A stretch of DNA of 43,056 bases from Deltaproteobacteria bacterium (GTDB lineage: Bacteria; Desulfobacterota; GWC2-55-46; JAJCZF01): NCBI GenBank assembly GCA_029262475.1, contig JAJCZG010000007.1:1-43056 (forward strand). Reading direction: 5' to 3'. Shown one piece after another: positions 1-43,056 of the stretch. Each line of letters starts with the position of its first letter. The first letter of the stretch is position 1. The notes beneath the pieces are model-generated. The model was not told the DNA's origin, searched no databases, and saw only the letters and a program-made list of their open reading frames with translations. The position numbers were made by a program, and so were the translations under genes.

Positions 1-1556
1 GCCTTCCTCTTCGCTAACTCTTCCTCGTCTACCATAAGGGTAAGGCTTCTATCCGGAATGTTAAGCTCTATCTTATCACCGTCGCGAACAAGGGCTATCG
101 GGCCGCCCTCCATCGCCTCCGGCGAGATGTGTCCTATGCACGGCCCCCTGGTCCCTCCGGAGAAGCGACCGTCGGTGATGAGCGCGACCTTCTCTCCGAG
201 TCCTAGACCCATGATCGCCGCCGTAGGAGCGAGCATCTCACGCATGCCGGGGCCGCCCTTCGGCCCTTCGTAACGTATAACTACCATGTCGCCGGCCTTT
301 ATGACGTTGGCCATTATCGCCTTCATGGCCAGCTCTTCAGAGTCAAAGCAGCGCGCCTTTCCGGTAAATCGCATCATATTATCACTCACACCGGACTGCT
401 TCACGACAGCGCCGAAAGGAGCGATATTACCCTTAAGGATCGCTATGCCGCCCTCCTTGTGGTACGGGTCGGTTACGGGCCTCAAGACATTCTCGTCTAT
501 ATAATCCACTTCTTTTATGATCGTCTTTATTCTCTTCCCCGATACGGTCGGGTTGTCTTTTATCTTACCGGCAAGCCTCGATAGTACTGCCGGTATGCCG
601 CCGCCCCAGTGGAGGTCTTCCAGGTAATACTTTCCGACCGGCTCAAGAGAGGCTATATGCGGCGTATCCTTACTTAGCTCATCGAATGTCTCAAGCGGGA
701 GCTTTACGCCCGCCTCATGAGCGATAGCCAGGAGGTGTAGAACCGTATTTGATGATCCGCCAAGGGCGAGATCCACCCTTATGGCATTCTCAAAAGCATT
801 CTTATTCATAATCTTACGCGGTGTTACGTCTTTTTTAACGAGTTCGACTATGCGCTCGCCACTCGCAAAGGCAATTCTCCTCTTCTCGGCCATCTGCGCC
901 GGAGAAGTCCCGCAGAGCGGCAGACTCATGCCCATCGTCTCGGTAAGGCAGTTCATAGTATTGGCCGTATAGAGCCCCTGACAGCTACCCGCTCCGGGGC
1001 AAGCGCTCATCTCGCAGGCGGAGAGCTCCTTCTGGTCTATCTCGCCAGCCTTAAAACGTCCCATCGCCTCAAAGGTATTCCTTATAAACGAGAGCTTTTC
1101 TCCCCTGTAGCGTCCGCTCATCATGGGGCCTGCGGTAACGAATATCGACGGGATGTTTAGCCTGGCGGCGGCCATTAGCATACCGGGGGTGATCTTGTCG
1201 CAATTGGTAAGAAAGACTATGCCGTCGAAGGCGTGACCGTGGGCGACACTTTCGACCATATCGGCGATAAGGTCCCTTGAGGGAAGGGAATAGTGCATGC
1301 CCATATGGCCCATTGCTATTCCGTCGCAGAGCCCCGGAAGGCCGAAGAAGAGCGGATAACCGCCTCCGGCGTGCACGCCCTTTTCGATATAACGCTCAAG
1401 GTCGCGCATGCCGACGTGACCGGGTATCAGGTCGGTAAAGCTCGTGGCAACACCGATAAACGGCTTCTTCATCTCACTCGGAGGTATTCCGGTGGCGTAC
1501 ATAAGAGCCCTGTGAGGGGTCCTCTCAAGGCCCTTCTTGATTCTATCACTTCTCAT
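1..1556 (-). CDS. ilvD: Dihydroxy-acid dehydratase, truncated by the window edge
   Basis: This enzyme dehydrates 2,3-dihydroxy-3-methyl acids to 2-oxo acids in the cytoplasm, the penultimate step of valine and isoleucine synthesis. The translation from the ATG at 1556 starts [20 protein letters not shown] and carries the family cluster-ligand contexts [10 protein letters not shown] and [11 protein letters not shown], plus [13 protein letters not shown] and [20 protein letters not shown]. About 518 codons are visible of a usual 555-560, so only the last roughly 40 residues are missing. The family uses an Fe-S cluster bound by these cysteines. A small DUF465-like gene ends 42 bases upstream on the same strand, and the two probably share the promoter at 1965-1993. 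Identification is secure. Confidence 0.96.
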
Positions 1557-1598
1557 CTAAATCCTTGTAGTTATAAGGTTATATAAGAGATACTCTGG

Positions 1599-1841
1599 TC
1601 AGGAGGTACCGGCGGGGCCGCTTTCGTGGAGCTCCGCTAGTATCCCCTCTATTTCATCTTTTTTGGCGAGTTTAAGGACTTTAAGCTCTTTCTTTTCGAT
1701 TTTTTCGAGTTCGCTGAGTGCCCTCTTCTTCTCCATCTTGGCAATGCGCTTCTCGTAGCCGTGATGAACCTCGTAGGCATCCCTTAGAGTTTCATTTTCC
1801 TTGCTGAGTCGTTCCACGAGCTCCCTTTTAGCAGTTTCCAT
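1599..1841 (-). CDS. Small DUF465-like (YdcH-type) coiled-coil protein
   Basis: The product has 80 residues, is almost entirely charged and helical, and is predicted cytoplasmic. Its central part, from KENETLRDAYEVHHGYEKRI to LKLAKKDEIEGILAE, matches the DUF465/YdcH pattern of a short helical hairpin ending in a Lys-rich LKxxKLxLKDEI-like stretch. No catalytic residues are visible and the family's function is not established. The ATG is preceded by an excellent Shine-Dalgarno sequence (AAGGAGG, minus strand, just above 1841). It is the first gene after the consensus promoter at 1965-1993 and is followed by ilvD after 42 bases. The coding call is firm, while the family assignment rests on pattern recognition. 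Confidence 0.8.
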   Translation of the reverse strand: METAKRELVERLSKENETLRDAYEVHHGYEKRIAKMEKKRALSELEKIEKKELKVLKLAKKDEIEGILAELHESGPAGTS

Positions 1842-2188
1842 AAAAAGGCCTCCTTAATGTAGTGTATTTAGGGATTAATAATCTATACTCTCTATAATAA
1901 CAGATAATATTTATAACCGGGTGGTATTAAAATTCTACTTCCTGCTAGATTAAAATATATTAAAATTATACTCTGCCACCGGTCCCTTGTCAAGGCGCTC
2001 CAAAGAAGCGTCAATACTTAAACAATACGCAAAGGAGCCTTAATAAGCCCGAACCAGAACTCTATACCTTGGTTTCTACTGGATATTTTAATTTAGAAGA
2101 TTACCGCAGGTAAGTCAATTATTTTTCAGGCAAAGGGTGTTTTATATTAAGGATAGGGCTGTTCCTGAACTTTTGCATGGAGGGGGGG
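1842..2188. other. AT-rich intergenic gap between tsaB and the DUF465-like gene
   Basis: This 347-base stretch holds no convincing gene on either strand. It contains the minus-strand promoter at 1965-1993 and several A/T-rich runs. No clear hairpin plus T-tract was found to end the upstream tsaB transcript. Confidence 0.6.
1965..1993 (-). promoter_or_regulatory. Consensus sigma-70 promoter for the DUF465-like gene and ilvD
   Basis: On the minus strand a perfect TTGACA (1988-1993) is followed after exactly 17 bases by a perfect TATAAT (1965-1970). Transcription would start near 1958, giving a leader of roughly 115 bases before the ATG at 1841. It is the strongest promoter seen in the window. 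Confidence 0.82.
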
Positions 2189-2887
2189 CTACTTGGAAGA
2201 GCAGAGCTTGAACTCGGCCTCGGACTTCCTCCTGTATAGAGGGACGAGTAAAGCGGCGTCTACTGTGCCTTCAACGTCCGGGAGGGCTAGTTCCGCTATA
2301 TTAGAGGCGCGCACCTGCCACTCCGACTCCGGGGCGATAAGAGCACCGGGGAAAGCTTCCCTTAGAAGCTCGCCGTAAACCCTTAAACCCTCGCCTAAGA
2401 AGACGGGCTCGACCCCTTCGGCTAATAAACCGCTTACTTGCTCGATAAGTAGAGCCGGAGAAAAGGCCGCGTCGTTTATAACCGCTTCCATCTCAGCGCC
2501 GGTAGACTTATAGAGCGCTGCGTAGACTTCTTTCTTTCTCGCGTCGAGGATTGGGACGACGGGCATGGCTGAGTACCTTAAGTTTAGCGCCAGGGCCCTA
2601 AGTGTCGAAACCCCTGTTACGGGCTTACCAAGGGCCCAGGCGAGCCCCTTAATAACACTAACCCCGATACGCAAGCCGGTAAAGGAGCCGGGGCCCGTAG
2701 CAACGGCGAAGCGGTCTATATCATTAACCGTCATGCCAACGCTCTTAAGGAGGGCGTCTATGGAGGGTAAAAGCCACTCGGCGTGACGCCCTACGTCGCC
2801 GGAGCTCCAGAGCGAGACGAGGCGTCCGTCACTTACAATGGCAATCGAGCCGGATGACGAAGAGGTATCTACCGAAAGGAGTTTCAC
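2189..2887 (-). CDS. tsaB: tRNA threonylcarbamoyladenosine synthesis protein TsaB
   Basis: TsaB is the non-catalytic ASKHA-fold partner of TsaD and TsaE in forming t6A37 on ANN-decoding tRNAs. The 232-residue product starts MKLLSVDTSSSSGSIAI, with the family D7-T-S motif, then RHAEWLLP (about 34-41) and the hallmark GPGSFTGLR at 65-73. Length fits the usual 220-235. The start is GTG at 2887, only two bases after the stop of rseP, so translation is probably coupled. It is the last gene of the rpsB-to-rseP run. TsaD lacks this exact arrangement, so confusion is unlikely. Confidence 0.94.
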   Translation of the reverse strand: MKLLSVDTSSSSGSIAIVSDGRLVSLWSSGDVGRHAEWLLPSIDALLKSVGMTVNDIDRFAVATGPGSFTGLRIGVSVIKGLAWALGKPVTGVSTLRALALNLRYSAMPVVPILDARKKEVYAALYKSTGAEMEAVINDAAFSPALLIEQVSGLLAEGVEPVFLGEGLRVYGELLREAFPGALIAPESEWQVRASNIAELALPDVEGTVDAALLVPLYRRKSEAEFKLCSSK

Positions 2888-2889
2888 AC

Positions 2890-4221
2890 CTAAAAACCGA
2901 TGATTTTGGTGAGCTTGTCGACGAATTCGAGGCGCATAATATCATTCCACGTTACGACTACCATGAGGAGCAAAAGGAGCACGAGCCCCACCTGCTGAGT
3001 CATGGCGATGAAGCGTTCGTTAAGCTGCCTTCTGGTTATCCCTTCGAGACCGAAGAAGAAGAGATGCCCTCCGTCGAGAACAGGGATAGGAAATAAGTTT
3101 ATTATACCTAGCTGGAGGCTCAGGAAGGCAACGAATGTAAGGAGTTCGGAGAAACCGTTCTCTGCGGCCTGCCCTACGACCTTGGCTATCATTATCGGCC
3201 CGCCGAGAGTTTTTAGCGAATAGTCGCCAACTACAAGCCCCTTTAGTGTGGTAAAGAGCAAAGAACTCATCTCTCCGGCCTTACTTACTCCATGAGTAAT
3301 GGACGAAAAGAAGCCGTAGCGCTTAAAGACCATATCCGAGGCGCGAGTTATGCCTATAAGGTATACACCCGCCTCTTCGTTAAGCTTGGGAGCTATATCG
3401 AAGCTCAGGCGAGATCCATCCCTGTCAACTACAAAGCGGAGCGTTTTGCCCTCGCTCTTTTTAACGGAATCCTCAAGCTCAGTCCAGTCGGTAATGGAGC
3501 GGTCGCCTATCTTAACGATTGTGTCGCCCGCCTGAATGCCTGCGGCCTCGGCCGGGTAACCCTTGTGGAGAGAACCGACACTTGGGACTATATACGGGAA
3601 GAAGCCGCCGATGCCGGCACCGCTCTTCGATGGCTCGGGGGTAAGGGCCTTATCGAGCATCTCGCCGCCCCGGTTAATCTTCATCTTTAATTCTCTCTCG
3701 GGGCTAAGCGCTATCTTCATCACCAGGGCTTCCCAGTCTTCTACCGGGTCGCCGTTTATCTCCGTTATTATATCCCCGCTCTTTAGACCGGCGTTATCCC
3801 CGGCCTCGCCCGGGATAACAATACCCACCTCGGGAGCCCTCTCAAGGAAGGCCGGGACATTTACCCCTATCATGTATGTGATAGGAAGGAGGACGACTGC
3901 GAGCACGAGGTTCATTATCGGCCCGGCCGCAACGATGGCAACCCTCTTTGATAGCGGCTTATGCGTAAAGGACTTCTCGCGGTCGTCATCCGAAACTTCT
4001 TCATCCATCCCCTCGCCGGTCATCTTCACGAAGCCGCCAAGCGGAAGAAGCGAGACCTTATACTCCGTCTCTCCCCTCGTAAAGCCAAATAACTTCGGGC
4101 CGAAGCCGAGAGAGAATTTCTCAACGCCGACGCCGGCCCACTTGGCAACGGCGAAGTGCCCGAGCTCGTGAATGAAGATCAAAACACCCAAAACTATAAT
4201 AAATGTAATTATTGTCGTCAT
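2890..4221 (-). CDS. rseP: Site-2 intramembrane zinc metalloprotease RseP
   Basis: This inner-membrane protease cleaves transmembrane segments of anti-sigma factors and remnant signal peptides. The 443-residue product has the zinc motif HELGH at 18-22 in its first membrane helix. Two PDZ domains follow in the middle (around 125-200 and 205-290), and the second active-site motif LDGGH starts near 382 within NLFPIPVLDGGH. Length agrees with E. coli RseP (450). It follows dxr by about 50 bases and abuts tsaB. An envelope-stress role is known for the family, but the substrate cannot be told from this window. Confidence 0.96.
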   Translation of the reverse strand: MTTIITFIIVLGVLIFIHELGHFAVAKWAGVGVEKFSLGFGPKLFGFTRGETEYKVSLLPLGGFVKMTGEGMDEEVSDDDREKSFTHKPLSKRVAIVAAGPIMNLVLAVVLLPITYMIGVNVPAFLERAPEVGIVIPGEAGDNAGLKSGDIITEINGDPVEDWEALVMKIALSPERELKMKINRGGEMLDKALTPEPSKSGAGIGGFFPYIVPSVGSLHKGYPAEAAGIQAGDTIVKIGDRSITDWTELEDSVKKSEGKTLRFVVDRDGSRLSFDIAPKLNEEAGVYLIGITRASDMVFKRYGFFSSITHGVSKAGEMSSLLFTTLKGLVVGDYSLKTLGGPIMIAKVVGQAAENGFSELLTFVAFLSLQLGIINLFPIPVLDGGHLFFFGLEGITRRQLNERFIAMTQQVGLVLLLLLMVVVTWNDIMRLEFVDKLTKIIGF

Positions 4222-4273
4222 AACCTTTAGTCTCTGGCGCGGCTCTATACGGCCCCGCAGTTAGTGTCAGTAA

Positions 4274-5413
4274 TTAGCCCCCCACGGCCTCCGAGGCAGC
4301 ACGCCTCGCCCACGCGTCGGCGGCTAGCACATCCTCCAGCGAGGGTTGCCGGTGATTATCATGGGCGTCCATAACGCCTTCTATAAGGGCCGGGATACCG
4401 GTAAATGGAATACGTCCGCCGAGGAAAGCGTCGACCGCCACTTCGTCAGCCGCGTTAAGCACCGCCGGCATCGTTCCACCCTCCTTAAGCGCGTCGTATG
4501 AGAGCGCAAGGCACGGAAATTTTACCGTGTCTGGCTCAAAGAACTCAAGCGAAGCTCGCGTCAGGTCGAGAGTGGGCGCGCCCGACTCCACCCTCTCGGG
4601 GTATGCGAGCGCATACGCAATCGGCCCCCTCATGTCAGGGCTTCCCATCTGCGCCATCATCGAGCCGTCTATATACTCCACCATCGAGTGCACTATGCTC
4701 TGCGGGTGCACCGAGACGCTTATCTTCTCAGGCGTAAGGCCGAATAGCCAGCGGGCCTCTATAACCTCCAACCCCTTATTAAGGAGTGTGGCCGAGTCTA
4801 TGGTGATCTTTTTACCCATATCCCAGTTCGGGTGGTTAAGCGCCTCCGAAGGAGTAATTGTATCGAACTCCTCTACCGGCCTTTCTCTAAACGGCCCTCC
4901 CGAAGCGGTAAGTATTATGCGTTTTATATCTTCCGGCCTGTGCCCCGTAATGGACTGAAAGACCGCGCTGTGCTCGCTGTCGACCGGAAGTATTCTCACG
5001 CCTTGCCTGGCGGCCTCGGCCATCACTACCTCGCCCGCCATGACGAGTGTTTCTTTATTGGCGAGCGCTATCTCCTTACCGGCCTTAACTGCCGCGAGCG
5101 TCGGCATAAGCCCCGCAGCGCCGGATATCGCCGATACCGTAAGGTCCACTCCGTCCATTGAAGCAGCTATAGAGGCCCCCTCAACGCCGTGACCCACCCC
5201 TGTAGGAAGAAGCCCTTTAAGCTTACTTACATCATCAACCGAAGTAAGCGAGACGTACTCGGGTTTAAACTCCTCTACTTGCTCCGTGAGGAGAGAGAGG
5301 TTCGACCCGGCAGCGAGGCTAACGACCCGAAACCTATCCGGGTGAAGCCTTATTACATTCAGTGTATTAACCCCAATGGAGCCGGTGGAGCCTAATATGG
5401 AGATACCCTTCAA
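4274..5413 (-). CDS. dxr: 1-deoxy-D-xylulose 5-phosphate reductoisomerase
   Basis: Dxr converts DXP to 2-C-methyl-D-erythritol 4-phosphate with NADPH, the committed step of the MEP isoprenoid pathway. The 379-residue product has the NADPH loop GSTGSIG at 8-14, then ALANKETLVMAGE, the metal-site context PVDSEHSAVFQ and the loop SGGPFRERP. The predicted start is TTG at 5411-5413, supported by an upstream GCGAGG about seven bases away and by the family's immediate N-terminal Rossmann strand. It sits between cdsA and rseP, matching its role upstream of undecaprenyl lipid synthesis by uppS in the same cluster. Confidence 0.96.
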   Translation of the reverse strand: MKGISILGSTGSIGVNTLNVIRLHPDRFRVVSLAAGSNLSLLTEQVEEFKPEYVSLTSVDDVSKLKGLLPTGVGHGVEGASIAASMDGVDLTVSAISGAAGLMPTLAAVKAGKEIALANKETLVMAGEVVMAEAARQGVRILPVDSEHSAVFQSITGHRPEDIKRIILTASGGPFRERPVEEFDTITPSEALNHPNWDMGKKITIDSATLLNKGLEVIEARWLFGLTPEKISVSVHPQSIVHSMVEYIDGSMMAQMGSPDMRGPIAYALAYPERVESGAPTLDLTRASLEFFEPDTVKFPCLALSYDALKEGGTMPAVLNAADEVAVDAFLGGRIPFTGIPALIEGVMDAHDNHRQPSLEDVLAADAWARRAASEAVGG

Positions 5414-5473
5414 AAACGACCTCGCACGGGGTGTAGCGCCGGATCTTTAACGCCCGGCTTAATAAAAGACTAG

Positions 5474-6286
5474 TCAGCTTAGACTACATACGTCAGCGTA
5501 CAGAAGATAATAGTATACCACAGGCACGGCGAAGAGCATACTGTCAACCCTGTCAAGGAGCCCCCCGTGCCCAGGAATGAGACTTCCGGAGTCCTTAACG
5601 TCGGCGTCGCGCTTGAGTATAGACTCGGCGAGGTCGCCGAGAATCCCGGCTACTCCGGCTACGAACGCGATGCCGATAACAGATGCAACACCTATGCCCA
5701 TCTTAAAGCCCCAGACGTATAGTAACGCCCCGAGCGTGCCGCCGATAAGGCCGCATATAGCCCCCTCGATGGTCTTCCCGGGGCTTATCATCGGGGCGAG
5801 CTTCCTTTTTCCTAAGCTCCTGCCGCCGTAGTAGGCGAATGTATCGTTTAGCCATACGACGACGAAGGCAAAGAGAATCCACCACTGGCCGCCGCTAAGT
5901 TCTCTAACTAGAACGAAGTGCGAGAATAGGAGCCCCACGTAAAGAAAGCCGAATACCCTAAGCCCAATCTCACGCGTGGCCCCCTCCGGCCCCTTAAACG
6001 AAAAACACCTTACACAGAAGAAGAGGACGGTGACGGCGACGAGGAACGGAGCGAGATATATCTTTCCGAAGAGATGGAATAATAATGGCAGGAGAGCGCC
6101 CGGCAGTATCCAGAGAAGACCGGGCCATAAGCCCTCCTCCTTCAAGACGAAGCCGTTGTACTCTCTTAGCGCGAGGAAGGTTACGACAGACGTTACTGCG
6201 GCAAACCAGAGAACCGGAAAATAGAGGACTATTACCAGTACCGCCGGGATGAGAATTATAGCGCTTAATACCCTCTTCAGAACCAT
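5474..6286 (-). CDS. cdsA: Phosphatidate cytidylyltransferase (CDP-diglyceride synthase)
   Basis: CdsA makes CDP-diacylglycerol from phosphatidate and CTP at the inner membrane, feeding all phospholipid synthesis. The 270-residue product has about eight hydrophobic helices, and its C-terminal third carries SPGKTIEGA, GDLAESILKRDADVKDSG and PGHGGLLDRVDSM, which form the family signature. Length matches E. coli CdsA (285). The ATG at 6286 has an AGGAG very close upstream, so the exact start is slightly uncertain. An intrinsic terminator at 6334-6364 separates it from uppS, so part of its expression may come from its own promoter in the short gap. Confidence 0.94.
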   Translation of the reverse strand: MVLKRVLSAIILIPAVLVIVLYFPVLWFAAVTSVVTFLALREYNGFVLKEEGLWPGLLWILPGALLPLLFHLFGKIYLAPFLVAVTVLFFCVRCFSFKGPEGATREIGLRVFGFLYVGLLFSHFVLVRELSGGQWWILFAFVVVWLNDTFAYYGGRSLGKRKLAPMISPGKTIEGAICGLIGGTLGALLYVWGFKMGIGVASVIGIAFVAGVAGILGDLAESILKRDADVKDSGSLIPGHGGLLDRVDSMLFAVPVVYYYLLYADVCSLS

Positions 6287-6333
6287 TCTCCTAATGTGCC
6301 CGGTATAATCGGGATACTTGCCCGTAGGGCGTC

Positions 6334-6364
6334 AAAATAAAAAAAGGCCGTGCGAAACGCGGCC
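6334..6364 (-). terminator. Intrinsic terminator or attenuator between uppS and cdsA
   Basis: On the minus strand GGCC-GCG (6364-6358), loop TTT and CGC-(AC)-GGCC (6354-6346) form a hairpin of about seven pairs with a two-base bulge. It is followed by TTTTTTTATTTT (6345-6334). It lies just after the stop of uppS (6374). Readthrough is likely, because cdsA, dxr and rseP normally belong to the same cluster. Confidence 0.7.
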
Positions 6365-6373
6365 CGGGAGCAC

Positions 6374-7120
6374 TTAGAGCGCCGCAGGCTTTAGCCCCTG
6401 ATCGCCGGTAAGGCCGTACCTTCTCTCCCTCTTCTTATAATCTTCGAAGGCTTCGATGAGGTGGTCTCTGGTAAAGTCCGGCCAGAGAACGTCGGTTATA
6501 TATATCTCCGTATAGGCGAGCTGCCATAAGAGAAAGTTCGATATCCTGCACTCGCCGCTAGTCCTGATAAGAAGGTCCGGGTCGGGAACGCCTGCGGTAT
6601 AGAGGAAGCTCTGGAAAGTCTCTTCCGTTAAGCTCTCCGGGTCGAGCTTGCCCTCTTGAGCAAGCCTTGCGGCCTTCTTGGCGGCGTGGACTATCTCGTC
6701 CCTGCCGCTGTAACTGAGAGCAAGCTGCAAGAGCATACCGTCGTTGGAGCTCGTCATCTCGGTCACTTCGTCTATCGCAGTCCTCACACCCCTGGAGAGT
6801 TCAGCGATATTCCCTATGGCGCTGAAACGGATATTATTCTTCATCATATCCTCACCTTCGATGCGGATATGCTTCTCCAGTAACCCCATGAGCACTTCAA
6901 CTTCGAGGCGCGGGCGATTCCAGTTTTCTTTTGAGAAAGTATAGAGGGTAAGGTACTCTACGCCGAGCTCCCGGCAGGCGGTAACGGTCCTCCTCGCGGC
7001 GTCTATGCCCTTGCGGTGGCCGTTTATGCGGTTAAGCAGCCTCTTTCTCGCCCACCTGCCGTTTCCGTCCATTATGACGGCGACATGTTTTGGAAAATTT
7101 TCTGTGGGGAGAGTTGTCAT
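6374..7120 (-). CDS. uppS: Undecaprenyl diphosphate synthase (cis-prenyltransferase)
   Basis: UppS condenses isopentenyl diphosphate units onto farnesyl diphosphate to give the C55 carrier lipid for peptidoglycan and O-antigen. The 248-residue product has the catalytic motif DGNGRWARKR starting at D18, YTLYTFSKENWNRP-like residues near 80-93, and the C-terminal RTSGECRISNFLLWQ block. All are diagnostic of cis-prenyltransferases. Length is typical (240-255). It follows frr by 65 bases, and an intrinsic terminator follows its stop codon. Confidence 0.96.
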   Translation of the reverse strand: MTTLPTENFPKHVAVIMDGNGRWARKRLLNRINGHRKGIDAARRTVTACRELGVEYLTLYTFSKENWNRPRLEVEVLMGLLEKHIRIEGEDMMKNNIRFSAIGNIAELSRGVRTAIDEVTEMTSSNDGMLLQLALSYSGRDEIVHAAKKAARLAQEGKLDPESLTEETFQSFLYTAGVPDPDLLIRTSGECRISNFLLWQLAYTEIYITDVLWPDFTRDHLIEAFEDYKKRERRYGLTGDQGLKPAAL

Positions 7121-7185
7121 CGAGAGACCCTCAATATTTTACGATTAGATGTTTCAGGTGGGGGGTAAATGGAGACGACAGGTGT

Positions 7186-7743
7186 CTATATCTCCATAAT
7201 CTCCTTTTCTTTGACCACGAGGACTTCGTCCACCCTCTTAACTTCCCTGTCCGTAAGCTCCTGAGTCTCGTGCTGAGCCTTTTTGAGTTCGTCCTGGCTG
7301 AGCATCTTCTCTTTTTCGAGCTCCTTTAAGTCGTCATTGGCTTCCCGCCTGGCGTTCCTCACGGCGACACGGCACTCTTCGGCGTATTTCTTCGCCACCT
7401 TGACGAGCTCTTTTCTCCGCTCCTCGGTAAGCTGAGGAATACTTATGCGTATCAACTTGCCGTCGTTACTTGGAGAAAGCCCAAGGTCGGAGGCGATAAT
7501 CGCCTTCTCTATCACCTGGAGCTGCGTGGCATCGAATGGCTGGATGATGATGAGACGACTCTCCGGCATCGACAAGTTGGCCATCTGGTTGACCGGCGTC
7601 GGAGTACCGTAATAATCGACCTTTATTCCGTCGAAGATGGAGACTGTCGCCCTGCCCGTCCTGAGCTTGTGGAACTCAGCGTCTAGAGCGACAACGGCCT
7701 TATCCATCCTGGACTTGGCATTTTGTAGTATCTCATCCTTCAT
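7186..7743 (-). CDS. frr: Ribosome recycling factor
   Basis: RRF splits post-termination ribosomes together with EF-G. The 185-residue product is exactly the family length. It contains [54 protein letters not shown] and [19 protein letters not shown], which run through both domains. The C-terminal helix is Lys/Glu-rich as expected. The ATG at 7743 lies 64 bases after the stop of pyrH, in the conserved pyrH-frr-uppS order. Confidence 0.97.
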
Positions 7744-7807
7744 ATTGGCTCCAAAAGACTGTTTTCATGTTCCATAGCGGCAGAGAACGGAGTAAGTACC
7801 CGGCTTT

Positions 7808-8515
7808 TTAACTTACCAGGGTGCCGATCTTCTCGCCCGTTACGATCCTCTTGATATTACCGGCCTCTTTTATATTAAATACGATTATCGGAAGCTTATT
7901 ATCCATACAGAGAGAGATCGCCGTCGAATCCATCACCTTAAGGCCGTTCTTCAAAACGTCTATGAAACTGACCTCGTCGTAACGCTTCGCCCCCTCGTCC
8001 TTCATCGGATCGCGGTCGTATACGCCGTCCACCTTCGTGCCTTTGAGTAGCACGTCGGCCCCGATCTCCATCGCCCTCAAAGAGGCGGCGGTATCGGTGG
8101 TGAAATACGGATTACCCGTTCCAGCGGCGAAGATGACGACCCTCTCTTTTTCGAGGTGCCTTATCGCTCTCCTTCGAATATAGGGTTCTGCGAGTTCTTT
8201 TATCTCTAAAGCAGAGAGAACCCGTGTGGTCACGTCCCTCTTATCGAAGGCGTCCTGAAGCGCAAGTGAGTTCATGATAGTCGCGAGCATGCCGACGTAG
8301 TCGGCGGTGGCGCGGTCCATACCCCTGGCGCTCCCGGCCACACCCCTGAAGATATTGCCTCCGCCGATGACGATTACAACCTCCACTCCAAGGGAGCGGA
8401 CCTCCTTTATCTCATCGGCAATCGTACCGATAACGTCCGGGTCAACGCCGTAGGCTTGGTCGCCCATCAGGGCTTCACCTGATAATTTAAGGAGTATTCG
8501 CTTGTATAATGGCAA
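7808..8515 (-). CDS. pyrH: UMP kinase
   Basis: PyrH phosphorylates UMP to UDP with ATP. It belongs to the amino-acid-kinase fold and is a hexamer in known members. The 235-residue product has [14 protein letters not shown] at the N-terminus, [23 protein letters not shown] and the [13 protein letters not shown] loop. The predicted start is TTG at 8513-8515. This gives the usual N-terminus directly before [10 protein letters not shown], although only a weak purine-rich stretch precedes it. A 142-base gap separates it from tsf; I see no clear terminator there. Confidence 0.95.
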
Positions 8516-8657
8516 CGTTATCTCTAAAATCCTCTTTTCAGGATATAATGAAGGGGCCGCTTACGTGCTTATATAATAGCGAGCCCGCTTATGCGAATAT
8601 TCATTTCGTCCGGGGGCGCTTGTCACTTTCCTCCGAAGGCCGGTCAAGGGGTGGATG

Positions 8658-9305
8658 CTACCCCTGCATTGCCGCAACTTCGGCGGCGAAATCTTCGCTC
8701 TTCTTTTCGATCCCTTCTCCGACCTTATACCTGGAGAAACGCCTCACGGTTATATTCTCACCCATCTTGGCTATCGCTTCGGTGAGGAGTTTTTCTATAT
8801 TCGTATCCGGGTCCTTTACAAAAGGCTGTTCAAGGAGACAGCTCTCTTTGTAGAACTTTTCGATCTTACCCGCAATGATCTTATCTATGACCTGCTCGGG
8901 CTTACCGGACTCAATGGCCTGATTCCTGAAGATCTTGCTCTCGGAGTCGATGACATCCGCCGGGACCTCTTCGCGCCTTACATACTGCGGGTTCATGGCC
9001 GCTATATGGAGTCCGATATCTGCGACGAGAGCACTGAAATCGTCGGTCTTTGCAACGAAGTCTGTCTCGCAGTTTATCTCGACGAGCACGCCGACCTTGC
9101 CTCCGGCGTGAATGTAGGAGCTCACAAGGCCGTCGGCGGCAATTCTACCCGCCTTCTTCTTGGCGCTGGCTAACCCCTTCTCGCGAAGATAGTCCACCGC
9201 GGCGTCAACGTCGCCACCGGTCTCGGCGAGGGCCTTTTTACAGTCCATAATGCCCGCGCCGGTCTTATCTCTAAGGTCTCTTACCTGTGCTGCTGATACG
9301 CTCAT
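8658..9305 (-). CDS. tsf: Elongation factor Ts (short form)
   Basis: EF-Ts is the guanine-nucleotide exchange factor for EF-Tu. The 215-residue product starts with the UBA-like domain ([20 protein letters not shown]), followed by the TDFVAK core ([12 protein letters not shown]). It is shorter than E. coli EF-Ts (283) and resembles the compact forms with a reduced second subdomain. The C-terminus, [20 protein letters not shown], is the usual family ending, so this is a natural short form and not a truncation. It follows rpsB by about 180 bases. Confidence 0.95.
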
Positions 9306-9402
9306 TTACTTATATCTCCCATAAAATCTATTATTTTAGCTAAAACAACGACGGAGAAAAGCCGCCGCCCGGTCTACGCAATCAGAAGGAGGCCTGTCAC
9401 AG

Positions 9403-9450
9403 TTGTCCCACTTGCGCCACTCGCGCTATTTGTCCCACTTGCGCCACTTG
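9403..9450. repeat. 9-nt tandem repeat array between rpsB and tsf
   Basis: Five consecutive 9-mers can be read: TTGTCCCAC (9403), TTGCGCCAC (9412), TCGCGCTAT (9421), TTGTCCCAC (9430) and TTGCGCCAC (9439), followed by a partial TTGCC. The 19-base string 9403-9421 recurs exactly at 9430-9448. The array is intergenic, about 35 bases beyond the rpsB stop. Confidence 0.85.
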
Positions 9451-9485
9451 CCAAAATCCCCCCAGTTCGTTAATAGGGTTTTGCG

Positions 9486-10388
9486 TTATTTGCTCTCGCC
9501 TTCCGCTGCGGCTTCTTTTACCGGCGCTTCGGCGGCAGCTGGTGCTGGTGCTGGTGCGGCTTTTACTGCCGGCGCTTTGGCGGCTGCGGGTGCTGGTGCG
9601 GCTGCGGCTTTCGCCTGGGCCTTTGAAGCGGCCTCGGCGGCTAACAGTTCTTTAGCCACTGCGGATGCCTCAACCTTCTTATCCTGCTCTGCCTGAATCG
9701 ACTCCTCAAAGCGCGCTTTGCCCTCGAGGCATGCCGTAGCAACGGTGGCTGAGAAGAGTTTAATGGCCCTTATGGCGTCGTCGTTACCAGGGATTATGTA
9801 ATCCACCTCGTCGGGGTCGCAGTTGGAGTCGACTATGCCGATAACAGGTATGCCGAGCTTTCTTGCTTCCTTTACGGCGATAGCTTCTTTCTTTGTATCA
9901 ACGACGAAGACAGCACTTGGGGCCTTTTTCATCTCACGTATACCGCCGAGGTTCTTTTCGAGCTTGAGCCTGTGCTTTTCAAGCATCACGCCCTCTTTTT
10001 TGATGACGTCGGCGTAGCCGGCTTCCTTCATCCCGTCAAGGTCTATAAGTTTCTTTACGCTGAGCTTGACCGTTGCGAAGTTGGTGAGCAGGCCGCCTAT
10101 CCAGCGCTGGTTAACGTAACTCATGCCGCACCTCTGCGACTCCATCTCGATAGCGCTCTGGGCCTGTCTCTTGGTGCCGACGAAGAGGACTGTTCCTCCC
10201 TTGGAGGTTACGTCAACGATGAGATCATAGGCAACCTTGAACATCTTAACGGTCTGCTGAAGGTCAATGATGTAGATTCCGTTCCTTGCACCGAAGATAT
10301 AGGTCTTCATCTTCGGGTTCCATCTCTTGGTCTGGTGCCCGAAGTGCACACCGGCCTCGAGAAGTTGTTTCATGGTAATGTAAGCCAT
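9486..10388 (-). CDS. rpsB: 30S ribosomal protein S2 with an Ala/Pro/Lys-rich C-terminal tail
   Basis: S2 binds late to the 30S head and platform and is needed for translation initiation. The start [20 protein letters not shown], the block [20 protein letters not shown] and [12 protein letters not shown] are family-diagnostic. The core ends near residue 235. About 65 further residues are a low-complexity Ala/Pro/Lys tail encoded by repeated GCT/GGT-type codons on the opposite strand. The ATG at 10388 has a good AAGGAG eight bases upstream. It is the first gene of the cluster, with a promoter at 10509-10537 and a structured leader. Confidence 0.97.
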
Positions 10389-10465
10389 ATTACTTTCTCC
10401 TTAAAATGTGGTTTTACCTCCACGCCGCATTTCAGACCCAGCCAAAACCCGGTTTCCCGGACACC
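10389..10465 (-). promoter_or_regulatory. Structured rpsB leader, candidate S2 autoregulatory region
   Basis: Upstream of the rpsB start the minus-strand leader can form a small CCGG-GAAA-CCGG hairpin capped by a GNRA-type loop (10460-10449). It can also form a longer-range GGTTTT (10449-10444) to AAAACC (10415-10410) pairing that encloses a purine-rich GGAGG. In other proteobacteria rpsB leaders carry a conserved structure bound by S2. That this one works the same way is inferred from position and folding potential only. Confidence 0.4.
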
Positions 10466-10508
10466 AGAGGCGGGGCAAACAGCGTGTGTGATTTGAATGT
10501 AACGAATA

Positions 10509-10537
10509 TATTTACCATAGAAGCGCGTTTCTTTCAA
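10509..10537 (-). promoter_or_regulatory. Sigma-70-type promoter of rpsB
   Basis: On the minus strand TTGAAA (10532-10537) and TAAATA (10509-10514) are separated by 17 bases. The start of transcription would fall near 10502, giving a leader of about 115 bases before the rpsB ATG, long enough to hold the predicted leader structure. Confidence 0.55.
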
Positions 10538-10597
10538 GATAAAAAATTTTAATAATCAGTAAGATAGACGTTAAAAGCGGGTCCTTGGAGAAAAGCC

Positions 10598-12340
10598 CTA
10601 GGCGCATACGCCGCACCTTACGCAGCGCTCGGTATCGCAAGGCGGGGTCGTCTTCCCGGCCAGACCGCGCACGAACTCCTTCCAGAGGTAGTCCTTACGA
10701 ATGCCGTGGTCGATAAGCTCCCACGGGAGAAGTTCACCCTCTCCCCTTTCCCGGTAGACGAAGTCCCTGAAGGCGCGCTCCTTAAAGTGCTTTCTAGCGC
10801 CCTCCCCCGAAGCCCTCTCTATAACCGCCGAGAGCCTTCTGTCGCCTGTGGAGAGGACGGACTGCAAAAACCCCCTCTCGGCTGAGAACCCTTTTACTTC
10901 TACGCCTTTTATGCCTCCTAAAGACTTCTTTACCGCCTTAAACCGCCTCTTAAGGACGCTTATATCCGTATACCGGTTCCACTGGAAGGGGGTGCACGGC
11001 TTCGGGACGAAGGGGTTTATGCTTAAAACAATCGAGCCCTTCTTAAAGACCTTTCTTATCTTCTTTGTAATCTCGGCAGTTTTCATGGCGTCTTCATCGG
11101 TCTCCGACGGAAGGCCGAGCATAAAATAGAGCTTTAGCTTATGGAACCCGGCCTCGGCTATGAGCTTGGCGGCACCAAGAATCTCTTCATCCGTAATGCC
11201 TTTATTTATTACATCTCTCATCCGCTCGCTCCCGGCCTCGGGAGCGATGGTTAGCGTCTTATAGCCCGACGCCTTCATGAGCGTCAGCAGCTCTAAATCA
11301 AGCATATCGGCTCGAAGAGAGGATAGCGTCATCTTAAGGCCCGCATCGGTCCCCTCACGGAGTATCTCTTTTAGCCAGGTATACTCGGATACCGCCGCAC
11401 CTACGAGCCCGACCTTCCCGACCTTCCCGGCCACTACAGGCTCGGCAGACCCGGCAGACCCTTCGGCAACTTCTGCAAGGGCCTTTAAGATATCTTCCTT
11501 TGGCCGCTCCCTCGGTGGCAGGTAAAGAAACCCTGCGGCGCAGAAGCGACACCCCCTGCCGCACCCCCGCTCTACCTCCATGAGCGTGGTGGAGCTAAAT
11601 TCCGTATCAGGTGTGTGGACGACCGTCGCGGGCATACTGACTGCGGTGAGGTCGGTATTTTTAAGGGCTATTACGGACCCTGGCGCGCCGTGAAGGGGAG
11701 TTATCCCCGAAATGCGCGGCCCGTCGAATGCGAACAAGTAGTGCGACGGCACGTAAACGCCCCTTACCTTTGATAGTTCCTTAAATAACTCACCCCTGGC
11801 TTCTACTCCGGCAGCGCCCCCTCCGGAGAGTTCGATAACTTCTGCAAGTGACGCCTCGGCGTCACCTATAAGAAAGAAATCGAAGAAGTCGGCCACCGGC
11901 TCCGGGTTAAGGGAGACCGCCGCTCCACCGGCCATCACGACTTGGCCGTCCACCCTATCCTTTGAATAAAGGGGTACGGAGGCGAGAGCGAGTAATTTGG
12001 GGATATTTAGAAAATCTTCTTCAAAAGATATAGAAAAGGCGATGATATCGAAGTCGGTCGCGGGCCTTACGGACTCAAGCGAAAAAAGCGGTGTTCGCCC
12101 TGATTCATATTCTTTGAGATCGTCCCTCGACGGCAGGAAAGCACGCTCGGCGAGGGCGCCGGGCATGGCGTTTATGAGAGCGTAGACGGTCTGAAAGCCC
12201 AGGTTACTCATACCCGCCTTATACTGATTCGGGTAGATGAGGAGGACCGAGACCCTGCCGCCCGGATCCTTAACGACCGCGCCGGACTCCTTCTCACGAA
12301 GTTTTACGAGCTCTTCTCTTAATTTATGGCTTATATGCAA
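10598..12340 (-). CDS. Radical SAM protein with N-terminal B12-binding-like domain (TIGR03960-like)
   Basis: The 580-residue product has an N-terminal domain (about 30-165: LLIYPNQYKAGMSNLGFQ, FDIIAFSISFEEDFLN, VMAGGAAVSLNPEP) of the cobalamin-binding-like type. A radical SAM domain follows, with the cluster motif C260-x3-C264-x2-C267 (ERGCGRGCRFCAAG). A C-terminal cysteine group (C568, C573, C576, C579) could hold a second metal site. It resembles the uncharacterised TIGR03960 group, and the substrate is unknown. Residues 293-313 are a low-complexity insert built from 9-base repeats. The TTG start at 12340 lies four bases past the rpoD stop, so the two are probably co-transcribed. Confidence 0.85.
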   Translation of the reverse strand: MHISHKLREELVKLREKESGAVVKDPGGRVSVLLIYPNQYKAGMSNLGFQTVYALINAMPGALAERAFLPSRDDLKEYESGRTPLFSLESVRPATDFDIIAFSISFEEDFLNIPKLLALASVPLYSKDRVDGQVVMAGGAAVSLNPEPVADFFDFFLIGDAEASLAEVIELSGGGAAGVEARGELFKELSKVRGVYVPSHYLFAFDGPRISGITPLHGAPGSVIALKNTDLTAVSMPATVVHTPDTEFSSTTLMEVERGCGRGCRFCAAGFLYLPPRERPKEDILKALAEVAEGSAGSAEPVVAGKVGKVGLVGAAVSEYTWLKEILREGTDAGLKMTLSSLRADMLDLELLTLMKASGYKTLTIAPEAGSERMRDVINKGITDEEILGAAKLIAEAGFHKLKLYFMLGLPSETDEDAMKTAEITKKIRKVFKKGSIVLSINPFVPKPCTPFQWNRYTDISVLKRRFKAVKKSLGGIKGVEVKGFSAERGFLQSVLSTGDRRLSAVIERASGEGARKHFKERAFRDFVYRERGEGELLPWELIDHGIRKDYLWKEFVRGLAGKTTPPCDTERCVRCGVCA

Positions 12341-12344
12341 CCGC

Positions 12345-13826
12345 TCAGCCGACCTCGCCGCCGGTTAAAGCCCTTATCTTTTTGCAGCGTTTAGGGTGAC
12401 GGAGTTTTCGTAAGGCCTTGGACTCTATCTGGCGTATCCTCTCCCTGGTGACATGGAAGATGGCGCCTATCTCTTCGAGGGTAAGCTCATTGCCGTCGTC
12501 GAAGCCAAAACGCATCCTGAGGACCTTCTCTTCTTTTGGTGAAAGGGTGGAGAGGGCGGCCTTAACCTGGCTTGTCAGGTCGGCGGTCATGACTTGTTCA
12601 GGAGGCGCCTTGGTGTTATGGTCTACGATAAAATCGCCAAGTGAATCGTTCTCGTCCTCACCGACGGGGGTGTCGAGCGAGATCGGCTCTTTGGCGATCT
12701 TAAGTATATCCTTGATCTTCTTTAAGGGCAGATCCATTAGAGCGCTCAGCTCCTCGGGGGTCGGCTCGACGCCGTTTACCTGGATGTACTCCCTGCATTT
12801 ATGGACGAGTTTATTGGTCACCTCCAGCATATGCACCGGGATGCGGATCGTCCTCCCCTGGTCGGCTATGGCACGGCTCATCGCCTGCCTCACCCACCAG
12901 GTGGCGTAGGTCGAGAACTTGTAGCCGCGTTTGTAGTCGAACTTCTCTACAGCGCGCATGAGGCCGATATTACCCTCCTGAATGAGGTCCATGAGATGAA
13001 GGCCCCGGTAGTTATATTTTCTGGCAATGCTTACAACGAGCCTCAAGTTCGCGCTCGTGAGCTCTTTCTGCGAAAACTCTATTGCAGCTTCAAAAGAGCC
13101 TATAGTCTCGAAGGTATCACGCAACTGGGCGGCAGTGAGGCCGGTCTTCTTCTTTATCTCCCGTAGCCTCTTTCGGGCCAACTTCGCTTCCGCTGTACCA
13201 GTAGCGCCCTCCGCCGCGTTTGCTTCAAGTGAAGATAGCTCGCCGGTTAAGGCGTTCGTCTCAGAAAGGTACTCCTTTAGTTCATTAAGAGAGGCAACTA
13301 TTATGCCCGCCTCCGCGTCAAAGGAATAGACAGCCTCGATAAGCTCTTCGGGCGGTTCCGTCGTACGCTTTTTCCCTTTAATCGACTTTTTGTAGAGCTC
13401 TATTATCTTCTCAATTCGCTCGGAATACCTGGCCCTGTCATGGTCGTCGGTTACGCGCCCTTCGTTCTTGCAGAGCATAAACCCCGTACACATCTTCTCG
13501 CCCCTGAGGGCCGCGTGCATCTCCGAGAGTCCGTCTATCAGGAAGGAGTTTTTAAGGGACTCGCCTATGATACCCCTCCTTGCTGCCTCAATGCTCTCCC
13601 CGATGCGCTTTTCATCTTCCTTCTTTAAGAGCGAGACCTCGCCCATCTCCCTCAGATAGACCTTTATGGAATCCGGGGCATCTCCCCCCGTTGAGGGGAC
13701 GACATCGTGGCTAAGGCGCGTATTGTCACTAATAAAATCCATAACGCCGCTCGAAGAACTACCGTCTTCTCTACGCTTACCGGACATATCAGTCTTATTT
13801 ATCTTGGAATCTTTATTCAAAGACAT
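12345..13826 (-). CDS. rpoD: Primary RNA polymerase sigma factor (RpoD/SigA)
   Basis: This is the housekeeping sigma factor. The 493-residue product lacks a recognisable region 1.1. Region 1.2 starts near [20 protein letters not shown], and a variable spacer of about 150 residues (non-conserved region) follows. Region 2 has [34 protein letters not shown] and the -10 recognition stretch [10 protein letters not shown]. Region 3 (RIPVHMLEV) and region 4 end with [18 protein letters not shown], the -35-binding helix-turn-helix. The consensus promoters found in this window agree with such a factor. dnaG ends four bases upstream, in a macromolecular-synthesis arrangement. Confidence 0.96.
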
Positions 13827-13829
13827 CCC

Positions 13830-15599
13830 TTATCTACGTTCTTCCAAAGCCCTCTTGAGGGCCCTTTCCCGCATGAGGGTTGCCGTCTCAACGTCACCGG
13901 CCTCCTCAAACTTTCTAATCTGCTCCATAGTGGCTTCCTTAAGACCCCCCGCAGTAAGTACAGTCCTTACGGAGTCGTTTATCATTTGCTCTGGCCCTTC
14001 GATAAAGCCTTCTTCCTCAATCACGATGGCCCCGGCTATCCAACCCCTCACAGTCTCATCGGCTACCTCGTCAAGCGAGTTTGTCAAGGTCGTCACACCC
14101 GGCCCTTCCTCGATTGCGGCGGCTATGAGCTCCGCAGCATTCTTTAAGAGCGGGTCCTTAAATAAGGCAACCGCAGCCCTTACCTCCTCGCCGTAGAGCT
14201 CCGGGTGTTTAAGGAGCACCTTCAGGATAGTAGCCTCTGCAAGCGAGTATTTACCGCCGCCGGGGCTTATGCCGTCTTTACCCTCGGCTCCCACCCCGCC
14301 TCCGGCTCTCTTGCCGGTCGGAGGCATTGAAGCAGAGCCTCCAATGGCCGCATATATCGGGTCCGCCTTGATACCGAGCAGAGCCGCTACACTCTCGATG
14401 TAATGGGCGCGTTCCGCAGCGTTGGCGATGAGCTTCAGGTACGGCATTATAGCATTAAAGAGTTCCCTTTTTCCACCAGGAGTTTTAAGGTCGCGCGCTC
14501 CAGCCTCTTTATCTATAAAAAACTCCATAAGAGGAATGGCCGCTTTAACTAAAATCTCCATCTCTCCGGGGCCGGATTCCCGGAGTATATCGTCGGGGTC
14601 CTTACCGGCAGGGAGTAACACTACCTTCGAAGGCACATCCTCGGCGATGAAGAGCTCAAGGCCCCGGATCGCCGCCTTCGTGCCCGCCTCGTCTCCGTCG
14701 AATACTGTATATATCTCAGCGCCAAAACCCTTTAACTTCCTTATGTGGCTTGCGGTAAGGGCCGTCCCCATCGTGGCGACGGAATTCTCAAAGCCGGCTC
14801 TTACGAGCGCGACCCTGTCGAAGTACCCCTCGCTTACGAGCACAAAACCCCTCTCACTGATAGAGGCCCTTGCCTCGTTAAGGCCGTAAAGGGTATCGAA
14901 TTTCTTAAAGACCGGACTCTCCGCTGAATTTAAATATTTTGGTTCTTCGCCCTCCAGCCCCCGACCCCCGAAGGCCACGGCCCTCCCACGGATGTCATAG
15001 ATAGGAAAGACAACGCGCGACCTGAAACGGTCGAAGCTCTTCTCCCCCTTTGAGCTGAGAAGCCCTGCGTCTACACCAACCTCGGGCTTTATGCCATTTT
15101 CCTTGAGATAGTCGGCTAGCCCGTTCCAACCCGGCGGGGCGTAGCCGATCCTAAAGCGCACGGCGAGGTCTTTATCAATCCCCCTCTTCTTAAGATAGGC
15201 GCGCGCTCCGGCGCCGGTGCTCTTCCTCAGTTCCCGGTAAAAGAACTCCTCGGCTAACTTATTGGCCTTATAGAGGGCTTCTCTCTTTCCTCCGTCGTCA
15301 GGAGAGCGGTACTCCTCTATAGTTACGCCACACCGTGAAGCGAGAGACCTTATAGCCTCGGGGAAGCTTACACCTTCCTTCTTCATAACGAATGTTACAA
15401 CGTTACCGCCCGTGTGACACCCGAAGCAGTAAAAAATATTTTTGGCCTCGTTTACGGAAAACGACGGAGTCTTCTCCGAGTGAAACGGGCAGAGGCCGAT
15501 ATGGTTAGCCCCCCTTTTCTTAAGCGTAAGGTACTCGCCTATGACGGATACTACAGGGCTCCTGTCTATTACCTCGTCTATCTTATCTTGTGGGATCAT
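13830..15599 (-). CDS. dnaG: DNA primase
   Basis: DnaG makes RNA primers at the replication fork. The 589-residue product starts MIPQDKIDEVIDRSPVVSVI and has a CHC2 zinc-binding domain (C37, H40, C58, C61 in CPFHSEKTPSF and FYCFGCHTGG). The primase core follows, with a TOPRIM domain (VSEGYFDRVALVRAG and VFDGDEAGTKAA, about 250-340). The C-terminal third is the variable helicase-binding domain. Length is typical (580-600). It sits between mutS2 and rpoD on the same strand, a conserved placement. Confidence 0.96.
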   Translation of the reverse strand: MIPQDKIDEVIDRSPVVSVIGEYLTLKKRGANHIGLCPFHSEKTPSFSVNEAKNIFYCFGCHTGGNVVTFVMKKEGVSFPEAIRSLASRCGVTIEEYRSPDDGGKREALYKANKLAEEFFYRELRKSTGAGARAYLKKRGIDKDLAVRFRIGYAPPGWNGLADYLKENGIKPEVGVDAGLLSSKGEKSFDRFRSRVVFPIYDIRGRAVAFGGRGLEGEEPKYLNSAESPVFKKFDTLYGLNEARASISERGFVLVSEGYFDRVALVRAGFENSVATMGTALTASHIRKLKGFGAEIYTVFDGDEAGTKAAIRGLELFIAEDVPSKVVLLPAGKDPDDILRESGPGEMEILVKAAIPLMEFFIDKEAGARDLKTPGGKRELFNAIMPYLKLIANAAERAHYIESVAALLGIKADPIYAAIGGSASMPPTGKRAGGGVGAEGKDGISPGGGKYSLAEATILKVLLKHPELYGEEVRAAVALFKDPLLKNAAELIAAAIEEGPGVTTLTNSLDEVADETVRGWIAGAIVIEEEGFIEGPEQMINDSVRTVLTAGGLKEATMEQIRKFEEAGDVETATLMRERALKRALEERR

Positions 15600-15659
15600 C
15601 CGCCTTCTCTATCGCTCTTTTATAAAAATATTACTATTACTTATATCACAAGTACGGGG

Positions 15660-18077
15660 CTAGCCCTTAAGCCTTACCATTGTAACGCCGGCGCCGCCGC
15701 CGCGCTCGTCACCCTGCTCGTAGCTCTCGACAAGGGGATTGCCTGCGAGGAACTCCCTTATGGCCGCTCCGAGAACGCCCGTGCCTTTACCGTGTATTAT
15801 CTCGACCTCCGGGAGGCCTGCGAGGTGAGCGTCGTCCAGAAATTTCGTAACGAGCTTAACCGATGCCTCGACGCGATTACCTATGATATTTATTGAATAA
15901 GCCGCGTCTACGGAGTAATCAAAGTTGTCTCCGGAACTTTGAACCGGCTCCGCCCTGGTAAGTTTGCCGCCGGTCTTTTCGAGCTTCTTCCACGGGGCCT
16001 TTATCTTCATGGCTCCGACCTTTAGCTCAACCTCTTTAGTATCCGCCATCACCTTAACGACGATACCTTTTGTCGAAGAGCCCGATACCGACACCTTATC
16101 CCCCTCTTTCGGCAGATAAGGCTTAACAGGGCGAAGTGCGTCATGGGGTAAAGCCCCTCTCGCCACGGCCTTGGCCTTTACGGCAGCGCTTCGACCGGCC
16201 CTGTCGGCAGTGCCGGTTTTGAGACGCGCTTCGCGCTCCTTCTCCTTCAAAGCGGCTACGATATTTCTTATCTCGTCTTCCGCCTCTTTTGCCTTCTTCT
16301 CTAACCTCTTTTTTAGCCTTTCGACGATCTTTGCCCGTTCGTCACGTAGTTTCTTAAGGGCCAGGTCCCTCGCCTCGGTAACGGCGGCGAGCCGGTTGTT
16401 TAATGCGATAAGCCTGTCTCGCTCCCTGTTAATATCCTTAAGCGACTCGATAAAAGCGCTCTCATCACTCGTAAGCTTCCCTCTGGCGTTTGCGACTACC
16501 GACTCCGGTATGCCAAGGCTCCCGGCTATGGAGAGGCCGAGGCTCTGGCCAGGCATTCCGTAGGAGAGGTTATAGGAGGGCTCCAGGGTCTCTTTGTCGA
16601 ATATGACAGTCGCGTTCATAAAAGCCTCGTCAACGGCGGCGTGGGCTTTAAGGAGGTTCATGTGGGTAGAGACAACCGTCACCGCGCCTCTGGCGCTAAA
16701 TTCTTCTAAGAGGGCAAGCGAGAGGACGCTCCCCTCGGAGGGATCCGTGCCGACGCCTATCTCGTCGATGAGGATAAGATCTCCCGGAGCGGCGTCGGCG
16801 AGGAACGAACCGAGCCTTTTTATATGACCTGAAAAGGTGGAGAGATCTTCCGCTATCCCCTGGCTGTCTCCTATATCTGCGGAGATTCTACCAAAAACCC
16901 TAAGGCGAGAGCCGGCTGAAACCGGCACCGGTATCGCCGACTGGGCCATGAGCGTAATTAGCCCCAAGGTCTTAAGGGCGACGGTCTTCCCACCGGTATT
17001 CGCCCCAGAGATGACAAGTACCTTAACCCCCTCTTCGAGCCTTATATCAACCGGGCGTACAGTCGTATCCCCGGTAAATCCTTTTAATATAAGGAGCGGG
17101 TGGCGAGCGCCCATGAGCCTCACCTCTCCTGATGCGCCAAGTTCGGGGACGCTGCAGCCTAGCTTCTCGGAGAAGGCCGCCTTTGCGGAGTCGAGGTCGA
17201 ATGAGCCGACTATCCCCTGGTCTTCCGTAAGCCCGTCCGCCTCGGAGACGACTACCTTTGAAAGCTCCCTGAGTATCCTTATCTCTTCGGCCTTCTCGTC
17301 CTTTTTTAGCAGCGATAGCTCGTTATTAAGCTCCACTACCTTATACGGCTCTATAAAATAGGTCTCGCCGCTCGCCGAGCGGCCATGAATAATACCCGGG
17401 AAACGCGTCTGGTAGCCAGCCTTTATAAGGAGCACGTAACGGTCGTCCCTTATCGTATAGAAATCCTCCTGAAGCCACTCCTTAAAGTCCTCAGACCTGC
17501 GGAGGTCGTCTATAAGCCTCCTTGCGCGCCCCCGCATGCCCTTGAGCTCACGGCGTATGTGCAAAAGCTCCGGCGAGGCTCTGTCAGAGATACCACCGTC
17601 GTCGTCGATGACGCGCTTTAGCTCGCCGGTAAGAAAGCTCTGGTCGGAGAAGGCATTCAGCCTCCTGTCGGTAATCGGATATTTGTCGTCAAAAGACGGA
17701 AAAGAAGCTAGCGAGCGAAGTGAATTAACAGAGGATAAAAGGCTTTTTACCTGCGAGAACTCCTCGCACGAAAGGTAGGCTCCTTCTTTTGAGGCCTTCT
17801 TTAAAAGGGGCCGGGTATCGGTCGCCCCACCGATGGGTAACGCGCCCAGAAGCTCTATCAAAGAGGCTACTTCCAGGTATCTCTGGAACTGAGTCTCCGC
17901 GGCTTCAAGCGTACTTTTGGGAGAAAGAGAGAGAGCGGCCTCCATGCCGAGCGGAGTCGCGGCGAGCGAGGCGAGCTCGCTCAGTATAAGCGGGAATTCA
18001 AGGGTTGAAAGGGTAGTTTTGTCCAAAATTTTAACGCAATCAAAGAGACGGGTAACTGCGACCGGGAGGGACTGCAC
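15660..18077 (-). CDS. mutS2: Endonuclease MutS2 with Smr domain
   Basis: MutS2 is a MutS-family ATPase with a C-terminal Smr nuclease domain. Proposed roles are suppression of recombination and rescue of collided ribosomes. Visible are the N-terminal core-clamp region, the P-loop GANTGGKTVALKTLG, the Walker B region LILIDEIGVGTDPSEG, and STHMNLLKAHA. A long charged coiled coil follows, then the C-terminal Smr motif EIIHGKGTGVLGAAI. An ORF could start at the ATG at 18188, but that would overlap the NIF3-like gene and add a non-conserved Ser/Pro/Arg stretch. I prefer the GTG at 18077, preceded by a G-rich SD (805 aa). TTG at 18026 (788 aa) is equally close to family length. Confidence 0.93.
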   Translation of the reverse strand: MQSLPVAVTRLFDCVKILDKTTLSTLEFPLILSELASLAATPLGMEAALSLSPKSTLEAAETQFQRYLEVASLIELLGALPIGGATDTRPLLKKASKEGAYLSCEEFSQVKSLLSSVNSLRSLASFPSFDDKYPITDRRLNAFSDQSFLTGELKRVIDDDGGISDRASPELLHIRRELKGMRGRARRLIDDLRRSEDFKEWLQEDFYTIRDDRYVLLIKAGYQTRFPGIIHGRSASGETYFIEPYKVVELNNELSLLKKDEKAEEIRILRELSKVVVSEADGLTEDQGIVGSFDLDSAKAAFSEKLGCSVPELGASGEVRLMGARHPLLILKGFTGDTTVRPVDIRLEEGVKVLVISGANTGGKTVALKTLGLITLMAQSAIPVPVSAGSRLRVFGRISADIGDSQGIAEDLSTFSGHIKRLGSFLADAAPGDLILIDEIGVGTDPSEGSVLSLALLEEFSARGAVTVVSTHMNLLKAHAAVDEAFMNATVIFDKETLEPSYNLSYGMPGQSLGLSIAGSLGIPESVVANARGKLTSDESAFIESLKDINRERDRLIALNNRLAAVTEARDLALKKLRDERAKIVERLKKRLEKKAKEAEDEIRNIVAALKEKEREARLKTGTADRAGRSAAVKAKAVARGALPHDALRPVKPYLPKEGDKVSVSGSSTKGIVVKVMADTKEVELKVGAMKIKAPWKKLEKTGGKLTRAEPVQSSGDNFDYSVDAAYSINIIGNRVEASVKLVTKFLDDAHLAGLPEVEIIHGKGTGVLGAAIREFLAGNPLVESYEQGDERGGGAGVTMVRLKG

Positions 18078-18135
18078 TCCCCCTCCCCCACTCACCGGCC
18101 AAACGGGTCTTTTCAGAGACCGCAGGGCAACTGGT

Positions 18136-19074
18136 CTACTTTCTCGCGATCCTCCTGAAGCCGGAGCAGGCGACGATATCCACGTCACCCAGGATCTCGT
18201 CGAGAAGGAGGTTTAGCCCCAGGCTATCGCTTGCTATATGACCGGCGATGAGGACGTTTATATGGTGCTTATTGGCCTCTTTCCTGTGGTCTTCACCTAT
18301 ATGCATGCCGACGACCGTGCCGACGCCTGCGCCCGAGAGCTTCTCATAGGCGTGTTTGCTGCCGCCGGTGCCGCCGGTCATATCGACGAATACCTTACCG
18401 GCCTTGCGGTCTCCGCTCCCGGCGACGATCTTCGGGGCAACTGTCTCGTCAATAGCCCCCGAGTACTCCGGGATATCTCTAAGAATATCTACGATATCCG
18501 AAACGGTATATGGTTCTTTATTATCAAAAATATCTTGAAGATAATTGGTTACAGCGTTATCAGAGGGGGTATGGACGCACATGAAAGGGATGTCGAGGAG
18601 GCGCGCCGCATCGACCGCCCTCGTGTGGTTAACCGGCATGAGCATGCGCTCAACCTCACTTATACGGTCGCCCATAATGCCCTCGGCGACGTTAATAGGG
18701 ACGCCGTACTTCGATAGTATCCCGGACTGCATCTTCATAACATCGTGGAGAGCGGCCATGGCCTTGCCCTCGGGGTGGTGGGCGATTACAAGGTCGATGC
18801 CCCCGAGTCTGTCGGCGAGAAGTATCTCGCCTATCTCCATGTCTATCCCGATAAGGACCTTCTTTACTTCAATCGAAGAGTCTCCGTACAGTATCCTCGT
18901 ATCTGCGTAAGGGTTGGTGAGCTTCTCGCGGTCAAAGAAGTTTTTATCCTTCTCACCGAGCTCGTCGTAGTCTTTCTTCGCCCTCTTCAGTTCAAGGGAT
19001 ACGTCTTTTTCGCCGCGCGGGTCGAGTTCAATGCCGCACTTTATGGCACTCTCGTATATATCCTTTATCTTCAT
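18136..19074 (-). CDS. NIF3-family metal-binding protein
   Basis: The 312-residue product carries the NIF3/YqfO-like metal-site signatures. These are LVIAHHPEGKAMAALHDV (paired histidines at 99-100, H110) near the middle, and VLIAGHIASDSLGLNLLLDE near the C-terminus. NIF3 proteins are di-metal-binding toroidal hexamers, but their in vivo function is unresolved; older names such as GTP cyclohydrolase type 2 are not well supported. The N-terminal 60 residues are charged and less typical. It sits between yqeY and mutS2. NIF3-like genes also lie close to the dnaG-sigA region in Bacillus, which supports the call. The ATG at 19074 follows yqeY by 30 bases. Confidence 0.8.
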   Translation of the reverse strand: MKIKDIYESAIKCGIELDPRGEKDVSLELKRAKKDYDELGEKDKNFFDREKLTNPYADTRILYGDSSIEVKKVLIGIDMEIGEILLADRLGGIDLVIAHHPEGKAMAALHDVMKMQSGILSKYGVPINVAEGIMGDRISEVERMLMPVNHTRAVDAARLLDIPFMCVHTPSDNAVTNYLQDIFDNKEPYTVSDIVDILRDIPEYSGAIDETVAPKIVAGSGDRKAGKVFVDMTGGTGGSKHAYEKLSGAGVGTVVGMHIGEDHRKEANKHHINVLIAGHIASDSLGLNLLLDEILGDVDIVACSGFRRIARK

Positions 19075-19104
19075 CCGGAGATATTCCTTTAACTGTAAAT
19101 GCGT

Positions 19105-19548
19105 CTAGGAGAGAAGTTCTTTCACTATGGAATTAACGAGCTTGCCGTCGGCCCTGCCTTTAACCTTCGGCATAATCGCGCCCATGAGCTTACCCATATC
19201 CTTCATCGACGTAGCCCCTGTGGCTTCCTTCGCCTCTGTGACGATGCTCCTAATCTCGTCTGCGTCCATCTCTTCGGGGACGAAGTTCATCAGTATCTCA
19301 AGCTCGGCCCGCTCCTTATCGGCGAGATCCTCTCTGCCGCCACTTACGAACTGCTCAATGGAGTCGCGCCTCTGCTTTACCTGCACTTGAGCCACAGCCA
19401 CTACCTCAGGGTCTTCGATATCGCGCCGTAAATCCTTCTCCTTGTTCTTTACGGCGGATAGGAGGTATCTGAGTGTCGCGACCCTCATGGAATCCTTGGC
19501 CTTGAGTGCGGTTATAACCTCGCTTGATATGTCGTCCTTTAAGCCCAA
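19105..19548 (-). CDS. yqeY: GatB/YqeY domain protein
   Basis: The 147-residue product is a stand-alone YqeY protein. The helical domain resembles the tRNA-binding tail of GatB, although YqeY itself does not make the amidotransferase reaction. Characteristic stretches are TALKAKDSMRVATLRYLLSA, VVAVAQVQVKQRRDSIEQFV and GKLMGAIMPKVKGRADGKLV. The start is TTG at 19546-19548, preceded by GGAGG at six bases, which decides the start well. It opens the yqeY-NIF3-mutS2-dnaG-rpoD run and lies just past the terminator of the por operon. Confidence 0.93.
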   Translation of the reverse strand: MGLKDDISSEVITALKAKDSMRVATLRYLLSAVKNKEKDLRRDIEDPEVVAVAQVQVKQRRDSIEQFVSGGREDLADKERAELEILMNFVPEEMDADEIRSIVTEAKEATGATSMKDMGKLMGAIMPKVKGRADGKLVNSIVKELLS

Positions 19549-19640
19549 TGTGAGCCTCCGTGTCCTTTTGCGTGAGACGGCGTGAGCAGGGAGAAGACCC
19601 TGACTTACTAACTTGAGCGCCGCATAACAATAGTAAAATC

Positions 19641-19682
19641 AAAAAATAAGCCCCCGCGCCTCCGTTCCGGCGCGGGGGCTTA
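19641..19682 (-). terminator. Strong intrinsic terminator of the por operon
   Basis: A perfect 14-base-pair stem (19647-19660 with 19669-19682, sequence TAAGCCCCCGCGCC and its complement) encloses an eight-base loop. On the minus strand it is followed directly by TTTTTT (19646-19641). It begins five bases after the porB stop and should insulate the downstream yqeY cluster. Confidence 0.92.
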
Positions 19683-19686
19683 TCGT

Positions 19687-20631
19687 TTATACCCGTTTCC
19701 CATCCAGTTCGAGGAGTCTTTCCCACTCCTCGTCTAACCGTCTCTGGAACTCTTCGATGATCTCCATACCGCCATCAGCCTTGAAGAGATGCTTAAAACG
19801 TCCCTGCGGCTTTATCCACTCCATTATCGGACGCTTATCCTTAGGTTTGTAATTAACCTTGAGAACTCCTTCCTCTATCTCATAGAGAGGCCAGTAACAG
19901 GTCTCGGTAGCGAGCTTGCAGAGCGCTATCGAATCCTCGGGCTTGGCGTACCAGCCAAGCGGACAGGCTGAGATGACATTAAGGAAGGTCGGGCCATTTA
20001 TGGCAAGCGCCTTCTCGGACTTCTTCGAGAGATCTCTCCAGTTATGCGGAGAAGCCTGCCCGACATACGGAATGTTATGCGCCGCGACTATCTTTGTAAG
20101 ATCTTTTCTCCACTGCTGCTTACCGAGGATAACTTCACCGGCAGGAGATGTGGTGGTATTGGAGCCGAGCGGCGTTGCACTCGACCTCTGTACACCGGTA
20201 TTCATGTAAGCGCCGTTATCGTAACAGACGTAGAGGAAGTTATGACCGCGCTCCAGGGCTCCGGAGAGGGCCTGGAAACCGATGTCATATGTGCCGCCGT
20301 CTCCGCCGAAGGCGATGAATTTTATGTCGCGCTCCTGGTCGCTGCCGGGGAGCCTTTTCTTTCTCTTTAAGGCTTTATACGCACCCTCCGCACCGGTGAT
20401 AGTCGCCGCCGCGTTCTCAAATGCAGAGTGTACCCACGGCACTTTCCATGCAGTGTAGGGATATACGCTACTTGCAACCTCAAGACAACCTGTCGCTGTC
20501 GTGGCTACAATATTTGAGTCCGTGCTCCTTAGTATAAGTCTCACTATCGGCGGTATGCCACATCCGGCACATAGCCTGTGACCGCCGGTGAAGAGCTCCT
20601 CTTTTTTAGCTAACTCCTTAAGTGTCGCCAT
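19687..20631 (-). CDS. porB: Pyruvate:ferredoxin oxidoreductase, beta (TPP-binding) subunit
   Basis: This subunit binds thiamine diphosphate and the proximal [4Fe-4S] cluster of the enzyme that oxidises pyruvate to acetyl-CoA, CO2 and reduced ferredoxin. The 314-residue product has the N-terminal LCAGCGIPPIVRL (two cluster cysteines), TTATGCLEV and the TPP/Mg motif FGGDGGTYDIGFQ with YDNGAYMNTG. The late cysteine lies in ISACPLGW. Length fits the archaeal-type separate beta subunit (310-330). It follows porA by 32 bases and closes the operon. The exact 2-oxoacid specificity is inferred, though the features favour pyruvate. Confidence 0.93.
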   Translation of the reverse strand: MATLKELAKKEELFTGGHRLCAGCGIPPIVRLILRSTDSNIVATTATGCLEVASSVYPYTAWKVPWVHSAFENAAATITGAEGAYKALKRKKRLPGSDQERDIKFIAFGGDGGTYDIGFQALSGALERGHNFLYVCYDNGAYMNTGVQRSSATPLGSNTTTSPAGEVILGKQQWRKDLTKIVAAHNIPYVGQASPHNWRDLSKKSEKALAINGPTFLNVISACPLGWYAKPEDSIALCKLATETCYWPLYEIEEGVLKVNYKPKDKRPIMEWIKPQGRFKHLFKADGGMEIIEEFQRRLDEEWERLLELDGKRV

Positions 20632-20663
20632 CTGGGATCAACTCCAATCTCTATTATTAGAAT

Positions 20664-21857
20664 CTATACGGTTAAGTACTTTATGAGCTCGTCCACTTGC
20701 CCAGTCTCCTGAACCTTAAAGAGTTCGTCGAAGACTCCGAGCGCGTCATTTACCCTGAAATCGGCTCCGCCGAGTCCGTAAATACGGTCTATTATCTGCG
20801 GGCGATTAGCGTCGCTGTATAACGCCGAACGTATATCGGTAAAGAGCGGACCTCCGAAGCCGTTCATCGAGTCGGCGCGGTCCAGGACACATACGGCCTT
20901 CTTTCCGCTAAGGGCCTTGGCAATTTCGGCGTGCGGGAATGGCCTGTAGAGCCTCGGCTTCAGCGCGCCTACCTTCTTACCCTGAGCCCTAAGTGTATCA
21001 ACGGCGTCCTTTACCGTACCGGCCGAAGAGTTTAATACCACGATGGCAACTTCAGCGTCGTCGAGTTTGTACTCTTCAAGCAGACCGTAGTTCCTGCCGG
21101 AGAGCAATGCAAACTCGGCGGCTATCTCTTCGACTACCGGCTTGGAGGCCGTCATGGCATCAGACTGCTGCTTCTTTAGCGGCATATATGCGTACGGGAG
21201 TGTCATCGCGCCGAAGGTCGCCGGATTCTCCACATTCAAAAGAGCACTATCTGGAGTGTACTCTCCGACAAACCCCTGAACAGCCTCCGTCGAGAGAAGT
21301 GATATATTCTCTATCGCGTGGCTTGTGATAAAGCCGTCTAGGCAGACCATTATCGGAAGCTGGACGCGCTTATCCTCGGCGATCCTCACCGCCATTATCA
21401 GGTTGTCGTAGGCCTCTTGCACCGTTTCGGAGTAGAGCTGTAACCAGCCCGAATCCCTCGCGCCCATCGTATCCGAGTGGTCGCAGTGGATGTTAATCGG
21501 GGCGGAGAGCGCTCTATTAACGTCTGTAAGGATTATAGGCAGACGCATGCCGGAAGCGATATAGAGCATCTCCCACATAAGCGCCAGCCCCTGCGCGCTG
21601 GTAGCCGTCATTACGCGCGCCCCTGCGGCCGAGGCGCCGACCCCGGCGCTCATCGCCGAATGTTCGCTCTCGGTAGGTATAAGTTCCGTTTCGACCTTAC
21701 CGTCTGCGACGTAGCTCGAAAACTCTTCGATTACTGATGTCGAAGGGGTTATCGGGTAAGCCGGGCAGACGTCCGGGTTAATCTGCATCATTGCGTACGC
21801 AATGGCGCTATTACCTGTAAGGCCAGTCTCTCTTTGTGTTTGAGCCACTGCCGTCAT
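20664..21857 (-). CDS. porA: Pyruvate:ferredoxin oxidoreductase, alpha subunit
   Basis: The alpha subunit provides the pyrimidine domain and the transketolase C-terminal-like domain of the enzyme. The 397-residue product has GNSAIAYAMMQINPDVCPAY (with the YPITPST substrate loop), TESEHSAMSAGVGASAAGAR, TSAQGLALMWEMLY and SDTMGARDSGWLQLYSETVQ. The C-terminal domain has VLNSSAGTVKDAVDTLRAQG and DRADSMNGFGGPLF. These match pyruvate-type alpha subunits of about 390-400 residues. The ATG overlaps the porD stop by one base (TAATG), so translation is coupled. Confidence 0.94.
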   Translation of the reverse strand: MTAVAQTQRETGLTGNSAIAYAMMQINPDVCPAYPITPSTSVIEEFSSYVADGKVETELIPTESEHSAMSAGVGASAAGARVMTATSAQGLALMWEMLYIASGMRLPIILTDVNRALSAPINIHCDHSDTMGARDSGWLQLYSETVQEAYDNLIMAVRIAEDKRVQLPIMVCLDGFITSHAIENISLLSTEAVQGFVGEYTPDSALLNVENPATFGAMTLPYAYMPLKKQQSDAMTASKPVVEEIAAEFALLSGRNYGLLEEYKLDDAEVAIVVLNSSAGTVKDAVDTLRAQGKKVGALKPRLYRPFPHAEIAKALSGKKAVCVLDRADSMNGFGGPLFTDIRSALYSDANRPQIIDRIYGLGGADFRVNDALGVFDELFKVQETGQVDELIKYLTV

Positions 21858-22162
21858 TAGTTTTCCTCCTCTACCATAGTTATCGCCTGGACCTTATCGG
21901 GGCAAACCTCGGCGCATATGCCGCAGCCCTTGCAGTGGTCCAGATCGTAACCGGCTATCTTGTCGTCTTCTACGTATATGGCGCTATCGGGGCACATTAC
22001 CCAGCAGGTAAGGCAATCGATGCACTTTTCCGGGTCGAAGATCGGTCTAAGTTTCCTCCAGCCTCCGGTTTCATATTCCTCCGCGCTGCCAGCATCCGGC
22101 AAGACGCCTCCGAGCGGAAGGTCTTTAGCGTCAAGCATAGTGAAATCTTTATTCTTAACCAT
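21857..22162 (-). CDS. porD: Pyruvate:ferredoxin oxidoreductase, delta (2[4Fe-4S] ferredoxin) subunit
   Basis: The delta subunit relays electrons from the TPP site to external ferredoxin. The 101-residue product has two cluster motifs: CIDCLTCWVMCPDS and CKGCGICAEVCPDK. These are the classical C-x2-C-x2-C-x3-C arrangement, with the first slightly varied by bulky residues. An N-terminal segment of about 40 residues is typical of PorD. It lies three bases after porG and overlaps porA by one base. Length matches the family (80-105). Confidence 0.94.
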   Translation of the reverse strand: MVKNKDFTMLDAKDLPLGGVLPDAGSAEEYETGGWRKLRPIFDPEKCIDCLTCWVMCPDSAIYVEDDKIAGYDLDHCKGCGICAEVCPDKVQAITMVEEEN

Positions 22163-22165
22163 TTA

Positions 22166-22744
22166 CTAGCCCCCTTTTACCTCTTCAAAGCCCCTCTGCA
22201 TGGCATTTTGATTACCTTCAATGATTTTAGCGCTGTATTTTTTAGAGTAGTTATCCTTAAACCCCTCGATTAAGGGCTCAATTCCTATAAGGTCCGTAAC
22301 CTTGGCAACCGCCCCGAGCATCGGTGTGTTCGGCATAACGCGCCCTATAGTAGCAAGGGATATATGATCGGCGTCTATGGTGTAGACGCGGGCCTTGGTG
22401 CCGTCAAGGCCAAGCTCCGTACGGAGTACGTCGGGGCTCTTTGTGGAATTTACAATATAGATTGCATCCTCCGGCGTACCGGAGGTAACCGGAACCATGC
22501 CGATTAGAGTCGGGTCGGCGATGAGCACGAAGCTCGGCTCGGTCACCTGTCCGTGAACCCTTATCGGGTTATCCGATACCCTGTTATATGCCTTTACAGG
22601 AGCGCCCATCCTCTCCGGACCGAATTCCGGAAATGCCTGAACGTTTTTACCTGCCTTCATAGCCGTTTCGGCCAAAACCTTGGCGGCTGTGACAACGCCC
22701 TGCTGGGCCCTGCCATGCCATCGCACTTCATTATAAGCATGCAT
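22166..22744 (-). CDS. porG: Pyruvate:ferredoxin oxidoreductase, gamma subunit
   Basis: The gamma subunit supplies the coenzyme A-binding domain. The start chosen is ATG at 22742-22744 because AAAGGAA lies nine bases upstream and the protein then begins MHAYNEVRWHGRAQQGVVTA, the normal gamma N-terminus. An upstream TTG at 22825 would add 27 hydrophobic residues not expected in the family. Later motifs are FPEFGPERMGAPVKAYNRVS and PNTPMLGAVAKVTDLI. The resulting 192 residues fit the usual 180-195. It is the first gene of the operon, about 145 bases past the predicted transcription start. Confidence 0.93.
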   Translation of the reverse strand: MHAYNEVRWHGRAQQGVVTAAKVLAETAMKAGKNVQAFPEFGPERMGAPVKAYNRVSDNPIRVHGQVTEPSFVLIADPTLIGMVPVTSGTPEDAIYIVNSTKSPDVLRTELGLDGTKARVYTIDADHISLATIGRVMPNTPMLGAVAKVTDLIGIEPLIEGFKDNYSKKYSAKIIEGNQNAMQRGFEEVKGG

Positions 22745-22861
22745 GCCAACACGTTCCTTTCCTTTTAAAAAACCCATAAAATACAAGGCCTTATAGAGCA
22801 ATAGCGGTCCCATTATAGAGACCAAGGCCCTGGAGTAAACGTCTGTTTGTTAATTTAGCTG

Positions 22862-22923
22862 CAATTGAACAAAATTGTTATAGCAAGAAATTTTAATTTA
22901 GTACAGATTGTCAAATATGTCAA
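22862..22923 (-). promoter_or_regulatory. Promoter of the por operon, with a palindrome just downstream
   Basis: On the minus strand TTGACA (22918-22923) and TAAATT (22895-22900) are 17 bases apart. An inverted repeat AACAA-AA-TTGTT (22868-22879) follows near positions +10 to +20, within CAATT/AATTG flanks. Such a position suits repressor binding. The regulator is unknown, and the idea of a redox sensor is only inference from the operon's function. Confidence 0.55.
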
Positions 22924-23000
22924 GGTCTAAAAAGGAAATCGGGCGGGCCGTTTCGGCAAGGGAGGTCCTCTAAAGAAGGCGTCTCGGATGATGCGTTTAT

Positions 23001-23597
23001 CTACATTTCGCGCCTGCCCGAGAGGGCGCGATCAAGGGTGTTTTTGTCCATATATTCGATAAAACTCCCAACCGGTACGCCGGAGGCTATGCGCGTTATC
23101 GTCATGCCGATGGGCCTCGTAAGCTTAGCGATATAATTGGCCGTAGCTTCACCTTCAACGTCAAAGCCCGTCGCTATGAGAAGCTCGCTTACCGTAGAGG
23201 AAGACAGGCGCATCAGGAGTTCTTTTATCTTTATCTCGTCCGGACCGACGCCTTTAAGCGGAGATAGCGCCCCGTGCAGTATATGATAGAGACCGTTATA
23301 GCTCCCGGTCCCCTCGATAGCCGCCATATCCTTAAAGTCGGAGACAACGCATATGATAGAATGATCCCTTGAGATCTCCGAACATATGGCGCACGGATCC
23401 GTCTCCGAAAACCCCATGCAGACGGAGCAGAGCATTACATCGTCCTTGGCTCCGATAAGGCTCGCGGCGAGCTCCCGAACGTAAGCGTCGCTTGAATTCA
23501 TAACATAGAGGGCAAGCCTTGAGGCCGTCTTCTCCCCTACGCCAGGCAGAGCGGAAAGAGCGCTAACGAGGCGGGTTATTGGTTCTATACCCTTCAT
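23001..23597 (-). CDS. recR: Recombination mediator RecR
   Basis: RecR acts with RecO and RecF to load RecA at gaps. The 198-residue product has a helix-hairpin-helix N-terminus (ALPGVGEKTASRLALYV), a four-cysteine zinc finger (CSVCMGFSETDPCAIC) and a TOPRIM domain (IICVVSDFKDMAAIEGTGSY). A C-terminal Walker-like region (RPIGMTITRIASGVPVG) follows. Length is the usual 195-200. It begins six bases after the YbaB gene in the dnaX-ybaB-recR cluster. Confidence 0.97.
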   Translation of the reverse strand: MKGIEPITRLVSALSALPGVGEKTASRLALYVMNSSDAYVRELAASLIGAKDDVMLCSVCMGFSETDPCAICSEISRDHSIICVVSDFKDMAAIEGTGSYNGLYHILHGALSPLKGVGPDEIKIKELLMRLSSSTVSELLIATGFDVEGEATANYIAKLTRPIGMTITRIASGVPVGSFIEYMDKNTLDRALSGRREM

Positions 23598-23602
23598 AGC
23601 GA

Positions 23603-23923
23603 CTAAAAAAGCCCCGGAATATCAATACCCATCCCGGAGGTGACCTTGCCCATCTCCTGGCTTATCATCTCCTGGGCGCGCTTCATCCCCTCGTTTACGG
23701 CAGAGAGAACCAGGTCTTCGAGCATCTCTACGTCCTCGGGGTCCACTACTGTCTTGTCTATCTTAATAGAGAGGAGTTCGTTCTTGCCGTTAACCTCGAC
23801 GGATACCATCCCACCGCCGGTGCTCGCCTCTACCTTCTTTTCGGCAAGTTCTTCCTGCACTTTAGCCATCTTGGCCTGCATCTGCTGAGCCTGCTTCATG
23901 AGATTACCAATGTTCTTAGACAT
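23603..23923 (-). CDS. ybaB: YbaB/EbfC nucleoid-associated protein
   Basis: YbaB proteins are small dimeric DNA-binding proteins of the nucleoid. The 106-residue product starts MSKNIGNLMKQAQQMQAKMA. It has the family core VEASTGGGMVSVEVNGKNEL, the stretch LVLSAVNEGMKRAQEMI, and the Gly/Met-rich end. The gene overlaps the 3' end of dnaX by eight bases, and its SD (AAGGAGG) lies inside dnaX. Such overlap is common for this pair and implies translational coupling. Confidence 0.96.
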   Translation of the reverse strand: MSKNIGNLMKQAQQMQAKMAKVQEELAEKKVEASTGGGMVSVEVNGKNELLSIKIDKTVVDPEDVEMLEDLVLSAVNEGMKRAQEMISQEMGKVTSGMGIDIPGLF

Positions 23924-25757
23924 CTTTCCTCCTTAAATCCTTAAGCACTTCCCCGCCAAGAATTCTGACGGCCTCGTCAACCAATGCGTCGCGGTCCGGG
24001 GAAGAGTCGTTTACAGGCTCTTTGCCTTCGGTTATATTTATACTGAGTTTCCTGCCAAAATGCTCTAACGTTAGTTCATCAAGGAGTTTGCCCTTAAGCT
24101 TAAACACTCCGCTCACGGAACCGTGGTTGGGCGTGCTAAGCTCAACGCTCTCGCCGCTAACGGCTACCGACGCCCCCTTAAGCGCGTTACCGAGCCCTAT
24201 GTCTCTTGATCCTACAAAATCCAGGAAGGTATCCACCGCGCCGGTCCCACCGGCTGGAGGCGTAGCCGGTAGGGTATCGCCATCCTCCTTATCCGCTTTC
24301 GCTTCACTCCCCGCATTCGGTAAAACGGCTCTGCTTTCATCATTAACCGGAGGAGTAGCGCTAGACTCCTTCTCCCACGGAAGCGATCTCTTAGAGCTAC
24401 TGCCTCCGCTTCTTCCACGGGAGTGAGCATCGGAAGGCGGCTTCGAAACGTCTCTGGCTACCTCTGGCGGCCCATCTGCTACGGGGCGAGGTTTTCTTAC
24501 GGGTTCATCCGTGGCACCCTCCATACTACTACTCTTGCCACTGCTCCTAAAACCCTCTGTGCTAACCTGCCTGCTGGCGGCGGGGCGGCTTATAATGGTT
24601 TCGCCGGGGGTGTCTTCTATAAACTCATTAAGGGCCTTTACCTCTGAAATAAGCTCGGATACGGGCTTCATATCCCCGGCCGTAGCGCACTTAAGGAGCG
24701 TCATCTCCAGGGAGAACCTCTCTGTCATGGAACGAGAAATCTCTTCATAACCGCGAGTAAGAAGACTAAAGAGGATATGAAGGCGCTCTATCGACACCTT
24801 ATCGGCGAGAGCCCTCAGACGCACCACCTCGCTCTCCGGGAGCTCAAGGAGGGATCCATCTCCGGTAACCTTCATCAAAGTGAGGTCGCGAACGTGTTCG
24901 AGCATCTCCAGACATACTTTCTTCAGATCATATCCGAAGTTATATATATTTTCAACAAGAGTCAGACAACCCGAGGCGTCGCCGCCTATGACCGCCTCCG
25001 AGAGCGTGTAGAGTATGGAGCGGTCCATCAGCCCCAGGGCGTCGGAGACATCGGCCTCCGATATATCCGTACCGGCTGAGGCGATGACCTGATCAAAAAG
25101 GCTCTGGGCGTCTCTCATGGAGCCGTCGGCCTCGCGCGCTATCAGCTGGAAGACCGTCTCCCCGGCGGTTATACTCTCCTTAGAGGCGATAAACTTGAGC
25201 TGCCCTGAAATCTCGGCAAAGGGGATTCTCTTGAAGTCGAAACGCTGGCACCTGGAGAGTATCGTCCTTGGTATTTTATGGACTTCGGTAGTGGCTAATA
25301 TGAAGATGGTATGCGGGGGCGGCTCTTCAAGTGTCTTAAGCAGGGCGTTAAAGGCCGGTGTGGAGAGCATGTGGACTTCGTCTATTATATAGACCTTATA
25401 GCGGCAGGAGGTCGGAACGAAGCGGATGTTCTCGCGGAGCTCTCTTACGCTATCGACGCCGTTATTCGACGCACCGTCTATCTCAATTACATCTACCGAG
25501 GAACCGTCGGTTATGGATTTACATAGTGCGCATTCGTTGCACGGGTCTGCTACCGGGCCTTTCGCGCAGTTAATGCTTCTAGCGAGAATTCTCGCGGCGG
25601 TAGTCTTGCCGACACCCCTCGGGCCTGTGAAGAGGTAAGCGTGGGCGATCCTTCCCGTAGAAACGGCGTTCTTGAGGGTTTTGGTGACATGTGACTGGCC
25701 AACTACCTCGTCAAAAAGGCGCGGCCTCCACTTTCTGGCAATAACGAGATACGACAT
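23916..25757 (-). CDS. dnaX: DNA polymerase III subunit gamma/tau
   Basis: DnaX is the clamp-loader ATPase that also links polymerases and helicase. The 613-residue product has the P-loop GPRGVGKTTAARILA, a zinc module (CAKGPVADPCNECALC), Walker B with YIIDEVHMLS and the sensor ILATTEVHKIPRTILSRC. These are followed by clamp-loader domain III. Residues from about 390 to 530 are a Ser/Pro/Gly-rich linker before a short C-terminal domain. I saw no strong slippery A-run that would make a separate gamma form by frameshift. The SRP RNA gene lies about 180 bases upstream, as in Bacillus. Confidence 0.95.
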   Translation of the reverse strand: MSYLVIARKWRPRLFDEVVGQSHVTKTLKNAVSTGRIAHAYLFTGPRGVGKTTAARILARSINCAKGPVADPCNECALCKSITDGSSVDVIEIDGASNNGVDSVRELRENIRFVPTSCRYKVYIIDEVHMLSTPAFNALLKTLEEPPPHTIFILATTEVHKIPRTILSRCQRFDFKRIPFAEISGQLKFIASKESITAGETVFQLIAREADGSMRDAQSLFDQVIASAGTDISEADVSDALGLMDRSILYTLSEAVIGGDASGCLTLVENIYNFGYDLKKVCLEMLEHVRDLTLMKVTGDGSLLELPESEVVRLRALADKVSIERLHILFSLLTRGYEEISRSMTERFSLEMTLLKCATAGDMKPVSELISEVKALNEFIEDTPGETIISRPAASRQVSTEGFRSSGKSSSMEGATDEPVRKPRPVADGPPEVARDVSKPPSDAHSRGRSGGSSSKRSLPWEKESSATPPVNDESRAVLPNAGSEAKADKEDGDTLPATPPAGGTGAVDTFLDFVGSRDIGLGNALKGASVAVSGESVELSTPNHGSVSGVFKLKGKLLDELTLEHFGRKLSINITEGKEPVNDSSPDRDALVDEAVRILGGEVLKDLRRKDV

Positions 25758-25927
25758 CAGATGGCTCTAGTATAAAAGGCAAGTGAAAAGTAATGCAGCG
25801 GCTAAAGGGCGTCTCCGTTAATAAAGACTGACTGGAGCGGCCGGAGCTCCCCGTAAAAAAAGCCCATTCACCACAACTGCGGCACCGGAGTTTTGGACCG
25901 TTAAAGTCTTTTCAATAAATACCGGGT

Positions 25928-26065
25928 AAAAAAATTACGGGCGGTATTGATAGCCAGGCACCCTTGCGGCACATAAACAAAGACACTACCGTTGCTTCCT
26001 TCCGGACCTGGCGGGGTTCGCATCACGTATATTGCGCAAGACCCGGCTATCAATACCACCCGTAA
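25928..26065 (-). ncRNA. ffs: Signal recognition particle 4.5S-type RNA with its terminator
   Basis: The minus strand contains the universal SRP core CCAGGTCCGGAAGGAAGCA. The RNA ends pair over about 21 bases: TTACGGGTGGTATTGATAGC (from 26065) with its near-perfect complement at 25935-25955. This gives one long hairpin of about 131 nt, a little larger than E. coli 4.5S and without the Alu domain of Bacillus scRNA. The closing stem is followed by seven T residues (25934-25928), so it serves as its own terminator. SRP RNA binds Ffh for co-translational membrane targeting. It lies directly upstream of dnaX. Confidence 0.94.
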
Positions 26066-26170
26066 GAGTGAAGTATTTATTCAGTTTTTAATACTACGAA
26101 GAAGCGAGAAGAAAAACAAGCAAAATCTAAGCTACAACTGGAACCTTCGGCCTTCAGGCGGCTTCCAGTC

Positions 26171-26203
26171 CCCTCTTACGGCGTCTTTATCACTGTAAGA
26201 GGG
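26171..26203. repeat. Inverted repeat between SRP RNA and tRNA-Ser(GGA)
   Basis: CCCTCTTAC (26171-26179) and GTAAGAGGG (26195-26203) form a perfect nine-base-pair stem with a 15-base loop. No T-tract follows on either strand, so it is not a standard terminator. It may help process or end the tRNA transcript. Confidence 0.55.
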
Positions 26204-26239
26204 CCGGGGGGCTATCTTATTCAAACTGGCCCACTTTAA

Positions 26240-26329
26240 TGGCGGAGAGAGAGGGATTCGAACCCTCGGTACAGGTTAGTGTACACACGCTTTCCAGGCG
26301 AGCCCCTTCAGCCACTCGGGCATCTCTCC
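26240..26329 (-). tRNA. tRNA-Ser (anticodon GGA)
   Basis: The 90-nt gene has a seven-pair acceptor stem (GGAGAGA with TCTCTCC), discriminator G and an encoded CCA. It has the Ser-type D-arm GAGTGGCTGAAGGGG and a long variable arm. The T-arm is GGTTCGAATCC, and the anticodon loop CTGGAAA gives GGA (UCU/UCC codons). One oddity is a T-T mismatch at the second pair of the anticodon stem (CTCGC with GCGTG), where other Ser(GGA) tRNAs have A-T. Confidence 0.95.
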
Positions 26330-26668
26330 ATAAATCGTAAAGACTATCTATATTTTGGGGTTTCGAAAGACTCTACCCCGAATGCTCGGCGCTAGGGAGG
26401 CTTCCAGTCCTCCCGTACAACCTCTTATAATTGTTAAAAATGCGGGCCTACTTTAAAACTCGCCCAACTTGCTGGCGGAGAGAGAGGGATTCCTCTACAC
26501 TCCGAGCCGTCCTGGCTCCTCGCTTCGAGCCGGCCACCCTCACTTCCGGCGGCTTCCATGCCGCCTCATCCTCGCATGCTCGGCCTTCGGGCGGCTTCGA
26601 ATCCCCCCTTTGCAATATCATGTGTCTGTAAAAAAACAGGCTTTTTCTTTAAAACTCGCCCAACTTGC
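26330..26668. repeat. Spacer between the two tRNA-Ser genes with repeated and inverted fragments
   Basis: The spacer contains a perfect 42-base copy (26451-26492) of the 3' end and flank of tRNA-Ser(CGA) (26647-26688). It also carries a motif GGCCTTCxGGCGGCTTC near 26582-26600 that recurs imperfectly near 26147-26165. Short inverted repeats are present (GGCGGC/GCCGCC around 26540, GGCTC/GAGCC around 26510). No believable protein is encoded; apparent reading frames across it merely translate tRNA-flank sequence. Confidence 0.75.
26469..26492 (-). pseudogene. Truncated tRNA-Ser 3' fragment
   Basis: On the minus strand 26488-26469 is identical to the last 20 nt of the neighbouring tRNA-Ser(CGA), including the CCA end. 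After GAATCCC, however, the T-arm and the rest of the tRNA are replaced by unrelated sequence. It is part of the 42-base direct repeat and cannot form a tRNA. Confidence 0.8.
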
Positions 26669-26759
26669 TGGCGGAGAGAGAGGGATTCGAACCCCCGGTA
26701 CCGCGTAACGGTACAACTGATTTCGAGTCAGCCCCCTTCAGCCTCTCGGGCATCTCTCC
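26669..26759 (-). tRNA. tRNA-Ser (anticodon CGA)
   Basis: The 91-nt gene has the same acceptor stem as the GGA gene (GGAGAGA with TCTCTCC), discriminator G and encoded CCA. It has the D-arm GAGAGGCTGAAGGGGG and a long variable arm pairing GTACC with GGTAC. The anticodon loop CTCGAAA gives CGA (UCG codon). The 3' side has T-rich tracts (minus strand, around 26650-26630) that could end transcription. It is the first element of the tRNA-Ser, SRP RNA, dnaX run. Confidence 0.95.
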
Positions 26760-26809
26760 TGAAATAATCCGCCAATCCTATCCGCCATCCGCTGGAGAGC
26801 GACGATAAA

Positions 26810-27385
26810 TCAGTTATTCGGCAGCAGTACCAGGCCGTACCTGGTGTCCCCGTAGGAGTTGAAGTCAGGGAGCTTTTCAAAGATCCAGCCCGTAGAGACG
26901 ACCTTGTCGCCTTCCTGGAGTTCCACCTGTATGGCCGGGTTATTCGGCTCATTGGACCTTGATACAATGGCATCCTCGGAGAGGGCGTAATCAGGGACAT
27001 ATGCCTTAACCAGAAGGTAGAGGCCATCACCCTTTAGCGATACTTTTTGTCCGACGTTTACCTTGATGGCCTTCTTCTGGCCAGCGGTATTGTCAGATAT
27101 TTCAAGGTTAACGACCTTCCACTTTGCGATCACCTCATCGTCGAGCTGAAGCTTTCTGGCGCTCTTCAAGTTGGAATGTGAACCGGCCGGCATGGCATTA
27201 TCTTCCGGGGCGATAGACGGATGCCCCTCCGGAAGCTCGCCGGAAGTTACTTCGGCTGTTGCCGCAGGCTTATCCGCCGCCTTCTTCTGCGGGGCGGAGT
27301 CGTCACTCCCGCAAGAGGTTGTCAGAAATAGAGCCAGTGCCGCGGTTAAACAGATGCCTTTTAATGGACTGAGTGAATATTTCAT
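26810..27385 (-). CDS. DUF2155-like lipoprotein
   Basis: The 191-residue product has a lipoprotein signal (basic start, hydrophobic ALALFLTTSCG with cysteine at about 25), so it should be anchored in the envelope. A short Ala/Pro-rich linker follows. The C-terminal domain (about 85-190: KWKVVNLEISDNTAGQKKAI, VSLKGDGLYLLVKAYVPDY, SNEPNNPAIQVEL, GWIFEKLPDF) resembles DUF2155 proteins of deltaproteobacteria. No function is known. The SD (GGAGG) is good. It lies about 130 bases past the peptidase gene on the same strand and may belong to the same cluster. Confidence 0.75.
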   Translation of the reverse strand: MKYSLSPLKGICLTAALALFLTTSCGSDDSAPQKKAADKPAATAEVTSGELPEGHPSIAPEDNAMPAGSHSNLKSARKLQLDDEVIAKWKVVNLEISDNTAGQKKAIKVNVGQKVSLKGDGLYLLVKAYVPDYALSEDAIVSRSNEPNNPAIQVELQEGDKVVSTGWIFEKLPDFNSYGDTRYGLVLLPNN

Positions 27386-27516
27386 AGTTTTAAATTACCT
27401 CCAGAAAAATTGTATTTAATGTCCCTTCAGTATTAATCTTCTCGGTGACATTCGAGTGTACCACCAAAAACATTAATATTAAAGAAAAAAATAACCGACA
27501 TAGAGATTACGTTCTA

Positions 27517-29106
27517 TCATCTCATGACCGAATTTCTCCAGCCATCCTCGAAGTCGTCATATGACAAATATATTGAGCTCCTTATGGCATCGTTTACGCT
27601 CTCACCCTCTGAGAGGTGCTCAAAAATCCACATGACGGACGAACGGCCAAACTCCTCCAGCATATACTCGACAGCCGAAAGGCTCAAAAGATACGCCACG
27701 TGGGCCTGTCTCGAATCGAGGCCCATGAAGGAGCCCTCAAGGTTTTTTAGCGTGATCTTGTTCGTGCCGAGGATCGCCTTTAGCTCACCCTCCCTGGAGT
27801 CGGTCCTCCTTCCCTCCACATACTGGGCAAACCCCTCGTTAAGCCATACCGGAGGTCTCCTCCCCTTGGTCACCCTGTGGACCACGGCATGAGTATATTC
27901 GTGGAAGAGAACGCCTTCAAGCAGATCGGTCTTCTCGGTCACGCCGCCGGCAGGCATCTTTATCCGGCCGTCGTATATCGCCCCGGCCCACGAAGGGCTC
28001 CTCGTAGTATCCTGAAACTGAACCTTAGTGTAGAGGATCGCTACGATGCTGTCCTCCGGATAGAAACCGTACTCGTAACCCACTCTCATATACGCCTCTT
28101 CAAGGAGAAGAGAGATAAGGTGTCCGGCCACAGCGTTCTCCCCTGACTCGTACTTTACTATAAAATGGCTTCCCTCCTTGGTGCGAAACGCCTCCTCAAC
28201 CTTCGTCTCCGAACTTATCTCGTCAAACCAGGCGTTTAGGCGGTCGTTCTCAGGGGCAATGGCAAGACCTTTCTTTACGTAAGAGAGGGCCCCGGAGATG
28301 TCTCCGTCCCGGTAGGCGGCTCCGGTGAGATGATCGTAGAGAGAGACAAGTACCCTATCTACCTCGCTCTCCGCACCTTCCCTTACTTCGAGGATCAGTT
28401 GAAGGGCCTCCTCGTACTCATCGAGCTTCATATATGTATTGGCAAGCCCCTTAATCGCAGGAAGCTCCCTGGAATAGGATAGCGCGGTCATGAATTTGTC
28501 CTTCGCCCCATCAAGGTCGCCATCTTCGAGGGCTATGAATCCAAGCCCCGATATGCTGAAAGAAAGATTTTTATTGATGACAGGGTCGTCCGGCCAGTCG
28601 AAGAGGGCATCTTCGAGAAGCTCCCTCGCCTTTGCGTACCGTTTTGAGTTTATCAGCTTTGTCGCTTCGTTAACAAGTGAAACGTATGAAGCGTCCTCGG
28701 CGTCGTCAACGGTGAGACTGCCGGTGGAGGCGACTATATCTTCACTGCTTGCATAGGCGGGGATGGCCGCAGGAGCTCTGCCGAGCGTTACCTCGCCGTA
28801 CGGGTTCGCGTCACTTATTCCTTCGATTTCGTCTGGATGATGGGATTGCCTTGATGAATAGAAATAATAGCCAGTGCCGCAAATGAGGATCAAGATGAGG
28901 ATAAAGAGGGTTCCGCTGCGCCCGCCCGAGCTCTTCTCGCCTGGAAGAGTTACTGGTGGAGTCGCACTCCGGTGAGGCGTACCCTTACGAGAACCCCCGC
29001 CAACCGGGCTGGCCGGGGTGGAGGACTGGGAGATGAGGTCGGCGGCGCACTTTGTACAAACCTCCGTGCCATCCGGCAGGTTTGTCCAGCAACTCAGGCA
29101 ATACAT
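27517..29106 (-). CDS. Membrane-anchored TPR metallopeptidase with N-terminal zinc ribbon
   Basis: The 529-residue product starts with a zinc ribbon (C3, C6, C17, C20). A Ser/Pro linker and one membrane helix (about 65-84, LFILILILICGTGYYF) follow, and then TPR-like helices (about 130-300). The C-terminal domain is a gluzincin-type peptidase of the MA-like group with HEYTH at 402-406 and the third ligand E424 in WLNEGFAQYVEG. The topology suggests a cytoplasmic zinc ribbon and an extracytoplasmic peptidase. Its ATG overlaps the stop of the GAF gene (TAATG), so the two are translationally coupled. Substrate unknown. Confidence 0.82.
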   Translation of the reverse strand: MYCLSCWTNLPDGTEVCTKCAADLISQSSTPASPVGGGSRKGTPHRSATPPVTLPGEKSSGGRSGTLFILILILICGTGYYFYSSRQSHHPDEIEGISDANPYGEVTLGRAPAAIPAYASSEDIVASTGSLTVDDAEDASYVSLVNEATKLINSKRYAKARELLEDALFDWPDDPVINKNLSFSISGLGFIALEDGDLDGAKDKFMTALSYSRELPAIKGLANTYMKLDEYEEALQLILEVREGAESEVDRVLVSLYDHLTGAAYRDGDISGALSYVKKGLAIAPENDRLNAWFDEISSETKVEEAFRTKEGSHFIVKYESGENAVAGHLISLLLEEAYMRVGYEYGFYPEDSIVAILYTKVQFQDTTRSPSWAGAIYDGRIKMPAGGVTEKTDLLEGVLFHEYTHAVVHRVTKGRRPPVWLNEGFAQYVEGRRTDSREGELKAILGTNKITLKNLEGSFMGLDSRQAHVAYLLSLSAVEYMLEEFGRSSVMWIFEHLSEGESVNDAIRSSIYLSYDDFEDGWRNSVMR

Positions 29107-29819
29107 TAACGCCTCTTACGCATCTTTACCGCTCCGAGGATCAAGTTCGCGATGACGCTTACAAAGTATATCTCGTCTTCCTTGAACTCACGTTTTATAA
29201 CTGTTTGAGCGTTTAGCACACCGACCGGCTCGTCATCCGTAAATATCGGATAAGAGTACATGGACTTTAACCTGTACTGCTCTTCACGCGTCTCGGGGAA
29301 GATTTTATACCTTTTATCCTCGCTTACGTCAGCTACGAGAAGGGGTCTCTTCTCCTTTACCGCAGTGCCGGTAACACCCTCGCCAGGCTTTAGAGAAGCC
29401 TTTCCAACGGCGTCCTGCGACAGGCCGTGCGAAGCCCTCAGGACCATCTTTTCTCCGTCCCAGAGGTAGACGGAGCAGACATCGACGCCAAGCCTCTTGG
29501 CGGTCTTCTCGACGAGCGGCTTTAGGACCTCGTCCAGGTCGTAGTCCGAGGAGGCGAGCATGCTTATCTCTTCTATGGTGATAAGCTCCATCTGTTCCCT
29601 GTCGGCCCTGTCCAGCTGAAAGAAGAGCTCTCCCTTCTCACCGAACTTTATCTGCAAAAGATTGTCCTTGGAAAGGTTTGGGTTTATCGCCCTTGAAGCC
29701 GAAGGTGCCGGGGCGTAATCAATAAAGCCACAGCCGCATGTAGTCTTCACATGATAGTTGTCAAGCCTTGTGCTCTTCATCTTATTGCCGCATTTTCTGC
29801 ACCTGAATATCTTTTCCAA
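29106..29819 (-). CDS. GAF-domain protein with N-terminal zinc ribbon
   Basis: The 237-residue product has a short zinc ribbon at its start (CRKCGNKM and CGCG, about 7-33). A GAF domain follows (about 80-235: ISMLASSDYDLDEVLKPLVE, VDVCSVYLWDGEKMVLRASH, GEGVTGTAVKEKRPLLVADV, VGVLNAQTVI). GAF domains sense small molecules or dimerise, and the ligand cannot be told here. No output domain is attached, so it probably works with a partner. The start is TTG at 29817-29819, with GAGAGG about nine bases upstream. It overlaps the zinc-ribbon peptidase gene, suggesting a shared role. Confidence 0.82.
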   Translation of the reverse strand: MEKIFRCRKCGNKMKSTRLDNYHVKTTCGCGFIDYAPAPSASRAINPNLSKDNLLQIKFGEKGELFFQLDRADREQMELITIEEISMLASSDYDLDEVLKPLVEKTAKRLGVDVCSVYLWDGEKMVLRASHGLSQDAVGKASLKPGEGVTGTAVKEKRPLLVADVSEDKRYKIFPETREEQYRLKSMYSYPIFTDDEPVGVLNAQTVIKREFKEDEIYFVSVIANLILGAVKMRKRR

Positions 29820-29888
29820 AACAAAAACCTCTCAGTAAGTTAATCTTGCCGGTTTAGTATTACTAAAGCACGAACTATTTAACGTACC

Positions 29889-31358
29889 CTAGAAATCGTC
29901 TTCCATAAGGTCTATTTCTTCGCTCGGGGCTTCTGGTACTTCTTTGCTCACATCTGCGCCCTCCGAAGGTAGCGCTTCTTCTACGGAAGGTACATCGGCG
30001 GCCTCCCCGTCCACTACCCCAGATGCAGGAGCGTCCGCAGGAAGCTCCTGATTAAGCTCTGTCGTCCCCTCCGGCACTTCTTTCGGCACATCACCATTTA
30101 CAGGCGGAGTCGCGCCCGCTTCGTCCGTTATTAAAAAAGGCTCCTCATCAGTGGCGGCATCGTTAACGACCGGTGTCTCCGACGGGGAAGGGGCATTCTC
30201 TGCCTCTTCTTTCACCACACCAGGTGCGGCAGGGGCATTCTCATTACTAGCCGGGAGAGCCTCAGCCGTCTCGGAGGTCTCGGCCACCTCGGATGGGATG
30301 GAATCTTCCTTTACCACATCTTCTTCAATAGGAGCCTCTTTTACGGCATCCTCCAAAGGCTTAATTATCTCTTTACTAACCTCCTGTGCCTTCTCGGGTA
30401 CAACCTTCTTCTTAACGACGACAGGCGGGAGACTTACCCCCTCAGGGAAGCTTACCCTGACGGTCTTACCAACCCCGCCCGGCGAACCCATATCAACGCC
30501 GTCAAATGTAAGCGTTACACCTCCGGCGTTACCCAGAAGGACGGAAAAACCCTTTTCGCCGCTCCACTTTGCGCTCTCTCCCGGTTGCAGGAGCACCTCT
30601 TTGGACTTTACGCCGTCTATCTCTACCCTCATCCAGGTAGCTGCATTTGCAACCGCAACGAGGGTATGACCCGACTCGGGGGTAGCGACCACTAAAGTCG
30701 GCTTTGCGAGAGGCTCTTCCTTAATTGCTTTTTTAGTAACCGGTGGCTTTACCGCCCTGCTGGCGTCTTTCTTAACCACCGAAGGCTTAAGAGAAGCTAC
30801 CGTCCCATCATCTGCTTCGCTGACCTTGGCCGCCTCTACCGGCTCGGGAGAAACTTTATCCTGAACCCCGAGTCCTTCCCCTTCGCCTGCGTCCCCGTGC
30901 GGGGCTATCGCCTGGGACTCGGCGTCGCCAGACAAGGTGGCAACTTCTAACGGACCGGAGAAGATAAAATAAGCGATAGCTCCAAGAACTACCACTACGA
31001 TAATGGCGGCAGCTATGGACTGTTTCTTCCTATGCTCTCCCGATTTCTCCCTGGGCCGCCCCGCAATCGTAGCGGGTGGATAGGTTACGGGCAAAGCACT
31101 CTCCAGTTCGATATCGTCGTAGAACTCTTTTCTATAGTCCTCGTAACGCAAAACGATGTCGTTATCGTCAAGCCCCAGGTATTTTGCGTAGGCCCTGAAG
31201 AAACCTTTTACGAATGTAGAGTGCGGGAGTTCTTCGTAATCATCGGCCTCAAGCGCCTTCAAAAGCTTGGCCTGAACCTTGATAGCCTCTGAAACATCTT
31301 GAAGGGATATCTCCCTGAGCTTTCGCTCCCTTCTTATATATTCGCCTGGTGATTCCAT
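29889..31358 (-). CDS. RodZ-like HTH membrane protein with long acidic C-terminal tail
   Basis: RodZ links MreB to the membrane in cell-shape control. The 489-residue product has a cytoplasmic helix-turn-helix (1-75: LREISLQDVSEAIKVQAKLL, FVKGFFRAYAKYLGL), one membrane helix (about 113-134) and a Lys/Pro linker. A DUF4115-type domain (about 230-305, TWMRVEIDGVKSKEVLLQPG) follows. Unusually, DUF4115 is not the end: about 180 residues of Glu/Pro/Ala-rich, disordered sequence follow, ending EEIDLMEDDF. It lies between a PilF-like gene and the GAF gene. The RodZ fold is clear, but the function of this variant is inferred. Confidence 0.83.
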   Translation of the reverse strand: MESPGEYIRRERKLREISLQDVSEAIKVQAKLLKALEADDYEELPHSTFVKGFFRAYAKYLGLDDNDIVLRYEDYRKEFYDDIELESALPVTYPPATIAGRPREKSGEHRKKQSIAAAIIVVVVLGAIAYFIFSGPLEVATLSGDAESQAIAPHGDAGEGEGLGVQDKVSPEPVEAAKVSEADDGTVASLKPSVVKKDASRAVKPPVTKKAIKEEPLAKPTLVVATPESGHTLVAVANAATWMRVEIDGVKSKEVLLQPGESAKWSGEKGFSVLLGNAGGVTLTFDGVDMGSPGGVGKTVRVSFPEGVSLPPVVVKKKVVPEKAQEVSKEIIKPLEDAVKEAPIEEDVVKEDSIPSEVAETSETAEALPASNENAPAAPGVVKEEAENAPSPSETPVVNDAATDEEPFLITDEAGATPPVNGDVPKEVPEGTTELNQELPADAPASGVVDGEAADVPSVEEALPSEGADVSKEVPEAPSEEIDLMEDDF

Positions 31359-31530
31359 AGTTATATCTTATATTATTATACTAGATTATATGAAAGATGG
31401 GTTATAAAATTATAGAGAGGCGCAGTCAAATGCACGACTTTACCGGAGATAACGCGCCTTACTCGACACCTGTCACTTTAACAGCGCAAAGAAAGGCATG
31501 GAACAGAGACCGATTAAGCGCTGGCCCGCC

Positions 31531-32310
31531 CTATTTCATTATTTCAATATATTCCCTTGCCGACTCGGCCTCGCCTGTACCGGGGGCGACCTTAATCAAC
31601 TCCTCGAAGGTTTCAACGGACTCCGCGTTCCTGTTGAGATTCATAAGAAGAAAGCCCTTGTTGAAGTACGGGTTGGGGATAGCCGGGTTGGATTTCATTG
31701 CGGCGTCATAGGCGCTTAGCGCCTTATCCCACTTACTGAGCCTCTCGTAGGATAGTCCCATGTTGTTATAGGCCATCGTGTAATTCGACTGAATATCAAT
31801 GGCCTTCCTGTAATTGACAATCGATTGAAGAAATTCGCCCTTCTTAAATAACGCCCAGCCGATATTGTTGTAGGCGTTCTGCGGGGAGGGATAGAAGACG
31901 TTATTAAAGACATTCTCGGCGGCTGCGATAGCGAGATCCCACTTCCCTTCTTCTATGAAGACGGAGCTGAGATTTAAGAAGGCTTCCGAGTATTTGGGAT
32001 TAAGCGCAACGGCCTTTTTGTAATTAAATTCAGCCTCTTCGTTCATCCTCTTGAGGAAGTAAGCGGTTCCGAGAGCGTTATAGTAGGTCGGTTCGTCTGG
32101 AAAGATCTTTACTGCCTCGGTAAGCTCCCTAAGGGAGTCGCCGAGCTTTTGCTCCTCCAGGTAGATCAGTCCCATCTTATAGTGGACATCCGCCTGGTCC
32201 TTGATTGTGACCTCGTTATTAACAGAATTCTTCGTGGCAGGTGTGCAAGATATCGCCATGAATAAAATGAGAAGTAAAAAAGTGCTGAATCTTACCTGGT
32301 TAAGGCTCAT
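31531..32310 (-). CDS. PilF/PilW-like TPR lipoprotein
   Basis: The 259-residue product has a lipoprotein signal with lipobox LFMAISC (cysteine at about 22). It then has about six consecutive TPR repeats (for example VHYKMGLIYLEEQKLGDSLR, YYNALGTAYFLKRMNEEAEF, AYNNMGLSYERLSKWDKALS). This architecture is that of type IV pilus pilotins, which are outer-membrane lipoproteins that help assemble the secretin. No other pilus gene is in the window, so a general envelope scaffold is also possible. It precedes the RodZ-like gene by about 170 bases. Confidence 0.78.
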   Translation of the reverse strand: MSLNQVRFSTFLLLILFMAISCTPATKNSVNNEVTIKDQADVHYKMGLIYLEEQKLGDSLRELTEAVKIFPDEPTYYNALGTAYFLKRMNEEAEFNYKKAVALNPKYSEAFLNLSSVFIEEGKWDLAIAAAENVFNNVFYPSPQNAYNNIGWALFKKGEFLQSIVNYRKAIDIQSNYTMAYNNMGLSYERLSKWDKALSAYDAAMKSNPAIPNPYFNKGFLLMNLNRNAESVETFEELIKVAPGTGEAESAREYIEIMK

Positions 32311-32361
32311 AATCTAAAGTGTTCTCCTCTCCATGGCACTAATTAATTATCGTGGACTATA

Positions 32362-33270
32362 TCACAGACTTTCGAAATGGGTCAACCGCTTAAACTCTCC
32401 GAACCTGGCGTTAATCTCCTGTCTCGTAAGTGATTTAAGCCTGTCGAGGCTAAAGGCCTCGACGTTAAACGACGCCATTGTGCTGCCAAATATTATGGCC
32501 TGCCTGAGGCCCTCTTCCGTAATATCGCCGGTATTGGCTATGTAACCCATGAGGCCTCCGGCGAATGTATCGCCTGCGCCCGTAGGGTCGAAGATATCTT
32601 CGAGCGGGTAGGCCGGGGCAGAAAATATCGACGGGCCGTTGAACATAAGGGCGCCGTACTCGCCGCGCTTGACGATGAGAATCCTCGGGCCGCCGTCCAT
32701 GATCTTTGCAGCGGCCTTAACGAGGCTCGCCTCACCGGCGAACTCCCTCGCCTCGCCCTCGTTTATGACGACGAGGTCTACCTTTTTGAAGAGCTCCCCA
32801 AGTACCTCGGGCTTACTCTCTATCCAGAAATTCATTGTGTCGCAGGCAATGAACTTCGGGTTTTTTACCTGCTCCAGGACTTTAAGCTGGAGCTCCGGGT
32901 CGATATTGGCGAGGAAGAGAAACTCTGCGTCCCTGTAGCTCTCCGGGAGGACCGGGTTAAAGTCGCTAAAGACATTAAGGTGAGTCTCCAGGGTATGGGC
33001 CTGGTTCAGGTCGAAGTCGTAACGCCCCTTCCACCGAAATGTCTCTCCCGGAACCCTCGTAAGCCCTTCAAGGTCAACCCCTCTCTCTTCTAAAACGGCG
33101 ACGTGCTCGTCGGGGAAATCCTCACCTACCACCGCTACGAGGCTAACGTCGGTAAAGTAACTAGCTGAAGTTGAAAAATACGTAGCCGAACCTCCAAGCA
33201 CGTCGTCGGCCTTACCAAACGGCGTCTCGACACTATCGAAGGCCACTGAACCCACGACCAATATACTCAT
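32362..33270 (-). CDS. PfkB-family carbohydrate/nucleoside kinase
   Basis: The 302-residue product is a ribokinase-fold kinase. The N-terminal VVGSVAFDSVETPFG with LGGSATYFS fits the substrate side. The C-terminal signature DPTGAGDTFAGG (228-239) holds the catalytic base D234 and the anion hole. KRGEYGALMF is the usual preceding strand. The substrate is not certain. Its place directly downstream of mtnP, 34 bases away, suggests a nucleoside or pentose from purine or methylthioadenosine salvage. It does not resemble the APH-type methylthioribose kinase MtnK. Confidence 0.88.
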   Translation of the reverse strand: MSILVVGSVAFDSVETPFGKADDVLGGSATYFSTSASYFTDVSLVAVVGEDFPDEHVAVLEERGVDLEGLTRVPGETFRWKGRYDFDLNQAHTLETHLNVFSDFNPVLPESYRDAEFLFLANIDPELQLKVLEQVKNPKFIACDTMNFWIESKPEVLGELFKKVDLVVINEGEAREFAGEASLVKAAAKIMDGGPRILIVKRGEYGALMFNGPSIFSAPAYPLEDIFDPTGAGDTFAGGLMGYIANTGDITEEGLRQAIIFGSTMASFNVEAFSLDRLKSLTRQEINARFGEFKRLTHFESL

Positions 33271-33304
33271 AGTAATATTCCTCTTTTCTTAATATTTTTA
33301 TATT

Positions 33305-34165
33305 TTAAAGATACTTGCCGAGAAGAAGGTCCACGGCGTCTCTAGTCTTCCGAGGTATGGTGGACTTGTCGGTAACGACGGCGTACTGCATAGCGTTTAC
33401 GCAGCCGCACCCCCTCGGGGAAGAGATCCTTCCGACCGCCTCCTTTATAATAGCCTTGGATGTGGAGACGTTCTTGGATATCGTTTCGAGAATCATCTCG
33501 ACCGTCACCGACTCCTCTTCCTCGTGCCAGCAATCATAATCCGTAGAGAGGGCGAGCACGCCGTAGCATATCTCCGCCTCTCTTGCGAGCTTGGCTTCCG
33601 GGATATTCGTCATGCCTATTACACTTACGCCCCAGGACCTATAGACAAGCGACTCGGCCCTCGTCGAGAACTGCGGCCCCTCTATGCAGACGTATGTCCC
33701 GCCCTTGTGCATCGTTGCCCCGGCAGATAAACCGGCGTCGTATAAGGCACTGCTTAGAGCGCCGCAGACAGGGTCCCCGAACTCCACGTGCCCGACTATG
33801 CCGTCGCCAAAAAAAGTAGAAGCGCGCGCCTTGGTCCTGTCGAAGAACTGATCGACAACTACGATGTGCCCTGGCTCTATCTCTTCCTTCATGCTCCCTA
33901 CGGCGGATACAGAGATTATGTGGTCTACACCGAGCTTCTTCATGCCGTAGATATTGGCGCGGTAGTTGATCTCCGAAGGCAAAACCCTGTGCCCCCTGCC
34001 GTGCCTCGGCAAGAAGACCATATCAACCCCGTCGAGCACGCCGGTGATGAATTTATCAGATGGATCGCCGAAGGGGGTCTCGACACTTACTTCTTTAATA
34101 CTGGAGAGCCCTTCCATCTCGTAGAGCCCGCTCCCGCCAATTACGCCGATAACCTTCTCTGTCAT
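33305..34165 (-). CDS. mtnP: S-methyl-5'-thioadenosine phosphorylase
   Basis: This PNP/MTAP-family enzyme splits 5'-methylthioadenosine with phosphate into adenine and methylthioribose 1-phosphate. The 286-residue product has IGVIGGSGLY at the start, FLPRHGRGHRVLPSEINYRA, CIEGPQFSTRAES and GMTNIPEAKLAREAEICYG. The motif STDYDCW is the one typical of MTA over purine nucleoside substrates. The ATG at 34163-34165 is chosen because AAGGAG lies eight bases upstream; a TTG at 34198 would add 11 residues without support. It is followed by the PfkB kinase. Confidence 0.92.
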   Translation of the reverse strand: MTEKVIGVIGGSGLYEMEGLSSIKEVSVETPFGDPSDKFITGVLDGVDMVFLPRHGRGHRVLPSEINYRANIYGMKKLGVDHIISVSAVGSMKEEIEPGHIVVVDQFFDRTKARASTFFGDGIVGHVEFGDPVCGALSSALYDAGLSAGATMHKGGTYVCIEGPQFSTRAESLVYRSWGVSVIGMTNIPEAKLAREAEICYGVLALSTDYDCWHEEEESVTVEMILETISKNVSTSKAIIKEAVGRISSPRGCGCVNAMQYAVVTDKSTIPRKTRDAVDLLLGKYL

Positions 34166-34198
34166 CTTTAAAACTCCTTGAAAAATATTATATTTCAA

Positions 34199-34430
34199 AA
34201 CTTTTTTAGTAGAAAAAAACTGCCTATATTGACCTGTTCTTTTAACATCATTATTGCTTTCCGGTCAAGGGCTTTCCACATAGAAAGGAAGCGGCTGGCG
34301 TTTCACTGAGCGCACCGTAACGCCGGAGCCTCTCCCAGGCCGTACGCCCTGGAAGTGCGAGTCTTTATGAGTAACTGAAATAAGACGGTAGACGACGATC
34401 TGAACTCTTGGACAAAGAGGCCCGAAATTT
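34199..34430. other. Non-coding stretch with hairpins, possible small RNA
   Basis: No gene is visible in these 232 bases. The plus strand can form a strong stem GGCT-GGCGTT (34292-34301) with AACGCC-GG-AGCC (34319-34330). Next to it is a second hairpin, CCAGG (34335-34339) with CCTGG (34348-34352). A plus-strand TTGACC-17-TATTGC element (34229-34257) lies just upstream, and TTGACC recurs inverted as GGTCAA (34263-34268). Whether it is transcribed, and on which strand, is open. Confidence 0.3.
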
Positions 34431-34465
34431 AAAAAGGCCCCCGGTACTAAAGTACCGGGGGCCTT
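34431..34465 (-). terminator. Intrinsic terminator of cspA (possibly bidirectional)
   Basis: A perfect 14-base-pair stem (34434-34447 with 34452-34465, AAGGCCCCCGGTAC and complement) has a TAAA loop. On the minus strand it is followed by TTT and further A/T bases. On the plus strand the flank CCTTAAATT is weaker but could also stop transcription from the non-coding stretch. Confidence 0.88.
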
Positions 34466-34487
34466 AAATTGACGTTTTGACTAAACC

Positions 34488-34691
34488 TTAGACCTGGCCT
34501 ATAACGTTTGCCGCCTGGGGTCCCTTGGGTCCCTGGGTTATCTCAAACTCAACCCTCTGGCCTTCCCTGAGGGTCTTAAAGCCGTCCCCGGTGATTGCGC
34601 TGTAGTGTACGAATACGTCTTCACCGGACTCCTGCTCAATAAAACCGAAGCCCTTGGATTCATTAAACCACTTAACTACTCCTTCTGCCAT
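34488..34691 (-). CDS. cspA: Cold shock-like RNA chaperone CspA family
   Basis: The 67-residue product is a single cold-shock domain that binds single-stranded RNA and DNA. It has [20 protein letters not shown] (RNP1, KGFGFI), DVFVHYSAI (RNP2, VFVHY) and the C-terminal [10 protein letters not shown]. Length is exactly the usual 66-70. The SD AAGGAGG is strong. The promoter at 34798-34826 leaves a leader of about 100 bases, in line with the long structured leaders of cold-shock mRNAs. Which member of the family it is cannot be told. Confidence 0.96.
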
Positions 34692-34797
34692 TGCACAAAT
34701 CCTCCTTTCTTAAAATTTCATAAGCCTTGGGGGTTTTGCACACGAGATGAAATACCCAGATTGCTAACAAACCCTTGGAAAACTTATTGATTTATTA

Positions 34798-34826
34798 CTT
34801 ATATTAATAATAGAATAGAAAGTCAA
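34798..34826 (-). promoter_or_regulatory. Sigma-70 promoter of cspA
   Basis: On the minus strand TTGACT (34821-34826) and TATAAG (34798-34803) are 17 bases apart in a very A/T-rich surround. Transcription would start near 34791, giving about 100 bases of leader before the cspA ATG. Confidence 0.72.
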
Positions 34827-34931
34827 GGGTTTTATTAATATTTAATCATAAAAAATCGAGATATTTTCAGCCCTTAAGAATGCTCACTTATGAAGCAGCT
34901 TAAAGTCGCTAAGATCAGATAAAGAAGAGAT

Positions 34932-36467
34932 ATGGCAAACGATAATAAATTTATAACATACACCGCCCTTTTGGCTATAATCGCTATATCAATCGCCCTT
35001 AGACTCTCATCAATGGGCGAGGTAATCTGCGGAGATATAAGCATCTACTCGTATATGAGCCACGAGATGCTTACGGGCAAATTACTCTATACCGAACTAT
35101 GGGACCATAAGCCCCCCGGTGTGCTATGGCTCTACATGCTCGGTGAGCTTATCTGGGGTTACGGCCCGAATGCATCTACATATCTCGGCCTTGTCTTTAC
35201 CCCAGTTACCATTATCTTCATATTCCTGATACTACGCGGGCTGTCAAATGTCAAAACAGCGCTCCTGGGCGCGCTCCTTTGGGCTCTCGCCTCGAACTCC
35301 GTAGCCCTCGAGGCGAACCAGACCAATAGCGAACTCTTTATAAACGCCTTTGTCGTCATCGGCCTGTGGGCCTTTATAGAGGCATTTAAAAGAGACCGTA
35401 AAAAAAACCTCTATTATCTCGTCTCCGGCACGGCCTTCGCCATAGCTACTGTAATAAAGATGGTCGCGGTATTCCCGCTCGCAGCCCTCTGCGTATACCT
35501 CCTGATAGACGCAAGACGAGGCAGAATGGCCGGGACTACCGGTTTAGGAGACGCAGTAAGGTCGATAATAACACTCTCCGTACCAGTCTTTATCCTCTGG
35601 CTACTCGTATTCGGGTACTTCCTTCTACTTGGCCGCTTCAATGACTTCTGGAGCGTGGTATTCGCCTATAACTCCGGGTACTCGGGGAGTATCCTTTTAA
35701 ATGTATGGGAGTTCCTGGCAAACCCGAGGGCGCTATTCCGCCAACACCTGAAAGACGTCTGGATTCTCGTTATCCTCTCTTTTGCGTGGGCGATAGTTAG
35801 CAGGCGCGAGTACGGGCCGGTAAAGAGGTCTATGCTTACTCTATTCCTCATCGGGGTGATAGTCGAGATAGCGAGCCCCGGCAGGTTTTTTTCGCACTAC
35901 TACCAGCTCGCCTTCCCGCCACTGGTTATTCTGGCGTCCCTGGCCTTTTACGACCTCTGGGAGTACTTTAAAAAGGCTACACCCGGGGCACCAAGGCTCG
36001 CCCTTGCGGCAGTTATTCTCTTTACGCTAGCGAACCTTATATACTACCAGGCTTACTACATAAAGATCGGCCCAGAGGAGAGATCGCGCCATAAGTACAA
36101 GGAGAGGTTCAACGACGCCCACAGGGTCGCAAACTTTGTTAAAGAAAGTACCGCGCCATGCGAGACGATATATAACTGGGGCGACGAGACGATACTCCTC
36201 TACTACAGTAAGAGGAGCTCCGCTTCGGGGTTATTTAACCTCTACCCGCTCCGTAACGACACGGAGGCCGGGAGAAGTGAGAAGCTCGAAAGAGTCCGTA
36301 GCGACCTAACGGCTGCGCCCCCGGCTATGATCGTATGGCAAAGGAACTTCGAGGCGGTCGAGACGAGCGTACTAAATAAATTCGTCAGAGAAAATTACAC
36401 GCTAATGAAGAGCTATAAAAAGTACGATATATACGAGTATAAGTTCAGGAAAGGGTGCGGCCGGTAG
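34932..36467 (+). CDS. Membrane glycosyltransferase, PMT/ArnT-like (GT39/GT83-type)
   Basis: The 511-residue product has about ten to twelve membrane helices and the first-loop motif of GT-C enzymes (D35 in CGDISIYSYMSHEMLTGK, then LWDHKPPG at 57-63). Such enzymes transfer sugars from polyprenyl-phosphate donors on the periplasmic side to lipid A, glycans or proteins. The acceptor is unknown. The ATG follows AAGAAGAG in the expected place. It starts a plus-strand pair with the following GT9 gene (57 bases apart), so a surface-glycan role is likely. Confidence 0.82.
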   Translation: MANDNKFITYTALLAIIAISIALRLSSMGEVICGDISIYSYMSHEMLTGKLLYTELWDHKPPGVLWLYMLGELIWGYGPNASTYLGLVFTPVTIIFIFLILRGLSNVKTALLGALLWALASNSVALEANQTNSELFINAFVVIGLWAFIEAFKRDRKKNLYYLVSGTAFAIATVIKMVAVFPLAALCVYLLIDARRGRMAGTTGLGDAVRSIITLSVPVFILWLLVFGYFLLLGRFNDFWSVVFAYNSGYSGSILLNVWEFLANPRALFRQHLKDVWILVILSFAWAIVSRREYGPVKRSMLTLFLIGVIVEIASPGRFFSHYYQLAFPPLVILASLAFYDLWEYFKKATPGAPRLALAAVILFTLANLIYYQAYYIKIGPEERSRHKYKERFNDAHRVANFVKESTAPCETIYNWGDETILLYYSKRSSASGLFNLYPLRNDTEAGRSEKLERVRSDLTAAPPAMIVWQRNFEAVETSVLNKFVRENYTLMKSYKKYDIYEYKFRKGCGR

Positions 36468-36524
36468 CGACATGCGCCCCGAAGAGACGGCTTTGAGCGA
36501 TAATTTCAGAAAAACGGATAATAG

Positions 36525-37697
36525 ATGAAGATAAATTTCATGAGGATAGCAGACTACTGGGTAGGTAAACCCCTCTGCCTGATACTATCCATAATACCCG
36601 CCATTAAGGGGCTCAGGGGCGCTAACGAAAGCCCGCTCGACAAAAGGGACGGCCCGGATAAAGTCCTCTTCATAAAGCTCTTCGGCATAGGCTCCATCAT
36701 ACTCTCCTACCCGGCTGTAACGGCATTTAAAGAGCGCTTTCCCAATACGCGGTGCTACTACCTGACATTTGCATCTAATAGAGGGATTATCGAGATACTC
36801 GGCCTTGCCGCAGAGGAGGATATAATAACGATACGCGATAATTCGATAATAACGGTCATGATAGACGCCGTCAGGGCACTCAGGCGTATAAAGCGCGAAG
36901 CCATACCCGTTACAGTGGATTTCGAGTTCTTCTCCCGCTTTACGGCGATATTCGCATACCTCTCCGGTGCGGCAGACAGGGTTGGCTTTTATAACTACCA
37001 CACAGAGGGGTTATCGCGCGGTAAGGTCATAAACGTACCGGTATCATATAACCACACCAAGCATACATCCGAGGTCTTTTCTCATCTCACCGAGGCGCTA
37101 GGGGCCGCAGAGGCCGGAGATAAACTCCCGGTCGTAGATACGGGTAGCCCACCGCTCGCTGGCGAGCTCGGTGAGTTCAAGTTAAGGATCATCTTTAATA
37201 CCGCATCAAGCGACCTTATAAGCCTTCGGAGCTGGACCCTGGAGCATTTTTCGCGCCTGGCGGACCTTACGCTCGACGCCTACCCTGATGCGGCAGTAAT
37301 ATTTACAGGAACAAAGAACGAGAAGGGAAGCGTAAAGGCCGTTATAGAAGGGATAACTAACCCGGATAAGAGAGAGCGCGTATTCGACCTCTCCGGAGAG
37401 ACGACATTAGAAGAGCTTATAGCCTTATTCGCCGCCTCGGATATTATCGTAACGATAGACAGCGGCACCGCCCACATGGCTTCACTTACGGATACTCCGA
37501 TAATAGACCTCTTCGGCCCGGAGACCCCGGCCCTCTACGGCCCCCTTGGCGGGAACTCGACCAATATCTATATGGGCCTCCCATGCCAGCCATGTATATC
37601 GGTATTTAACGGCAAGCACTCCCACTGTACGGATAATATCTGCATGCAGCAGATCACCACCGAAGCCGTACTCAAGCTAATTAAAGACTCCCTCTAG
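36525..37697 (+). CDS. Glycosyltransferase family 9 (heptosyltransferase-like)
   Basis: The 390-residue product has the two-domain GT-B pattern of ADP-heptose:LPS heptosyltransferases. The N-terminal block is VLFIKLFGIGSIILSYPAV, and the C-terminal donor-site block is IVTIDSGTAHMASL followed by DLFGPETPALYGPL. The final Cys-rich stretch (LPCQPCISVFNG, HCTDNICM) is common in this family. It is a cytoplasmic, membrane-associated enzyme that adds a heptose or similar sugar. It ends only 11 bases from the convergent minus-strand glycosyltransferase, with no terminator between. Confidence 0.88.
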   Translation: MKINFMRIADYWVGKPLCLILSIIPAIKGLRGANESPLDKRDGPDKVLFIKLFGIGSIILSYPAVTAFKERFPNTRCYYLTFASNRGIIEILGLAAEEDIITIRDNSIITVMIDAVRALRRIKREAIPVTVDFEFFSRFTAIFAYLSGAADRVGFYNYHTEGLSRGKVINVPVSYNHTKHTSEVFSHLTEALGAAEAGDKLPVVDTGSPPLAGELGEFKLRIIFNTASSDLISLRSWTLEHFSRLADLTLDAYPDAAVIFTGTKNEKGSVKAVIEGITNPDKRERVFDLSGETTLEELIALFAASDIIVTIDSGTAHMASLTDTPIIDLFGPETPALYGPLGGNSTNIYMGLPCQPCISVFNGKHSHCTDNICMQQITTEAVLKLIKDSL

Positions 37698-37708
37698 ACG
37701 CTCGGCCA

Positions 37709-39913
37709 CTACTCCTCGCCTCCCGGCTGCTCCACTCCGGCTCCTGCACCTTCAGCGTCTACTTCAGGCAAAGGCTCAGGCTTTATCACAGGTATGAAGG
37801 TAGTCTCCGGCACAGGCACAACAACCACAGGCAAAAGCTCAGACTCTTCCACCGCCTTAAACGCAGGCTCTGTTGCAGGCTCAGGCATTGGCGGAGGCAT
37901 TTCTTCTGGCTTTGGCTTTGGCTTTCGCTTTGGCGTAAAGACCCTGAAACCCATGTAATGAAAGCGTGTATCAAGGGCGTAGTTCTCCATGATATGCCTG
38001 TAGACGAGCGGCACCTGAATACTTGGCGGCATGTCGTCAATCCTATCCATCCGGTCGAGCTTATAGAGTATATAGTCGGGTTTATTCCTTACGAGGTCAC
38101 GCACTATCTCGGCCTGCATCCCGGTCGTTACGGCCCAGTAGGGGTAATCAAAGCGCGTTGGATTTCGTTTATCGAGCAAAAAATAATAGAAGGGAACGTT
38201 TCCGAAGACGTAGACCGTATCCGCCAGGGTTAGATTAGACTTGAAGCCGAGGAGTTCTTCTACCTGCGCAGAGGTGCGCCGGGGCATATAGACTCCTCCC
38301 GTCTCGGGAGTGTCAACTTGAACGAATCCGGGGCGCGGTACTGCGGAGAATTTATCGCTAATCTCCGTAATATTCACCCTTACGAACTCGCGCGGGGCCT
38401 TTTTATTAAAGTTCGTAAGCACAAAGAAGGCCGGCATGGCAAATATTACGCAAAATATTATAAGGGCCTTTACCCTATCCTTAACGCTTGAACCGCCAAA
38501 CGTAACATCTGCGAGATACGCGAGGACGAAGAAGGCAGGCGCGTAGACCTGCACAAGGTGAAAACCATCCGAACGCCCTAGGGCCGAACGGAAGGTTATC
38601 ACACCGTAGGTAAGCACGGCGAAGAAGAATAGCTCCCTCCTCGAATAACGCCCCTTAAAGACGTTAAGCGCGATAACCAGAAGGCCAACGGCGTAGATTA
38701 CAGGCGGCATGGCGAAGACCACGGGGTAACGTAAACGCCCAAACGGTAAGTCGTCCGCGACAAAACCCTTTACCGCCGAAAAGATATCCGGTGCCGGAAC
38801 GGCGGCGTAGCCGAGCATCACGTAGCGCGGGTACTCAAGTATCGTCTGGAGGAAGGGCCAAAGCGCGTCGTTTAAAGCAAAAAATATTATAAACGGGGTA
38901 ATCACTGCGAAGAAGCCTAAGATAAAGAGAGCGGCCTCTATAAGAGCGCTCCGTATCTTACTCATCCCCCTTACGGGTACGGAGACGATTAAGAGGGAGA
39001 CGGCGGCGAGGAGAGCGGCGAGCCCGTTCTCCTGACTATAGAGGAAGGCCAGGCCTGTAACCGCGCCCGCTAAGAGCACGAGATAACGCCTCGGTGAAGA
39101 GGCGTACCGGTATAAAAGATAAAAACTTACAAAGGGGATAAAGAGCCTTAGAGGAGTGGCGTTTACCGAAAGTTTAACAGGGAAGTAAAAGGCGAGGAGC
39201 GTAAGCGCCAGTAACGCCGCGTGAAGCGGTCTCCTTAATACCGCAAAGGGCACCGTGCCGATTACGAGGGCCGTCAGAGCGTAAGTAAAGAAGGCGTAGA
39301 GCCTCGCGCTCCAGAGGTTTACGCCGAAGATGTCCATGAAGAAGGCGAGGCCGTACTGCATAAGCGGCCCGTAGAGGCAGAAGGTATCCCTGTAGAGAAC
39401 CTTACCGGAGAGTATAGCCTTAGCCCAGGAGACATTCTCCCCCTGCTCTCCGAAGAGGTACCATTCGCTAATCCAGTAGCTCGTAAAATAGGCTCCGTGA
39501 AATGAGAGGAAGAGCGCGGCGAGCGCGGCTACTATGAACCACCTATAGCGAATGGGCGTTTGTACACTCGCCAGAGACTCAAATTGTTCCCACTCGCGCC
39601 TTGAGAGCATGTACCTGTAGAGCGCCCAGAAGATCGCCGCCGTAGCCGGGGTGAAGAAGAGGAAGATTAAATAGTACTGCACCTCCATCGCCTTTGGATA
39701 GCCCGAGAGGATGGTAATGCTCACGATACCCAGCTCCCTCGCCTTATCGAGCGCCTCGGTCGATACCGGCCAGAGGCTTATCACCAGGAGGCTAAGCGAG
39801 AGGCCGGCGAGTAACCCCAGGAAGACGGCCAAAACCTCTCCCGGCGTATATCTCTCATATCGTCTCACGGAACTTTCCATAACCCCCTGAGGTCTAAATA
39901 AACCCTTAACCAT
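37709..39913 (-). CDS. Large polytopic glycosyltransferase-like membrane protein
   Basis: The 734-residue product has about twelve membrane helices. A GT-C-like first-loop stretch (about 155-184: GEQGENVSWAKAILSGKVLY, then RDTFCLYGPL) resembles that of the plus-strand GT39-type enzyme. A periplasmic C-terminal domain ends in a Pro/Glu-rich tail of about 70 residues (KPKPKPEEMPPPMPEP, then KPEPLPEVD). The substrate is unknown. Its ATG overlaps the 3' end of rlmN by eight bases. An internal ATG at residue 12 is a possible alternative start. Confidence 0.72.
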   Translation of the reverse strand: MVKGLFRPQGVMESSVRRYERYTPGEVLAVFLGLLAGLSLSLLVISLWPVSTEALDKARELGIVSITILSGYPKAMEVQYYLIFLFFTPATAAIFWALYRYMLSRREWEQFESLASVQTPIRYRWFIVAALAALFLSFHGAYFTSYWISEWYLFGEQGENVSWAKAILSGKVLYRDTFCLYGPLMQYGLAFFMDIFGVNLWSARLYAFFTYALTALVIGTVPFAVLRRPLHAALLALTLLAFYFPVKLSVNATPLRLFIPFVSFYLLYRYASSPRRYLVLLAGAVTGLAFLYSQENGLAALLAAVSLLIVSVPVRGMSKIRSALIEAALFILGFFAVITPFIIFFALNDALWPFLQTILEYPRYVMLGYAAVPAPDIFSAVKGFVADDLPFGRLRYPVVFAMPPVIYAVGLLVIALNVFKGRYSRRELFFFAVLTYGVITFRSALGRSDGFHLVQVYAPAFFVLAYLADVTFGGSSVKDRVKALIIFCVIFAMPAFFVLTNFNKKAPREFVRVNITEISDKFSAVPRPGFVQVDTPETGGVYMPRRTSAQVEELLGFKSNLTLADTVYVFGNVPFYYFLLDKRNPTRFDYPYWAVTTGMQAEIVRDLVRNKPDYILYKLDRMDRIDDMPPSIQVPLVYRHIMENYALDTRFHYMGFRVFTPKRKPKPKPEEMPPPMPEPATEPAFKAVEESELLPVVVVPVPETTFIPVIKPEPLPEVDAEGAGAGVEQPGGEE

Positions 39914-40997
39914 TGGCCGCCTTGCCCTTTAGCTGTCCGCAGGCCGCAGATATCTCGGAACCCTTGCTCTGTCTCATAACCACTACGTAACCGTTCTTAT
40001 ATAGGATATCCCTGAAGAGTGAGACGGCCTCCTCGTCCGGGCGCTCGAAAGAGGCTCCGGGGTGCGGGTTAAACGGTATTATATTGATCTTGCATTTTAC
40101 GGGCTTTAGGAGTTTGGCGAGGCGGCGGGCATCCTCCGGCGAGTCGTTTACTCCCTTTAGAAGGACGTATTCTATCGTAATATAACGCCCCTTTGAGAGC
40201 GGGTACTTCCGTAGCGCCCTTATAAGCTCTGATATCGGATATTTCTTATTTATCGGCATCAACCGGTCCCTCAAGGCATCGGTCGTGGCGTTTAGCGATA
40301 CGGCCAGGCTTATCTTCGATGCAAAGCCGAATTTCCTAATCGCCGGCACGATACCGGCGGTGGAGAGCGTAACCCTCCTCGGCGAGAGGCCAAAACCCTT
40401 CGGGTCTATGAGGATATCGGTGAACTTAAGGACCTCGTCGTAATTAAGAAACGGCTCTCCCATGCCCATAAGGACGAGATTCGTTATGCTCGCGCCTTCG
40501 GGCAAAAGTGTATTTGCGGCTATTACCTGAGAAGTAAGCTCGGAGAGGGAAAGGTTCCTCCCCGCCCCGCCCGAACCTGTCATACAGAAGGCGCAGGCAA
40601 GCGAGCACCCGGCCTGGGTCGAGACACAGAGCGTCATCCTCTCGCCCTCTGGTATTATCACCGACTCGACGAGACTTCCGTCATGGAGTTTCAAGGTGAA
40701 CTTTATCGTGCCGTCGGAGGCGGCCTCCCTTGCGTCGATCTCTGGAGCGTGAAGCGTAAAGCGCTCCCTCAGGAGCGCTCTAAAGTCAAAGGATATATCT
40801 GTCATCTGATCTATATCCGTCGCCCCGCGCGAAAAGAGCCACGCATAAAGTTGCGCACCACGGTAAGGTTTTGCCCCCATCGACGTTACACTGTCCTTTA
40901 GCCCTTCAAGGGTAAGGTCGCGCAAATCGGAGCGACTTGTCTTTTTATCGGCTTCTATCTTCATCCCCACCCATGAATTCCTTATATAAATCACCAT
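39906..40997 (-). CDS. rlmN: Dual-specificity rRNA/tRNA adenine-C2 methyltransferase RlmN
   Basis: RlmN methylates C2 of A2503 in 23S rRNA and A37 in some tRNAs by radical SAM chemistry. The cluster motif C131-x3-C135-x2-C138 lies in TQAGCSLACAFCMTG. Other family marks are LVLMGMGEPFLNYDEV, LSTAGIVPAI, the catalytic cysteine of SAACGQL near residue 353, and INIIPFNPHPG. An AGGAA seven bases before an internal GTG (residue 10, at 40970) suggests that the true start may be there and not at the ATG at 40997. It overlaps the membrane glycosyltransferase gene downstream. Confidence 0.94.
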   Translation of the reverse strand: MVIYIRNSWVGMKIEADKKTSRSDLRDLTLEGLKDSVTSMGAKPYRGAQLYAWLFSRGATDIDQMTDISFDFRALLRERFTLHAPEIDAREAASDGTIKFTLKLHDGSLVESVIIPEGERMTLCVSTQAGCSLACAFCMTGSGGAGRNLSLSELTSQVIAANTLLPEGASITNLVLMGMGEPFLNYDEVLKFTDILIDPKGFGLSPRRVTLSTAGIVPAIRKFGFASKISLAVSLNATTDALRDRLMPINKKYPISELIRALRKYPLSKGRYITIEYVLLKGVNDSPEDARRLAKLLKPVKCKINIIPFNPHPGASFERPDEEAVSLFRDILYKNGYVVVMRQSKGSEISAACGQLKGKAANG

Positions 40998-41057
40998 TTA
41001 ACCCTAAAAAGCCTTTAAAATCAAGGCCTTTATAGTAACCCTACATTTTCTAAGGGC

Positions 41058-41086
41058 TTGACTTTTCCCTCTGCATACAGTATACA
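41058..41086 (+). promoter_or_regulatory. Promoter of gntR, with operator-like GTATAC and a palindrome
   Basis: TTGACT (41058-41063) and TATACA (41081-41086) are 17 bases apart. GTATAC (41080-41085), a core often bound by GntR/FCD repressors, lies inside the -10 element. A perfect palindrome ATAATATTAT (41087-41096) spans the likely start site and the initiator ATG. Autoregulation is therefore plausible but inferred. Confidence 0.65.
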
Positions 41087-41094
41087 ATAATATT

Positions 41095-41784
41095 ATGGAA
41101 AAGACTTCAAAGTTCGGTGTGCCTGTTGAAAGGCACCTGACGCTCAGAGAACGAATAGTAGAGTTCATAAAGGACGCGGTCATAAGCGGCAGCCTCAAAC
41201 CCGGCGAGCGCGTGCCGGAGAGCGAGATAGCCGAGCAATTCGGCATAAGCAGGACCCCCATACGAGAGGCCTTCCGCCAGCTCGAGAGCGAGGGTTTTCT
41301 CTCTATGGCCCCGCGTAAGGGGGCGGTCGTAAGCCCCATCACCGAGAGAGACGTTCGCGAGTTCTACAGCATCAAAAGCCTCCTTGAGGGCTTTGCCGCC
41401 GGCATCGCCTGCAAAACCCTCACAGAGAAAGAGCTAAGCAAGCTGAAAAGTCTCAATAGCGAGATGATGAAAAATATTGAGAAGGATAACGTAAAAGCCT
41501 TCTTCAGGCTCGATAACCAGTTCCATGAGATCTTCCTGACGGCGTGCGGGAACGAAAAACTCTGCACATTGACCAACCAACTCGTCGAGCAGTTCGAGCG
41601 TTTCAGGATCACGGCCCTTGCGCTGCCCGGAAGGATGGAAAACTCCGTAAAGCAACATGCGGAGATCATCGAAGCGGTTGAAAAGCGTAACGACAAACTC
41701 GTCGCCGACCTTGTGAAGGCTAATGCCGAGAGTAACTGCGACGTCCTTGTCCAAGAGCTTATGAATGAAGAGCGTAGAGCATAA
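41095..41784 (+). CDS. GntR-family transcriptional regulator (FadR/FCD subfamily)
   Basis: The 229-residue product has an N-terminal winged helix (about 15-80: ERIVEFIKDAVISGSLKPGE, ESEIAEQFGISRTPIREAFR, LESEGFLSMAPRKGAVVSPI). A C-terminal all-helical FCD domain follows (about 95-225: RLDNQFHEIFLTACGNEKL, SVKQHAEIIEAVEKRN), which binds a metal and an organic acid in relatives. The effector is not known. The predicted transcript starts only one to three bases before the ATG and no SD is visible, so the mRNA may be leaderless. It is followed by rluD after about 90 bases. Confidence 0.92.
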   Translation: MEKTSKFGVPVERHLTLRERIVEFIKDAVISGSLKPGERVPESEIAEQFGISRTPIREAFRQLESEGFLSMAPRKGAVVSPITERDVREFYSIKSLLEGFAAGIACKTLTEKELSKLKSLNSEMMKNIEKDNVKAFFRLDNQFHEIFLTACGNEKLCTLTNQLVEQFERFRITALALPGRMENSVKQHAEIIEAVEKRNDKLVADLVKANAESNCDVLVQELMNEERRA

Positions 41785-41873
41785 GCACCGATAAAATATC
41801 CTTCTCCATGTAATTAAAAAACCCCTTTGCCATACCACCCCCGGTGCACCCCTTAATAGAGATTAACAACACT

Positions 41874-42836
41874 ATGACGAGAACCGTAACATATATAACA
41901 GAAGAGGCCGAGGCACAGAAGAGGCTCGACATATTCCTCTCGGAGAAGGTCGGAAGCGCGACGAGATCGGCTGTTAAACGCCTGATCGATGACGGCCTCG
42001 TAAGCGTTGACGGAGTTGTCGCCTCCAAGGGGTCGTACCGCCTTAAGGCCGGTGAAGAGGTAGCGGCTCACCTCCCCGCCGAGACAGACGACACCGTATG
42101 CGCCGAGGATATCCCACTCGACATAATCTACGAAGACGATTTTATAATAGCCGTTAACAAAGCATCGGGCATGGCCGTTCACCCCGGAGCGGGCATAACG
42201 AACGGCACACTCTCGGCAGCCCTTCTCCACCACTCAAAGAGCCTTAGCACCGTTGGCGGAGAGGCGCGCCCCGGTATAGTACACAGGCTCGATAAAGAGA
42301 CGACCGGCGTTATCATCGCAGCGAAGGACGACTTGACACATTTAAATCTCTCAGAGCAATTTAAAGAGAGAACGGTAGAAAAGGTCTACCACGCGCTTGT
42401 ATGGGGAAGGATAAAAGAGGACTCCGGCAAAGTCGATATGCCGATAGGCAGGAGTGTCAGCAACAGAAAAAAGATATCTCCCCAGACCAATAAAGCCAAG
42501 GAGGCGGTTACGGCCTTCAGTGTTTTAAAGCGTTACGCCTTCTTCACCCTCCTTGAGCTAAGGCCATCGACCGGCAGGACGCACCAGCTAAGGGTCCATA
42601 TGAACGAAATAAACCACCCCGTCGTAGGAGATAAGCTCTACGGCAGAAGAAAGGTCCACCAGGCCGTACCAAAGGCCATAGCCGATATGATTAAAGGCGC
42701 AAAGGGGCAGCTCCTCCATGCCCGAAGCCTTATGGTAAAGCACCCCTCGGACGGCAGGGCGCTGGAGATGACCGCCCCGTACCCCGAAGATATGACCGAA
42801 ATACTCGCGGAGCTGGATAGAGATGCGGATAAATAA
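41874..42836 (+). CDS. rluD: 23S rRNA pseudouridine synthase RluD
   Basis: RluD makes pseudouridines in helix 69 of 23S rRNA. From the ATG at 41874 the product has 320 residues. It has an N-terminal S4 domain (about 15-65: RLDIFLSEKV, RSAVKRLIDDGLVSVDG) and the catalytic motif GIVHRLDKETTG with D140. The C-terminal RPSTGRTHQLRVHM loop also fits. A GTG at 41844 would add 10 residues without a better SD. Length fits E. coli RluD (326). It overlaps the next gene by 14 bases, and rluD-pgeF pairs are common. Confidence 0.93.
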   Translation: MTRTVTYITEEAEAQKRLDIFLSEKVGSATRSAVKRLIDDGLVSVDGVVASKGSYRLKAGEEVAAHLPAETDDTVCAEDIPLDIIYEDDFIIAVNKASGMAVHPGAGITNGTLSAALLHHSKSLSTVGGEARPGIVHRLDKETTGVIIAAKDDLTHLNLSEQFKERTVEKVYHALVWGRIKEDSGKVDMPIGRSVSNRKKISPQTNKAKEAVTAFSVLKRYAFFTLLELRPSTGRTHQLRVHMNEINHPVVGDKLYGRRKVHQAVPKAIADMIKGAKGQLLHARSLMVKHPSDGRALEMTAPYPEDMTEILAELDRDADK

Positions 42837-43056
42837 AGCGACCACCGACAGGCTCCATTCTAAGATATTTAATGAAACGGACGGGGTTAGCCACGAGTTC
42901 CAGTCGAGGAGGGAGACACCCTCGGAGGGGGTTATAACCGTAAAGCAGGTGCATGGTACGGCAATAGTCACAATTAAAAAAAACACCGGTAGCGTGGCTG
43001 ACAGTGGCGAGCACGACGAGTTAAGGGCTACCGAGGCCGACGCCATAATTACTAAT
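42823..43056 (+). CDS. pgeF: PgeF/YfiH-like laccase-domain protein, truncated by the window edge
   Basis: The 78 visible codons from the ATG at 42823 give MRINKATTDRLHSKIFNETD, GVSHEF, then GVITVKQVHGTAIV and the end EADAIITN. The QVHG and ADAIITN motifs are those of the YfiH/PgeF multicopper-oxidase-fold family. Members have been linked to removing wrongly incorporated serine from peptidoglycan precursors (UDP-MurNAc-L-Ser) and to purine nucleoside phosphorolysis. About 170 C-terminal residues lie outside the window. The start overlaps rluD in another frame. Confidence 0.85.
   Translation, partial: MRINKATTDRLHSKIFNETDGVSHEFQSRRETPSEGVITVKQVHGTAIVTIKKNTGSVADSGEHDELRATEADAIITN

Follow-up and report, generated by a model that had tools for sequence, protein, structure and literature searches.

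How growth conditions reach the MreB-RodZ elongation machinery is a standing question, and a cluster of five genes from the Desulfobacterota raises it in a concrete form: which of the genes that accompany RodZ here belong with it, and could one of them carry information on the state of the cell to envelope assembly? The cluster lies at positions 26810-32310 of the window, by which we mean the whole stretch of DNA analysed, 43,056 nucleotides of a Deltaproteobacteria bacterium (GTDB lineage GWC2-55-46; contig JAJCZG010000007.1). A first-pass annotation of this DNA had proposed that a cytoplasmic GAF sensor and a periplasmic peptidase, next to a shape-control protein, form an envelope-sensing unit. 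The titles and abstract openings returned by a literature search contained no description of such a locus, with or without the peptidase, and the passages of PMC11237479 that mention both RodZ and a zinc ribbon are unrelated to a sensor gene beside RodZ.

Organisation of the locus

The five genes of the cluster were verified on the minus strand, as the first-pass annotation had stated, and encode a PilF-like lipoprotein, RodZ, a protein with zinc-ribbon-like knuckles and a GAF domain (ZnR-GAF), a peptidase and a second lipoprotein. The overlap described there is also present, the stop codon of the GAF gene and the start codon of the peptidase gene sharing TAATG at 29106. The features of the locus, including its two upstream neighbours, are the following:

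33305..34198, minus strand: MTA/purine-nucleoside phosphorylase (MTAP) family, syntenic and conserved upstream neighbour (Pfam PNP_UDP_1, 156 bits)
32362..33270, minus strand: PfkB-family sugar/nucleoside kinase, syntenic and conserved upstream neighbour (Pfam PfkB, 88.2 bits)
31531..32310, minus strand: PilF/Tgl-like TPR lipoprotein, 259 aa (lipobox-like AISC, TPR matches)
29889..31358, minus strand: RodZ, 489 aa, with HTH_25, a membrane segment, RodZ_C and a long acidic C-terminal tail (Pfam)
29106..29819, minus strand: ZnR-GAF protein, 237 aa from a TTG start, without an output domain (Pfam GAF, alignment, AlphaFold)
29730..29801, minus strand: CxxC...CxC knuckles of the ZnR-GAF N-terminus, residues 7-30 (48-sequence alignment)
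29139..29540, minus strand: GAF domain of ZnR-GAF, residues 94-227, PtsP-like (Pfam, 53-domain tree)
27517..29106, minus strand: membrane-anchored TPR/Peptidase_MA_2 metallopeptidase, 529 aa (Pfam, AlphaFold, alignment of 34)
29047..29100, minus strand: CxxC...CxxC knuckles of the peptidase, residues 3-20 (sequence; confident in the AlphaFold model)
28849..28920, minus strand: membrane helix of the peptidase, residues 63-86 (AlphaFold, hydrophobicity)
27889..27903, minus strand: HEYTH zinc/catalytic motif of the peptidase, followed by the WLNEG glutamate (alignment)
26810..27385, minus strand: lipoprotein, distantly DUF2155-like, 191 aa (lipobox Cys25 invariant in 25/25)

A scan for promoters and terminators gave no clear excess over shuffled sequences. 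The first lipoprotein carries the lipobox and the tandem TPRs of the PilF/PilW/Tgl pilotin lipoproteins; we name it PilF/Tgl-like because it misses the NCBIfam equivalog cut-offs (124.3 bits against 225 for Tgl, 81 bits against 154 for PilW). In the same way, RodZ is named by its domain architecture and not as an equivalog, since HTH_25 (75.4 bits) and RodZ_C (50.1 bits) both exceed their Pfam cut-offs while the NCBIfam RodZ cut-offs are missed (65.4 of 375 bits for the Streptococcus model, 22.9 of 208 bits for another). DUF2155 is matched by 17 of the 25 homologues of the downstream lipoprotein at E <= 0.1 (best 6.9e-05), and the window protein itself falls below the curated cut-off.

A conserved trio of PilF-like lipoprotein, RodZ and ZnR-GAF

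The five-gene arrangement recurs across the window's class, and its PilF-RodZ-GAF part is also found beyond it; given this recurrence, the arrangement is more than chance. RodZ is the immediate upstream gene of ZnR-GAF in 43 of the 47 loci within the class, the PilF-RodZ-ZnR-GAF order holds in all 30 genomes found outside it (two sets, of 5 and 25), and a PilF homologue precedes RodZ in 30/30 of the best RodZ loci of the class to which genome G206 belongs. The conserved core of the locus is the trio of PilF/Tgl-like lipoprotein, RodZ and ZnR-GAF.

The order MTAP-PfkB-PilF-RodZ-GAF is conserved as a whole, and slow decay of gene order may be a partial cause of the adjacency. A rival explanation makes ZnR-GAF a regulator that binds nucleic acid or has a housekeeping role, untied to RodZ or to the peptidase, in a syntenic block whose order decays slowly. 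The neighbours are indeed housekeeping genes (MTAP family, PfkB family, DnaX-YbaB-RecR), and zinc ribbons often bind nucleic acid. However, ZnR-GAF is restricted to few lineages, with 17 full-length matches in 297 genomes of the phylum, unlike a universal housekeeping protein, and its replacement in the same slot by another zinc-ribbon sensor, described below, fits a regulatory role better; we consider this explanation unlikely.

ZnR-GAF, a predicted free-standing sensor related to PtsP

The GAF domain of the window protein scores 72.3 bits against a Pfam cut-off of 22.4 and is matched in 48/48 homologues (alignment A2), which share 57-71% identity with the window protein, a conservation that exceeds that of the neighbouring peptidase (34-52%; alignment A3, n=34). 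Residues C7, C10, C28 and C30 are invariant in all 48. The AlphaFold model of the protein has a pLDDT of 79. Both overlapping partners had been credited with an N-terminal zinc ribbon, and four-cysteine knuckle pairs do occur in both; the ZnR-GAF protein, however, gave no Pfam ribbon match below E 0.1, and we describe its knuckles as a putative zinc ribbon. Judged by its sequence, ZnR-GAF is a predicted free-standing sensor with four invariant cysteines. Free methionine-R-sulfoxide reductases carry conserved catalytic cysteines in a GAF fold, and this identity was ruled out, as the GAF part lacks an invariant cysteine in the 48-sequence alignment. The GAF protein named in the available part of a Geobacter Tn-Seq study (PMC5585712) is the chemoreceptor esnA (GSU1704), which has another architecture.

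In a tree of 53 GAF domains, the ZnR-GAFs form one group (support 98/93) within a supported group that contains the PtsP GAFs (100/97). Among solved structures, the best match of the A2 profile is 3E0Y from Geobacter sulfurreducens (E 2.1e-60), an orphan crystal structure for which the literature search listings report no function, followed by the PtsP GAFs 3CI6 and 3TRC. PtsP (EI-Ntr) is recognised by a GAF followed by PEP-utiliser domains, and the 237 aa of ZnR-GAF hold the GAF only. In the window's class, PF05524 detects enzyme I in 58/63 genomes, and none of the 58 places listed has an open frame longer than 707 aa. Most PtsP-like frames are longer than this, at roughly 750 aa or more, which would leave ZnR-GAF as seemingly the sole PtsP-type GAF in this class. 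To call it a detached PtsP sensor would be too simple, because in four genomes of the sister class (G119, G153, G206 and G334) it coexists with a second GAF match in a frame of PtsP-like length. According to a 2026 review (PMC13104625), the PtsP GAF binds glutamine and alpha-ketoglutarate; solely through kinship with PtsP, glutamine or 2-oxoglutarate may be candidate ligands of ZnR-GAF.

The peptidase is an optional member of the locus

The description of the fourth gene product as a membrane-anchored peptidase with TPRs and a HEYTH active site proved accurate. Peptidase_MA_2 scores 58.2 bits against a cut-off of 32.4, the AlphaFold model (pLDDT 84.4) places the helix at residues 63-86 before the TPR helices and the peptidase domain, 33/34 homologues have an N-terminal hydrophobic segment over 1.6, and HEYxH is found in 34/34, with H402, E403, H406 and E424 invariant. 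The N-terminal CxxC...CxxC pair, a putative ribbon, is present in only 8/34, and some short homologues have a signal-peptide-like N-terminus and no TPRs.

Conserved adjacency of the GAF and peptidase genes had been named as the check on their functional link, and it is found in 37/38 places among relatives, the exception being a contig end. Peptidase_MA_2 occurs in 41 places in 40 of the 63 genomes of the class, with the GAF gene adjacent in all but the contig-end case; the median gap is 12 nt, and the genes overlap in 9/33. Such figures favour a dedicated envelope-sensing pair of GAF sensor and membrane peptidase, with their cytoplasmic ribbons touching and the periplasmic peptidase as the output. 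Yet the peptidase is missing from 16/52 GAF-bearing genomes and lies beside the GAF gene in none of the 30 genomes outside the class, never in the sister class, and the missing ribbons and TPRs noted above also count against the pair, which we hold to be improbable. A pairing through zinc-ribbon contacts is thus unsupported, and the peptidase is ruled out as the core of the unit; it is an optional member of the locus. What stands of the proposed envelope-sensing unit is the conserved neighbourhood and the joint travel of GAF and peptidase, but the firm association of the GAF gene is with RodZ and PilF.

A zinc-ribbon receiver protein occupies the same slot in sister lineages

Further families of the sister class have another protein in the slot, a receiver domain joined to a zinc ribbon of a different kind (ZnR-REC). 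This holds in 30/30 loci inspected, with ZnR-REC directly after RodZ in 23 and directly after PilF in 7. These 7 loci have PilF and ZnR-REC but no RodZ, and MreB is kept in the genomes. Across 195 genomes, ZnR-GAF was found in 29, ZnR-REC in 49 (E <= 1e-40) and both in none; the naive p of 1e-4 overstates the independent evidence, as both proteins are clustered by family. A homologous ribbon in the two proteins was not upheld, hhalign having aligned 9 columns only, a knuckle match with a probability of 42, and a shared dock is therefore not established. No zinc-ribbon protein was found after RodZ in a further 40 families of the phylum (35 with a called ORF in that place, some of them spurious), which rules out a general partnership of ZnR-GAF with RodZ throughout the phylum.

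Given the 7 loci without RodZ, the partner of the sensor may be on the PilF side, or neither of the two. The direct adjacency of PilF and ZnR-REC there and the retention of MreB, together with four secretin matches in the window's genome, would suit a sensor that serves the PilF/Tgl side (the secretin of type IV pili or another secretin), with RodZ merely lying between. Against this, RodZ is the nearest upstream gene in 30/30 ZnR-GAF loci inspected outside the class, and direct contact between PilF and the sensor is unlikely because the sensor has no export signal whereas PilF, a lipoprotein, is located outside the cytoplasm. We regard such a role as distinctly unlikely.

Proposed role of ZnR-GAF

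The anatomy of the locus, that is, its genes, domains, order, conservation and the alternative sensor in the slot, is secure. The reading that we favour makes ZnR-GAF a cytosolic sensor-adaptor tied to RodZ/PilF envelope assembly; we give the full scheme, including ligand and docking, a probability of about 0.4, and we infer its ligand, docking partner and signalling direction as follows. The GAF domain would bind a small metabolite, most likely a reporter of the nitrogen or carbon state, given that PtsP carries the GAF most closely related to it. The zinc ribbon would attach the protein to one of the constant members of the locus; the simplest candidate is RodZ, through its helix-turn-helix part in the cytoplasm, and the ligand state would adjust MreB-RodZ elongation, the PilF-dependent secretin, or both. 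Where ZnR-REC occupies the slot, phosphorylation would replace ligand binding as the input; in the window's class, the membrane-anchored periplasmic metallopeptidase and the lipoprotein would be accessory outputs that the locus has gained.

A more general formulation, which we consider rather doubtful, takes the PilF-RodZ locus as a plug-in slot for a cytosolic sensor tethered by a zinc ribbon, whose domain is swapped between a PtsP-like GAF and a receiver, so that a metabolite or a phosphorylation state would act on RodZ-MreB elongation. Shape would then have a direct nutrient input, with a periplasmic protease as an added output in one class. The GAF/receiver swap in one syntenic slot predicts that the same partner is touched by both sensors.

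In these uncultured bacteria, a small, strongly conserved sensor beside RodZ and a pilus-type lipoprotein, swapped in related lineages, suggests an undescribed route from cell state to the envelope-building machinery. With a relative crystallised from Geobacter sulfurreducens, this cytosolic sensor is a concrete, testable candidate.

Comparison with known systems

The closest solved relative, PDB 3E0Y (conserved domain protein, Geobacter sulfurreducens PCA), shares 42-43% identity with ZnR-GAF and a TM score of 0.84-0.86 on its own length, although the solved chain covers the GAF part only (query residues 69-236). The GAF of PtsP, from the nitrogen phosphotransferase system, is the nearest other GAF family by sequence, structure and tree, and 3CI6 has a P-E-T-x-E-E-x-Y stretch in common with ZnR-GAF; unlike PtsP, whose actual architecture is exemplified by loci L165 and L169, ZnR-GAF has no phosphotransferase domains, is free-standing with a putative zinc ribbon and adjoins RodZ. 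The zinc-ribbon receiver proteins (Zn_ribbon_4 and Response_reg) resemble it in combining a ribbon with a sensor domain and in their slot downstream of PilF-RodZ, but carry a receiver where the window protein has a GAF, and homology of the ribbons is unsupported. With the Peptidase_MA_2 gluzincins, the window peptidase shares HExxH and the WLNEG glutamate, at a score above the Pfam cut-off, and it differs in its membrane anchor, its TPRs and the N-terminal ribbon of the 8/34. Finally, the locus resembles the RodZ-MreB elongation machinery in having a RodZ recognised by two Pfam domains and an MreB gene in the same genome, and differs from it in that the gene next to RodZ encodes a conserved cytosolic sensor.

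Organization of the locus

Five minus-strand genes lie between 26810 and 32310. The first to be transcribed encodes a TPR lipoprotein of PilF/Tgl-like type; it is followed by the genes for RodZ, for a GAF protein with a predicted N-terminal zinc ribbon (ZnR-GAF), for a metallopeptidase with a membrane anchor and TPRs, and for a second lipoprotein. The start codon of ZnR-GAF is TTG, and its stop codon overlaps the start of the peptidase gene by one base in the TAATG at 29106. The five genes, their order, and this overlap, as described in the first-pass annotation, are borne out by sequence and domain matches. The cluster is flanked upstream by PfkB-family and MTA-phosphorylase (MTAP)-family genes, and downstream by two tRNA-Ser genes, the SRP RNA, and dnaX-ybaB-recR (dnaX named by reading its translation).

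29106-29819 (-): ZnR-GAF, 237 aa, GAF domain at residues 94-227
27517-29106 (-): peptidase (Peptidase_MA_2, PF13485)
25949-26048 and 26240-26759 (-): bacterial small SRP RNA (Rfam RF00169) and two tRNA-Ser genes, between the lipoprotein and dnaX

A direct-repeat search showed that the 3' part of tRNA-Ser, together with the spacer, occurs again near 26451-26492. RodZ carries about 187 acidic, proline-rich residues beyond its RodZ_C domain (29889-30450), and its length is highly variable among relatives. Most relatives have a homologue of the gene at 39906-40997 (RlmN-like by sequence reading) as the direct upstream neighbour of the MTAP-family gene; in the window, the two are set apart by about 5.7 kb that holds other genes (34200-39906).

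Conservation of the neighbourhood within the class

Searches made separately for the peptidase and for the GAF protein in 59 relative genomes found a close ZnR-GAF homologue in 52 of them (53 places, two partial) and the peptidase in 37 (38 places). The adjacency of the two genes in relatives, which had been set as the test of their proposed link, is found from coordinates, on the same strand, at 37 of the 38 places; the exception, in genome G047, stops at a contig edge. In 63 class genomes, PF13485 has matches at 41 places, spread over 40 genomes; 14 control genomes have no match, and the three class genomes newly found in this way also carry the peptidase beside the GAF gene. Neither search detected a peptidase in 16 of the 52 ZnR-GAF genomes.

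A second, overlapping set, with records of uncultured MAGs mostly titled "Deltaproteobacteria bacterium", comprised 47 loci with a GAF ORF from 49 found (L146 is truncated and L149 unrelated). Here RodZ lies directly upstream of ZnR-GAF in 43 loci, at a median gap of 98 nt, and the peptidase directly downstream in 33, at a median gap of 12 nt, with 9 of the 33 pairs overlapping. The peptidase is probably co-translated with ZnR-GAF. In family f8 (L080, L083; also L143, L145), two extra genes separate RodZ from ZnR-GAF, one of which, in L080, is distantly like the MTAP-family gene. Genome G029 carries two MTAP-PfkB-PilF-RodZ-GAF-peptidase clusters on separate contigs (L096, L097), by duplication or in a mixed bin.

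Across 48 sequences, ZnR-GAF homologues are 57-71% identical to the window protein, with C7, C10, C28, and C30 invariant. Peptidase homologues are less conserved (34-52% identity); the HEYxH motif (HEYTH in the window) is present in 34/34 and a strongly hydrophobic N-terminal segment in 33/34. Since only 8/34 have the zinc ribbon, the ribbon-ribbon contact suggested in the first-pass annotation cannot be a general mechanism. In the downstream lipoprotein, the lipobox cysteine is conserved in 25/25 copies (those of 30 relatives plus the window, minus six omitted to keep the set small); the protein is distantly DUF2155-like (17/25 match at E <= 0.1).

The gene order beyond the class

In a sample of 297 genomes from the phylum, 17 encode a full-length ZnR-GAF (from positions 1-3 to 236), 12 of them within the class and 5 outside; among 195 genomes drawn from a sister class (that of G206), 29 have ZnR-GAF. 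The order PilF-RodZ-ZnR-GAF is present in all 30 out-of-class genomes inspected (these 29 and G296), and in none of them does a peptidase follow ZnR-GAF within the stretch read. Peptidase-profile matches at out-of-class loci were rejected as cross-matches to the TPRs of PilF. Among 40 other families, the gene after RodZ is a different one (RecO-, MgtE-, TyrRS-, or PNP-like by sequence reading). A called ORF lies there in 35 of these families; several of these ORFs are probably spurious, and none showed an N-terminal zinc ribbon.

At the best 30 RodZ loci of the sister class, from 78 genomes searched, PilF is always upstream, and the next gene after RodZ is ZnR-GAF in 11 and a zinc-ribbon receiver protein (ZnR-REC) in 5; four of these five were scanned, and all four exceed the cut-off for Zn_ribbon_4 and Response_reg. 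With a profile built from all five, 80 of 195 genomes give a match at E <= 1e-25. We defined ZnR-REC as the matches in 49 genomes at E <= 1e-40 (open frames of 168-264 aa), dropping 31 weaker genomes (listed frames of 172-540 aa, mostly >290). Among 30 ZnR-REC loci read, 23 have the gene directly after RodZ and 7 directly after PilF, without an intervening RodZ; all 7 genomes whose locus lacks RodZ retain MreB, as do 6 further genomes (13/13).

No genome combines ZnR-GAF (29) with ZnR-REC (49), on the assumption, taken from their handles, that the two 195-genome draws are identical; the naive hypergeometric p = 1e-4 overstates this exclusion because both sensors are clustered by family. Homology between the two ribbons found no support by hhalign. 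A conserved single-domain response regulator often follows the slot in this class (L208, L211, L287, L290), as does a UspA-like gene in several loci (both named by sequence reading); these genes may belong to the same circuit.

The peptidase is best seen as a class-specific accessory. In its model (pLDDT 84.4), the ribbon, helix, TPRs, and catalytic domain are all confidently predicted, and no strong full-length PDB match was found. The gene cluster noticed earlier is real and more conserved than could be known from a single sequence, while its emphasis shifts from GAF-peptidase to PilF-RodZ-sensor.

Identity of the GAF domain and proposed mechanism

The top PDB match to ZnR-GAF is 3E0Y from G. 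sulfurreducens (E 2.1e-60), followed by the PtsP GAF domains 3CI6 and 3TRC, and Foldseek gives the same ranking. In a 53-row tree, the ZnR-GAFs form one group (98/93), which joins the PtsP GAFs and L252 in a supported group (100/97); PtsP rows L165 and L169 were confirmed by PEP-utiliser domains, and length and similarity were the basis for assigning the other seven. A review describes the PtsP GAF as binding glutamine and alpha-ketoglutarate (PMC13104625). PF05524 matches 58 of 63 class genomes, with listed open frames of at most 707 aa, whereas most PtsP-like frames in the phylum-wide sample have about 750 aa or more; judged from these lengths, the enzyme I of the class seems to be without a GAF domain.

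ZnR-GAF could be a cytosolic sensor-adaptor. Three results weigh most against such a mechanism: the loci at which ZnR-REC follows PilF without RodZ, the missing support for homology of the two ribbons, and the block-wide conservation of synteny. The kinship of the ZnR-GAF domain suggests that it would read a metabolite, while the gene order and the alternative ZnR-REC point to a zinc ribbon that would then dock on RodZ or its partners. Envelope assembly would be tuned as a last step, in keeping with the roles in this process for which RodZ and PilF are known elsewhere.
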